Origin: Sipunculus nudus
Lineage: Eukaryota; Annelida; Sipuncula; Golfingiida; Sipunculidae
Assembly (NCBI GenBank): GCA_026874595.1
Contig: CM049315.1
Coordinates: forward strand, 8,864,664 to 8,928,663
Reading direction: 5' to 3'
Length of the DNA stretch: 64,000 nt
Position numbers and translations under genes: made by a program. Of this stretch, positions 1 to 64,000 are shown piece after piece (the first letter of the stretch is position 1; each line of letters opens with the position of its first letter). Below the pieces are notes generated by a model. It made no database searches and was not told where the DNA came from. It saw only the letters and a program-made list of their open reading frames with translations.

Positions 1-2100
1 ATTCGTATTTAAATACAATTACAAAGTATTCGCACCATGTCTGGTATTTATTCAGTTTCACCAACCAATGATGTTGAGAATCCAGAATATACAAAATTCA
101 CACATTTAAATAATGATCATAAGTACCTGGTTTTATGGCTTTTATTTATATTAAAAAATAACTGTAAAAAATTCATTTTGGACTAATTTCACATCAATGT
201 ACACACTAGATACAGTAGGAATCTAGATTAATATTATCAACTGCATCTTTGTCTATCATTAATTTCCTTCATATGATCCCTAATGATTAGTAATGAATAA
301 TATGATTTACTTCTTTATCATTAAAATTGAACTGAAAAATGCCATAGGTGACTGCATGGTGTTATTTGGAATATGTGACATTCTACCCATCGATACAAGA
401 TTCTTATATCATCAGTAACTGCAAGTTAATTTCCTGTTATTATAAACTAACAAATTCCTTTTCTATTTTTCTTTAATTTGTTATTAAAAACCAATAAAAA
501 TTTATTAATTTATTGTTTATTGTTATGTTGTTGGTTAAAACTACTAGATGAGTTGGGTTGGACACCTGGATCAACTGTGGCTGGCCATAACCTGCCTGGA
601 TTCCTGTATGCCTCGCCTCAAGCGTGCATAATTTGATGAAAGGTCAGCAAGGTCAACATACAGGTGACTCAAGAGGGGCTGGAGAGAGCCAAAGTCTGAC
701 AGGGTCTCATAAAAAACATTAATAAAAGCTACAATTTTTGGCCAATTTCTTTCAGCTTTCTAAACTAAAAAGCTGAAATCCTAATGTGTGCATGATATGA
801 AAATTATATCAACAGTGCTCACAGGACACAAACGTGCCATGGTCACAGTTGGGCAAAATTTAAGGTACTAATTTTATATTTATACTAATAACTTATAAAA
901 TTTGAAAAATTCAGAACTAATTTTGGGTATTCAATTGAATCTTGATTAAATAATTTTACATCCCTGACAAAAAAAAACTCTAGCTTCAGCAATGCCCTTG
1001 TTAAGGGAGTAAATATATTTCTTGATTTTTTACAAAGTGCATTATGTTTATGCCCATAACTTAAAACAATTACGCAATACTGACATCATTCTGGCATGTG
1101 CATAGAGAATGAAAAATATGTATATTGTTTATGATTAAAGTCAGATCAGTGGTTTTGATATTAGGCAGTCTTGAAGTGTAACAATGGGTTTTTAATGGAA
1201 AAATGAAGTTTTTCATTAATATCTCGAAGGTATTAAGTCCTAGTGACCAAATTCTTGGCATGGTAGGGGATTTTGGAGACATCTAACTGTATGCCGAATT
1301 TAAGGAACTAAGAGCTGAAGCTGGGGAGCTGAGCTCTTGCAAACTGCATAACACTAGCTTGATGTAAACAATATGTTATATGGTGCTTGAAAACTTATTA
1401 AAATCTACAGTTTTTGATCAACTGGTTTCAAATTTTTGGTGTTAACAGTTGAAATGCTAACAAAAACATGCTGTGAAAATTAAATCCACAGTACTTACAG
1501 GAAAAAAACGTGCCATGGTCAAAGTTGGGCAAAATTTAAGGAACCAATTTTTTATTTTTATTAAAATTTTAGAAAATTTAAAAGATTTTCATCTAATTTT
1601 GGGTATACAATTTAATTTTGATTAATTAAAGTTATATTACTGGAAAAAAGGTGATAGCTTTAACATTTTTTGTGTTAAGTGATCAAATATCTTTCCTGAT
1701 TTTTTACAAAATGCATTATGTTTGGGCCCATAACTTTTTTAAATTAAATAATACAGACATAATTTCAGGCATGTACATAGGAACTATATAGAGGAATATT
1801 TATGGTAAATATGAGGAAAAACAGATGAGTGGTTTTGATATAAGGCAGTCCTGAAGTGTGAAAATAGGTTTTTAATAAATAATTGAGGTTTTTCCTTAAT
1901 TTCTCAAAGGAACGAAGTTGCAAAGACCCAGTTTTCGGCTTGGTAGGAGATCTTTGGGACATCTAACATTATGCCGAATTTTGGATTCCTAGGTCTTACG
2001 GTTTCAAAACGTGCCACATCTACGGACGGACGGACGGACGGACAGACGGACGGACAATGGACCACGACTAAAGCTCAGATGACTTATAGTCAGCTGAGCT
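1..2100 (-). mobile_element. Pearl/HINE-like element, left end outside the window
   Basis: The sequence matches the interiors of the copies at 35765 and 37248 and ends in the family terminus gtcagctgagct at 2100. It contains two copies of a roughly 570-bp core module (from about 820 and about 1510) built on gggcaaaatttaaggta and ttaggcagtcctgaagtg. An ACGG-type microsatellite at about 2025-2055 lies just inside the end. Strand is given so that insertion reads T^T. Confidence 0.75.
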
Positions 2101-2459
2101 AATAAAGAAAAAAATTTGATTAATTGAATAAAATATAGGTGGCACCAGCAGTCTGCAGAAACAGATGAAACACTCCATAATCAATATCCATGCAAAGAAT
2201 CATGCTGATCTCTGCATTAGTTGTTCAGTTACTTCAGCTTTTGTATCAAATTTTTCATTATTCTGAGGGATACTTCGGAGTCCTATAGCTTAAAGGATAT
2301 GGGTAACAGAGACCTAATTTCAGGTTTCCATGGAGACTTTTCATGAGTCTCCCTGTGTGTCAAGAATGAAGATGATAGGTCCAGTTGTTATGATTTGTGC
2401 CCTGTTAACAGATGTTCATACCTTTTAAGGTCTCAAAGATAGAGAAAAATTCATAAAAA

Positions 2460-5400
2460 CAAGGGACCCATGGGTCACGGCGCTCAGCTGATCATGATTG
2501 GACTATAAATGTTTCTCCACTGTGATACTTTATCAAGTCGATAAAGCTTATGAATATCATGGACATGTTGGGCTATTATAAAGGAATTTACTGTAATATG
2601 TGAGTAAATGATAAATGAAATTACCTGACTGATGGATTAATAGAGTCAAATATAGTGGTTTATTTTTTATTTATTTAGGAGGGGTTGAAAATTGTGATAT
2701 ATTTGAGCAAATATGAATGCAATGACAGCAGTAATAAGCAGTAGTAGAATAATGATGATAAGGCTATTTGTTGAAGGATCTAAAGTGTATGGTAGTCTGC
2801 AAGTTTTCAATTTGACAGATATGATGTTATGATTAACTATGCTGATGAAGTGATTCATGAATATGTGACTGTATGACACAATATCTCTTTAGTCTTGACA
2901 AGGTACATTATTGTGATTCCCACTTTGTCTACATTTTACACAATACTGACATAATTTCTGGCATGTACATAGGTACCTATGGACGAATAGTTATACAAAA
3001 TATTAAAGTATGAATATATCGGATTCATCTTGTTCTTGCTTACTGAGGCTGACTTTGGGATGGGGTTGGGAGAAGGGAAAAGTGAGGGCAGCACGAAGGT
3101 GGATGTAGAAATATTCTATTGTAATGTTTTCATTTATATAAGAATATGAAAAGCTAAGAGGAAAGGGGCCCTCCTACTTGGTTATAGTAAAGTTCTAAAT
3201 ATATGATTGCAAACTAATACTCTGACAAGACTGTCATGAAGAAAAACAGTAAAAGTTTTGAGATCTTGTGTTGCATAAGAAAATTTACAGATGGACAGGC
3301 AAGTGGACAGAATGGACTAATACCTTTATTTCACTTTCAAGAGAATAATGCATTTAAGTTTATATATAATCCTAATTTTTTAAGCAGATCCACTTTTTCC
3401 ATTAAGAAGTTTTTATCTGTATCATTTTTTTATTTACAGGTTTATAAATTTTTAATTAAAAAACCTGAAAATATAAGTTAAAATATTAGAATTGTTGCAA
3501 AAGTTGCAATCATTATATATACAGAGTTAAAAACATTGGGTCATATTATGCATACACATATATTTTATTATTTTTAAATCATAAATGTTTTAACTGATTT
3601 TAAAAGAAAATAATGCCACAACATGGCATCTACAAGAATATTCCTTGAATCACTATTAAAAAGTTTTGCATATTGGAGTTTTCAGGACATGCTTAATTTT
3701 ATTCACCAAAATAAAATAAAAGTAAATTTGACAAAATAAAACATCTTTTCAAATAAAGTATACACACTGTTGGTTGAATGAGGGACAAACAATATCATTG
3801 TGCTAATTACTATCCCAGTTTTAATTAATTACTGGAATTAATATTCAATTTCACACCTGGTGAAGTTTTTACTCTTCTGAAGTAAGGAATTACTCATCTC
3901 ATGAACATCCAGACTTTCACAGCAATACACCACTTTGTGGACACAATTAAATGTACACTTTAATCATTGTAACCCTGGTGGTTCAATACAAAATCTAAAA
4001 TGTAGCATGTCCAAGAATAAAATAAAATACAGAAAAATTATAACATTCATCTAGTTTATGCACCAGCTGGGGGGGTGAGTGCAGGGCGAGGGGAAGCCTG
4101 CTAGTAGTGGCCAAGCTGGGCCAAGGTAAGCTGCCTGGGGTGGGTTACAAAATGAAAGTGAAGGCTGTACTACTAGGTGGGCTAGATGTAAACAACACTT
4201 GACATGGTGTGTGAAAACATGAATAAAAGCTATTCATTCCAATCAATTTCTTTTGAAAGTTCAGATTTTAAAAGATTAAATCCTTATGCATATATGCTGG
4301 GAAAATTAAATCAACAGTGCCAAAGTTGGACAAAATTTAAGGTATTGTTTTTTATTTATGCTTATAACTTGAAAAATTTGCAAAATTCAGATCTAATTTT
4401 GGGTAAACAATTGAATTTTGATTAAATAAAGTTATATTCCTGAAAAAAGGTCTCTTAGGTTAAGCAATTCTCATGTGAGTAAATATATTTCCTGATTTTT
4501 TAAAAAATTGCATTATGTTTTGGCCCATAACTTCAAAATAATACTCAATACTGACCTAATTTTTGGTATGTTCATAGAAAATGTATAAAAGAATGTGAAT
4601 ACTAAATACGATCAAAAACAGATCAGTGGTTTTGATATTAGGCAGCCTTGAAGTGTAACAATGGCTTTTTTTATGGAAAAGGGAGTTTTTTTCCTTAATA
4701 TCTCGAAGGAACAAAGTCCTAAGGCCAAAATAAAAAAAAAGGTATGGTTCTCAGGCACTTTTTTTTAGAAATCAATGCGGGCGGGCGCTTTTTTTATTTA
4801 AAATTTTTTTGGTATATTTCGATTAAAATGTCAAATGATAAGGGAAAAGCATGAAAATAACAGTTTTATTTTGCTAAATAAGTAAAAGCATATTACAAAA
4901 CAAAGGAAATTGTATGGTTTTATCTTCTTGAAAGAAATGTCGGAGCGGCAGCAGCTCCAAATTGGAAAGTTTTTATTGAAAGTCAAAATAAAAATTTTTG
5001 ATGCAGGGGTTTAAAATTGATGCGGGCGGTGCCTGAGAACCATACCTTTAATTTTTTTTGGCCTAATGACCCAATTTTCTGTATGATAGGAGATTTTGGG
5101 GACATCTAAAATTATGTCAACAGCCTGGGGAGCACAGAGATGTGCACTGAATGACGTACAGGCATCAAAATGGACTGCTTGACAATGTAAGGGAATACAA
5201 CAAGAGCCTCCAAAAAAATTCAATAACTAGCCTAATTTTGCAGCTTTTGTTTTCAAATTTCAGATTTTAACAGATTAAATCCTTATGTATACATGGTGTG
5301 AAAATTAAATCCACAGTACTTACAGGAAAAAAACGTGCCATGGCCAAAGTTGGGCAAAATTTAAGGTACCATTTTTATATTTTTGCCAATATTTAAAAAA

Positions 5401-5945
5401 ATTTAACAAATTTTGATCTAATTTTTGGTATACAATTAAATTTTGATTAATTAAAGTTGTATTACTGGAAAAAAGTCCCTACCTTTAACACTTTTGGTCT
5501 TAAGTGACCAAATATCTTCCTGATTTTTTACAAAGTCCATAATGTTTGGGCCCATAACTTTTTTAAATTATGTAATACTGACTTAATATCTGGCATGTAC
5601 ATAGGAACTATATAGAGGAATATTTATGATAAAAATATGAAGAAAACCAGATGAGTGGTTTTGATATTAGGCAGTCCTGAAGTGTGAAAATAGATTTCTA
5701 ATAAAAAATTGAGGTTTTTCCTTAATATCTCAAAGGATCGAAGTCCTAGTGACCCAATTTTTGGCATTGTAGGAGATTATGGGGACATCTAACTGAATGC
5801 CGAAATTCAGATTCGTAGGTCCAACGGTGTCGAAACCTGCCAGTCTTACGGACGGACATCCAGACGGACAGACGGACAGACAGACGGACGGACGACGGAC
5901 AATGGACCATGACTATAGCTCAGATGACTTATAGTCAGCTGAGCT
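2460..5945 (-). mobile_element. Pearl/HINE-like element, subfamily A1, full length
   Basis: The left end is caagggacccatgggtcac, which contains a 12-bp palindrome (GACCCATGGGTC) followed by CTCAGCTGA. The right end holds AGCTCAG...CTGAGCT and an ACGG/ACAG microsatellite (5852-5893). The flanks read A|element|A with no target duplication. Interior core modules are repeated. It lies downstream of CCNI. Confidence 0.8.
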
Positions 5946-8900
5946 AAAAATTCTATAGGCAAATGTATTACATAATATAATAGGGATACGTTTGCTTGAC
6001 CGCAAATCACACGCTAAAACTATGTGCATGAGTTGTCTCGCTTTAGCGCGAGTTGTCTCGCTGTATTCTGATTTGCTCTGCTGCTCTACATCAACGGGGC
6101 GTCACATTTGTGGATTCCGCAACAAGTGCAGGAGATATAAATACCGCACAGGTAATGCCATCTGTTGTGAGCACAACAAATCAATTGCACCTCGATCAGT
6201 CAGGTGGCCTAAATTTATTACAGCACTTTACTTTTGTATCAGTGCATAAGGAATTATTATTAATACTTAAGTTCCTGTCGAAACTCGCTGATACTACACC
6301 ATTCAATCAAACACAAGACCATTTTTTCATTTACCATCATTTATTTCGAAAGTTTCCACCCACGTCACTCTGTGCGGTGATTCCGCAGCAAGTCCAGGAG
6401 CTGCCAACAGGAATAAATAACATGAGCCCGTGACGGGTCGCAAGGCATCTCCCCGGCCAGGGGCCACCCACATTCATCACCAAAACCCTTAAATATAAGG
6501 AGTCTGCGGTTATCAACTCCAAAACATCTTCACTACACCGTGTACATACATAAAGTGTGTCGTGTGGAAAAAAATGAGCACAAATCCACATGCACGGCTT
6601 ACTTATTGAAACATTAGATGTTGTTGGTCATGCTTACATTTGTGCAATACCAATGTTCTAACACTGATACAAAGAAATAAATTAAAAACCACACGAGAAA
6701 TCCCTTCTCTCACTCAACAATCCATTGTTCCATATTGGGGGTGATATAGTTGATCTTTTTCTTCCCTGATTACCCCTATTAAAATAGGATCTGTTTATGG
6801 TTAAGATCGAAACACGCTCGATACAATACTAAAACTGGACGTGGCAAGTCTCATGCAAATGAGAAATATATATATAGTAAAAGGCGTCTCTGGACTACAG
6901 ACTGTTCCAGACGGCCTGCACCACCGCCTATGTAAACTGTTAACGCTGGTAGTACAATAGTGATCAGTTGTGCCTGCCGTAATGCGAGATCTAAACGGAG
7001 GCACAAGAATTCAAAGTTCCACCGTGAATATGCATAAAAAAGTGGCATGCTAATGTTGCTATGAATGTCGGGTATTGCCCGATTGAACATATCTGAAGTG
7101 GACAGCTTCTAGAGGGGATTTTATCCAGGTCTCTAGCACCATCTCCATCCTGACAATCTTCTCTCCATAAATATAGGAGCAGCTCAGAGTTTGTTATTAT
7201 GATAAATTCACAGTGTGACGATGGCGTGCTGAATTCCCCACACTTTCGTCCTGGTGAACGAGGTCTCTTTTTGAAGTTTCTACCAACAAGTTTACAAAGG
7301 TGCACAGTACAGACTAACAACAAGTGGATACTAATGGTTAAATATCCCTTTGATTAAGGGCACTTCTCAAAGGGTATGAAATCTGCAGGATTTTCATCAA
7401 CTCTACATGTCCATAATAAATACACACATGCAGTATACGGGACTGCTACAAACACAGACCAACACACGTATGTTCCGGAACACCAAACATTCTCCAAAGG
7501 ATAACTTTTTACAATCAGGACCAGTGCTTACCATGCTCACACATCAGCTACGAGGTCCTAGCAAGCAATTGTTATCAACGTATCCTTGTATCTGTAAGGT
7601 GTCGCCACTTATATACTGCATGGTCTTGTTCTTTAGGGATAAATCTCTCCATTATTGCAAGATCCACGAATCTTTTAACTGGCAGAAGCAAAATCAAACC
7701 TGATCACTTCAATGCTTTTAGACAATGTATCATAATTGCCATAAACGCCTTTTAACAATACATAACTAAACGAAAAATAAAATGGCAGCATATTTTTTAT
7801 GAGCCAATTTAGGTGGGTTTGAACGAGTACACAATTGACCCGAAACAGGTTAGTGTAAAATTACCGGACGGGTCCCATTAAAAAGGAGTAAACATTGAAT
7901 GACAAGACATCTAGATTAACATAACAAAACAAAAAAAAGGCCAGCATTATGCAACCTACTCCTATACCATAAACAACAACCATACATAATCAATTTATGA
8001 ATACAAAAAAAAATTACATTTATGCTGCTAGACATCAGAAGTAATTTGGCCACTGTGGTCGGCTGAATAAACCTAGCAATCTTTTAACAAACAGCTACTA
8101 TACGTGAAGCAGCTGCAACGTGCTGAATATACACCAATGTAAATACATGAAATACTATATACATTTTAAATGCTTTTTGTTCTTTATACTTTTTTTCAAC
8201 ATTTTGTAAATTTTATGCTTTTTTAGCACTAGGCCACAAAAAGCTAGTTCACTCATCACTCTTGGCAGTATTCAGGATTAAATCCCGACTCAAACATCCA
8301 CACCATATGACCCAACTTGTGTGGTGCACAATGATCATAATGCGGTGTTCGTAATGATCTGTAGCCCAGCTTTTCCAAGCTTATACGACAAATATGTACA
8401 ATGACTATAGGCAAGTGTCAATACACATTTCTTATTGTTTAACTGTATGCGAGATAAATAAAATAGTACAGCACCATGAGGAAAGTGCAGCGCGAGGTCC
8501 CTCGTGACTTGATAAATAGCTACATAGGAAGGTGTCCCTTCAGATACATTGATTCTGTTATGTGTAATTAGATCACAGAAAGTGCTGTTGCCTCTTTACA
8601 TTGTCCTATGCAAGTGTTTGTTGTGTTGATAAGCAAATTTATCAGTTTGGGAAGCTGTATGGCATGTGATATCAGGGTGTTATTATCAATTGTTTTAACA
8701 GGCAAGCTATATACAACTCAATACTGCCGCAGAATTAACACACAGAAAGCATGTGGTACACACTTCCAGGCAGATCCTGTGCAGAGTTTGTGCCAGTTTA
8801 AACATCTCATTCACATCTTTCAGGTGTCACATACACTCATATGACTTTGTGGAATGCTATGCATCTTGCTCAAATAATAAAATCCTTTGATTGTCCGATT

Positions 8901-9443
8901 TTACAAGAAGACAGGTGGAATTTGTACAGAGGGGTTGCTTCATACACTTTGTAGATAATTTATACACCACATGATACCACCACTGCTTTCCATCCCTAGT
9001 GCTAGACACTGTTCATAAGATGTCTCTAATATATTAATGGGAAATGAAATGAATATCTACATCAATAAACTTTAGTATTTAACTATATACAAAAACAGAC
9101 AACGCAGAAGTATACAGCAATAGTGCATTTGCTATGTACAACACACCGACCATTCAATCTAGAAATACCTGACTTAACATTTACATAAGACAACCTGGCA
9201 ATATGCTGGCCTTTATTTGTTTTTTAAGAATATAAGCAAGAAAGAAACCAAGCAAACGTCCCATAGCTCTTGTGAAGTATAGTTTGAAGGAATCTGCTGA
9301 ATGATTCGGACTGATCCTGTACAGACTTATCTTATTCTAATGCATTTGTCAACAACAGTTCACAAACTCACTTTTACATTTTAAATATGAAAGACAAAAC
9401 TATGGATGGTAAACGTGCACTATTACTTTATTCTTAAATTCTA
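5946..9443. other. CCNI 3' flank, probably including its 3' UTR
   Basis: Non-repetitive sequence with no protein I can recognise. On the minus strand a polyadenylation-type AATAAA occurs at 9217-9212, and another at 9432-9427 is too close to the stop to be the main site. A degenerate pair of similar segments starts at about 6110 and about 6380 (ttccgcaNcaagtNcaggag). The 126-codon ORF at 6053-6433 has no family features. Confidence 0.4.
9212..9217 (-). terminator. Candidate CCNI polyadenylation signal
   Basis: AATAAA on the minus strand, about 230 nt after the stop codon. Other candidates lie further downstream (for example near 6350). Confidence 0.25.
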
Positions 9444-9740
9444 TTAGTTTGCTACACAAGAGTGGTGGGATGATCGCTTTGGTTGCTCTTGGCGAGATGC
9501 CTCTCTACCACATGTCACCATGGCAACAGTAGTATTACTGGTTGCCTCATCATTGTACAGACTTTTGATACAGTCGTAGATGTCATCTTCCTCTGCCTGG
9601 TCCACTTTGCGCTTAACCGCCCGGTTAGGAACAGTTTTGCGCAGTGGTTTATTGCTATACTGGAGCCGACTCTGTTCAAGTCGATCCCCAAGGATTGATG
9701 CTATCTTCTCTCTGCAGCAAATGATGGTCCTGTTGTCTTC
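9444..9740 (-). CDS. CCNI: CCNI exon 7: last coding exon and stop
   Basis: 98 codons plus TAA (9446-9444), acceptor gatttttcag. It encodes IICCREKIASIL, a basic NKPLRKTVPNRAVKRKV run and the acidic EEDDIYDCIKSLYNDE signature of cyclin I, followed by a Ser/His-rich end. The tail lacks roughly 45 residues that vertebrate cyclin I has between the CRE motif and the KRKV patch. Confidence 0.9.
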   Translation of the reverse strand, partial: EDNRTIICCREKIASILGDRLEQSRLQYSNKPLRKTVPNRAVKRKVDQAEEDDIYDCIKSLYNDEATSNTTVAMVTCGREASRQEQPKRSSHHSCVAN

Positions 9741-12700
9741 CTGAAAAATCATTACCATAAAATTATTAAATAACTTGCCAATACTAGATTTTAGTTGTGC
9801 ATTAAGAATACCAAAGACTTAAATATGAAAATTAAAAGGATCATTTTCAGTTAAGCAAATGTAAGTTACTGGTAAATTGTTATACAGAAACCTAAGGATA
9901 AGCTGAGAATAATGATATATTAAACTTTTTTCTAGTTATTAAAATTCCTGGTCCTGGCAAATTAAGCATCCCATATACAGGAAACAATTACATACTTCAT
10001 GCATCAAATGCTGCCTTTAAACACTTGTGCAAATGGTCAATGGCATGCTAATATACAACAACAAGGGACCCATGGGTCACAGCTCTCAGCTGATCGTGAT
10101 TTGACTATAAATGTTTCTCCACTGTGATACTATATCGAGTCGATAAAGCTTATGAATATCATGGACATGTTGGGCTATTATAAAGGAATGTAATGTAATA
10201 TGTGAGTAAATGATAAATGAAATTACCTGACTGATGGATTAATAGAGTCAAATATAGTGGTTTATTTTTTATTTATTTAGGAGGGGTTGAAAATTGTGAT
10301 ATATTTGAGCAAATATGAATGCAATGACAGCAGTAATAAGCAGTAGTAGAATGATGATAAGGCTATTTGTTGAAGGATCTAAAGTGTATGGTAGTCTGCA
10401 AGCTTTCAATTTGACAGATATGATGTTATGATTAACTATGCTGATAAAGTGATTTATGAATTTGTGACTGTATGAAACAATATCTCTTTGTCTTGACAAG
10501 GTACATTATTGTGATGCCCACAATGTCTACATATTACACAATATTGACATAATTTCTGGCATGTACATAGGTACCTATGGACGAATAGTTATACAAAATA
10601 TTAAATTATGAATATATCTGATTCATCTTGTTCTTGCTTACTGAGGCTGACTTTGGGATGGGGTTCGGATAAGGGAAAAGTGAGGGCAGCACGAAGGTGG
10701 ATGTAGAAATATTCTATTGTAATGTTTTTCATTTATATAAGAATATGAAAAGCTAAGAGGAAAGGGGCCCTCCTACTTGGTTATAGTAAAGTTCTAAATA
10801 TATAATTGCAAACTAATACTCTGACAAGACTGTCATGAAGAAAAACAGTGGCAAGTGGACAGAATGGACTAATACCTTTATTTCACCTTCAAGGGAATCA
10901 TGCATTTAAGTTTATATATAATCCTATTTTTTTAAGCATATCCACTTTTTCAATTAAGAAGTTTTTATCTGAATCATTCTTTTATTTACAGGTTTTATAA
11001 ATTTTTAATAAAAAAACCTGAAAATATAAGTTAAAATATTAGAATTGTTGCAAAAGTTGCAATCATTATATATACAGAGTAAATGTTTAAACTGAATTTA
11101 AAAGAAAATAATGCCACAACATGGCATCTACAAGAATATTCCTTGAATCACTATTAAAAAGTTTTGCACATTGGAGTTTTTAGTACATGCTTAATTTTAT
11201 TCACGCAAATAAAATAAAAGTAAATTTGATAAAATAAAACATCTTTTCAAATAAAGTATACACACTGTTGGTTGAATGAGGGACAAACAATATCATTGTG
11301 CTAATTACTATCCCAGTTTTAATTTATTAAGTACTGGAATTAATAGTCAATTTCACACCTTGTGAAGTTTTTACTCTTCTGGAGTAAGGAATTACTTATC
11401 TCATGAATATCCACACTTTCATAGCAATACACCACTTTGTGGACACAATTAAATGAACACTTTAATCATTGTAACCCTGGTGGTACAATACAAAATGTAA
11501 AATGTAGCATGTCCAAGAATAAAATAAAATACAGAAAATTATAACATTCATCTAGTATATGCACCATCGGGGGGGGGGGGGGGAGTGCAGGGCAGAGGGG
11601 AAGCCTGCTAGTAGTGGCCAAGCTGGGCCAAGGCAAGCTGCCTGGAGTGGGTTACTTAATGCAAGTGAAGGCTGTACTACTAGGTGGGCTAGATGTAAAC
11701 AACACATGACATGGTGTATGAAAACATGAATAAAAGCTATTCTTTCCAATCAATTTCTTTGAAATTTCAGATTTTAAGAGATTATATCCTTATGTATATA
11801 TGCTGTGAAAATTAAATCAACAGTGCCAAAGTTGGACAAAATTTAAGGTATTGATTTTTTATTTATGCATATAATTGAAAAATTTGCAAAATTCAGATCT
11901 AATTTTGGGTAAACAATTGAATCTTGATTGAATAAAGTTATATTCCTGAAAAAAAGTCTCTAGGTTCAGCAATTCTCATGTTAGGTGAGTAAATATATTT
12001 CCTGATTTAAAAAAAAAATTGCATTATGTTTTGGCCCATGACTTCAAAATAATACCCAATACTGACCTAATTTTGGTATGTTCATAGAAAATGTTTGAAA
12101 GAATTTGAATACTAAATACGATCAAAAACAGATCAGTGGTTTTGATATTAGGCAGCCTTGAAGTGTAACAATGGCTTTTTTTTATGGAAAACAAGAGTTT
12201 TTTTTCCTTAATATCTCAAAGTTCTTATGACCCAATTTTCTGTATGATAGGAGATTTTGGGGACATCTAAAATTATGCCAACTGCCTGGGGAGCATAGAG
12301 ATGTGCACTGAATGACCTACAGTCATCAAAATGGACTGCTTCACAATGTAAGGGAATACAACAAGAGCCTCCAAAAAAATTCAATAACTAGCCTAATTTT
12401 GCACCTTTTATTTTCAAATTTCAGATTTTAACAGATTAAATCCTTATGTTTACATGGTGTGAAAATTAAATCCACAGTACTTACATGAAAAAAACTTGCC
12501 GTGGCCAAAGTTGGGCAAAATTTAAGGTACCAATTTTATATTTTTGCCAATATTTAAAAAAATTTAACAGATTTTGATCTAAATTTTGGTATGCAATTAA
12601 ATTTTGATTAATTGAAGTTGTATTACTGGAAAAAAGTCCCTACCTTTAACACTTTTGGTCTTAAGTGACCAAATATCTTCCTGATTTTTTTACAAAGTCC

Positions 12701-15700
12701 ATTATGTTTGGGCCCATAACTTTTTTAAATTATATAATACTGACTTAATAGCTTGCATGAACATAGGAACTATATAGAGGAATATTTATGGTAAATATGA
12801 AGAAAACCAGACGAGTGGTTTTGATATTAGGCAGTCCTGAAGTGTGAAAATAGATTTCTAATAAAAAATTGAGGTTTTTCCTTAATGTCTCGAAGGAACG
12901 AAGTCCTATTGACACAATTTTTGGCATGGTAGGAGATTTTGGGGACATCTAACTGTATGCCGAATTTTTAGATTCATAGGTCCAACGGTGTCGAAACGTG
13001 CCAGTCTTAAGGACGGACATCCGGACAGACGAATGGACGGACGGACAGACGACGGACAATGGACCACGACTATAGCTCAGATGACTGAGCTAAAAACACT
13101 GTTTCCATTAATTGTGTAAAATATTTAAATGTAAGACATGCACTCAAATCCATCTCTAACTAGATATTTCTTGGCACCGCAGGTGCCACAGTATCCCCAG
13201 ACAATAAATCCCCCCCCCCCCCCCTTTAAGAATAGACCCCCATCTTCAGCAACAATTAATATCAGACCACACTCATAGAAAAGGTCACTCTCATAGAAAA
13301 GGTCATGACCCCAATTTCAATATACATCATCCAATAACCCATGTCTATGTATATGCATAATATAAAAGAAATCTGTCCATTAGTTTTTTACTTATAATGC
13401 TCACAGTACTGTTAAGTGGCAATGATGGGGTATTAAACGGCACGAAAACAAGTAAAAGAATAACAGGTGGCGCTACCAGTTTCCGGTACATGACAAAACT
13501 ATCCAAGATCTTCGGTCAAGTTGATTTTTGGACCAATCCATGCATCCCTTATTGAGATATTAATGATTTTGTGTGATTTTCACCATATATGGCAATATTC
13601 AAGGTCAAGGCCAATCTCATAGGAAAGGTCATGACCCCAATTTGAATTAACATCATCCAATAACCCATGTCTTTGTATATGCATAATATGAAAGAAATCT
13701 GTCCATTAGTTTTTGACTTATAGTGCTCACAATACTGTTAAGTGACAATGATGGGGTATTAAATGGCACGAAAACAAGTAAAAGAATAACAGGTGGCACC
13801 AACTGTTTCCGGTACATGACAAAACTATCCAAGATCTTCGGTCAAGTTGATTTTTGGACCAATCCATGCATCCCCTATTGAGATGTCAATGATTTTGTGT
13901 GATTTTCACCATATATGGCAATATTCAAGGTCAAGGCCACTCTCATAGGAAAGGTCATGACCCCAATTTATATATACATCATCCCATAACCCATATCTAT
14001 GTATATGCATAATATGAAAGAAATTTGTCTGATAGTTTTTGACTTGTAATGCTCACAGTACTGTTAAGTGGCAATGATGGGGGTATTAAACTGCATGAAA
14101 ACAAGTAAAAGAATAACAGGTGGCGCCATCTGTTTCTGGTACATGACATAACTATCCAAGATTTTCGGTCAAGTTGATTTTTGGACCCATCCATTCATCC
14201 CTTATTGAGATATAAATGATTTTGTGTGATTTTCACCATATATGGCAATATTCAAGGTCAAGGCCAATCTCATAGGAAAGGTCATGACCCCAATTTAAAT
14301 AAACATCATCCAATAACCCATGTCTATGTATATGCATAATATGAAAGAAATCTGTCCATTAGTTTTTCACTTATAGTGCTCACAATAATGTTAAGTGACA
14401 ATGATGGGGTATTAAATGGCACGAAAACAAGAAAAAGAATAACAGGTGGCACCACCTGTTTATGGTACATGACAATACTATCCAAGATCTTTGATCAAGT
14501 TGATTTTTTGACCAATCCTTGCATCCCTTATTGAGATATTAATGATTTTGTGTAATTTTCACCATATTTGGCAATATTCAAGGTCAAGGCCACTCTCATA
14601 GGAAAGGTCATGACCCTAATTTATATATACATCATCCAATAACCCATGTCTATGTATATCCATAATATGAAAGAAATCTGTCTGATAGTTTTTGACTTGT
14701 AATGCTCGTGCAGTACTGTTAAGTGGCAATGATGGGGGTATTAAACGGCACGAAAACAAGTAAAAGAATAACAGATGGCGCCAACTGTTTCCTGTACATG
14801 ACATTACTATCCAAGATCTTCGGTCAAGTTGATTTTTGGACCCATCCATGCATCCCTTATTGAGATATTAATGATTTTGTGTGATTTTCACCATATATGG
14901 CAATATTGAAGGTCAAGGCCACTCTCATCGCAAAGGTCATGACCCCAATTTGAATAAACATCATCCCATAACCCATATCTATGTATATGCATAATATAAA
15001 AGCAATCTGTCCATTAGTTCTGACTTATAATGCTGACAGTACTGTTAAGTGGCAATTTTGGGGGTATTTAAAGGCACGAAAACAAGTAAAGAATAATAGA
15101 TGGCGCCACCAGTTTCTGGAACATGACAACCCTTTCCATGATCTTCCATCAACTTGATTTTGGGATCAATCCAAGCAAGATTTCTTGAGATATTTAAGAA
15201 TTTGTGTGATTTTCCCAAAAAATTGACCTATTCAAGGTCAAGGACACTCTCCTGGGGCCTAAAAAAAAAGGTCTTTGTTTCCGATTACATGCCAGAGAAA
15301 AATAGGGTAGGTAGGTCTGGAATTTTTTTTTTTTTTAATTTTTTTTTTATTCAGTTTATGCCACATATTTTCAGAATAAAATGGTAAATAGAATTACGTT
15401 AATGCATATCTGTGCCAATCCGTGTACAGTATGATCAAATATTGACCCATTAGAACCATTTTCTCTTGGAGAAATAGGTGTTGGTTCAATCTCTTATAAG
15501 AAGTGAAGCGAAGTAACTTTCCAGGAATGATCAGCTGGTCGCTGACAAATAATTAAAGTTGGCGATCAGACAGGTTTACCTTCTTAGGCTAACATGAGCG
15601 GCCGGCCATTCATTCGCCCTCAGAAATTGCAAAATGACACAGTTGAACCATGATGTAGTATGCATGCATTAAGTTGGGGGAAAATAAAGTGATCATAACA

Positions 15701-18700
15701 TCGTATATTTGTTTGAAATAAGAAATGTACATCAGCAATCCGCCGGTGTCAAATTGGACATCGCAGTTATGAATATGCTCTTATCATTTACCGCCGTTAT
15801 ATAAAAAAAATATCGCCAAAAATGAATGATAACCACGTGTGACCGCCAAATTTGCGATTAACTTTTCGTTACATGACCATCCAACATTCATTAAATCGTT
15901 CATTTTTCACTCCTGCCAGCGCCCGAGCGCAGGTTCAGGTGATCTTTGACAGAACAAATATGGGTACATATGTACCCGAATAGGTAACCACGGTTACATG
16001 CAGTGACGAAACGTCATGTCATTGGTTCATTTCAACTCATTTGCATAGCCGAAGACGGCACTGAATTCCGAATATTGCCGACTAGCGACCGTGCATAAAA
16101 GCAGGCCATTAATGAGCCCTTACGGAAGATGCAAATTTTCAGGGCTTAGGGCAAATTTGAACGATCTTGAATCAGTTCTCACACGGGTCACGGCTATCAG
16201 ACATTCGCGGAGGAGGCCACTTTCATAGCTTGAAAGAAGCTGCTTATTTCTCCAGTGGAACACTTTTGAAGTGGAACACTTCCTATAAATTAAAACTAGA
16301 TGTGTCGGAACAACATGAATGCCCACGCCTGGGGCAAATTAGAAACATTTGTAAAATTTTGAAAATTTTTTTAAGTTCAGGAGGTGTCGTATGGTCAAAA
16401 GTAGGTCAACAAGGGCAAAATGCAAACTCGATCTGTAACGGGTCATTATCAAGCAACACAACAAAAATCATGCCAGTATATGCAGGCATTGTGAAAAAAA
16501 GTCCATACATGTGCATTTTCCATAAAAATTTCATGAAATTTTTTATGTTTAAGAGCCGTAAAACAATCAAAAGTAGGTCAACTAGGACGAAATGCGAACT
16601 CGATCTGTAACTGTCATTATCTGCCCACACATAAAAAATCAGGGTGGTATCTGCAGGCATTGAGGAAAAAAAGTCAGTACATATGCATTTGTTATGAAAA
16701 TTTCTATTTTTCATGAAACTTTCTATGTTCAGGAGCAGTCAAATGGTCAAAAGTAGGTCAACTGGGACAAAACAAGAACTCGATCTGTAACTGGTCATTA
16801 TCTGCCTACACACCAAAAATCAGGCCCGTATCTGCAGGCACTGGAAAAAAAAGTTCATACATGTGCACTTTTTTATGAAATTTTCTATGTTAGAGCACCG
16901 TCAAATGGTCAAAAGTAGGTCAACTGGGACAAAACATTAACTCGATCTGTAACTGGTCATTATCTGCCCACACACCAAAAATCAGGCCAATATCTGCAGG
17001 TATTGCGAAGAAAAGTCTGTACAAGTGTATTTGTCATGAAAATTTATATTTAACATGAAATTTCCTATGTTCAGGAGCCGTAAAACAATCAAAAGTAGGT
17101 CAACTGGGACGAAACGCGAACTCGATCTGTAACTGGTCAATATCTGCCCACACACCAAAAATCAGGCCAATATCTGCAGGCATTGCGAAAAAAAGTCCGT
17201 ACATGTGTATTTGTCATGAAATTTCTATTTTTCATGAAATTTTTTAGGTTTAGGAGCCGTAAAATGGTCAAAAATAGGTCAACCGTGAGGAAACGCGAAC
17301 TCGATCTGTAACTGGTATATATCTGCCCACACACCAAAAATCAGGCCAATATCTGCAGGCATTGCGAAAAAAAGTCCGTACAACTGTTTGATTTCGGAAT
17401 GACGGAAGGACGGAATGACGGACATAGGTAAAACTATATGCCCCAGCCACTTTGTGGCAGGGGCATAAAAAGTTGTTGCGCAGAACTACGTTCTAAGCTG
17501 ACGAACCCGCTTAAGAATATGACCTTCCACACACCGTTTTCGCGGGTATATCTGAACTGTCAGTGACGATCTCAGAACATCGTTGCTGCAGTCTTGCAGC
17601 GCTGACATATATAGTAAACAATACAAGCATCGTAGTTTGTATCTGTATGACAGATTAAAGTTGTCGACATTAAGTCGTACTTCACCTAAAATTCCACACG
17701 CAAACCTCGACTTTTACTGGTTTTGCAATCAGAATCCAAATAAAAATTTTAGGGTCGCACAGTAAATCTAGGGTCAGTCGGGTAACTGGAAACAAAGACT
17801 TTTTTTTTTACGCCTGGTCAAGGTCATGACCTCATTTTAAATAAGCGTCGTCCTCTCGCCCATATCTATACATATACCAAGTTTGGTAAAGATCCGTGAA
17901 ATATTTTTTAAGTTATCGCGCCAACAAGATTTATATGTGGCGGCGGCAGCGGCCGGACCGGTATGAAAACATAGTATCCCCCGACTTTGTCTGGGGATAC
18001 AATAATTAAATACATTTGAGAAAATATAGGCACTGATACTAGCATGTTGGTCCTGTAAGCCCAGAAATATTTACTAATGTTAAAAAGTATTTAGGAATAT
18101 AAATTACTTTCAAACATATCTGGAGAAACTTCTCTGGGAGTCATTGACCACAGCACACAGGCTCCCCTTGCTCTGGAACGAGTCATTTATTTATATCCTA
18201 TCTCCCTAAAATTAGCCCCTGTACACATAACTAGCACATACCTGTACCATTGCCTGCATCATAAAGGTGATACCGAGCCAGTCAGGAAGGAACAGCTCCA
18301 GCTCAAGGCTGAGCAGAGCCACTGCAATCACAGCTGGTCGGTAACCCAGCACCAGGTGGCAGCACAGGACCCGCTGGAGCTTGCAGGTCAGGTCTGTCAG
18401 CTGGCGTGCTGGTGTCATGTGGTAGAAGTTGTCTAGCAGCTGGGGCTGACTTGACAACAACAAGGCATGGAACTGTAAAGGAAATAAAAATATATATATA
18501 TATGATATCACAGGTGATAGTCTGGTCACATTTACTGCCAGTATATATAGCATAATTTTGCATTAAGCACCCAGATTTAATATATAAATTTTGCATTTGT
18601 ATGTAATTGAAATATTTCATTAAGCGTGAAACAAAGAACTGAAACATACATCACAAACTTAAAACTCTCATCACAGGTTACTATCAACAAGCAAATGGAT

Positions 18701-21700
18701 AGGTTAAAGTCAATCTTAGCTCAGCTTAATCTTTACGCAAGGTTTAAGATACAACAGTAGTTTTAAACATTTTCCAAAATTAGCAGCTACATTCTTAATT
18801 AATAATAATAACAAGGGACCCATGGGTCACGGCGCTCAGCTGTTATATATGATAAAAAATATGATTTGGGAAAGAGGCACATGCTGGTTTTGTGTGGTAA
18901 TAAATATAAGCTTTATTATGAGTTGTTGGTGTTTAGCTTATGTATGATTTTGATAGTATCTTTTAAGACAGGGAAGAGGATTGATTTAATTTATTTTATT
19001 AACAAATGGAGTGCTATTGTCACACAGATTTTTACTTGGCCATATAACTTATAAGCAGCACATATAATAAAAGAGTTTAACTATTTATTAAAATTTAATA
19101 ACAAATATTGTGCCAATATAATTTTTATTAAAAAAATAATAAGAAAATCATACAATTTTTTAAAATAAAAAATAACTGAAATGATTATTGAAATAATATT
19201 TTAGAATATATTCATGAATGCATTCATGAATACATTTTGAAAGTATCTGCACTGGTATTCAAATACTTTCATTTTTACCTGAATTCCCATTCTTATGCAA
19301 TAATATTTTTTAATGCAGTAAATATTCATATTTGTATTCAAATACATTTGCAAAGCATTCGCACCATGTCTTGTATTTATTCAGTTTTTTCCAAACAATG
19401 ATGTTTAGAATCTAGAATATACAAAATTCACACATTTAAATAATGATCATAAGTACCTGGTTTTATGGCTTTTATTTATATTAAAAAAAAATAAATGTAA
19501 TATATTCACTTTGGACTACTTTCACATCAATCTACACACTAGACACAGTAGGAATCTAGATTAATATCATCAACTGCATCTTTGTCTATCATTAATTTCC
19601 TTCATATGATCCCTAATGATTAGTAATGAATAATATGATTTATATTTTTATCATTAAAATTTAACTGAAAAATACCACAGGTGACTGCATGGTGTTATTT
19701 GGAATAACATTGACATTGACATTCTATCCATCCATACAAGATTCTTATATCATCAGTAACAGTAATTTCCTATTACTCATCAACTAACAAATTCCTTTTC
19801 TATTAATTTTCCTTTGTTATTAAAAACCAATTAAAATTATTAATTTATTGTTTATTGTTATCTTGTTTTTCAAAACAACTACTAGATGAGTTGTGTTGGA
19901 CACCTGGATCAAATGTAGCTGGGCATTAGCTGCCTGGCTGCCCCAGTGTATGCTTCGCTCAAGCATGCATAATCTGATGAAAGGTCAACAAGGTCAACAT
20001 ACAGGTGACTGAAGAGGCCCTGGATTGAGCCTGGGTCTGACATGGTCTCATAAAAACATTATTAAAAGCTACAATATGTGGCCAATTTCTTTCAGCTTTC
20101 TAAATTAGAAAGATGAAATCCTTATGTGTGCATGATATGAAAATTATATCAACAGTGCTCTCAGGGAACAAACGTGCCATGGTCAAAGTTGGGCAAAATT
20201 TAAGGTACTAATTTTATATTTATACTAATAACGTATAAAATTTGAAAAATTCAGAACTAAATTTGGGTATTCAATTGAATCTTGATTAAATAATGTTACA
20301 TCCCTGACAAAAAATCTCTAGCTTCAGCAATCCTCTTGTTAAGAGAGTAAATATATTTCTTGATTTTTTAACAAGGCCTACAGGCCTAATGCGAACCTGT
20401 GCATTGGGAAATACACCAGGTATAATGCTTCAATGCTGGACCATTACTTTTCATGTATATGAACAATGCAAGTACTAAACAATTTGAATAAGAAACAATT
20501 ACACAAACTCTGCTGAAATTCTGGCATGGGTGCACAGAACACTAAAAAATTGTAGCTGGCACCACCAGTCTTGTATACAATGAAGCTATCAGAGATATAT
20601 ACATATGCCCAATTTCAGACTGATATATAAAACCCCTCCTGAGAAAAACGCAGGGACACACACTGTGCAAAAGTCATGGTAGGTGGCAACACCTGTCTTG
20701 TGAGCGAGAGAGCCATCAAAGACACAGACAGGTCATAATATTAGGCCAATACATCAAACTTACCTTGAGTCTGATGCATGGGGCTGACCAGGCTTAGCTG
20801 AGAAAGGCTGTTGCCCCGAGTGAACTGTGACAAATTGCTTGCTCAGGCTACTGCACTGAGTGAACTCATGACCTGCAACTGACTAGACTGAGTGAACTTT
20901 TGACCTGTACCTGGCTGCACTGAGTGAACTCTTGACCTGTTGCATAACCTGACACAGTTGGCAGTCTGCCAAAGCTATAAATAGAATGCAGCACCTGCAC
21001 TGAGTAAACTCCTGACCCATACCTGGCTGCACTGAGTGAACTCTTGACCTGTTGCCTAATCTGTCAACTTGACAGTTTCATCATTAAGCTGAAAGAGGCT
21101 AATATTAGGTTTTTTGCCCATAAAAAACAGGTCAATGTAGGTGGCACCACAAAATCTGCAATTTCAAATGTGAGACATGTGACCAACATTTGCACAATAC
21201 CTGGTAATGCTAGCTTCTGTCATTTCTGAGAGTACTATGTCAGTATGCTTACTTGGCCAAATGACTGTTCAAATTTATGTAACTCCACTAAAATTCATCA
21301 AATGCAAACCATTTAAACAAACTTGAGAGGGCTTGCCTCTGGGATCATTTATGTAAAATATTGAACAATTTGGCTGGACCGTCTACAAGAAGCTTTTCCC
21401 CTATAAAATCGAAGTAAATGCAGATAGCAAAAAAATAGGCTGAATCCCACAAAATTTGATATGTGACAGATAATTGCATAAAATCTGGGAATGGTAGCTC
21501 CTGCTATTGCTGAGAAATTATGGATTAATGTACAGATGACCAATGACCCCTGTACAAAACAAGGGACCCATGGGTCACGGCGCTCAGCTGATCATGATTG
21601 GACTATAAATGTTTCTCCACTGTGATACTATATCAAGTCGATAAAGCTTATGAATATCATGGACATGTTGGGCTATTATAAAGGAATTAAATGTAATATG

Positions 21701-24700
21701 TGAGTAAATGATAAATGAAATTACCTGACTGATGGATTAATAGAGTCAAATATAGTGGTTTTTTTTTTAATTATTTAGGAGGGGTTGAAAATTGTGATAT
21801 ATTTGAGCAAATATAAATGCAATGACAGCAGTAATAAGCAGTAGTAGAATGATGATAAGGCTATTTGTTGAAGGATCTAAAGTGTATGGTAGTCTGCAAG
21901 ATTTCAATTTGACAGATTTGATGTTATGATTAACTATGCTGATGAAGTGATTCATGAATTTGTGACTGTATGACACAATATCTCTTTAGTCTTGACAAGG
22001 TACATTATTGTGATGCCCACTATGTCTACATATTACACAATACTGACATAATTTCTGGCATGTACATAGGTACCTATGGACAAATAGTTATACAAAATAT
22101 TAAAGTATGAATATATCTGATTCATCTTGTTATTGCTTACTGAGGCTGACTTTGGGATGGGGTTCGGATAAGGGAAAAGTGAGGGCAGCACGAAGGTGGA
22201 TGTAGAAATATTCTATTGTAATGTTTTTCATTTATATAAGAATATGAAAAGCTAAGAGGAAAGGGGCCCTCCTACTTGGTTACAGTAAAGTTCTAAATAT
22301 ATGATTGCAATTTATACTCTGACAAGACTGTCATGAAGAAAAACAGTAAAAGTTTTGAGATACTGTGATGCATATGAAAATTTACAGATGGACAGGCAAG
22401 TTGACAGAATGGACTAATACCTATATTTCACTTTCAAGGGAATAATGCATTTAAGTTTATATATAATCCTATTTTTTTTAAGCATATCCACTTTTTCCAT
22501 TTAGAAGTTTATATCTGAATCATTCTTTTATTTACAGGTTTTACAAATTTTTAATAAAAAAAACTGAAAATATAAGTAAAAATATTAGAATTGTTGCAAA
22601 AGTTGCAATCATTATATATACAGAGTAAAAAACTGAAACTATAAGTTAAAAATTAGAATTGTTGCAAAAGTTGCAATCATCATATATCCAGAGTGTAGCT
22701 CATATTGGGTCATATTATGCATACACATATATTTCATTATTTTTAAATCATATATGTTTAAACTGAATTTAAAAGAAAATAATGCCACAACATGGCATCT
22801 ACAAGAATATTCCTTGAATCACTATTAAAAAGTTTTGCACATTGGAGTTTTCAGTACATGCTTAATTTTATTCACCAAAATAAAATAAAAGATTCAGTAA
22901 ATTTGATAAAATAAAACATCTTTTCAAATAAAGTAAACACACTGTTGGTTGAATGAGGGACAAACAATATGATTGTGCTAATTACTATCCCAGTTTTAAT
23001 TTATTACTGGAATTAATACTCAATTTCACACCTGGTGAAGTTTTTACTCCTCTGAAGTAAGGAATTACTTATCTCATGAACATCCACACTTTCATAGCAA
23101 TACACCACTTTGTGGACACAATTAAATGTACACTTTAATCACTGTAACCCTTGTGGTAAAATACAAAATCTAAAATGTAGCATAGCCTAGAATAAGAATG
23201 AATCAAATACAGAAAATAATAACATTCATCTAGTTTATGCACCTGCTGGGGGGGGGGGGGGAGGGAGTGCAGGGCAGAGGGGAAGCCTGCTTGTAGTGGC
23301 CAAGCTGACCCAAGGCAAGCTGCCTGGGGTGGGTTACATAATGCAAGTGAAGGCTGTACTACTAGGTGGGCTAGATGTAAACAACACTTGACATGGTGTA
23401 TGAAAACATGAATAAAAGCTATTCTTTCCAATCAATTTCTTTGAAATTTTAGATTTTAAAAGATTAAATCCTTATGTATATATGCTGTGAAAATTAAATC
23501 AACAGTGCCAAAGTTGGACAAAAATTTAAGGTATTGATTTTTTATTTATGCTAATAACTTGAAAAATTTGCAAAATTCAGATCTAATTTTGGGTAAACAC
23601 TTGAATCTTGATTAAATAAAGTTATATTCCTGAAAAAAGTCTCTAGGTTCAGCAATTCTCATGTTAGGTGAGTAAATATATTTCTAGATTTTTTTAAAAA
23701 TTGCATTATGTTTTGCCCAATAACTTCAAAATAATACCCAATACTGACCTAATTTTTGGTATGTTCGTAGAAAATGTATGAAAGAAAGTGAATACTAAAT
23801 ACAATCAAAAACATATCAGTGGTTTTGATATTAGGCAGCCTTGAAGTGTAACAATGGCTTTTTTTATGGAAAACGGGAGTTTTTTTTCCTTAACATCTCG
23901 AAGGAACGAAGTCCTAATGACCAAATTTTTTGTATGGTAGGAGATTTTGGGGACATCTAAAATTATGCCAACAGCCTGGGGAGCATAGAGATGTGCACTG
24001 AATGACCTACAGTCATCAAAATGGACTGCTTGACAATGTAAGGGAATACAACAAAAGCCTCCAAAAAAATTCAATAACTAGCCTAATTTTGCAGCTTTTA
24101 TTTTCAAATGTCGGATTTTAACAGATTAAATCCTTATGTATGCATGCTGTGAAAATTAAATCCACAGTACTAACAGGAAAAAAACGTGCCGTGGCCAAAG
24201 TTGGGCAAAATTTAAGGTACCAATTTTATATTTTTGGCAATATTTAAAAAATTTTACCAGATTTTGATCAAATTTTTGGTATACAATTTAATTTAGATAA
24301 ATTAAAGTTGTATTACTGGAAAAAAGTCCCTACCTTTAACACTTTTGGTCTTAAGTGACCAAATATCTTCCTGATTTTTTTACAAAGTCCATTATGTTTG
24401 GGCCCATAACATTTTTTAAATTATATAATACTGACTTAATATCTGGCATGTACATAGGAACTATATAGAGGAATATTTTTGGTAAATATGAAGAAAACCA
24501 GATAAGTAGTTTTGATATTAGGCTGTCCTGAAGTGTGAAAATAGATTTCTTATAAAAAATTGAGGTTTTTCCTTAATATCTCAAAGGAACGATGTCCTAA
24601 TGACCTAATTTTCGGCATGGTAGGAGATTTTGGGGACATCTAACTGTATGGCGAATTTCAGATTCGTAGGTTCAATGGTGTCGAAATGTGCCAGTCATAC

Positions 24701-27700
24701 AGACGGACATCCGGACGGACAGACAGACGAACGGACAATGGACCACAACTATAGCTCAGATGACTTATAGTCAGCTGAGCTAAAAATTATTATTATTATT
24801 AAAGTGATTATTGATATTTATTTTAACCTGTATCACTTTTAAAAATATTCCTGCGTGTAAGTGGCAATGTACTTGCTCTAAATACATAACCCCTGAAGGT
24901 GCAGATATATACATTTGTTTATACTTACAATGTGGAGGAAACTGAGCGGGGTGGCCAGGTTGAGGTCCCACTTAAGTTTGTCAAGGATGACAAGCTCCAT
25001 GCGACACACATCTGACACACTGCATCCACAGCCACTCTCCTCCACAAGTTCCGTGGTATTAGGGACAACCTGGAACATACCAACACACAGGTTAATATAC
25101 TGCTTACATTTTAAACACCACATGAAGAGACAGAAACTGCTCCTGGTCAATTATTTATAAGTGTGTGGGTCTGTACGATATCTGATGGAGTTTCATGGAT
25201 TTTGATCAAATATGTAAAATACATTGTTACTGAGCACAACTGAACATCTATAAATGATTGAATCCTGGTGTAGACCCATGGATGGGTGTTTTATGGGTTT
25301 TGGCAGCATTACCAATGGGATGAAATCGAACGCCCAATTTTGCAGCATGATTTTGACATCAATGAGAACAAACAAAGTTGTGTATAAAATTATATATACC
25401 TTTTTTTTAACATTATTTATTTAATATTGTTGTGTATATAATAAAGGGCAACACCATCATAATTTCTGATGGCTATGTTTCAATAAAAGTTTCCACTGAA
25501 AACATAGTATATTTCAAGGACAACAGAAAGCAATGTTAAACATTCCTGGGTACAATTTATTGCAGCATGCTATGTGTTTGTCCCCTTAACATATACTTTA
25601 TTAAATATTAGAAACAGGTCACAAACATATCTGAAATGGTAAAAAGGAGAAAACAAAATGGATGATGATGACAGGAGTAAGATTTCATGACCAGTTAGTT
25701 ATTCTTAAAAACTTCTGTGGTCCTTCCATTTGTGCTTTGCTTGAGCAACAAACAACAGAGCTATTGAATCTATAATGATTAGTAATTATGAAAATATATT
25801 CTGACATAGACAGATATATACACAACAACCTTACCTCATCTTCTTCCAGTGTTTTGGCCGCCAGATAGAGCGAGGCTATGCCAATACACCTTAAATACTT
25901 GGGGCGAGCCTGCAACAAAGATAAACAAGTTATTCATCAAATATCTTTATTCTGCCTACATTGCAAAGGTCTGCTTTATAGACCTGATAAGACAGACATT
26001 CTGAGTTCCTGACAGCCACTTGCAAAGAATTTTATCAGTAAATGCTATACTGATAAGCTCTTTACCACAGCTGCTTGCAGCATGTGACATTAACCTGCGC
26101 TAAAAATGTTAATGTATAGGTAAATTACTTGTGTTCATTCATGCTGTAACTAGAGGACCTGGTTTTTGTGACACAAATACAATTATGTCTCCCCTGACTA
26201 TGGGCCTCACTTTTTACAAATTTGAGGGGAAAAAATGGACCCTTTCAAAAGTTTGGTGTTACCTTAAATCCTGGATTTCTACAAATTTGAACTTGTATGA
26301 TGATTATCAAGGTAACCAATTAATAAACTGATCTGAGATTTTATTCTGCAGATTTGACCTTAAAAATCCAGGTGAAGGTCACCAGTTTTCAAGCTCTTCA
26401 AGGAACCTGATTTAAACAATTAGCGTTAAATTTTAGGAAAAAATATCTGATACTTCAAAATTTATGGTGTTCACCAAATTTTTTTATTTCACCCAATTTT
26501 ACCTGGATGTTAAAGGTCAAGGTCACAGTTTTTTTAACTTGTCTGAGATATTGGTAGAGCCAATTCACAAGTTGAATTTCATGAAAATATATCAAGTGGT
26601 TCAAAAGTTATAGCGTTCAAAATTAATTTCTATCCTGGGTGACTTGAACTTGAAGATGCAGGTCAAAGTCACAAGTTTTGGAGCTACTCCAGGAACTTGA
26701 TTAAAACATTTTGTGTTTCAAATTTGAGGAAAAAATACACGCTACTCCTAAAGTTATGAGTTTCACAAATAATTCGATTTCGGCCTATTTGACCTTGATG
26801 CTGAAGGTCAAGGTCACTGTTTTTTTTTAACTTGTCCAAGAGATTGGTAGAGACAATTCACAAGTTGAATTTCATGAAAATATATCAAGTGGTTCAAAAG
26901 TTATAGTGTTCAAAATTAATTTCAAAATTAATTTCTAAATTAATTTCTGACCTTGAAAATCCAGGTCAAGGTAACCAGTTTTGAGCTCCTCAAGGGACTT
27001 GATTAAAACAATTTGTGTTTCAAATTTGAGGAAAAAATATGCGCTTTAGTTATGGGTTTCTCAAATAATTCTGTTTTGGCCTATTTGACCATGATGCTCA
27101 CGCTTACTACGACAGACCAAAACACTATATATCCCCCCCCCCCATGGGGAGGTGAGACATTAATTCATGAAACACTTGTTGACCTGAATGTAGAAATAAA
27201 GGTCAATACAACCAGGGATAACTCAGTCTTAAAGGTTACATCAGACAAATATAACTCAAGTTTTAAAACCTTGTCATAAAATACATCCTTCAAACTTAAA
27301 AAAATCCCTTGTATTTACCAAAAAGGGGATATATGAATTTAAATATTTACCTGCAAAACCTGGCCTGTAAATGTTAGGAGCAGATCAGATATAATTTTAG
27401 AATTTTTTATTTTTATTAAATGTTTGGAGGAAAATCCAGATTACAATTAAAGTTTTATTCAAGCAAAATCAATTCACAGTTCAACAAATTGCATTATTTT
27501 CATAAAAAGATCCTTCACTTGCAAAGGTGCTGATCTATCATTCCAAAAGGAGAAATTACTGCTAAGCAGCATTTTGTCATGAATACTTGCAAATCAGTTG
27601 ACAGCTTGAAAATTATCTCAACATTACATTTAAGTACATATCAACTGCAATTTCAGTCTATCTTTTATTTAAAACATCACACTGGGAACTGCTTAGGTCA

Positions 27701-30700
27701 CTTCTCCTTTCCCAAAATGCATTTCTCTAACCTAACATTTTAACCATTGTTGAAGGACTACTTGAGAGATGAGAGCAACTCCTAATGAACATAACTTAAT
27801 AAACCAAGGGAGTTTGAACATTTGTTCAAAAACTGAGCTCAAATTATTTATGGCTGTAGATTTTGATTCAAAATATTGGGTTTTTTTTCATGTCCATCAA
27901 TAAGTTTCAATTAAGAATGGACTGCAAGCGGGTTTCAAAATTGGAAATTCATGATTGACCCCTGTGTACTTCAACTTTCAAGTGAGACAGAATAAAAAAG
28001 AACCTTCAAAACATACCACGTATTCCATCCATGGCTGCCACTCAGCAGTTATTCAAATGCAAACTGATTATAAAAGGTAAAAAGGTTAACTGTGTCATCA
28101 ACTGCGTCAGAGGGCAGGGGCCTTGTCTACATATGTTCCAACTGTTCAGTGAACCATCTGGCCCAAAACAGTATAACAGCTACCACCTGGGTACACTCCC
28201 AGTATTGATTAACAATAACACTATGGTCAAGCAGTTGTGCATGGCCACTCCCCTATACACACTTGTTAAGAGTTGTCATGATATCAAAAACTTATGAACA
28301 TTAATATGTTAGTTGCCTTAAAATAAAAAGAATATCCCAACCAACAATCACATGTTTAACATTTCCAAAAAGGCCTGAAATATTACATATATATCAAACT
28401 TTTGATAACATAGAATATACACAGTATAACCACAAACTTCCCAAAAAGATAACAGTTACAGGTTTACAGAGCAGTTTCTCTGACCTGCACAATGATTATG
28501 CTGAACCGAGAGAAGGAATATAAAGTTTGCGCACAGGGAGTATTTGTCCAAGGACACAGCTGAGGTGAAGCAAGAATGGCAGGTTTGTTTTGGTACAATA
28601 CTCTGGGATTCAGGTCAAGGAGGCCACTCCTGGACAAAAGCTGCTCAAACACTTGAGAGAATTCCCACACCCAAGGTATTGTTCCAGGTGCTTTAAGCCC
28701 ATTGCCATGGTCCAGTGAGAACATGGGGACAACTAGAAAGATGACTGGACTGGAGGTTGCCTTGGTGTATTTTATCTACAGCTGAACATTTTAAGAAATG
28801 TTTCAGTAATGTTTATTTTAATTTTTAATAAATAGATAAATTAAGGAAAATTTAGAATTTACATTAAAAACAAGGTACCTATGGGTCACGGTGCTCAACT
28901 GTTATATATGATAAAATATATGATTTAGAAATGTGGCACATGCAGGTTTTGTGTGGTAATAAATATAAGCTGTATTATGAGTTGTTGTTGTTGTTTAGCT
29001 TACGTATGATTTTGATAGTACCTTTGGAGACAGGGAAGAGGACTGATTTCATTTATTTTATTAACAAATGTAGTACTATTGTCACAGATTTTGACTTGGC
29101 CATATAACTTTTAAGCAGAACATATAATATAAGAGTTTAACTATTTATTAAAAAAAATTACAAATATTGTCCCAAATATAATTTTTATTAAAAATAATAA
29201 GAGAATCATATGATTTTTTAAAATGAAATATAACTGAAATGATTATTAAAATAATATTAAAGAATATATTCATGAATGCATTTATTAATTTATTGTTTAT
29301 TGTTATTTTGTTGGTTAAAACTACTAGATGAGTTGGGTTCGACACCTGGATCAACTGTGGCTGGCCATAAGCTGCCTGGCTGCCCCAGTGAATGCCTCGC
29401 CTCAAGCATGCATAATTTGCTGAAAGTTCAACAAGGTCAACATACAGGTGACTCAAGAAGGGCTGGTGAGAGCATGGTCTCATAAAAACATTAATAAAAG
29501 CTACCATTTTTGGCCAATTTTTTGGCCAAATTTTGGCAGCTTTCTAAACTACAAAGATGAAATCCTTATGTGTGCATGATATGAAAATTATATCAACAGT
29601 GCTCACAGTAAACAAACGTACCATGGTCAAAGTTGGGCAAAATTTAAGGTACTAATTTTATATTTATACTAATAACTTATAAAATTTGAAAATTCAGAAC
29701 TAATTTTGGGTATTCAATTGAATCTTGATTAAATAATGTTACATCCCTGACAAAAAATCTCTAGCTACAGCAATCCCCTGTTAAGGGAGTAAATTTATTT
29801 CTTGATTTTTTACAAAGTGCATTATGTTTGGGCCCATAACTTAAAACAATTAGGCAATACTGACATCATTTCTGGCATATGCATAGAGAATGTATAGAAA
29901 AATATATATATTATATATGATTAAAGTCAGACCAGTGATTTTGATATTAGGCAGTCTTGAAGTGTAACAATGGGTTTTTAATGGGAAAATGAAGTTTTTC
30001 ATTAATATCTCGAAGGTATTAAGTCCTAGTGACCGAATTCTTGGCATGGTAGGGGATTTTGGAGACATCTAATTGTATGCCAAATTTTAGGAACTGAGAG
30101 CTGAAGCTGGGGAGCTGAGCTCTTGCAAACTACATAACACTAGCTTGATGTAAACAATATGTTACATGGTGCTTAAAAACATGAATAAAATCTACAGTTT
30201 TTGATCAACTGGTTTCAAATTTTTGGTGTTAACAGACAAAATGCTAACATAAACATGCTGTGAAAATTAAATCCACAGTACTTACAGGAAAAAACATCAA
30301 AGTTGTCCGTGGTCAAAGTTGGGCAAAATTTAAGGTACCAATTTTTTATTTTTAATATTTTAAAAAATTTAAAAGATTTTGATCTAATTTTGGGTATACA
30401 ATTTAATTTTGATTAATTAAAGTTATATTACTGGAAAAAAAGTCCATAGCTTTAACATGATTTTTGTTAAGTGATCAAATATCTTTCCTGATTTTTTCCT
30501 GATGTTTGGGCCCATAAATTTTGTAAATTATATAATACAAACATAATTTCTGGCATGTACATAGGAACTATATAGAGGAATATTTATGGTAAATATGAGG
30601 AAAAACAGATGAGCGGTTTTGATATTAGGCAGTCCTGAAGTGTGAAAATAGGTTTTTAATAAAAAATTGAGGTTTTTCCTAATTTCTCAAAGGAACGAAG

Positions 30701-33700
30701 TCGCAAAGACCCAGTTTTCAGCTTGGTGGGAGATCTTAGGGACATCTAACATTCTGCAAAATTTTGGATTCCTAGGTCTTACGGTTTCAAAACGTGCCAC
30801 ATCTACGGAAGGACGGACAGACAGACGACGGACAATTGACCACGACTATAGCTCAAGATGACTTATAGTCAGCTGAGCTAACTAGGTATAAAATGCACAT
30901 TTGGTATAGAAAACTGAAAATCGAACATGTTCTTATAAATTATATACATCAAATATTCTTATACAATTATATAATTATCCCCTTTCTGCCAGGAATGCCA
31001 CAAAGGACCACTTAAGATTGACATTAGGTCTCCCTCATATGGCTAGTTCCTGAGGTAAGGCGTACTGCATATAATTTATTTCCATTCTATAAGAAGATTC
31101 TTTTCCAAATCTCTCTCTCTTTTCTATGTTAAAAGTGATGAAAATTTTATTAAGATAATGAAACAGAGCAAGATATTACATGTAATGTAAAAATGAAGGT
31201 TGTGACCTTTGTCCAAATTAAAAAAAAAAACATACAGCAGTGCACCTGGCATTTAAAATCTTGAGTATTATCATATAATCCTCAGTTTTAATGAACTGTG
31301 TTTATTGAATCACTTGGATTTAATAATGCCAAAAACACCACAAACTGGTAATGTTATTTTTTTCTAAGCTAAACATTCAACATAAGAATTTAAAATATAC
31401 AACAATTTTGGTTAAAACAGAAATAATGATCCTCTTTCTAGGCCACTACTAGTATAAGAGAAAACAAGGGACCTATGGGTCACTGTGCTCAGCTGACGTT
31501 AACCTTGAAGGTAAAAATCTAAAATAATATCAAATAGAGATAAAGTGTAAGAGGAAGAGGTAATAAAGGCCATAGTTGGTTTATATGATTGGTTTGTATT
31601 GATGAGCAAGAAATTGTTTCAAAAAATATTTTGTGACCTGATCATGTGTTTCCTAATGTTGAAACTAAAGCATGTGAGCAGTTTGTGAACAAATGATCTG
31701 TACTTTTACCATGATCATTAGTTGGTTTTTCGATTAACTGTTGACATTTCAGTAGTTTATACATTTGTTCAATTGAATCTATTTTTTTGTATAATATATA
31801 TTATTAAATATATATGTATTTTTTTAATGAAATGTATACAGTTGAAATATAGCTAATTAACAACATAAAACAGGGCAAACAAAGCCTGATCTCAAATTCT
31901 GCTGGGGCAGGAAAATAATGAACAAATGTTTGTATTAAATCCTCATTTTTTTTTATCACATCAATTATTTTCTAATTTAAGTTTATATTTCTATACATTT
32001 CCAATTTAACATATATATCTGAATATAAAAGTTGATTCATAATTCTCAATTGCATCATCATAAATCTCAATCTTGTCAGATAACACCACATCATGCATAC
32101 ATATGTTTATTTATTTTATACCACAAAAATATATCTTTTAATTCTGCAAAACAATAAATATCTAAAAATAATACTTGATTTAGATTTCACAATTTTTATT
32201 TGTGTCTTTATTTATCCATAATGTGCTTCATATTTTATAATAATTTAAGCATACTGATGGGTTCAATAATATTTGTTAAAATCATGTAAAAGACAATTGA
32301 TTTTTTTTTAAAATGCTACATTACACAACATTGCATCTTCTGGATTACACCTTGAATTATTTTTCAAGGAAAGTTTTTGCATATCGGAGTGGAAACAGCA
32401 TTACAATTAAGGAGATACAGTGAACACAATAACAATTACTGCATAACACTTGGTGGGTTGGGTTTGGGGGGGGGGGGGGGGGGATTGGGTGGTGATATGA
32501 GAATAACTGTACACCTGTCACGGCAGGGGATCTCCCCCAGTGACTGTAACAAATCAGAAACCCTGGCATAGCTGACTTCCAGTGACCTGGAAGACCCTGC
32601 ATCTGTAATCAAAGCAAGTGACTACAGAAAAAAAATCAATAAATAGCTTAATTTTCAAGCTTTTATTTTCAAATTTCAGATTTAGACAAACTAAATATTT
32701 ATGTTTACATGCTGTGAAAATTAAAATGCTTACAGGAAAAAAAACGTGAAATGGTCAAAGTTGGGCAAAATTTAAGGTACTGATTTTTTTTAAATGCTAA
32801 TAACTTAAAAAATTTACAAAATTCAGATCTAATTTTGGGTAAACAATTGAATCTTAATTAAACATAGTTATATACTTGAGAAGGACTCTAGTTTCAAAAT
32901 TGCTCATGTTAAATGAGTTATTATTTTTCCTGATTTTTTACAAAGTCCATTATGTTTGGGCCCATAAACTTAAAGAATTTATACTTTACAGACTTAATTT
33001 CTGGCATGTACATAGGAACTATATAGAGGAATATTTATGGTAAATATGAGGAAAAACAGATGAGTGGTTTTAATATTAGGCAGTCCTGAAGTGTGAAAAT
33101 AGGATTTTAATAAAAAAATTGAGGTTTTTCCTTAATTTCTCAAAGGAACGAAGTCGCAAAGACCCAGTTTTCGGCTTGGTAGGAGATCTTGGGGACATCT
33201 AACATTATGCTGAATTTTGGATTCCTAAGTCTTACTGTTTCAAAACGTGCCACATCTACGGACGGACGGACGACGGACAATGGACCACGACTATAGCTCA
33301 GATGACTTATAGTCAGCTGAGCTAAAAATATAAAATATAAAAAAACGGCATTCAACATCAACATCATAAATACAAAGTGTGAATGCCCACTTGAGACCTG
33401 TCAGAACTGTGTCATCATGGTTTATTTGATAACAATACCGGAGGGCCAAGGTTGAGTTAAACCAAGGTCAAGATCACTTAGGATCCAGGCCACAATAGGC
33501 AGCTCAGGTGAACACTTCTGGGCCACAAAATATCAGGGTCCATGTCGGTCAGGGCTCACTGATGACCACAAACCCAACAGAAGCATATCATGAATGCACA
33601 CACAATTTAGTTCACTATAGGTGCAGGTGTTACATCAGGAAAACCATTCTCAGTACTCCTGTGTGAAATGGTCAGCCAGACATAATCTGTGACAACTAAC

Positions 33701-36700
33701 AAGTCAACACAGCATGCATTACCACTGGACTGAAATCACCAAAGCTGCTGATCTACTAGGTCTTTATTCCCTAATATGACCCCTCCCCCTCCCATTCTGA
33801 GGTTCCTAACAAACTGTTCACTGCCAGCAATCCAAAGTCACCCTTGATTAACATTTAACTACAAGTCCATTTAAGTATCATGGACAAAGCACAGTATAGC
33901 ACAAGTTTAACCAATCATTCATGGCCTCGGGAAATGGTAAAAATCAACCCAGAAAATGTAAAGCAGTGATGCATGTGACACACATGTGTGTGTGTAACTC
34001 AGGAGTACAAGAGTAAACCTGACAATTTAGTAACCTGATATAAAGTGAACAATCCCTGGGCAGAGATTCACAAAGTTTATTCACGGACAGGAGGCAGTAA
34101 ATAAATATATACCAGTAACCGACTGGTTTTTGTTATTGTGAGAGAGATGGAAAGGAAAATTACGATCTGAACTGGGTGTCTATAAATATGAAAAGTAAAG
34201 ATAAAATTTCTTACCTTCACAGTGCGAAGCATTCGATCTAATATGGCAACAGCTAGGTTAAAAGTTTCAGGGTAGAAGTGAAACTTGTTGCACAGAAATG
34301 CCAGCCAGGCCACAGTTTGATCCCGCTCATGTGGACCAATTTCTGCACCCTGAAATAGCAAAAAGGAGTTGTACAGCTGGATTTTTTTTTTTAAAAAGGG
34401 GGGATGAGGGAATATAAGATTTAAATCAAACTGAACATCGCTCAACACTGCATCAAATGTTTACAATCTAGCTGCAGAGGCTGAAGGATCATTCCTCATA
34501 TTTATGTACCAGACAAAACACCTACATGTATACAAATCAAATATATTATGAAGAACATTGTTTATAACACCTCCCTATATGGCTTTTTCTTCTTGTATGC
34601 TGGGATACGGACAATTATTTTATTATAAAAATCACCAAGTCCATGATACTTAAAAGACTCTCAGGATGATATAAAATACATTTTTTTAAAGGTTAAATAG
34701 TGCCTCTTATCATTACCAAACCAGGCAAACCATAAAGACAATTCCTATCAACAAGGGGCATTACCTAAGCCACATGTCAATGTGAATTCATTGCACAGTG
34801 TGAATGTTCTAGTATTAACAGTCCTATCAACAGGTACAGCCATGAGGGCCACAACTAGAATTAGTGTATTTTGCCACTCATGAGGCCTTTTTATAAACTT
34901 TAATCTGTTGATTTACCAATAATTTGCTTCTAAATGGTTCTGTAGTAAAAAGGTGAATGAGAAATGCTGAAGTTTACAATGCAGTACAAGGGGAGGAACT
35001 ATGTAACCACTCTGTACCTAAGTAGTATTAAGTATTCAGATCAGTGTTACTTATATCGTGGTGGTGGGGGGGGGGAATAAGCACAATGCAGACAATTTAA
35101 GCAGATATTCAGAGTGACACCACCCTTTTTTCCATATACTTATATATGAGTTATGACCCACATATATCACCACTGAAAATGAAGTTCCATGATGCATGAA
35201 CAGACCCTGATTTTGCTTCAGCCTGACGTAACAAAAATAAATCAACTGTACAATAACATAGTAAAACGTTCAAAATCTTAATGATATGTTTGTTATACAC
35301 AAGGATCCTTTATATGACACCATGCTTCAGATACAAAGAATGTAGTTCATAAAGGTTGAGCAAGAATCTGAATTAGACAGAGACTGTTAAGTCATAAATT
35401 TCTCAAATCATAAATTATCAATTAATATAAACTTATAAATAATGAGCACAATGCAGACAATTTAAGCAGATATTCAGAGTGACACCACCCTTTTTTTCCA
35501 TATACTTATATAAGAGTTATGACCTACATATATCCTCACTCACAATGAAGTTCCATGATGCATGAACAGACCCTGTTTTTGCTTCAGTTTGACGTAACAA
35601 AGTTAAATCAACTGTACAATAACATAATAAAACTCTCTAAATCTTAATGATATGTATTTTATACACAAGGATCTTTTATGTGACACTATGCTCCAGTTAT
35701 GTAGTTCATAAAGGATAAACAAGAATCTGAATGAGACCATACTGTTAAAGTCATAAATTTCACACAAGGGACCTATGGGTCACGACGCTCAGCTGTTATA
35801 TATGATAAAAAAATATTATTTAGAAATGAGGCACATGCTGGTTTTGTGTGGTAATAAATATAAGCTGTATTATGAGTTGTTATTTAGCTTATGTATGATT
35901 TGGATAGTACCTTTGGAGACAGGGAAGAGGATTGATTTCATTTACTTTATTTTATTAACAAATGGAGTACTACTGTCACACAGATTTTAACTTGGCCATA
36001 TAACTTATAAGCAGAACATATAATATAAGAGTTTAACTATTTATTAAAAAAATTACAAATATTGTCCCAAATATAATTTTTATTAAAAATAATAAGAGAA
36101 TCATATGATTTTTTAAAATGAAATATAACTGATATGATCATTAAAATAATATTAAAGAATATATTCATGAATGCATTCATGAATACATTTTGAAAGTATT
36201 TGCACAAGTATTCATATACTTTCATTTTTATCTGAATTCCCATTCTTTATGCAAGAAATTTTATAATGGAGTACATAATGATATTCGTATTTAAATACAA
36301 TTACAAAGTATTCGCACCATGTCTGGTATTTATTCAGTTTTCACCAAACAAAGATGTTGAGAATCCAGAATATACAAAATTCACACATTTAAATAATGAT
36401 CATAAGTACCTGGTTTTATGGCCTTTATTTATATTAAAAAATAACTGTAAAAAATTCATTTTGGACCAATTTCACATCAATGTACACACTAGACACAGTA
36501 GGAATCTAGATTAATATTATCAACTGCATCTTTGTCTATCATTAATTTCCTTCATATGATCCCTAATGATTAGTAATGAATAATATATTTTACTTCTTTA
36601 TCATTAAAATTGAACTGAAAAATGCCATAGGTGACTGCATGGTGTTATTTGGAATATGTGACATTCTACCCATCGATACAAGATTCTCATATCATCAGTA

Positions 36701-39700
36701 ACTGCAAGTTAATTTCCTGTTATTATAAACTAACAAATTCCTTTTCTATTTTTCTTTAATTTGTTATTAAAAACCAATAAAAATTTATTAATTTATTGTT
36801 TATTGTTATGTTGTTGGTTAAAACTACTAGATGAGTTGGGTTGGACACCTGGATCAACTGTGGCTAGCCATAAGCTGCCTGGATTCTCGCCTCAAGCGTG
36901 CATAATTTGATGAAAGGTCAACAAGGTCAACAAAGTGGTGACTCAAGAGGGGCTGGAGAGAGCCAAAGTCTGACAGGGTCTCATAAAAAACATTAATAAA
37001 AGATACGATTTTTGGCCAATTTCTTTCAGCTTTCTAAACTAAAAAGCTGAAATCCTTATGTGTGCATGATATGAAAATTATATCAACAGGGCTCACGGGA
37101 AACAAACGTGCCATGGTCACAGTTGGGCAAAATTTAAGGTACTAATTTTATATTTATGCTAATAACTTATAAAATTTGAAAAATTCAGAACTAATTTTGG
37201 GTATTCAATTGAATCTTGATTAAATAATGTTACATCCCTGACAAAAACAAGGGACCTATGGGTCACGACGCTCAGCTGTTATATATGATAAAAAAATATT
37301 ATTTAGAAATTAGGCACATGCTGGTTTTGTGTGGTAATAAATATAAGCTGTATTATGAGTTGTTGTTGTTTAGCTTATGTATGATTTTGATAGTACCTTT
37401 GGAGACAGGGAAGAGGATTGATTTCATTTATTTTATTAACAATTGAAGTACTATTGTCACACAGATTTTGACTTGGCCATATAACTTATAAGCAGAACAT
37501 ATAATATAAGAGTTTAACTATTTATTAAAAAAAATTACAAATATTGTCCCAAATATAATTTTTATTAAAAATAATAAGAGAATCATATGATTTTTTAAAA
37601 TGAAATATAACTGATATGATTATTAAAATAATATTAAAGAATAAATTCATGAATGCATTCATGAATACATTTTGAAAGTATTTGCACGAGTATTCATATA
37701 CTTTCATTTTTACCTGAATTCCCATTCTTTATGCAAGAAATTTTATAATGGAGTACATAATCATATTCGTATTTAAATACAATTACAAAGTATTCGCACC
37801 ATGTCTGGTATTTATTCAATTTTCACCAAACAATGATGTTGAGAATCCAGAATATACAAAATTCACACATTTAAATAATGATCATAAGTACCTGATTTTA
37901 TGGCTTTTATTTATATTAAAAAATAACTGTAAAAAATTCATTTTGGACTAATTTCACATCAATGTACACACTAGACACAGTAGGAATCTAGATTAATATT
38001 ATCAACTGCATCTTTGTCTATCATTAATTTCCTTCATACGATCCCTAATGATTAGTAATGAATAATATGATTTACTTCTTTATCATTAAAATTGAACTGA
38101 AAAATGCCATAGGTGACTGCATGGTGTTATTTGGAATATGTGACATTCTACCCATCGATACAAGATTCTCATATCATCAGTAACTGCAAGTTAATTTCCT
38201 GTTATTATAAACTAACAAATTCCTTTTCTATTTTTCTTTAATTTGTTATTAAAAACCAATAAAAATTTATTAATTTGTTGTTTATTGTTATGTTGTTGGT
38301 TAAAACTACTAGATGAGTTGGGTTGGACACCTGGATCAACTGTGGCTGGCCATAAGCTGCCTGGATTCCTGTATGCCTCGCCTCAAGCGTGCATAATTTG
38401 ATGAAAGGTCAACAAGGTCAACATACAGGTGACTCAAGAGGGGCTGGAGAGAGCCAAAGTCTGACAGGGTCTCATAAAAAACATTAATAAAAGATACGAT
38501 TTTTGGCCAATTTCTTTCAGCTTTCTAAACTAAAAAGCTGAAATCCTTATGTGTGCATGATATGAAAATTATATCAACAGTGCTCACGGGAAACAAACGT
38601 GCCATGGTCACAGTTGGGCAAAATTTAAGGTACTAATTTTATATTTATACTAATAACTTATAAAATTTTAAAAATTCAGATCTAATTTTGGGTATTCAAT
38701 TGAATCTTGATTAAATAATGTTACATCCCTGACAAAAAAATCTCTAGCAATGCCCTTGTTAAGGGAGTAAATATATTTCTTGATTTTTTACAAAGTGCAT
38801 TATGTTTGGGCCCATAACTTAAAACAATTACGCAATACTGACATCATTCTGGGATGTGCATAGAGAATGAAAAATATGCATATTGTTTATGATTAAAGTC
38901 AGATCAGTGGTTTTGATATTAGGCAGTCTTGAAGTGTAACAATGGGTTTTTAATGGAAAAATGAAGTTTTTCATTAATATCTCGAAGGTATTAAGTCCAA
39001 GTGACCAAATTCTTGGCATGGTAGGGGATTTTGGAGACATCTAACTGTATGCTGAATTTAAGGAACTTAGAGCTGAAGCTGGGGAGCTGAGCTTTTGCAA
39101 ACTGCATAACACTAGCTTGATGTAAACAATATGTTACAAGGTGCTTGAAAACTTGATTAAAATCTACAGTTTTTGATCAACTGGTTTCAAATTTTTGGTG
39201 TTAACAGTTGAAATGCTGACAAAAACATGCTGTGAAAATTAAATCCACAGTACTTACAGGAAAAAAACGTGCCATGGTCAAAGTTGGGCAAAATTTAAGG
39301 TACCAATTTTTTATTTTTATTAATATTTTAAAAAATTTAAAAGATTTTCATCTAAGCTTGGGTATACAATTTAATTTTGATTAATTAAAGTTATATTACT
39401 GGAAAAAAGGTCCACAGCTTTAACATTTTTTGTGTTAAGTGATCAAATATCTTTCCTTATTTTTTTCAAATTGCATTATGTTTGGGCCCAGAACTATTTT
39501 AAATTAAATAATACAGACATAATTTCTGGCATGTAGATAGGAACTATATAGAGGAATATTTATGGTAAATATGAGGAAAAACAGATGAGTGGTTTTGATA
39601 TTAGGCAGTCCTAAAGTGTGAAAATAGGTTTTTAATAAAAAATTGAGGTTTTTCCTTAATTTCTCAAAGGAACGAAGTCGCAAAGACCCAGTTTTTGGCT

Positions 39701-42700
39701 TGGTAGGAGATCTTGGGGACATCTAACATTATGCCGAATTTTGGATTCCTAGGTCTTACGGTTTCAAAACGTGCCACATCTACGGACGGACGGACGGACG
39801 GACGGACAGACGGACGGACGACGGACAATGGACCACGACTATAGCTCAGATGACTTATAGTCAGCTGAGCTAAAAATCTCTAGCTTCAGCAATGCCCTTG
39901 TTAAGAGAGTAAATATATTTCTTGATTTTTTACAAAGTGCATTATGTTTGGGCCCATAACTTAAAACAATTACGCAATACTGACATCATTCTGGCATGTG
40001 CAAAGAGAATGAAAAATATGTATATTATTTATGATTAAAGTCAGATCAGTGGTTTTGATATTTGGCAGTCTTGAAGTGAAACAATGCCTTTTTAATGGAA
40101 AAATGAAGTTTTTCATTAATATCTCGAAGGTATTAAGTCCTAGTGACCAAATTCTTGGCATGGTAGGGGATTTTTGAGACATCTAACTGTACGCCGAATT
40201 TAAGGAACTTAGAGCTGAAGCTGGGGAGCTGAGCTCTAGCAAACTGCATAACACTAGCTTGATGTAAACAATATGTTACATGGTGCTTGAAAACTTGATT
40301 AAAATCTACAGTTTTTGATCAACTGGTTTCAAATTTTTGGTGTTAACAGTTGAAATGCTAACAAAAACATGCTGTGAAAATTAAATCCACAGTACTTACA
40401 GTAAAAAAAACGTGCCATGGTCAAAGTTGGGCAAAATTTAAGGTACCAATTTTTTATTTTTATTAATATTTTAAAAATTTAAAAGATTTTCATCTAATTT
40501 TGGGTATACAATTTAATTTTGATTAATTAAAGTTATATTACTGGAATAAAGGTCCATAGCTTTAACGTTTTTTGTGTTAAGTGATCAAATATCTTTCCTA
40601 ATTTTTTACAAAATGCATCATGTTTGGGCCCATAACTTTTTTAAATTGAATAATACAGACATAATTTCCGGCATGTATATAGGAACTATATAGAGAAATA
40701 TTTATGGTAAATATGAGGAAAAACAGATAAGTGGTTTTGATATTAGGCAGTCCTGAAGTGTGAAAATAGGTTTTAAATAAAAAATTGAGGTTTTTCCTTA
40801 ATTTCTCAAAGGAACGAAGTTGCAAAGATCCAGTTTTCGGCTTGGTAGGAGATCTTGGGGACATCTAACATTATGCTGAATTTTGGATTCCTAGGTCTGG
40901 ACTAATACCTTTATTTCACATTCAAGGGAATAATACATTTAAGTTTATATATTATTTAAGCATATCCACTTTTTCCATTAAAATAGTTTTTATCTGATTA
41001 ATTTTTTTTATTTACAAGTTTTATAAATTTGTATTAAAAAAACACTGAAAATATACGTTAAAATATTAGAATTCTTAGTTGCAATCATAATACATCCAGA
41101 GTGTAGCTCGTATTGAGTCATATTATGCATACACATATATTTTTATTATTTTTGAATCACAAATTTTTAAACTGAATTTAAAAGAAAATAATGCCACAAC
41201 ATGGCATCTACAAGATTATTCCTTGAATCACTATTAAAAAGTTTTGCACATTGGAGTTTTCAGTACATGCTTAATCTTATTCACCAAAATAAAATAAGAT
41301 TCTGTAAATTTGGTAAAATAAAAACATCTTTTCAAATAAAGTATACACACTGTTGGTTGAATGAGGGACAAACAATATCATTATGCTAATTACAATCTAA
41401 GCTTTAATATATTCCTGGAATTAATAGTCAATTTCACACCTTGTGAAGTTTTTACTCTTCTCAAGGAAGGAATTACTTATCTGATGAATATCCACACTTT
41501 CATAGCAATACACCACTTTGTGGACACAATTAAATGTGCACTTTAATCATTGTAACCCTGGTGGTAAATACAAAATCTAAAATGTAGCATAGCCAAGAAT
41601 AAAATGAAATACAGAAAATTATAACATTCATCTAGTTAATGCATCATCTAGGGGGGGGAGGGTGTGCAGGGCAGAGATGAAGCCTGCTTGTAGTGGCCCA
41701 GCTGAGCCAAGACAAGCTGCCTGGGGTGGGTTACATAATGCAAATGAAGGCTTTACTAATGAAGGTGGGCTAGATGTAAACAACACTTGACATGGTGTAT
41801 GAAAACTTGAATAAAAGCTACTCTTTTCAATCAATTCCTTTGAAATTTCAGATTTTAAAAGATTAAATCCTTATGTATATATGCTGTGAAAATTAAATCA
41901 ACAGTGCTTACAGAAAAAAAAATGCCATTGCCAAAGTTGGACAAAATTTAGGGTATTGATTTTTTATTTAAGCTAATAACTTGAAAAATTTGCCAAATTC
42001 AGATCTAATTTTGGGTAAACAATCGAATCTTGATTAAATAAAGTTATATTCCTGACAAAAAGTCTCCAGCTTCAGCAATTCTCATCTAAGGTGAGTAAAT
42101 ATATTTCTTGATTTTTAAAAAAGTGCATTATGTTTGGGCCCATAACTTAAAAAAAATACACAATACTGACATCATTTCTGGCATGTGCATAGCGAATGAA
42201 TAGAAAAATATGTATATTATATATGATCAAAGTCAGATCAGTGGTTTTGATATGAGGCAGTCTTGAAGTGTAACAATGGGTTTTTAATGGAAAAATGAAG
42301 TTTTTCATTGATATCTCGAAGGAATTAAGTCCTAGTGACGTAATTCTTGGCATGGTAGGGGATTTTTGAGAAATCCAACTGTATGCCAAATTTAAGGAAC
42401 TTAGAGCTGAAGCTTGGGAGCTGAACTCTAGCAAACTGCATAACACTAGCAATATGTGACATGGTGCTTGAAAACTTGAATAAAATCTACAGTTTTTGAT
42501 CAACTGGTTTCAAATTTTTGGTGTTAACAGTTGAAATGCTCACAAAAACATGCTGTGAAAATTAAATCCACAGCAGTTACAGCAAAAAAATTTAAGGTAC
42601 CAATTTTTTATTTTTGCTAATATTTTAAAAAATTTAAAAGATTTTGATCTTATTTTGGGTATACAATTTAATTTTGATTAATAAAAGTAATATTACTGGA

Positions 42701-44543
42701 AAAAAAGTGCTTAGCTTTAACAAGTTTTGTGTTAAGTGATATAATTTCTTTCCTGATTATTTACAAAATGCATTATGTTTGGGCCCATAACTTTTTTAAT
42801 GATATAATACAGACCTAATTTCTGGCATGTACATAGGAATTATATAGAGGATTATTTATAGGAAATATGAGGAAAAACAGATGAGTGGTTTTGATATAAG
42901 GCAGTCCTGAAGTGTGAAAATAGGTTTTTAATAAAAAATTGAGGTTTTTCCTAAATTTCTCAAAGGAATGAAGTCGCAAAGACCCAGTTTTCGGCTTGGT
43001 AGGAGATCTTGGGGACATCTAACATTATGCTGAATTTTGGATTCCTAGGTCTTACGGTTTCAAAACGTGCCACATCTACGGACGGACGGACGGACAGACA
43101 GACAATGGACCACGACTATAGCTCAGATGACTTATAGTCAGCTGAGCTAAAGAACACACATTAAAGTTAAACTTATGAATAAAGTATCAGTGTGGATTCC
43201 TCTAGCAAGATTTTAACAGTATCTTGTTTTTGCTGTGAATTTTAACTCTGGTAAAAATCCTGCTTAGTTAATATCATATGCAATAAAAATTACAACAGGG
43301 TACTTGGTAACACCTGATCGGTCTGTATGTTATTCATGACCTCACTTTATAAACATTTTAAACAACCATACTAATCAGCTACAAGACAAGCACATCTAGA
43401 ACAACAGGTTTAAGAAAAGTAACAAGAAATTTTTATGAGCTTGAATGTAGAAAAGCATAACAAAGGAGGCCCTCATCATTCATAGTTTTCAAATGGTGGA
43501 CTTGTGCCATCTGTCAGAATGCAGGTTGAGACAAGCCCACTGGTTTATAACCCCTAAATTAGACACATGAAGAGCCTGCATACATTGCAAAGGTCAGTAG
43601 ACCCACAGCCTGGCTTTAACCAATTTGGAATTATTGTCTTAATTATATATCAACTTTACCCATTTATGATGTTTCATGTAACCATGTAATTTTCTAAATA
43701 ATATATGTACATCAACTGTTTAGATATACCCACTTATACATTTGGAGAAAGAAAACCAACCATTTTTTTTCAAATTCAATGTATAATATTAATACAAATC
43801 ACATTAAATTGAACACTGGGACTGGGATTTCTAAATTAACGCAGTCAAAGCCTCTATCAACCTATCAAGCTCACCTGACATTAGGATACATCAAATTTAA
43901 TTAATACAGGTTCATACATAAAAACACCCAAGGATGAATATTCATTCTATAGCAGGACTCCCACCTGACTCCTAAGGAAATATAGGAATTTTACAGGAAA
44001 TTTGAGACAAAAATATTGGAATTTATAGAAATTATCTGCCAAAATGCATGGAAATATTTGAATTTTCCCTGCAAAATTGTGCTTTACTTGGTAACAAAGG
44101 ATGACCAACAGTTCTCTAGCAGCAAATAGAAGCCTATTTAATTTATTTAAATAACTTAAATGATTACAGCATTTCCATATACTGTTTTATAAAAAAAAAA
44201 ACTTAATGTTAAAAAAAATTAACAGGTCTATATAACAATAATTAATCAATTTTACCGATATATTGGAAACAATTGTCCAGTGAAAAACATAGGCAGAAGA
44301 TTATGGTCTAAATTTAGCAGAAAATTTAGGGAATTATTTTTTTTCCAGAAGGAAATATAGGGAGTCTGTGGAAGCCCTGCTGTAGAATATCAGTTAGATG
44401 ACAAAAATAGTTTACATATTTACCTGACTGACAGGTGTTTTGTACACATGGGGTTGCCATAGAGATTGCTCTCTGTGAAGGACCTCCTCAAGCCTGCGCA
44501 TCAGCTGGGCAGTGGTCATCTTCCCACTACGCAGATCATGCAT
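9444..44543 (-). CDS. CCNI: Cyclin I, six coding exons, complete (332 aa)
   Basis: Coding exons on the minus strand are 44543-44424, 34349-34215, 25909-25835, 25069-24929, 18472-18242 and 9740-9444 (40, 45, 25, 47, 77 and 98 codons plus stop). All introns are GT-AG phase 0 and the 999 nt read through without a stop. The N-terminal helix region (TTAQLMRRLEEVLHREQ) leads into the cyclin box: YPETFNLAVAILDR at about 66-79, PKYLRCIGIASLYLAAKTLEED at 88-109, and RMELVILDKLKWDL at 133-146. Lys104 and Glu135 match cyclin A K266/E295, so CDK binding is plausible. The second fold (residues 158-234) has LLSLELELFLPDW. The tail carries a basic KRKV patch (277-280) and an acidic IYDCIKSLYNDE segment, a cyclin I hallmark. 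Length is slightly below the vertebrate protein (about 377 aa). Family knowledge: atypical cyclin, reported partner CDK5 in mammals, roles in differentiation and survival. The start is the first ATG of exon 2; a second ATG eight codons later is an alternative. Confidence 0.9.
10072..13091 (-). mobile_element. Pearl/HINE-like element, subfamily A1, in CCNI intron 6
   Basis: Same termini as the 2460 copy, with flanks A|caaggg and gagct|A. The right end has lost part of the hairpin (gatgactgagct). The ACGG-type microsatellite lies at about 13010-13046. A run of about 15 G at 11569-11583 lies in a segment that is also G-rich in sister copies. Confidence 0.8.
13250..15250. repeat. 326-bp tandem repeat, about 5.5 units
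   Basis: Each unit has aaggtcaaggcca, gtcatgaccccaattt, a tatgcataatatgaaag segment and a GGTGGCGCC-type motif. It is the core of the type B element. Units differ at scattered sites, so the array is old rather than newly expanded. Confidence 0.85.
15962..16110 (+). promoter_or_regulatory. Palindrome-rich, promoter-like block inside the TIR element
   Basis: In order: GGGTACATATGTACCC, GTAACCACGGTTAC, TGACGAAACGTCA, an inverted CCAAT (ATTGG), an octamer ATTTGCAT and a TATA-like gcataaaag within about 150 bp. No coding sequence follows that I can recognise. The order resembles a Pol II core promoter, but function is inference. Confidence 0.3.
16312..17470. mobile_element. Nested element with six units of about 175 bp and GC hairpin end
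   Basis: The ctcgatctgtaac landmark recurs at 16427, 16599, 16779, 16941, 17121 and 17300. The right end is the hairpin TATGCCCC-GCCAC/GTGGC-GGGGCATA at about 17438-17468. A smaller tgcccacgcctggggca hairpin at about 16320 may mark the left end. No protein is encoded. Confidence 0.6.
18242..18472 (-). CDS. CCNI: CCNI exon 6: C-terminal cyclin fold
   Basis: 77 codons, acceptor cctttacag, donor CAG|gtatgt. It encodes a helical stretch with TPARQLTDLTCKL, then IAVALLSLELELFLPDWLG, which aligns with the second fold of cyclin I. CCNG splits this stretch at a different intron position. Confidence 0.9.
18812..20371 (-). mobile_element. Truncated pearl/HINE-like element (subfamily A2), in CCNI intron 5
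   Basis: Normal left end (caagggacccatgggtcac) and A2 interior (gttatatatgataaaa). Similarity breaks off inside the core at ttgattttttaacaag, about 20371. The right end is missing and another repeat follows directly. Confidence 0.7.
20372..21559. repeat. Degenerate tandem element adjoining the truncated HINE
   Basis: Starts with the inverted ggcctacaggcc. It holds short imperfect repeats of a ctgcactgagtgaactcttg type (about 20815-21060) and two diverged longer units with aggtggcaNcac motifs. No coding sequence. Confidence 0.45.
21560..24781 (-). mobile_element. Pearl/HINE-like element, subfamily A1, in CCNI intron 5
   Basis: Both termini are intact and flanked by A. The ACGG-type microsatellite is at about 24700-24738. 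A 69-bp tandem duplication (22563 and 22632) is private to this copy. The right end stops about 150 bp from CCNI exon 5. Confidence 0.8.
24929..25069 (-). CDS. CCNI: CCNI exon 5: helices 4-5 of the cyclin box
   Basis: 47 codons, acceptor tgttccag, donor ATT|gtaagt. It encodes CGCSVSDVCRMELVILDKL and the KWDLNLATPLSFLHI end, nearly superimposable on the matching stretch of vertebrate cyclin I. The Glu of RME is the second CDK-contact residue. Confidence 0.92.
25835..25909 (-). CDS. CCNI: CCNI exon 4: helix 3 of the cyclin box
   Basis: 25 codons, acceptor tttgttgcag, donor GAG|gtaagg. It encodes PKYLRCIGIASL and LAAKTLEEDE. The Lys of AAK corresponds to the CDK-contacting Lys of cyclin A. It has the same length and phase as CCNG exon 4. 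Confidence 0.92.
26130..27160. repeat. Tandem element with about 292-bp units, in CCNI intron 3 side
   Basis: The aaggtcaaggtcac landmark recurs at about 26512 and 26804, with a diverged earlier unit from about 26360. Each unit holds acttgattaaaacatttt-type and attcacaagttgaatttc segments. The ends look like tgtctcccctgac (about 26187) and a C-run plus catggggag (about 27130-27150), but the boundaries are uncertain. It lies between exons 4 and 3, within CCNI intron 3. Confidence 0.5.
27161..28870. other. CCNI intron 3, unique sequence
   Basis: I see no exon, repeat family or RNA gene here. The ORFs at 28031-28297 and 28464-28724 have no recognisable features or splice context. Confidence 0.5.
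28871..30879 (-). mobile_element. Pearl/HINE-like element, subfamily A2, in CCNI intron 3
   Basis: Left end caaggtacctatgggtcac, right end agtcagctgagct, flanks A|...|A. Microsatellite at about 30806-30833. At about 2.0 kb it is shorter than the A1 copies. Confidence 0.8.
31465..33323 (-). mobile_element. Pearl/HINE-like element, divergent subfamily A3, in CCNI intron 3
   Basis: Same termini as the others (caagggacctatgggtcac; gtcagctgagct), but the interior after the left end is unlike A1 or A2. It holds a G-run at about 32466-32483. The last 600 bp are the common core and the microsatellite (about 33258-33279). Confidence 0.75.
33324..34214. other. CCNI intron 3, unique sequence next to exon 3
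   Basis: No feature seen apart from a short TG run at about 33986-33997. Confidence 0.45.
34215..34349 (-). CDS. CCNI: CCNI exon 3: first half of the cyclin box
   Basis: 45 codons, acceptor tatttcag, donor AAG|gtaaga. It encodes ERDQTVAWLAFLCNKF then YPETFNLAVAILDR, the first two helices of the cyclin fold. Length and phase match CCNG exon 3 (46 codons) closely. Confidence 0.9.
35077..35763. repeat. Direct duplication of about 325 bp in CCNI intron 2
   Basis: The segment beginning gcacaatgcagacaattt at 35081 recurs at 35445 (offset 364) and continues to a shared gtcataaatttc end. The copies differ at many sites. The second copy is cut off by the HINE element at 35765. Confidence 0.8.
35765..40898 (-). 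mobile_element. Pearl/HINE-like element A2 interrupted by a second copy
   Basis: The left part, 35765-37247, ends at catccctgacaaaaa; after the inserted copy the same sequence resumes at 39872 with aaaaatctctagc. The host element then runs to about 40898, where it switches to A1-type interior instead of reaching its own right end. Confidence 0.75.
37248..39871 (-). mobile_element. Pearl/HINE-like element A2 nested in another copy
   Basis: A complete element (caagggacctatgggtcac to agctgagct) lying inside the A-run of its host. It is very similar to the left part of its host and to the copy at 1-2100. The microsatellite is the longest in the window (about 39781-39831). Confidence 0.8.
40899..43148 (-). 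mobile_element. A1-type HINE interior and right end fused to an A2 element
   Basis: It begins at ggactaatacctttatttc, which lies about 0.85 kb inside A1 copies, directly after the A2 sequence ggattcctaggtct. It continues through A1 core modules to a normal right end at 43148 with microsatellite (about 43079-43105). Confidence 0.7.
43149..44423. other. CCNI intron 2, unique sequence
   Basis: AT-rich, with no feature seen. Confidence 0.45.
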
Positions 44544-44586
44544 TTCTTTGAAGTGAAGTGTGTCCCCAATCCCCTCGCCAAGAAAC
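44424..44586 (-). CDS. CCNI: CCNI exon 2: end of 5' UTR and start codon
   Basis: The acceptor (caccattag) lies at 44587-44588 and the donor CAG|gtaaat is at 44423-44422. The coding part is 44543-44424 (40 codons). The ATG at 44543 has G at -3. The frame stays open upstream through the acceptor, but no in-frame ATG was found there. The translation aligns with the N-terminal helix of vertebrate cyclin I (a run of Leu/Arg/Glu ending in a VYKTP-like stretch). Confidence 0.8.
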
Positions 44587-46607
44587 CTAATGGTGATAAA
44601 AGGACCATTGTAAAATTTATGGTCTGTCTACCACGCACCAGATGACCATGACCTTTTGTGTTCCCGTGCAACAAGCAAATATGTAACACAAAAAATGTAT
44701 TTTCTGATTAAGCAGAAGCAGGTAAAACCCACAAACTAATGTTTACAATATAATTTAAATATTAACATATAATATTATATTATTTCATCATTATGTTTTA
44801 TAAACTTTTTTTTATCTAAATTATACTGGTAAATTTGTTGCCAATGGAATTCACAAGCTGCCATTTGAGGTAATTTATATACTTACAACTGAACATTCTT
44901 TGATTGAACTGGCTATCCTTACATAGAACTCACTTTTGATGTAGATGGTATGAACACTTTAATATAATTGCAACTGTGTCACTGTGATGTTAAGACCAAA
45001 TGACAGCATGGCCTACTTATAAGACTCACTGAGAAACCATGTCATTTCAATTTAAGATGTCCCAGTTTTCATCCACATAGACAGCCAATTAACCCCTTGT
45101 TTAAATATGTATGCTGTGATTAAACTCACAATATTCTTATTACAGACAACTGACTCACATTGTAAACATAAAAAAACTAACTTGTAAAATATCTGAAATC
45201 CCAAAAGAGAGGCAAAAAAAAGTATGCTTGATATAACTTTAAACAAAGAAAATGGTCCTAAATCTAAAAAAATTACACAAATAATTTAACACCTGTTTAA
45301 GATCAACATGCTGTTCTTAAATTATCCAAGTTTATTAGAAGTTAAAGAATTCCCTAATAATAATGTACATAAGGATTATTCAGTCAGATAACAGGTTGAG
45401 TAGTAGTACAATGAAAATATTAATATCAGACACAATTCAAACCAACTGTTTACATATGGCAAGTTACATCTGTAGAAAATCTCAAAATCTTGACTTTGTC
45501 AAAATCCAATATGACTAACTCATATGAACAAAAGTATATAAAATACACTATAACTTGCCGAATTATAAAATATCTAAATTTGGGCCTCTTTCAAAACATT
45601 TCTCTATCAAGCAACTGGTCTTGCACTTAAATATCATGATTGTACCATTTATTTACAGAATTTCTTTATCCAAAATACACAACAATAAACAACAAAATTT
45701 ACAGTTATTTTTTAAAATCAGATTTAAAACAATATTAAAAGAAAAAAAATTAAAGAAATATTACCTGCTATAATAGAGCATTTTCCTGTTAAAGATCATG
45801 TCTACTAAGGAATTCTTGTGTAACAAAAACAGATTTCACACAAATATACAAAGCAAGCGTTTATATACCAAATACCTTGGCAAGATCCTTTTTCAAATTT
45901 TCTTGCAATGTTCACCGAGCAGTTTAGTTCCAAAAACGTAAATCCATATATGATGCAAGTAATTACACTTTGCACTGTCATGAAGTTCTTGACACTTCCA
46001 ACAACAAACCTCAACTGACGAAGTGTATCAGGAACAAAGGGGGTGGGGGTTACAACGGTCGCCCAGGTGCGCGCCCAGTGGGTGTGACCGTTAGGGCTGG
46101 AGGGAAAGAAACTGACGTTTGGCAAATTTGGCCAAGCAGACGTCAGTGTCACTGCCCTTAATGATGTAGGACACAGCGTTCATCATAGCAAAAACTGGCA
46201 CATTATTTTACTCACATAGAGTAGACCAAGATAAACTTATGAATATACTTGTAATAAATGTTATTTTTGGAGTGGCTTGGAATCCAAAGTCGTTACGGTT
46301 GTCTACGCAACCCTCCATCATGCAAAAGATGACAGGCCCCATTTTGGGACACAACGTAATTACTAAATCCTCGACTAAACCGTATATATTTGTCAAAATT
46401 ATGGACAAGTCCGTTTAAATTTATAAATCTAGACAGTAACAGCTGATTAAACAACTATATTATCTGGGAATGGGTGTTCAATAAGCAACTGACCCACAAA
46501 GGACTATCTAACATTGCAACATCGCATCAGATTCTGTCAAATTTTCGCGAACTTACCTTTCCGTGTAAACGGAGAATGTCGGAAGAATTTGGGTACTGAC
46601 GTCCCAT
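44536..46607 (-). promoter_or_regulatory. Predicted spliced upstream ORF of CCNI (33 codons)
   Basis: The ATG at 46607-46605 reads 17 codons to the exon 1 donor at 46557, continues in exon 2 from 44586, and stops at TGA 44538-44536. That stop sits inside ATGCATGA, so it overlaps the main start region by a few bases. This depends on exon 1 being real. Confidence 0.3.
44587..46556. other. CCNI intron 1 (predicted)
   Basis: No repeat family recognised. A second minus-strand donor-like site (agcag|gtaata at about 45763) could belong to an alternative 5' exon. The minus ORF at 45805-46152 has no family features. A CpG-containing block at about 46040-46110 contains GCGCGC. Confidence 0.35.
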
Positions 46608-46640
46608 AAACAGACCCTCTGTTTCCAAATATATCTAGGC
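46557..46640 (-). other. CCNI: Probable CCNI 5' UTR exon 1
   Basis: A strong minus-strand donor (AAAG|gtaagt) lies at 46556-46555, the right distance upstream of exon 2. The sequence upstream is less AT-rich and holds a CRE-like TGACGTCC. Spliced to exon 2 it places an upstream ATG (46607) whose reading frame ends at the TGA overlapping the main start. The 5' boundary given is arbitrary, since the transcription start cannot be read from sequence. Confidence 0.4.
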
Positions 46641-47712
46641 AGTCATGGTTGATTTTTGGGTGGCCTTATACAACGACTGACAAAATAAAGAAAGAAATAA
46701 AATAGGCTGTCGAAAATTTTGCGGTGTTTATCGCAACACCGCAAGTAGTTCTGACGTATCCAGCTGATGACAGAATGTAGCTCATTAAATATTACGGAAT
46801 CACTCCGCAGGAAACTGCTAGAATCTTTAACAGTGTAAGGTACACTGTCACATATAGACAATAAACCAACATTTTTTTTATTTCTTGTTTTATTTTAATG
46901 AAAACGTAAGCCCTTTCTGGCCTATCTATTGCAAATTCAATGCACGTTTAACTATATAGTTCGCACATTGATATCCAGGAAGCGGTTATTGGAGTCCAAG
47001 GTCGAGAAGACTGGGGCAAGGCCCTAAACCTAAGCGCTGTTTATCCTGCTGATATACTCGGGTAAAACACAGTAAGTAAAATGACGGTGTGAGCAAATGT
47101 GAAATCGAAATTCATATTTTAGGAAATCGTACATTTCAGAGTGGGAACTGTACGCATTATTCTGTATTTTCAGTAGATTTTGTCTAAGTAGGTCGGGCAA
47201 TGTTTGGTATTTACATCTTGGCTGGGGTCCCAGAATAACAACCAATAACATTGTTCGACATACAGATTGTCGGTTTGCATCAGCCCCGACCAATAGAAAG
47301 CTTCGTTCCTGGGCAGGTGCTCTGTGGATTTGAAGCTGGCTGTCAGGTAGTTGTTTACGGAAGTAGGCGGAAAATGCTGATTTGAGTGTTCCTCCATGAT
47401 CTGCTGTGAGTTGAATGTAATCTTACTTAGAACAAAATTAAATTTAATATTTTTTGTATGACTGATTCTGATCATATCATTCGCAGATAAGATATTTAAT
47501 AAGCGAGGCCATAGACAAATAGAAAAAAATGTAAAATTAAAAACGGGTCAGGGCAGAACTATAGAAACCGGGCTTCAGCCTACCGTCGGTAAAACGGGTG
47601 TCGCATAATAAATTGTTTCCTGGAAAAGGCCGATACATATCATTTTCCTCAGAATTCCCGTATTTAATTTTGCTCATAGCTGGAGTTTATTATATTAGAG
47701 GAGGAGGGGTCA

Positions 47713-47764
47713 GGGGAACCTTGGTTCCCCGTCTGAACGGGGTGGTGGGGGCGGAGCCCCCACC
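47713..47764. repeat. Pair of perfect GC hairpins
   Basis: GGGGAACC-TT-GGTTCCCC at 47713-47730 and GGTGGGGGC-GGA-GCCCCCACC at 47744-47764. They stand out in an AT-rich region and may be the terminus of a small mobile element. Confidence 0.6.
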
Positions 47765-47874
47765 TAAAGCTTAATTTTCCTGTTAAAATAGTAAATGGTT
47801 TCCCATTTTCACGGTAGATGCCTCTTCAATAGCAGATATAAATGAACAAAACTTGCTCCTGCTGGTATCTCGTC

Positions 47875-47948
47875 TTCACGGCTCACTTAGTAGCGTGTAG
47901 GGCTCCTAGTCCAGAGATCGTAGGTTCGATTCCGGATTCAGGCGACTT
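47875..47948 (+). other. tRNA-like segment, probably a SINE head or tRNA relic
   Basis: A clear B box (GGTTCGATTCC at about 47930) and an A-box-like ggctcacttagtagc lie at tRNA spacing, with an anticodon-loop-like ctcctag. Acceptor, T and anticodon stems pair poorly, so this is not a functional tRNA by eye. Confidence 0.4.
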
Positions 47949-48063
47949 CTGATGCTTAGTTGTTATGTTAGAAGAGTTGAGTGTAGGGACATCTACAGGG
48001 AAAAGTAGGAGTTAAAAGGGAATGAGAGGTGACAATTTTATTTATATGTTCCTCAATACAAGC

Positions 48064-48171
48064 GAAGCCCGCGTTCTATAGTGGCTCCACGGGTCAGTCT
48101 GTCGAGTTGCGTCTTGCAAATATTATAAATAATCCATTCCAACTTTGGAGCCACTATACAAAGCGGGCTTC
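48064..48171. repeat. Inverted repeat, 26-bp arms
   Basis: Arm 48064-48089 (gaagcccgcg...gtggctcca) pairs with 48146-48171 at 24 of 26 positions; the loop is 56 nt. A partial third copy (gaagccagtgttctatagta) is at about 48360. Possibly a tiny MITE. Confidence 0.7.
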
Positions 48172-48430
48172 AGAGCGACTGTAGGATCACTCATGCATTG
48201 TCTCGACGAGGTTACTACTATGAGTGTATAAGGACGGATGTAATGATGACTGATGTATAGGATTGATGTAGTGGAGGAGAAGTGGCAGATAAAAATAAGT
48301 GACAAAATTAAGATCAAGCAGCATTAGGACGTCATGCATATCCTATGGTTTTTGGGGTGAAGCCAGTGTTCTATAGTAGTAACCCAATGGAGAAGGGAGT
48401 AGAGCTCTGCCAAAAAAAAAGTTTTGCTAT

Positions 48431-50114
48431 TTGTATCCGCCAAAACAGAGTTTTGCGGATACTATGTTTTCAGCTGGTCGCCGCCGCCGCCGCCGCGTAG
48501 GTGTCCGGAGAACTCCTCCGTAACCGCTGGGCGGAATTTTCCGAAACCCGGGATTATGTTCGGGTCACATGTGAACTGCTGCGCCCCGATTTTGTTTTGA
48601 CCTCTGACCTTTCCTCTGCGCTCTGCGTCCGTTTGTGCGTCTGTTTCCACACATAAACCCACATATCTCGGGAACCGTTTGACTGATCAGGAAAATTTTT
48701 TTGCACAAATGTAGCCCTCAGAGAGCTTTATAACATACACCAAAAATGGTGGCGCCACCTGCAACCATGTTTGCACAGTGTCCATCTGTTCGTCTGCCTT
48801 GGGTTAAAATCACTCATATCTCTGCAGTGACTTGACTAATTCACCTGAAATTCGGCATGCGCAAACATCCTGGATAGCTTTTCTGATTTTATGACAGGTG
48901 GCGCCACCTACATTCACGTTGACGCTGCAGACATCCAAGCTCATATCTCGGGAACCGTTTGACCGATCAGGAAAATTCTTTTGCACAAATGTAGCCCTTG
49001 GAGAGCTTTATAACATACACCAAAAATGGTGGCGCCACCTGCAACCATGTTTGCACAGTGTCCATCTGTTCGTCTGCCTTGGGTTAAAATCACTCATATC
49101 TCTGCAGTGACTTGACTAATTCACCTGAAATTTGGCATGCGTATACATCCTGGATAGCTTATCTGATTTTATGACAGGTGGCGCCACCTACATTCACGTT
49201 TACGCTGCAGACATCCAAGCTCATATCTCGGGAACCGTTTGACCGATCAGGAAAATTCTTTTGCACAAATGTAGCCCTTGGAGAGCTTTATAACAAACAC
49301 CAAAAATGGTGCCGCTACCTGCAACCATGTTTGTACAGTGTCCATCTGTTTGTCTGCCTTGGGTTAAAATCACTCATATCTCTGCAGTGACTTGACTAAT
49401 TCACCTGAAATTTGGCATGCGTATACATCCTGGATAGCTTTTCTGATTTTATGACAGGTGGCGCCACCTACATTTATGTTTACGCTGCAGACATCCAAGC
49501 TCATATCTCAGGAACCGTTTGATTGATCAGGAAAATTTTTTTGCACAAATGTAGCCCTTGGAGAGCTTTATAACATACACAAAAAATGGTGGCGCCACCT
49601 GCAACCATGTTTGCACAGTGTCCAGCTGTTCGTCTGCCTTGGGTTAAAATCACTCATATCTCTGCAGTGGTTTGACTAATTCACCTGAAATTCTGCATGC
49701 TTATACATCCTGGATAGCTTTTCTGATTTTATGACAGGTGGCGCCACCTACAATCAAGTTTACGCTGCAGACATCCAAGCTCATATCTAGGGAACTGTTT
49801 GACCAATTGGGCCAAAATTTTGCATGTGTATAGTTCTCACAAAGCTCTTTATCATACGCTTAACTGGTGGCGCCACCTGCAACCCTTTTTTGCACAGCGT
49901 CCATCTGTTTGTCTGCCAAGGGCAAAAATCACTCATATACAATATAGTGGTTTGACCTATCTGCCTTAAATTTTGCATATGTATACAACTTGGACGGCTT
50001 TCTACATACACAATTTGGCTGCAGACATCCATGCTGATATGCAACACTTCACCCGTTCCACTCTGATTTAGGCGGATACAAGTAGTCGCTTGTCGACTAC
50101 CCGTATTCTAGTTA
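48431..50114. mobile_element. Type C tandem-core element, upstream of CCNG
   Basis: The left end is the hairpin TATCCGCC-AAAAC-AGA-GTTTT-GCGGATA; the right end has gcggataca and the hairpin GTAGTCG-CTTGT-CGACTAC. The core holds 280-bp units starting at 48898, 49178, 49458 and 49738, each with two GGTGGCGCCACC palindromes. ORFs across the units are by-products of the repeat. Confidence 0.75.
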
Positions 50115-51766
50115 CTGTATCAAAATGCTTGTAAATCAAGAATGGGCTGTTGAGTCATTTTATTTTAACAATTGGAATGATATTGATACACAAATTTGAA
50201 ATATATAACCACCTGAGGTTTTTTAATTTTAAAGAAAAGATACTACATTGAAACCACAATCTGTGTTGTCATGGATAACACAGGTTCTAGCTTGATGAAA
50301 TAAAGCACAACAAGGGCATTTAAATGATGTCTATAATATTGTTTGTTTTATAATAATTCTATAGATGTATTATGGCTTAACTATATTTGCTCTGACACTA
50401 CTTGTCACAATATAAGGGGATTGTGATACTAGATTGTTCCCATAAAAGGCAATATTCTGGTAAGAGTCCCTAGTCGGGTGGGGGGGGGTATTAGTACAAC
50501 AAACCTTTCTTTATTTTGCCAAAAAATCTAGCTGTGAATACACAGCTAGGTAGTCATTTATATTGGATTGGTAAAGCCAGCTTGAGTAGTTATACAAGCC
50601 ACAGAGGGGATCTTGCTGTAACAGGCATCCAACCTGTTGCATAAATTTCATGTTTAACAGCAGATAATCTTAACATAAGGCTTCGAGTGATGAATTAGCA
50701 CAGAAATATATTTGTGAACTCAAAAACCAAACTGAAATCTGTCTTATGATAATGAGTCATTTCCTTATTGCCTACAAGTTTACTATCATCCAGTAACCCA
50801 TGGACTGGGGGAACTTGTATTCAAGCAGTCAGAAATTCAAAACAAGCATGCAGAGGGATTTACCAATATGCTGAGTTATAAATGGAGTTTTCCTTGCAGA
50901 TTTAGATTTTGTGAGAAAGTATACTCAAAAGATAATGATTGTTCTGGTTTATATCAAGTGACAGTTACTTGTAGGTTCATGTGTCAATGACAAAAATATT
51001 TGCAATATTTCCTCATAGAGTGTTTCAGTGTGGTCCTTGGTGCAAGCTGTAAAAGACAATCTGGCACAAATAAACTGGTTGTAAACTCTTCTAATGTCAG
51101 AGGGAGAGGGCCCAGGTGGCACTACAAAGAGTCCGGTTTTTCCATAGTCCGGTGTCTGCAACCTATGAGTGAGAAGTTCCACTGTCCTAGTTCTGTTTGG
51201 TTGGCCATTGCTCGCTAGATTCAAAATAAAGTTTGAAAGTACATTCCTACAGGCCAAACTTTCCAGATTATATGCCAACCTTTCCCTGACTGCTCATTTT
51301 GCTGTGTTTATATGTTGCCATATCTTATAGTACAACCAGTCGTATCATAATTTTTGAAAATGTGAAGGATGTTACAAAAAAAAACAAGTCCTGCAGCTTT
51401 GAAGGCCGCTAAGATTGAATTGACATAGCAGCTGTTTGGGTTACTTTTTGGCATATATCTGTTTTTGTGTCTGTAGAGGTTTCTTTTAGACCCAGTTTTG
51501 CATTGAAAAGTTTTTATTATGTGTAAGTTGTATAGGCTCTTTACAGGACTTCATGGTGGCAAAAAGCAATGCATTTCAGATCCAAGCAGCCTTCTGATAT
51601 GAGACTTTTTGTTTTCATTAACTGTATATTTTGCATTGCATTGGAAGAAGAAAATGACTGATCTAAAGCTTTTTTTTTCAAGTATATTCAAACGAGAAGG
51701 GTATTTATAATATAGACTATTGTTTCGACGTCATCAGATACCATTTTGCATGTCTCTTTATTTCAG
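50115..51766. other. Immediate upstream region of CCNG
   Basis: Non-repetitive. It probably includes 5' UTR intron sequence, because the first coding exon begins with an acceptor. A minus-strand ORF of 109 codons (50949-51278) is discussed among the findings. Confidence 0.4.
50949..51278 (-). other. Unassigned 109-codon ORF upstream of CCNG
   Basis: An open frame from ATG 51278 to 50949 with balanced amino-acid composition (for example VELLTHRLQTPDYGKTGLF and FTACTKDHTETLYEEILQ). I recognise no family. It could be a relic exon, a transposon ORF fragment or chance. Confidence 0.2.
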
Positions 51767-51980
51767 TGCAGTTTGCAGTCCAACATGAAAGTGTAAGTGG
51801 GCATTCTGCACAAGTGCATGGGGATCAGGACCTGTTGGAATGGGCATGGAAGGCCTAGACTACCTTGTCGAAGAGGACCAAGGGTACGAAGCAGGCAGCT
51901 CATCAGGAGAACACAGTCCCGATGAGGAAGCCTGCTTCCACTTTGACCACAATATTCTGCAAGACCAGCTCTTGCAGCAG
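51767..51980 (+). CDS. CCNG2: CCNG first coding exon (5' UTR tail plus 47 codons)
   Basis: A polypyrimidine tract and tttatttcag end at 51766, a plausible acceptor for a further upstream 5' UTR exon that I could not place. The coding part starts at 51840 and encodes an acidic head ending in NILQDQLLQQ. The donor CAG|gtaatt is at 51981. Two short upstream ORFs lie in the leader (51785-51796 and 51818-51925). Confidence 0.75.
51785..51796 (+). promoter_or_regulatory. Minimal upstream ORF in the CCNG leader (3 codons)
   Basis: ATG-AAA-GTG-TAA sits 44 nt before the main start, if the leader begins at or before 51767 as the acceptor suggests. It would be expected to lower initiation at the main ATG. 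Confidence 0.35.
51818..51925 (+). promoter_or_regulatory. Overlapping upstream ORF in the CCNG leader (35 codons)
   Basis: The ATG at 51818 opens a +1 frame that passes over the main start and ends with TGA at 51923-51925. The product is Arg-rich, with no family resemblance. Its likely role, if any, is translational control. Confidence 0.35.
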
Positions 51981-54900
51981 GTAATTTATTTTATTGTTTC
52001 CCCAGACAAAGTCGGAATACTATGGTTTCACGACGGTCCCGCCGCCGCAGAAAAACCTTGTTAGCGGGATAACTCAAAAAATATTTCACTGATCTTTTTC
52101 AAACTTTACATTTGTATAGATATAGGTAAGGGGACGAAGCCTATCTAAAATGGGGTCATGACCTATGCTAGGAGAGTGATCTTGACCTTGAATAGGTCCA
52201 TTTTTCCTGAAAATAACACAAGTTCTTAAATATCTCAAGTGAGCTTGCATGGACTAGTCCAAAAATCAAGGTGACCGAAGATCTTGGATAGCCTTGTGAT
52301 ATACCGGAAACTGGTGGCGCCACCTATTATCCTTTGCTTGTTTTTACGCCTTTTAATACCCCCATAATTGCCACTTGACAGTACTGTAAGCAATTTAAGT
52401 AAAAAACTAATGGACCCATTTCTTTCATATTATGCACATGTAGAGAGATGGGTTATGGGATGAGGTCTATTTACATTTGGGTCATGACCTTTACCATGAG
52501 AGTGGCCTTGACCTATAATGTGTCCATAATTGGTGAAAATCACACACCTCTTATGATATCTCCAGGGTTGATAGCCATATGGATTTCAAACGTGACTTAT
52601 GTATGGCCCACCACTACAGTAAGAACCCTATAGGTTCTAGGGTCATGAGGTCAAAGGTCAAGGTCACTGGATTCGCATCTTAAAAGATACTGTGGATGCA
52701 TTTTAGGCCAAACTTTCATCCCAGGTCTTCCATCTTGAATATATAGCTCACTTGCCAATAGTGGATGATCCATATCAAATTTGGGGTCACAAGGTCAAAG
52801 GTCAAGGCCACAGGAGCTGTCTGTCAAAAAATTAGTTTCTGGATGATAATTCCTGCTTTTATTGATGTATTGATTTCAAACTTGACTTATATATGTCCCA
52901 TTGAAAAAGCAAGACTCCTATTGATTTTGGGGTCATGAGGTCAAAGGTCAAAGTCACAGGAAACATCTTTAAAAAGATTGTGGATGCATTTTCAGCCAAA
53001 CAATTCATCTCAGACCTTTCATCTTGCACATATATTTCATCTGCCAATAGAGGAAGACCCCTATCAATTTTGAGGTCAAAGGTCAAGGTCACAGGAGCCA
53101 TCTGTCCAAAAATTAGTTTCTGGATGATAATTCCTGCTTTTATTGATTTATGGATTTCAAACTTGACTTGTATATGACCCATTGGACAAGCAAGACCAGA
53201 ATTGATTTTGGGGTCATGAGGTCAAAGGTCAAGGTCACAGGACACATCTTTAAAAAGATTGTTGATGCATTTTCAGCCAAACAATTCATCTCAGATCTTT
53301 TATCTTGCACATATAGTTCACCTGCCAAGAGAGGAAGAACCCTATCAATTTTGAGGTCAAAGGTGAAGGTCACAGGAGCCATCTGTCCAAAAAATAGTTT
53401 CTGGATGATAAATCCTTCTTTTATTGATGTATAGATTTCAAACTTGACTTGTATATGTCCCATTGGAAAAGCAAGAATTGAATTGATTTTGGGGTCATGA
53501 GGTCAAAGGTCAGGGTCACAGGACACATCTTTAAAAAGATTGTGGATGCATTTTCATCTCAGACATTTCATCTTGCACATACAGTTCCCCTGCCAATAGA
53601 GGAAGACGCCTGTCAATTGTGAGGTTAAAGGTGAAGGTAACAGGAGCCATCTGTCCAAAAATTAGTTCCCGAAATGATAATTCAAGCTTGGATTAATATA
53701 TGGATTTCAGACCTGACATATATGGCCCATCAATAAATCTAGACCTCTATTGATTTATTTATAAAAGTGGATGATCTGATGATCAATATCAATTTTGAGG
53801 TCAAAGGTCAAGGCCACAGGAGCAGTCTGTCAAAAAATTGGTTTCTGGATGATAATTCCTGCTTTTATTGATTTATTGATTTCAAACTTGACTTATATAT
53901 GTCCCATTGAAAAAGCAAGACCCCAATTGATTTTGGGGTCATGAGGTCAAAGGTCAAGGTCACAGGACCAACATGTTCAAAAAGATGTGGATTGATAGGT
54001 GGAAGAAACAATAATTGCTTGCCAAGTGTCAGTATATGCTGCTAAAAACGGGGGCCTATTCTTAAGGGGGGGGGGGTATGTCTGGGGATACTCTGGCACC
54101 TGCGGTGCCAAGAAATGTCTAGTTAAAATTAAATTGATATAAAATTGTCATTAGACCTATCAGTTGTATCATTAAGTTAACATTTTTGTTATTCATGGAA
54201 AATGTATTCCTTCTGACTTGTTATTTCATTTGAAAGTCTATAAATTGCTGTCAACTTAAAGCCCAATTTATACAGTTTTGCCTTCATATTCAGTTTAGAT
54301 CAAAATTGACGAATGCATTAAGATGCAGATGTTTTAAATAGGAAATTTAGCAATTCAAGTATCTTTTTGATTCATGCAGCAATTATTGTTTGAATGGTAA
54401 AAGAAGGTATTATTCACTGTTTGCATTTTGCCATCTTGAATTAAGCGATATATGTTGTGAATATCATTAGATTACTCTTATTCTTTCAGGCCCAAGCATT
54501 GTTGTGGAAAAGCCAAGCATATCAGAAAATTGGTGCAGCCTTACAGAGAGTCAGGTTTTATCAACCAAACTTCCAGAACCTTGCAACCTCAGACTGTGTA
54601 AGTATATATAATGCTTATCACAATATATTTAGAGGGCATGGGACAGCTTGAGAATCTATTTGATATACAGAATTTTGATATAAACTTCAAGGCATTTTGA
54701 AGATATATCTCACAACTACAGATAATCTGTGCGACTTATAATGTGAACAAAGTGCAATCCATCTGACCAGTGGTGTAGTTCCATACTGGTATTCAGACGT
54801 GGCCTTGCGAAACAAGGAAGGTTCCATCCTTGTAGTTTCATATATGATTCCAGCTTTGTCAGAGAATCAAAATTATGACTACTATAGGTAACATGTTACA

Positions 54901-57900
54901 TGTATTAACTGAGTTTGTTTTCTCTGTTGGTTCAGGATGAAGACTTGATTGGGCCCCTGCACCGGGATGCAGCTGTGAACAACCTCAGGTTTCTGAATGT
55001 GTTCTATGGCTTCAGCCCCAAGTCCTTCTCCCTGGCGGTCAATTTTCTTGACAGGCTGGTGGGCCGTGTCAGGGTAAGTTTAATATTTAACAGCTGTATG
55101 TGTGTCTTTAATGTCCACTCCTTTTAGAGATTACAAAACTGCTACAACCTGTGACTAGTGCAATGTGTTCCATTGATTTTAGTTCTGAATCATTGTATTC
55201 ATTTTTAGACTTATGGATATTGGTACAAACTTTTTAAAAAAATGTAATTAAGTCAAAAAAGACTGATAGAATAAAGTTCAAGGATGCAGGGCATGTCCAT
55301 TTATTTATTTTTTACTTGCAGACCCACCCAAAGTACTTGTCGTGTATGGCAATCAGCTGCTATTATATTGCCATCAAGACTCAGGAAGAGGATGTGGTAA
55401 GTCTATATATTCAAAATAATTGTGTAGAATCAAGAATGGTTACAGTTTCTTAATATAATTACAAATTTTAGTATAACATTTTTGCTGTAGTAAATTTGTC
55501 AGAACCCTCAGAAGAATGTTTGCTTTTGCTTGTTGAAACCTGAATGGCCATATTTGCAGACACAAGTATGTGCTATTTTAAACATTATCTGGTGTGTGAG
55601 TAAGTGAGATGTGTGATAATATGTAACATCTCTGTTCAGGACATGATAGGTGATATGCATCATCTTTCAAATGAAAACTTACTCATGTCTGCAGGAAGGG
55701 CTATTTGGTTTTGTTGTTAGAATGATGTTTCAGGGTCTTCAGGTGTGAGATTATCAGTGTTAATTATCTATGTTGCAGTTCATTCCAAGTGCCAAAGAGC
55801 TGGTGACCATAAGCCAGTGTGGGTGTTCGGTGAGTGACTTGCTGCGGATGGAGGGGTTGGTACTGGAGAAGCTGCAGTGGCAGATTCAGGCTGTGACACC
55901 CCTGGACTTTTTGTACCTGTTTGTGGAGGCCCACGCTGGCCTGGGACCAAAGCTGACTGATGGGAGTGTGCTGACTGCTGCTGTTAACAAGCTTGATGTG
56001 CTCATGTGTCACCATGAGTTTGCAAAGTATAGGGTGTGTACACATATTGTTTAAATATAATATCAAACCAATCTGTAAAATCCTGAAGTCTGATGACCTT
56101 CACACCAACTTAACAGATCTGTTGCTGGCACTAATGTTATCAAAATTTACAGGGACTTTTTGGCACAAGGATATGACATAATGTTTATACATTGCAGTGA
56201 TAACGCAAATATTTGGCGCAAGTCAGATTAGCTGCTGATGTACACTATTTCTTATTACTTGGTCTTATGGAAGGATTGTATTATGGTATCACATTGGTAT
56301 GGAAAGCAATCTTCCGTGACCTTTGATTTTGCCATGATCACAGATTTTACCAGTTCAGAATATCACCTGCGTTTGATTTTTGGTAAAATCCCTACATATT
56401 TAGTGAGGTCAGCCCCAAACTATGGTGTTCCCATGGGAACTTGAAAGGATTGAGTTAATTCTGATTAAGAGTAAACTCCCTCAATATTTGCCAATTAAGT
56501 ATCTCAACTGAATCGGAATTTATTTAAAGGGGTTAGAGATTGCAAGACATAATATGTTGCTGTCATGCCAGGAATTTAATGGTTTTGATGAAACTCACTA
56601 TAATTTCACCAATACAGAATCTCACCTGCATTTGATTCTGGGCAATATTTGCACATTAATGCAGTCGGAGGTCGCAAGACTATGACCTTGCAAATTGTGC
56701 ACTTGTGATGTTCTTGTGGACCTAAATTGACCAAACCACCACCACCCATTTGTTCTGCCCCTTTCACCTACCAGTAATTGTGCTAATGAAACCAACAAAA
56801 TGCTCCAACACAGGCCTTCTATGCCTGTGGTTGCAAGAGCTGTTTATAAGACATTGGCGATGTCATAAACACATCACAAAGGTTGGTCGCATATCATGTC
56901 GCACTGAGTAATGTCATCATCTACAATTGCTATATATATATTTCTGTTCTGCAGTGATGAATATATTGCAATCATTATGACGTGTTTTGCCATATTTTTT
57001 TATTGTCTTGCACAAATTTCGTGCAAGGTAAGACATTGTATCCACCAAAACTTAGTTTTGCAGATAGTATGTTTTTGATCGGGTTCCGCCATCGCCGTTT
57101 TCATTTCGAGAACTCCTCTGAGACTACTGGACTGATTTTTCTGAAACTTGCACCAATTTTCAGGTCACATGTGAACTGGTGCCTAACCAAATAACCTCTG
57201 ATCTTTCTTCTCTGCCCAACATCCATTTGTGTGTCTGTTTCCACACATAAACCCACATATCTCGGGAACAGTTTGACCGATCAGGAAAAAGATTTTGTAC
57301 AAATGTAGCCCTTGGATAGCCTTATTACATACACAAAAAATGGTGGCGCCACCTGGAAAACCATGTTTGAACAGTGTCCATCTGTTCGTATGCGTTGGAT
57401 TAAAATCACTCCTATCTCTGCAGTGGTTTGACTAATTTTTATAAACCACTGGGTTTTATACTGTTATTGATAAAAGCAGCTTAACACAAAGTAAACCACA
57501 GACCACCTTATTGGCATTACATCAGAAAACGTGCAATCTCAAGAAATGACACACCATTGTATCAGTTCATGATAAACCCACTGACCCCTGCTACTAACTA
57601 CCAGACACTAGATCTTTGACCAAGGTTTATTGATATCAATGGCTGGGGACAAAACATGTCTGTTTCCACACATAAACCCACATATCTCGGGAACAGTTTG
57701 ACCGATCAGGAAAAAGATTTTGTACAAATGTAGCCCTTGGATAGCCTTATTACATACACAAAAAATGGTGGCGCCACCTGGAAAACCATGTTTGAACAGT
57801 GTCCATCTGTTCGTATGCGTTGGATTAAAATCACTCCTATCTCTGCAGTGGTTTGACTAACTCACCTGAAATTCGGCATACATATCCATCCTGGATAGCT

Positions 57901-60900
57901 GTCTTTATTTTTTTAAGTGGCGCCACCTACATTCACGTCCACGCTGCAGACATCCATGCTTAAATCTCTGGACTGGTTTGACGTATCTTCCTGAAGATTA
58001 ACATGTGTATAGATCTCACATAGCTCTTTATTATACGGAAAACTGGTGGTGCCACCTGCAACCATTTTTGCACAGTGTTCTTTTTGTCTGCTGTGGGATA
58101 AAATCATTCATACCTCGGCAGTGGTTTGACATATCTGCCTAAAATTGTGCAGGTTTATACATCCTGGACAGCTTTCTGGATTTTGTGGTAGGTGACACAA
58201 CCTACATACACATTTCGGCTGCAGACATCCATGCTAATATGTAACACACCTTACTCTATTTCCCCTGCAGACATCCAAGCTCATATCTCAGGAACCGTTT
58301 GACCGATTGGGCCAAAATTTTGCATGTGTATAGATCTCACATAGCTCTTTATCATACACAAAACTGGAGGGGCCACCTGCAACCATTTTTGCAAAGCATC
58401 CGTCTGTTTGTCTGCCGTGGGCAAAAATCACTCATACCTCAGTAGAGGTTTGACTTATCTGCCTAAAATTTTGCATATGTATACAACTTGGACAGTTTTC
58501 TGGATTTTGTGGTAGGTGGCGCAACCTACATACACATTTCGGCTGCAGACATCCATGCTAATATGTAACACACATCGCACTATTTCCCCTTGCCACTCAA
58601 TCCATGCCTCACTTCACCCGATTTTGGTGGATACACGTAGTTACTTGTTGACTACCCGTATCCTAGTTGACTTGGTGGTCAGTGGAATAGCTCCTGCAAC
58701 CTTGGCCTAGAACTTTTTATGCTGTCTACTTTGTATTGAAAAAATTTCCCAGAAAACATACTGACACAGGTACTGGTTCAGACAAGTGTTCTGTTTTGTG
58801 GAGTCGCCCAAATTATGCAAATTTGAGCTTGCCAGGTGATTGACTGTTTACATGGCCAATGGTAACTTAATTGGTTGCTCGCAACTGCTTTGCTCATGAT
58901 TTATCATTGGATGAATATGCGATTAAGGTCACATAAAGTTCATGGTTTGGTCAATTGTAAATTTGGATGAGGTTGGTTTCCAGAAATGGATTGGTTTCAA
59001 TTATTTTACAGCATGTGGCATGTTGAAAGCATTATTGGATCATTCATGAGGTCATTTGCTGTTTTGTAAAGTTTCATTGATTGTATTTCTTGGATAATTT
59101 TGAGAATGTGAGGTGTTAATGGAAATGATTAAATTCTGAGTCAGCATATAAATTTTTTTTTTTTTTAATTTTAATTTTAATGTACCTTGTAACTTTTTGT
59201 ATGTGTTACAACATGATGGCTTATTAGCCAATTATTTCAGTGGTTATATTGTGGGTATTACAAGTCATGCTTGTTTCATAGAGATCAGGTTCAAAAATAT
59301 AAGATTTGTTCCTATTTAGCTATTGTTTTCATTTATTCTCTTTGAGATTTCAAGTATTTGGACCAAAAATTGTAAGAAAGAGGATAACATGGAAAATCAC
59401 CTAAAATTTGAGAGTACTTTATTAATAGTTAAACCTGCAGGGTTTTGTTCACAATAAGGTTGTTGTTGTCTTGTTGGTCTAAAGGCCAGACATGTTTTGT
59501 CCCCAGCCATTGATATCAATAAACCTTGGTCAAAGATCTAGTGTCTGGTAGTTAATAGCAGGGGTCAGTGGGTTTATCATGAACTGATACAATGGTGTGT
59601 CATTTCTTGAGATTGCACGTTTTCTGATGTAATGCCAATAAGGTGGTCTGTGGTTTACTTTGTGTTAAGCTGCTTTTATCAATAACAGTATAAAACCCAG
59701 TGGTTTATAAAAATGAAGGCCCATTCTTGCAGTGATCTTTGTCATGTTTATCTGAAGTTGTTTATTGTCCAGTTTCTTCATGCTGGACAGTTTGCTCAAA
59801 TTGGACAGTTTCCTTAAATTGGGGACATATGTTTTGTTTCATATATGATGTACATTTTAAAGGGAGATCTATTTCTGTCTTATTTATTACTCTGTTTTTC
59901 AGGCATTAATCCTTTTCATGTCTGATACATTGTATTTATGCTATTTTTTTTTTCAGAGCATGTAAATTATATTTGACTCTACATTTAGCAAGGGTTATCA
60001 TTTTCAGCCATATATAAGTGTTCACAAGCTATTTGAATAATCGTTTAAAGGATTACAATGAAATATGACAAAAATTGATTGTTGAAATATCTCTTAGAAA
60101 ATATCTATGCAAATTTCAAAAGCAAATGTCACTGGAATGGGCATTTTAAAGGTTTAACAATATTTTTTACTTCAAGAGGTAACTGATTTCATTATGTGAT
60201 GTCACACACAGTGTGCTGTTGTTGAAAGATGGCCTGGTAGGTCCAGCTGACAGCATGAAGATAAGTTCATTTTTATGGCAGTGTAAATGTGATTCAGACT
60301 AGGAACAGAATTAAACATATACAGTTTGTGTTTTAAGACCCACTTTTGTTATTATTAATATTACTTTGTTTCAGGCGGAGACCCTTGCCTTGGCATTGCT
60401 CAGCCGTGTTCTGGAGGAGATGAATCTGACCAGTAATAATGATATTTTCTCCACTGTCTGTGAACTGCAGTACTATTGCCAGGTAAGTTTGAGTATTATT
60501 CTGTTACTTCTTCATAAATTAAATTTCAGCAGGAACTTTTCGTATTATGCTGTGTGTGCATTTGTTAGTGTTTAATTAATAGAATGTAGCTCATGTGTAA
60601 GGGACTCTGTGATAAGGTTTTAAATTGGACACCAGTTTTACTTCAGTTTCCATTTACACATCATCAGGACATCTTCATACAAATCTTATTAGATTATTTT
60701 CTTCATTTTCCTTCACCATGATTTTCAAAGCTACTTTGTTTATATTTATTTACAAAGAAATACTTGTAACATTTATGACCTGGACATAATATTGGGTTGG
60801 ATGAGTGTATTATAAAAGATTATCCGGTATAGGCAGTAATAAACAGACATGGAGTTTCCATTGGCATTTGGGGTTGTGAATCATAAAACTAAGATGTTTA

Positions 60901-61967
60901 TGGTCAGGCTCATTAATGTTGTACACTTAATTGTAAGTGACATTGATTACTCATTAGTGGACCTGCCAATTTCTTATCAGAGAGTCCTAGCATACTAGAT
61001 TGTACATCAGTGAGACTCTATTTCAAAGCAGTAACACTTTAGGTTGATGTTTAATATTGATTTCAGATTGATGACACAGAATTCCTCCAGTGTCGTGGCC
61101 TGATCCATGACTTTATGGTGCTATACTATAGTCAGCCCACCAAACTGCCACGTATACAGCTGGTGTGGACAATCTCACGACGCACACTCAACAAGCTCAA
61201 GCCCAGCCAGCGTGTGGAGTCAGACCTGGAGACCATAGAAGAAGATGAAAACCAGAGTGAAGAGAGCGATGACGCTGGGCTCTTTGACAGGTAATACACA
61301 GTTCACAGCTCATTATAGATTTGTATTTTATATATTATAATATATGTTGTAGGTATGACTCATTTGATGAGTAATTCATGTTTTTGAATTAGTTCCTTTT
61401 TATTACTGTGACTATAAATATTTATATATTGGATGTGCTTTAGGGCTGTTTGAATAATTGGAGAAGCATTAAACATGGATTTACATTTGTATGGTGATAC
61501 AGCAGTTCCCTTTAAAAGAATAATTTCTGTTGAATCAGTTAAATAAATATGTAGCTAAAGGAACACTCACCAACATTCATATAGGGCTTTTGCACTTAAA
61601 GGTTTTCACCAGCCCAAAAGGCAGGATACACAAAGGCTTTACCATATCAGTATTCCTTGTATTGAGAGCAAAGTATCATGATACAAATCTTATTGTTAGG
61701 TTATATATTGTAACAACCCTATTAGACTTGCATTTAATGACTGACTGTCATTGAAACTTGTGGTTCCTGTTTCTTTTCAGTGAGAGTGAGACTGACTTGC
61801 TGCTGAGACAGAAGTTTGCTAGCAGAGCAGCAGCCAGCACTAACTGGCAGAAGGCGTTTGAACCAAAGGCTCAAAAGCAGCAGCCGCAAAAGCATGAGTC
61901 CACAGGTAAAAGCAGTCCCACCGGTGAGGGCCAAGACAGCTGCTCAGAAAAACCACCAGATATGTAA
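51840..61967 (+). CDS. CCNG2: Cyclin G (CCNG2-like), eight coding exons, complete (411 aa)
   Basis: Exons are 51840-51980, 54490-54597, 54936-55073, 55322-55396, 55779-56033, 60375-60482, 61067-61290 and 61781-61967. All are GT-AG; 1236 nt read in frame. An acidic, Ser-rich head (1-47) precedes a short helix, then the cyclin box: RFLNVFYGFSPKSFSLAVNF, PKYLSCMAISCYYIAIKTQEED (132-153) and RMEGLVLEKLQWQI (177-190). Lys148 and Glu179 match the CDK-contact pair of cyclin A. The tail has LVWTISRRT (307-315), diagnostic of cyclin G, then a PEST-like acidic run with FDSESETD, matching the FDESESED stretch of vertebrate cyclin G2. Family knowledge: cyclin G proteins act in p53/FoxO stress responses and PP2A-B' binding. 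An in-frame stop at 51786 fixes the start at 51840 (G at -3 and +4). Invertebrate cyclin G is co-orthologous to CCNG1 and CCNG2, so the symbol is approximate. Confidence 0.9.
51993..54124 (+). mobile_element. Type B tandem-core element in CCNG intron 1
   Basis: The left end is cccagacaaagtcgg plus a CGG-rich block, the right end tgtctggggata followed by tggcacctgcggtgccaa: the inverse of the element at 13159. Its core has units of about 140 bp, pairing into a 281-bp period, each carrying gaggtcaaaggtcaaggtcac-type motifs. It starts 12 nt after the exon 1 donor. Confidence 0.75.
52640..53965 (+). repeat. Array of AGGTCA direct repeats inside the type B element
   Basis: The exact 13-mer AGGTCAAAGGTCA (AGGTCA half-sites spaced by one base) begins at 52648, 52792, 52938, 53073, 53219, 53500, 53798 and 53944, with mutated copies at about 53354 and 53622. 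Most continue into TCAAGGTCA. Confidence 0.85.
54125..54489. other. CCNG intron 1, 3' part
   Basis: Unique AT-rich sequence ending in the exon 2 polypyrimidine tract; nothing else seen. Confidence 0.5.
54490..54597 (+). CDS. CCNG2: CCNG exon 2
   Basis: 36 codons, acceptor ttctttcag, donor TGT|gtaagt. It encodes QAYQKIGAALQRVRFYQPNF, the linker and helix before the cyclin box. Confidence 0.88.
54936..55073 (+). CDS. CCNG2: CCNG exon 3: first half of the cyclin box
   Basis: 46 codons, acceptor gttggttcag, donor AGG|gtaagt. It encodes DAAVNNLRFLNVFYGF and SFSLAVNFLDRLVG, aligning with cyclin G2 LAVNILDRFL. Counterpart of CCNI exon 3. Confidence 0.92.
55322..55396 (+). CDS. CCNG2: CCNG exon 4: helix 3 of the cyclin box
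   Basis: 25 codons, acceptor tttacttgcag, donor GTG|gtaagt. It encodes THPKYLSCMAISCYYIAIK and QEEDV; the Lys is the CDK-contact position. Confidence 0.92.
55779..56033 (+). CDS. CCNG2: CCNG exon 5: end of the cyclin box and start of the second fold
   Basis: 85 codons, acceptor tctatgttgcag, donor AGG|gtgtgt (a weaker donor than the others). It encodes CGCSVSDLLRMEGLVLEKL, then VTPLDFLYLFVEAHAGLG. The corresponding CCNI sequence is split after LSFLHI. Confidence 0.9.
56034..57030. other. CCNG intron 5, 5' part
   Basis: Unique sequence with no exon. A CTTGCAC-AAATTTC-GTGCAAG hairpin at about 57008 lies just before the type C element. Confidence 0.45.
57232..57435 (+). repeat. 204-bp direct repeat, copy 1
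   Basis: By eye identical, without gaps, to 57657-57860. Begins TGTCTG and ends gactaa. Confidence 0.9.
57435..57662 (-). repeat. 228-bp inverted copy of intron sequence from 59487-59714
   Basis: The reverse complement of 59487-59714 over the same length, with one mismatch seen (C/T in the gctaYtaactacc stretch). It shares TGTCTG with the second direct repeat at its right edge. Confidence 0.9.
57657..57860 (+). repeat. 204-bp direct repeat, copy 2
   Basis: The second copy of 57232-57435. It runs on into the normal continuation of the unit (ctcacctgaaattcgg), so it holds the original downstream junction. Confidence 0.9.
58671..60374. other. CCNG intron 5, 3' part
   Basis: Apart from the donor copy of the inverted segment this is unique AT-rich sequence with no exon seen. 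Confidence 0.5.
59487..59714 (+). repeat. Source copy of the inverted segment
   Basis: Unique intron 5 sequence matched in inverse orientation by 57435-57662, 1.8 kb upstream. Flanks here are not repeated elsewhere, which marks it as the donor. Confidence 0.85.
60375..60482 (+). CDS. CCNG2: CCNG exon 6
   Basis: 36 codons, acceptor tttgtttcag, donor CAG|gtaagt. It encodes AETLALALLSRVLEEMNL, a helix of the second cyclin fold, after a 4.3 kb rearranged intron. Confidence 0.9.
60483..61066. other. CCNG intron 6
   Basis: Unique sequence, nothing recognised. Confidence 0.5.
61067..61290 (+). CDS. CCNG2: CCNG exon 7: cyclin G signature
   Basis: 224 nt, acceptor tgatttcag, donor CAG|gtaata (phase 2, the only non-phase-0 junction). 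It encodes DDTEFLQCRGLIHDF, QLVWTISRRTLNKL and the start of the acidic tail. Confidence 0.92.
61291..61780. other. CCNG intron 7
   Basis: Unique sequence, nothing recognised beyond the splice sites. Confidence 0.5.
61781..61967 (+). CDS. CCNG2: CCNG exon 8: C-terminal tail and stop
   Basis: 187 nt, acceptor gtttcttttcag, stop TAA at 61965-61967. It encodes the end of FDSESETD, then a Gln/Lys/Ser-rich low-complexity tail. A donor-like ACAG|gtaaaa inside the exon at about 61912 could give a shorter alternative form. Confidence 0.85.
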
Positions 61968-64000
61968 TGTATTGGTGCAAGATACTTGTCACAAGGCATT
62001 CATGATGCAATATCTATTTTACTAAGCTTGTCAATGACAGGTGTAACGTTGTTATGACATTGTGATCTCAAGGTGCCATGTCAAAGTGAAGAGGGATAAC
62101 CGATTTATAATATTAATGTATTGTTGTTGTTATGCTCACAGATATTACAGAATATCTCCATTGATATTTGTTGACCCCCTGTCTGCCAGAGGTCAGCCTA
62201 GATTCCTGGACAGGCATTCAACAGGTTGCCAGATAGATAACGTATGGATATCAAACAATGAATTCTGCTGATTGCTGCAAGTGTTGGACAAGTGGCACTC
62301 CGTACTATGCATCCAATGCGATGATCAGTGGGAAGGTAGCTACATGTAATCCCACTCTAGTAGGTGTTATGATCAGAGCCCCATTTTGACATGGTGCCTT
62401 TTTTTCTTCTTATTATAATCTGCAGGAGATAAAATCTGCCATGATACAAGTCTAGTTCACAATTTTGTATGTATATGTATGCTCACTGCTGACTATTGTA
62501 TTTCAACATGTACAGCAGCTTACCCATAGATTTTAACAGGGTGCCTCTGATGTTTTTATATGCTCATGCTAGTCTTTCATTAACGAAACAAAAAGACCAT
62601 GTTCCAGCCCAATCTCCTACTGTGTGTTACAGATTGCTCGAAATCCTGCAGCCCCTGTATTGCGTGATATTATCTCACACAGGTCTGCTTGCCAAGTGTA
62701 TATGTGTGTGTTTGCGTGTGTGTATGTGTGTGTATTTAGTACTTAGTTTAGCTTCAGCGATATGTGGTGGTCACATTTTATCAGTATTATTATTATCATG
62801 TGCTGATGGGGTGTCTGGTGGGGCTAAGGGATATTTGTATGCATGCCAAATGCTATATCACATACCAATAATATTCACTTGCAGAAGGTGGCCCCACTTT
62901 CTCTTATGGCATTCAGACTTAACAAAAACGCATGTTGTGTATTAACCCTTGGGATATAATAGAAGACGTCTGTGAAGACTTAGCCTTTAGAAGATCTCAT
63001 GCACACCAGTAGGTGACAGCATCTATGCAACTGTCATTCTCACGGCGCATCACTGCTCTCAGCCAGGGCTCCTAGTTATCAAACATTCCACTTGCATTTC
63101 ACTTTCCTCCGTCCTGTCACTTGTTCAGCCCTAGCTCTTCTGCTGTACTCCACATTCTCCTACAGCTGTTGTAATTAAGTCACCTGTCAATCAAATCTAT
63201 TTATAAATTTAAAGAGCAGGAATGCCAGGTTTTTGTCCATGCAGTGGCCTTTTTGTGTTGCACCTTCAGGATGTTGCAATCGTGTGCCAATTCAGTTCTT
63301 TTCTGATGTGACTTAAAGCTAGACTTGGCATAGGTGCCACTACTGGCACTCTGTGGAATTGTCTCTTATCCAGTTGTATGTGTGCACAGTGCCTTTGAAT
63401 AGTCATATTCTTAAGAATAAGCCTAGTCAAATGTTAACCTGTTCAGCCTATTAATTAACTGCCCCTCAAATACTTTTGAAAAATGAGGCTTTTACACTTT
63501 GTGGGGTTGTGGCATCATTAAAAAAAACAGGACATTTGGGTCTATGTAGAGAATATAGCTTTGGAGATTGGGAACTTGGAAATGGTCATATTTAATGTAT
63601 TTGTCATGTGATTTTGTGCTATTCCAACCAAAGTATTATTACATACAGAAGAAAGTAGCCTTTTTATGATGTTTGTGTATTGAAAGCCTTCCCAGAATGA
63701 AAACAGAACCAACTGGGCATTAAAATCCGGCCAAACGATTCCTACTTGCATGTTGTAACAGATGGCTGTGGCATTCCATGGCACAGCCCTTTGATGACGT
63801 GATCAGCTGACATAATCACGATTAATAAACTGCCAGAATAATCAGGGCCGGATGCTCAAGATTCCCTGTGAGCTGCCTTCAAGAGTTGGTGCCTCTGATG
63901 ACTAATTGCAAACTTCACTCATCACAACCCTAACATAATAGGTGATGCAGCAATACTTAACAAGCAGAAGCTCTTTTAATCAGCAGCAAAGTCAACTAAA
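61968..64000 (+). other. CCNG2: CCNG 3' UTR and downstream flank
   Basis: No repeat family or further exon seen. A TG-rich microsatellite lies at about 62698-62737. The best plus-strand polyadenylation signal is AATAAA at 63824. The 149-codon ORF at 62496-62945 spans the microsatellite and looks accidental. Confidence 0.4.
63824..63829 (+). terminator. Candidate CCNG polyadenylation signal
   Basis: AATAAA 1.86 kb after the stop. It would give a long 3' UTR, which is usual for regulated cyclins. Confidence 0.3.

Follow-up and report, generated by a model that had tools for sequence, protein, structure and literature searches.

Rearrangements in which a copied segment is inverted, or in which direct repeats arise without loss of sequence, are described at very different sizes; the papers cited here are represented by excerpts. 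Short-range template switches of great apes copy the reverse complement of a sequence before returning to the original strand, with a median length of 12 nt and a maximum of 128 (PMC7954356). Small inverted triplications, which are linked to FEN1/Rad27, follow a DUP/IN/DUP order with median lengths of 148/160/148 bp, a dominant junction of 6 nt and an inverted fragment that stems from the duplicated locus with a median spacer of about 30 bp (PMC13334657). In FoSTeS/MMBIR-type complex rearrangements, long templated insertions (376, 815 and 13,357 bp) and microhomology of more than 4 bp have been attributed to iterative template switching, some junctions sharing just 0 to 2 bp (PMC5120786), and in yeast there is support for switching from the leading to the lagging strand where short inverted repeats occur (PMC10766183). 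Local two-jumps, in which two local segments each gain one copy and two inverted junctions come to lie on one derivative chromosome, have been published from cancer genomes. Finally, fill-in at staggered breaks yields tandem duplications, i.e. exact direct repeats without loss whose copies are adjacent or separated by short filler (PMC8355091, PMC5730883).

The locus presented here lies in a 64-kb window, by which the whole analysed stretch of Sipunculus nudus DNA (64,000 nucleotides) is meant, and its features are collected in the table below. Two direct copies of a 204-nt segment are identical in 204/204 positions at a spacing of 425, and their identity stops exactly there, with 0 nt of further match to the left or to the right. 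Between them lies an inverted copy of a downstream segment: 57435-57662 matches the reverse complement of 59487-59714 in 227/228 nt, with 1,824 nt separating the two arms, and the sole mismatch (57594/59555) is a substitution outside any homopolymer. A preceding sequence-only reading had thus placed both the direct repeat and the inverted copy correctly, and it was also right that the space between the repeats is an inverted copy of 59487-59714. The length of 228 nt that it gave to this space has to be corrected, since the insert proper comprises 221 nt and the 228-nt arm overlaps the direct repeats by 1 nt on the left and by 6 nt on the right, which are precisely the one base and the six bases (TGTCTG) that it had named as shared at the junctions. 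The source starts 1,627 nt past the end of the second repeat copy (57860 to 59487) without overlap and is retained at its own place; hence the change is a copy and not a cut.

Table. Features of the scar, its host repeat and its surroundings (positions within the window).
Feature	Position	Strand	Basis
Direct repeat, first copy; part of a dispersed repeat family	57232-57435	+	204/204 identity to 57657-57860; family matches
Left junction, 1 nt (A), common to direct repeat and source	57435	.	Extents of the 228-nt arm and the 204-nt repeat
Inverted copy, 221 nt (templated insert)	57436-57656	-	Reverse complement of the source, mismatch 57594; two assembly matches listed
Right junction, 6 nt (TGTCTG), common to source and direct repeat	57657-57662	.	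Overlap of arm and direct repeat; chance ~0.002
Direct repeat, second copy	57657-57860	+	Identity to first copy
Source (template) of the inverted copy	59487-59714	+	Inverted-repeat match; no further match among those listed for the assembly
9-bp stem CAGTGGTTT/AAACCACTG over the left junction	57421-57451	+	Folding and match statistics; suggestive only
Dispersed repeat copy hit by the event, internal units ~324 bp	57035-58668 (approximate span)	+	Self-comparison and family matches
Cyclin_N, clearly above cut-off	34083-34460	-	Pfam
Cyclin_N, at cut-off	55764-56051	+	Pfam
Cyclin_N, below cut-off	54909-55124	+	Pfam
Nested direct duplication pairs, examples	1-2106 with 37765-39876; 2456-3534 with 21556-22633; 35764-37247 with 37247-38738		Window self-comparison

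Among the described systems, the local two-jump shares with this scar the copy gain in both segments and the two inverted junctions, local and on one chromosome (both within 57435-57662, the source being 59487-59714), whereas the present case comes from the assembly of a non-cancer genome and concerns segments of about 200 bp at a distance of some 1.85 kb. The rearrangements of FoSTeS/MMBIR type resemble it in copy gain, in an inverted and long templated insertion, and perhaps in the pairing of one junction of more than 4 nt microhomology with a near-blunt one (here 6 nt and 1 nt), but the clinical examples excerpted from PMC5120786 are far larger and the scar has only two junctions. With small inverted triplications (PMC13334657) it has the DUP/IN/DUP order in common, at 204/221/204, as well as a 6-nt junction, albeit at one side; its inverted fragment, in contrast, does not come from the duplicated locus, and because the source is non-overlapping and far beyond the second copy, the scar is not classed with them. 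The reverse-complement copying and return of great-ape template switches is likewise found here, but with about 221 nt taken from about 1.85 kb away. Staggered-break duplications agree in the exact direct repeat without loss and differ in that a 221-nt inverted insert separates the copies here. The scar is a good, young and small representative of a known kind, probably a copying error, and young enough for every junction base to remain readable, and its size falls between short-range template switches and clinical rearrangements, a range that is thinly covered in the literature as far as these excerpts represent it.

Self-comparison of the window at thresholds of at least 35 bp and at least 90% identity listed 45 repeat pairs, 44 of them direct and a single one, the present one, inverted. 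In 20 other 10-kb pieces of the genome, 74 direct pairs were found, many of them from one satellite piece, together with 0 inverted pairs at thresholds of 40 bp and 97% and 0 dup-inv-dup structures; the detector used for the latter reported exactly one structure when run on the window, namely the one described here. These pieces cover little of a genome of 1.43 Gb and give no rate, and the window was chosen because the structure had already been noticed in it. Taken together, the self-comparison, the scan of the 20 pieces and the detector run rule out a chance repeat. The satellite piece (L037:1-10000, contig C9) consists throughout of a repeat with a period of about 129 bp, the units being about 98% alike.

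When the 221-nt insert was searched against the whole assembly, 2 matches were listed (from 2 first-look candidates), the copy and its source; this search skips very common words as well as withheld stretches and is in that respect strong but not absolute. As far as it reaches, the insert is not a dispersed repeat. This bears on a reading that the flanking direct repeats might invite, namely that a mobile element or a processed transcript inserted here and duplicated a 204-bp target site: with two matches listed in the assembly the insert does not behave as a member of a dispersed family, and it ends with source sequence at both sides without an added tail. Moreover, 204 bp is very long for a target-site duplication. 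The insert search and the missing tail led to rejection of this extremely improbable explanation.

The 204-nt segment itself, on the other hand, belongs to a dispersed repeat, with at least 41 matches listed in the whole-assembly search (2,787 first-look candidates, 40 of them scored), 2 of the 41 being the window itself. Since the event fell inside such a repeat, the other copies in the genome act as an outgroup. The best 24 other places (L005-L028), which cover 25/39 of the other listed matches as L023 holds two, were aligned to a script-made empty site consisting of the left flank, one 204-nt segment and the right flank. All 24 best-matching family copies run through both junctions in a single alignment without insert or second copy, at identities of 80.2 to 87.9% and with 4 to 15 gap positions; both junctions are passed by at least 20 nt in 23/24 of them, and L018 extends 19 nt beyond the right one. 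For L005-L008 the single arrangement was also seen when the flanks were aligned separately. Given that 24/24 examined family copies carry the single arrangement, the locus gained 425 bp, and the pre-event state, as reconstructed from the family, is one 204-bp segment without insert or second copy, in line with the expectation of the sequence-only reading that the ancestral state lacks about 425 bp. The family copies hence polarise the change, from which the presence of a 425-bp-shorter allele today does not follow. More generally, small two-jump scars can be found and polarised within one assembly, without relatives, where copies of a repeat family provide the pre-event state.

Internally the host repeat has units of about 324 bp, and it carries a GGTGGCGCCACC palindrome. 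Slippage between these units was considered and rejected, as the two 204-nt copies show no difference and what lies between them is foreign to the element, while the internal units are just 74 to 88% alike.

Divergence within the scar amounts to 1 difference in 425 compared positions (221 of the insert and 204 of the repeat), i.e. 0.24% with 95% limits of 0.006 to 1.3%, which marks the scar as young and bears out the youth formerly deduced from its near-identity. The age would be about 0.4 million years (0.01 to 2.2) at 3e-9 per site per year, or about 0.12 million years (0.003 to 0.66) at 1e-8, both rates being assumptions, and conversion between the copies would lower the apparent age. The same figures weigh on a two-step origin, in which a 204-bp tandem duplication would have been followed by insertion of an inverted copy at its internal junction. 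Each step is known on its own, but the insert sits exactly between the copies without loss, which calls for a coincidence in place, and both sets of copies are near-identical (0/204 and 1/228 differences), which calls for another one in time; such a succession is very improbable. Hardly less improbable is an artefact of assembly or reads: the basis of the analysis is assembled sequence rather than reads, yet a fold-back read error would be expected to duplicate what lies next to it rather than to reach a segment about 1.85 kb off and then return, and the difference between copy and source, a substitution outside a homopolymer, would likewise be unexpected for an error of this type.

Product, source, junctions and the arrangement of the family copies are direct observations, from which we infer a single event behind both junctions, its replicative origin and the enzymes involved. 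We consider it fairly probable that one replicative event with two template switches, of the FoSTeS/MMBIR type, made the scar. While running through the dispersed repeat, synthesis would have abandoned its template where the 204-bp segment ends on one side and primed anew on the opposite strand, at a distance of about 1.85 kb. There it would have copied 222 to 228 nt of the source backwards before going back to the opposite end of the segment, whose 204 nt would then have been copied once more. In pre-event coordinates the two jumps span 1,854 nt and 1,830 nt. This account explains most simply why both places gained a copy, why the inverted insert exceeds 200 nt and why one junction has more than 4 nt in common. 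If synthesis ran rightward, it left at the 1-nt junction and came back at TGTCTG; if it ran leftward, it left at TGTCTG and came back at the 1-nt junction. Since the two directions yield identical sequence, the direction of copying is undecidable. Accordingly, of the template-jump scenario put forward earlier, the single compound copy-and-paste event is supported, while its stated direction and its choice of a replication error over staggered-break repair are not established, mirror-image synthesis and break repair giving the same product. The polymorphism and the large hairpin suggested along with it are conjectural.

The junctions speak for serial template switching to unequal degrees. For a random junction, 6 or more shared nt, as at TGTCTG, have a probability of about 0.002, whereas the single nt of the left junction (P ~0.47) is uninformative and counts against the proposal rather than for it; the junction identities named at the outset were in both cases accurate. 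Matches of 6 nt are common when the search extends to 20 nt around two random points, about 30% of 20,000 such pairs having one; this also tells against template switching and makes the microhomology argument hang on the exact position of TGTCTG. The right junction offers a second 6-mer equal in length to TGTCTG.

A staggered double-strand break, with opposite-strand nicks 204 bp apart, filled-in overhangs and an end that copies 221 nt in inverted orientation from the nearby source before joining, would leave the same sequence as serial template switching and is, as the main rival to it, a possible, if doubtful, origin. Fill-in at such breaks makes tandem duplications (PMC8355091, PMC5730883), and the 1-nt left junction resembles end-joining. 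The overhangs would, however, measure 204 nt, compared with induced overhangs as small as 43 bp in the excerpts, where no upper limit appears, and local inverted templated insertions are mostly shorter than 14 bp and reach up to about 150 bp in the excerpt of PMC11724301, less than the 221 nt found here.

No sign of a replication fork is seen at the locus, which counts against template switching, and the folds of the breakpoint stretches are ordinary with one exception. Five of the six stretches folded are matched by 26, 61, 131, 91 and 107 of 200 shuffles, respectively, while the derived left junction is exceptional in that 3/200 shuffles fold as well. This fold led to a 9-bp match, CAGTGGTTT, which occurs at 57421, 57846 and 59698 and adjoins both left-junction breakpoints in the same orientation. 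Before the event, its 9 bp were present in direct orientation both at the end of the 204-bp segment and at that of the source; in the product it forms a hairpin stem with AAACCACTG. Among 20,000 random point pairs 0.64% reach 9, and with the repeat end held fixed 32/5,200 positions do so, neighbouring positions not being independent. The match is a suggestive lead only, its chance of about 0.6% being stated before correction for two junctions, two orientations and post hoc choice.

A more specific version of the template-switching proposal, offered tentatively and judged rather unlikely, regards the scar as a heritable small two-jump: a lagging-strand flap or fork mispriming, such as is linked to loss of FEN1/Rad27, would have copied an Okazaki- or nucleosome-sized piece across the same fork about 1.85 kb away. 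The copied segments are similar in length (204 versus 221 to 228 nt), as are the jumps in span (1,854 versus 1,830 nt), and the strands may have been brought into contact by the 9-bp match next to the left junction. If true, the FEN1/Rad27-type reading would connect small inverted triplications, at 200 bp, with two-jumps of kilobase to megabase size.

As to the gene setting, protein comparison revealed cyclin-like exon matches on the + strand at 54924-55076, 55316-55405 and 55770-55919, upstream of the scar, and Pfam Cyclin_N matched 4/10 of the stretches submitted, one clearly above the curated cut-off, one at it and two below. On the + strand, low-stringency protein comparison, motif search and Pfam yielded no downstream cyclin exon, the best low-stringency protein matches being mostly translated repeat sequence. 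The placement "within CCNG intron 5" is therefore not confirmed as regards the intron, its number and the letter G, since no downstream coding exon was found; the label G presumably suits this cyclin-like gene. The insertion probably lies in an intron of the gene or beyond it, and the two 228-nt arms might fold back on each other in the transcript.

Elsewhere in the window, positions 1-43150 contain direct duplications that are nested, measure 0.2 to 2 kb and are 90 to 97% identical, and cyclin-like stretches on the minus strand of this part lie at 24884-25150 and 34083-34460. This part is a locally duplicated region beside a second cyclin-like gene. Two more tandem arrays occupy 52578-53756, with a period of about 281 bp, and 48662-50001, with a period of about 280 bp.
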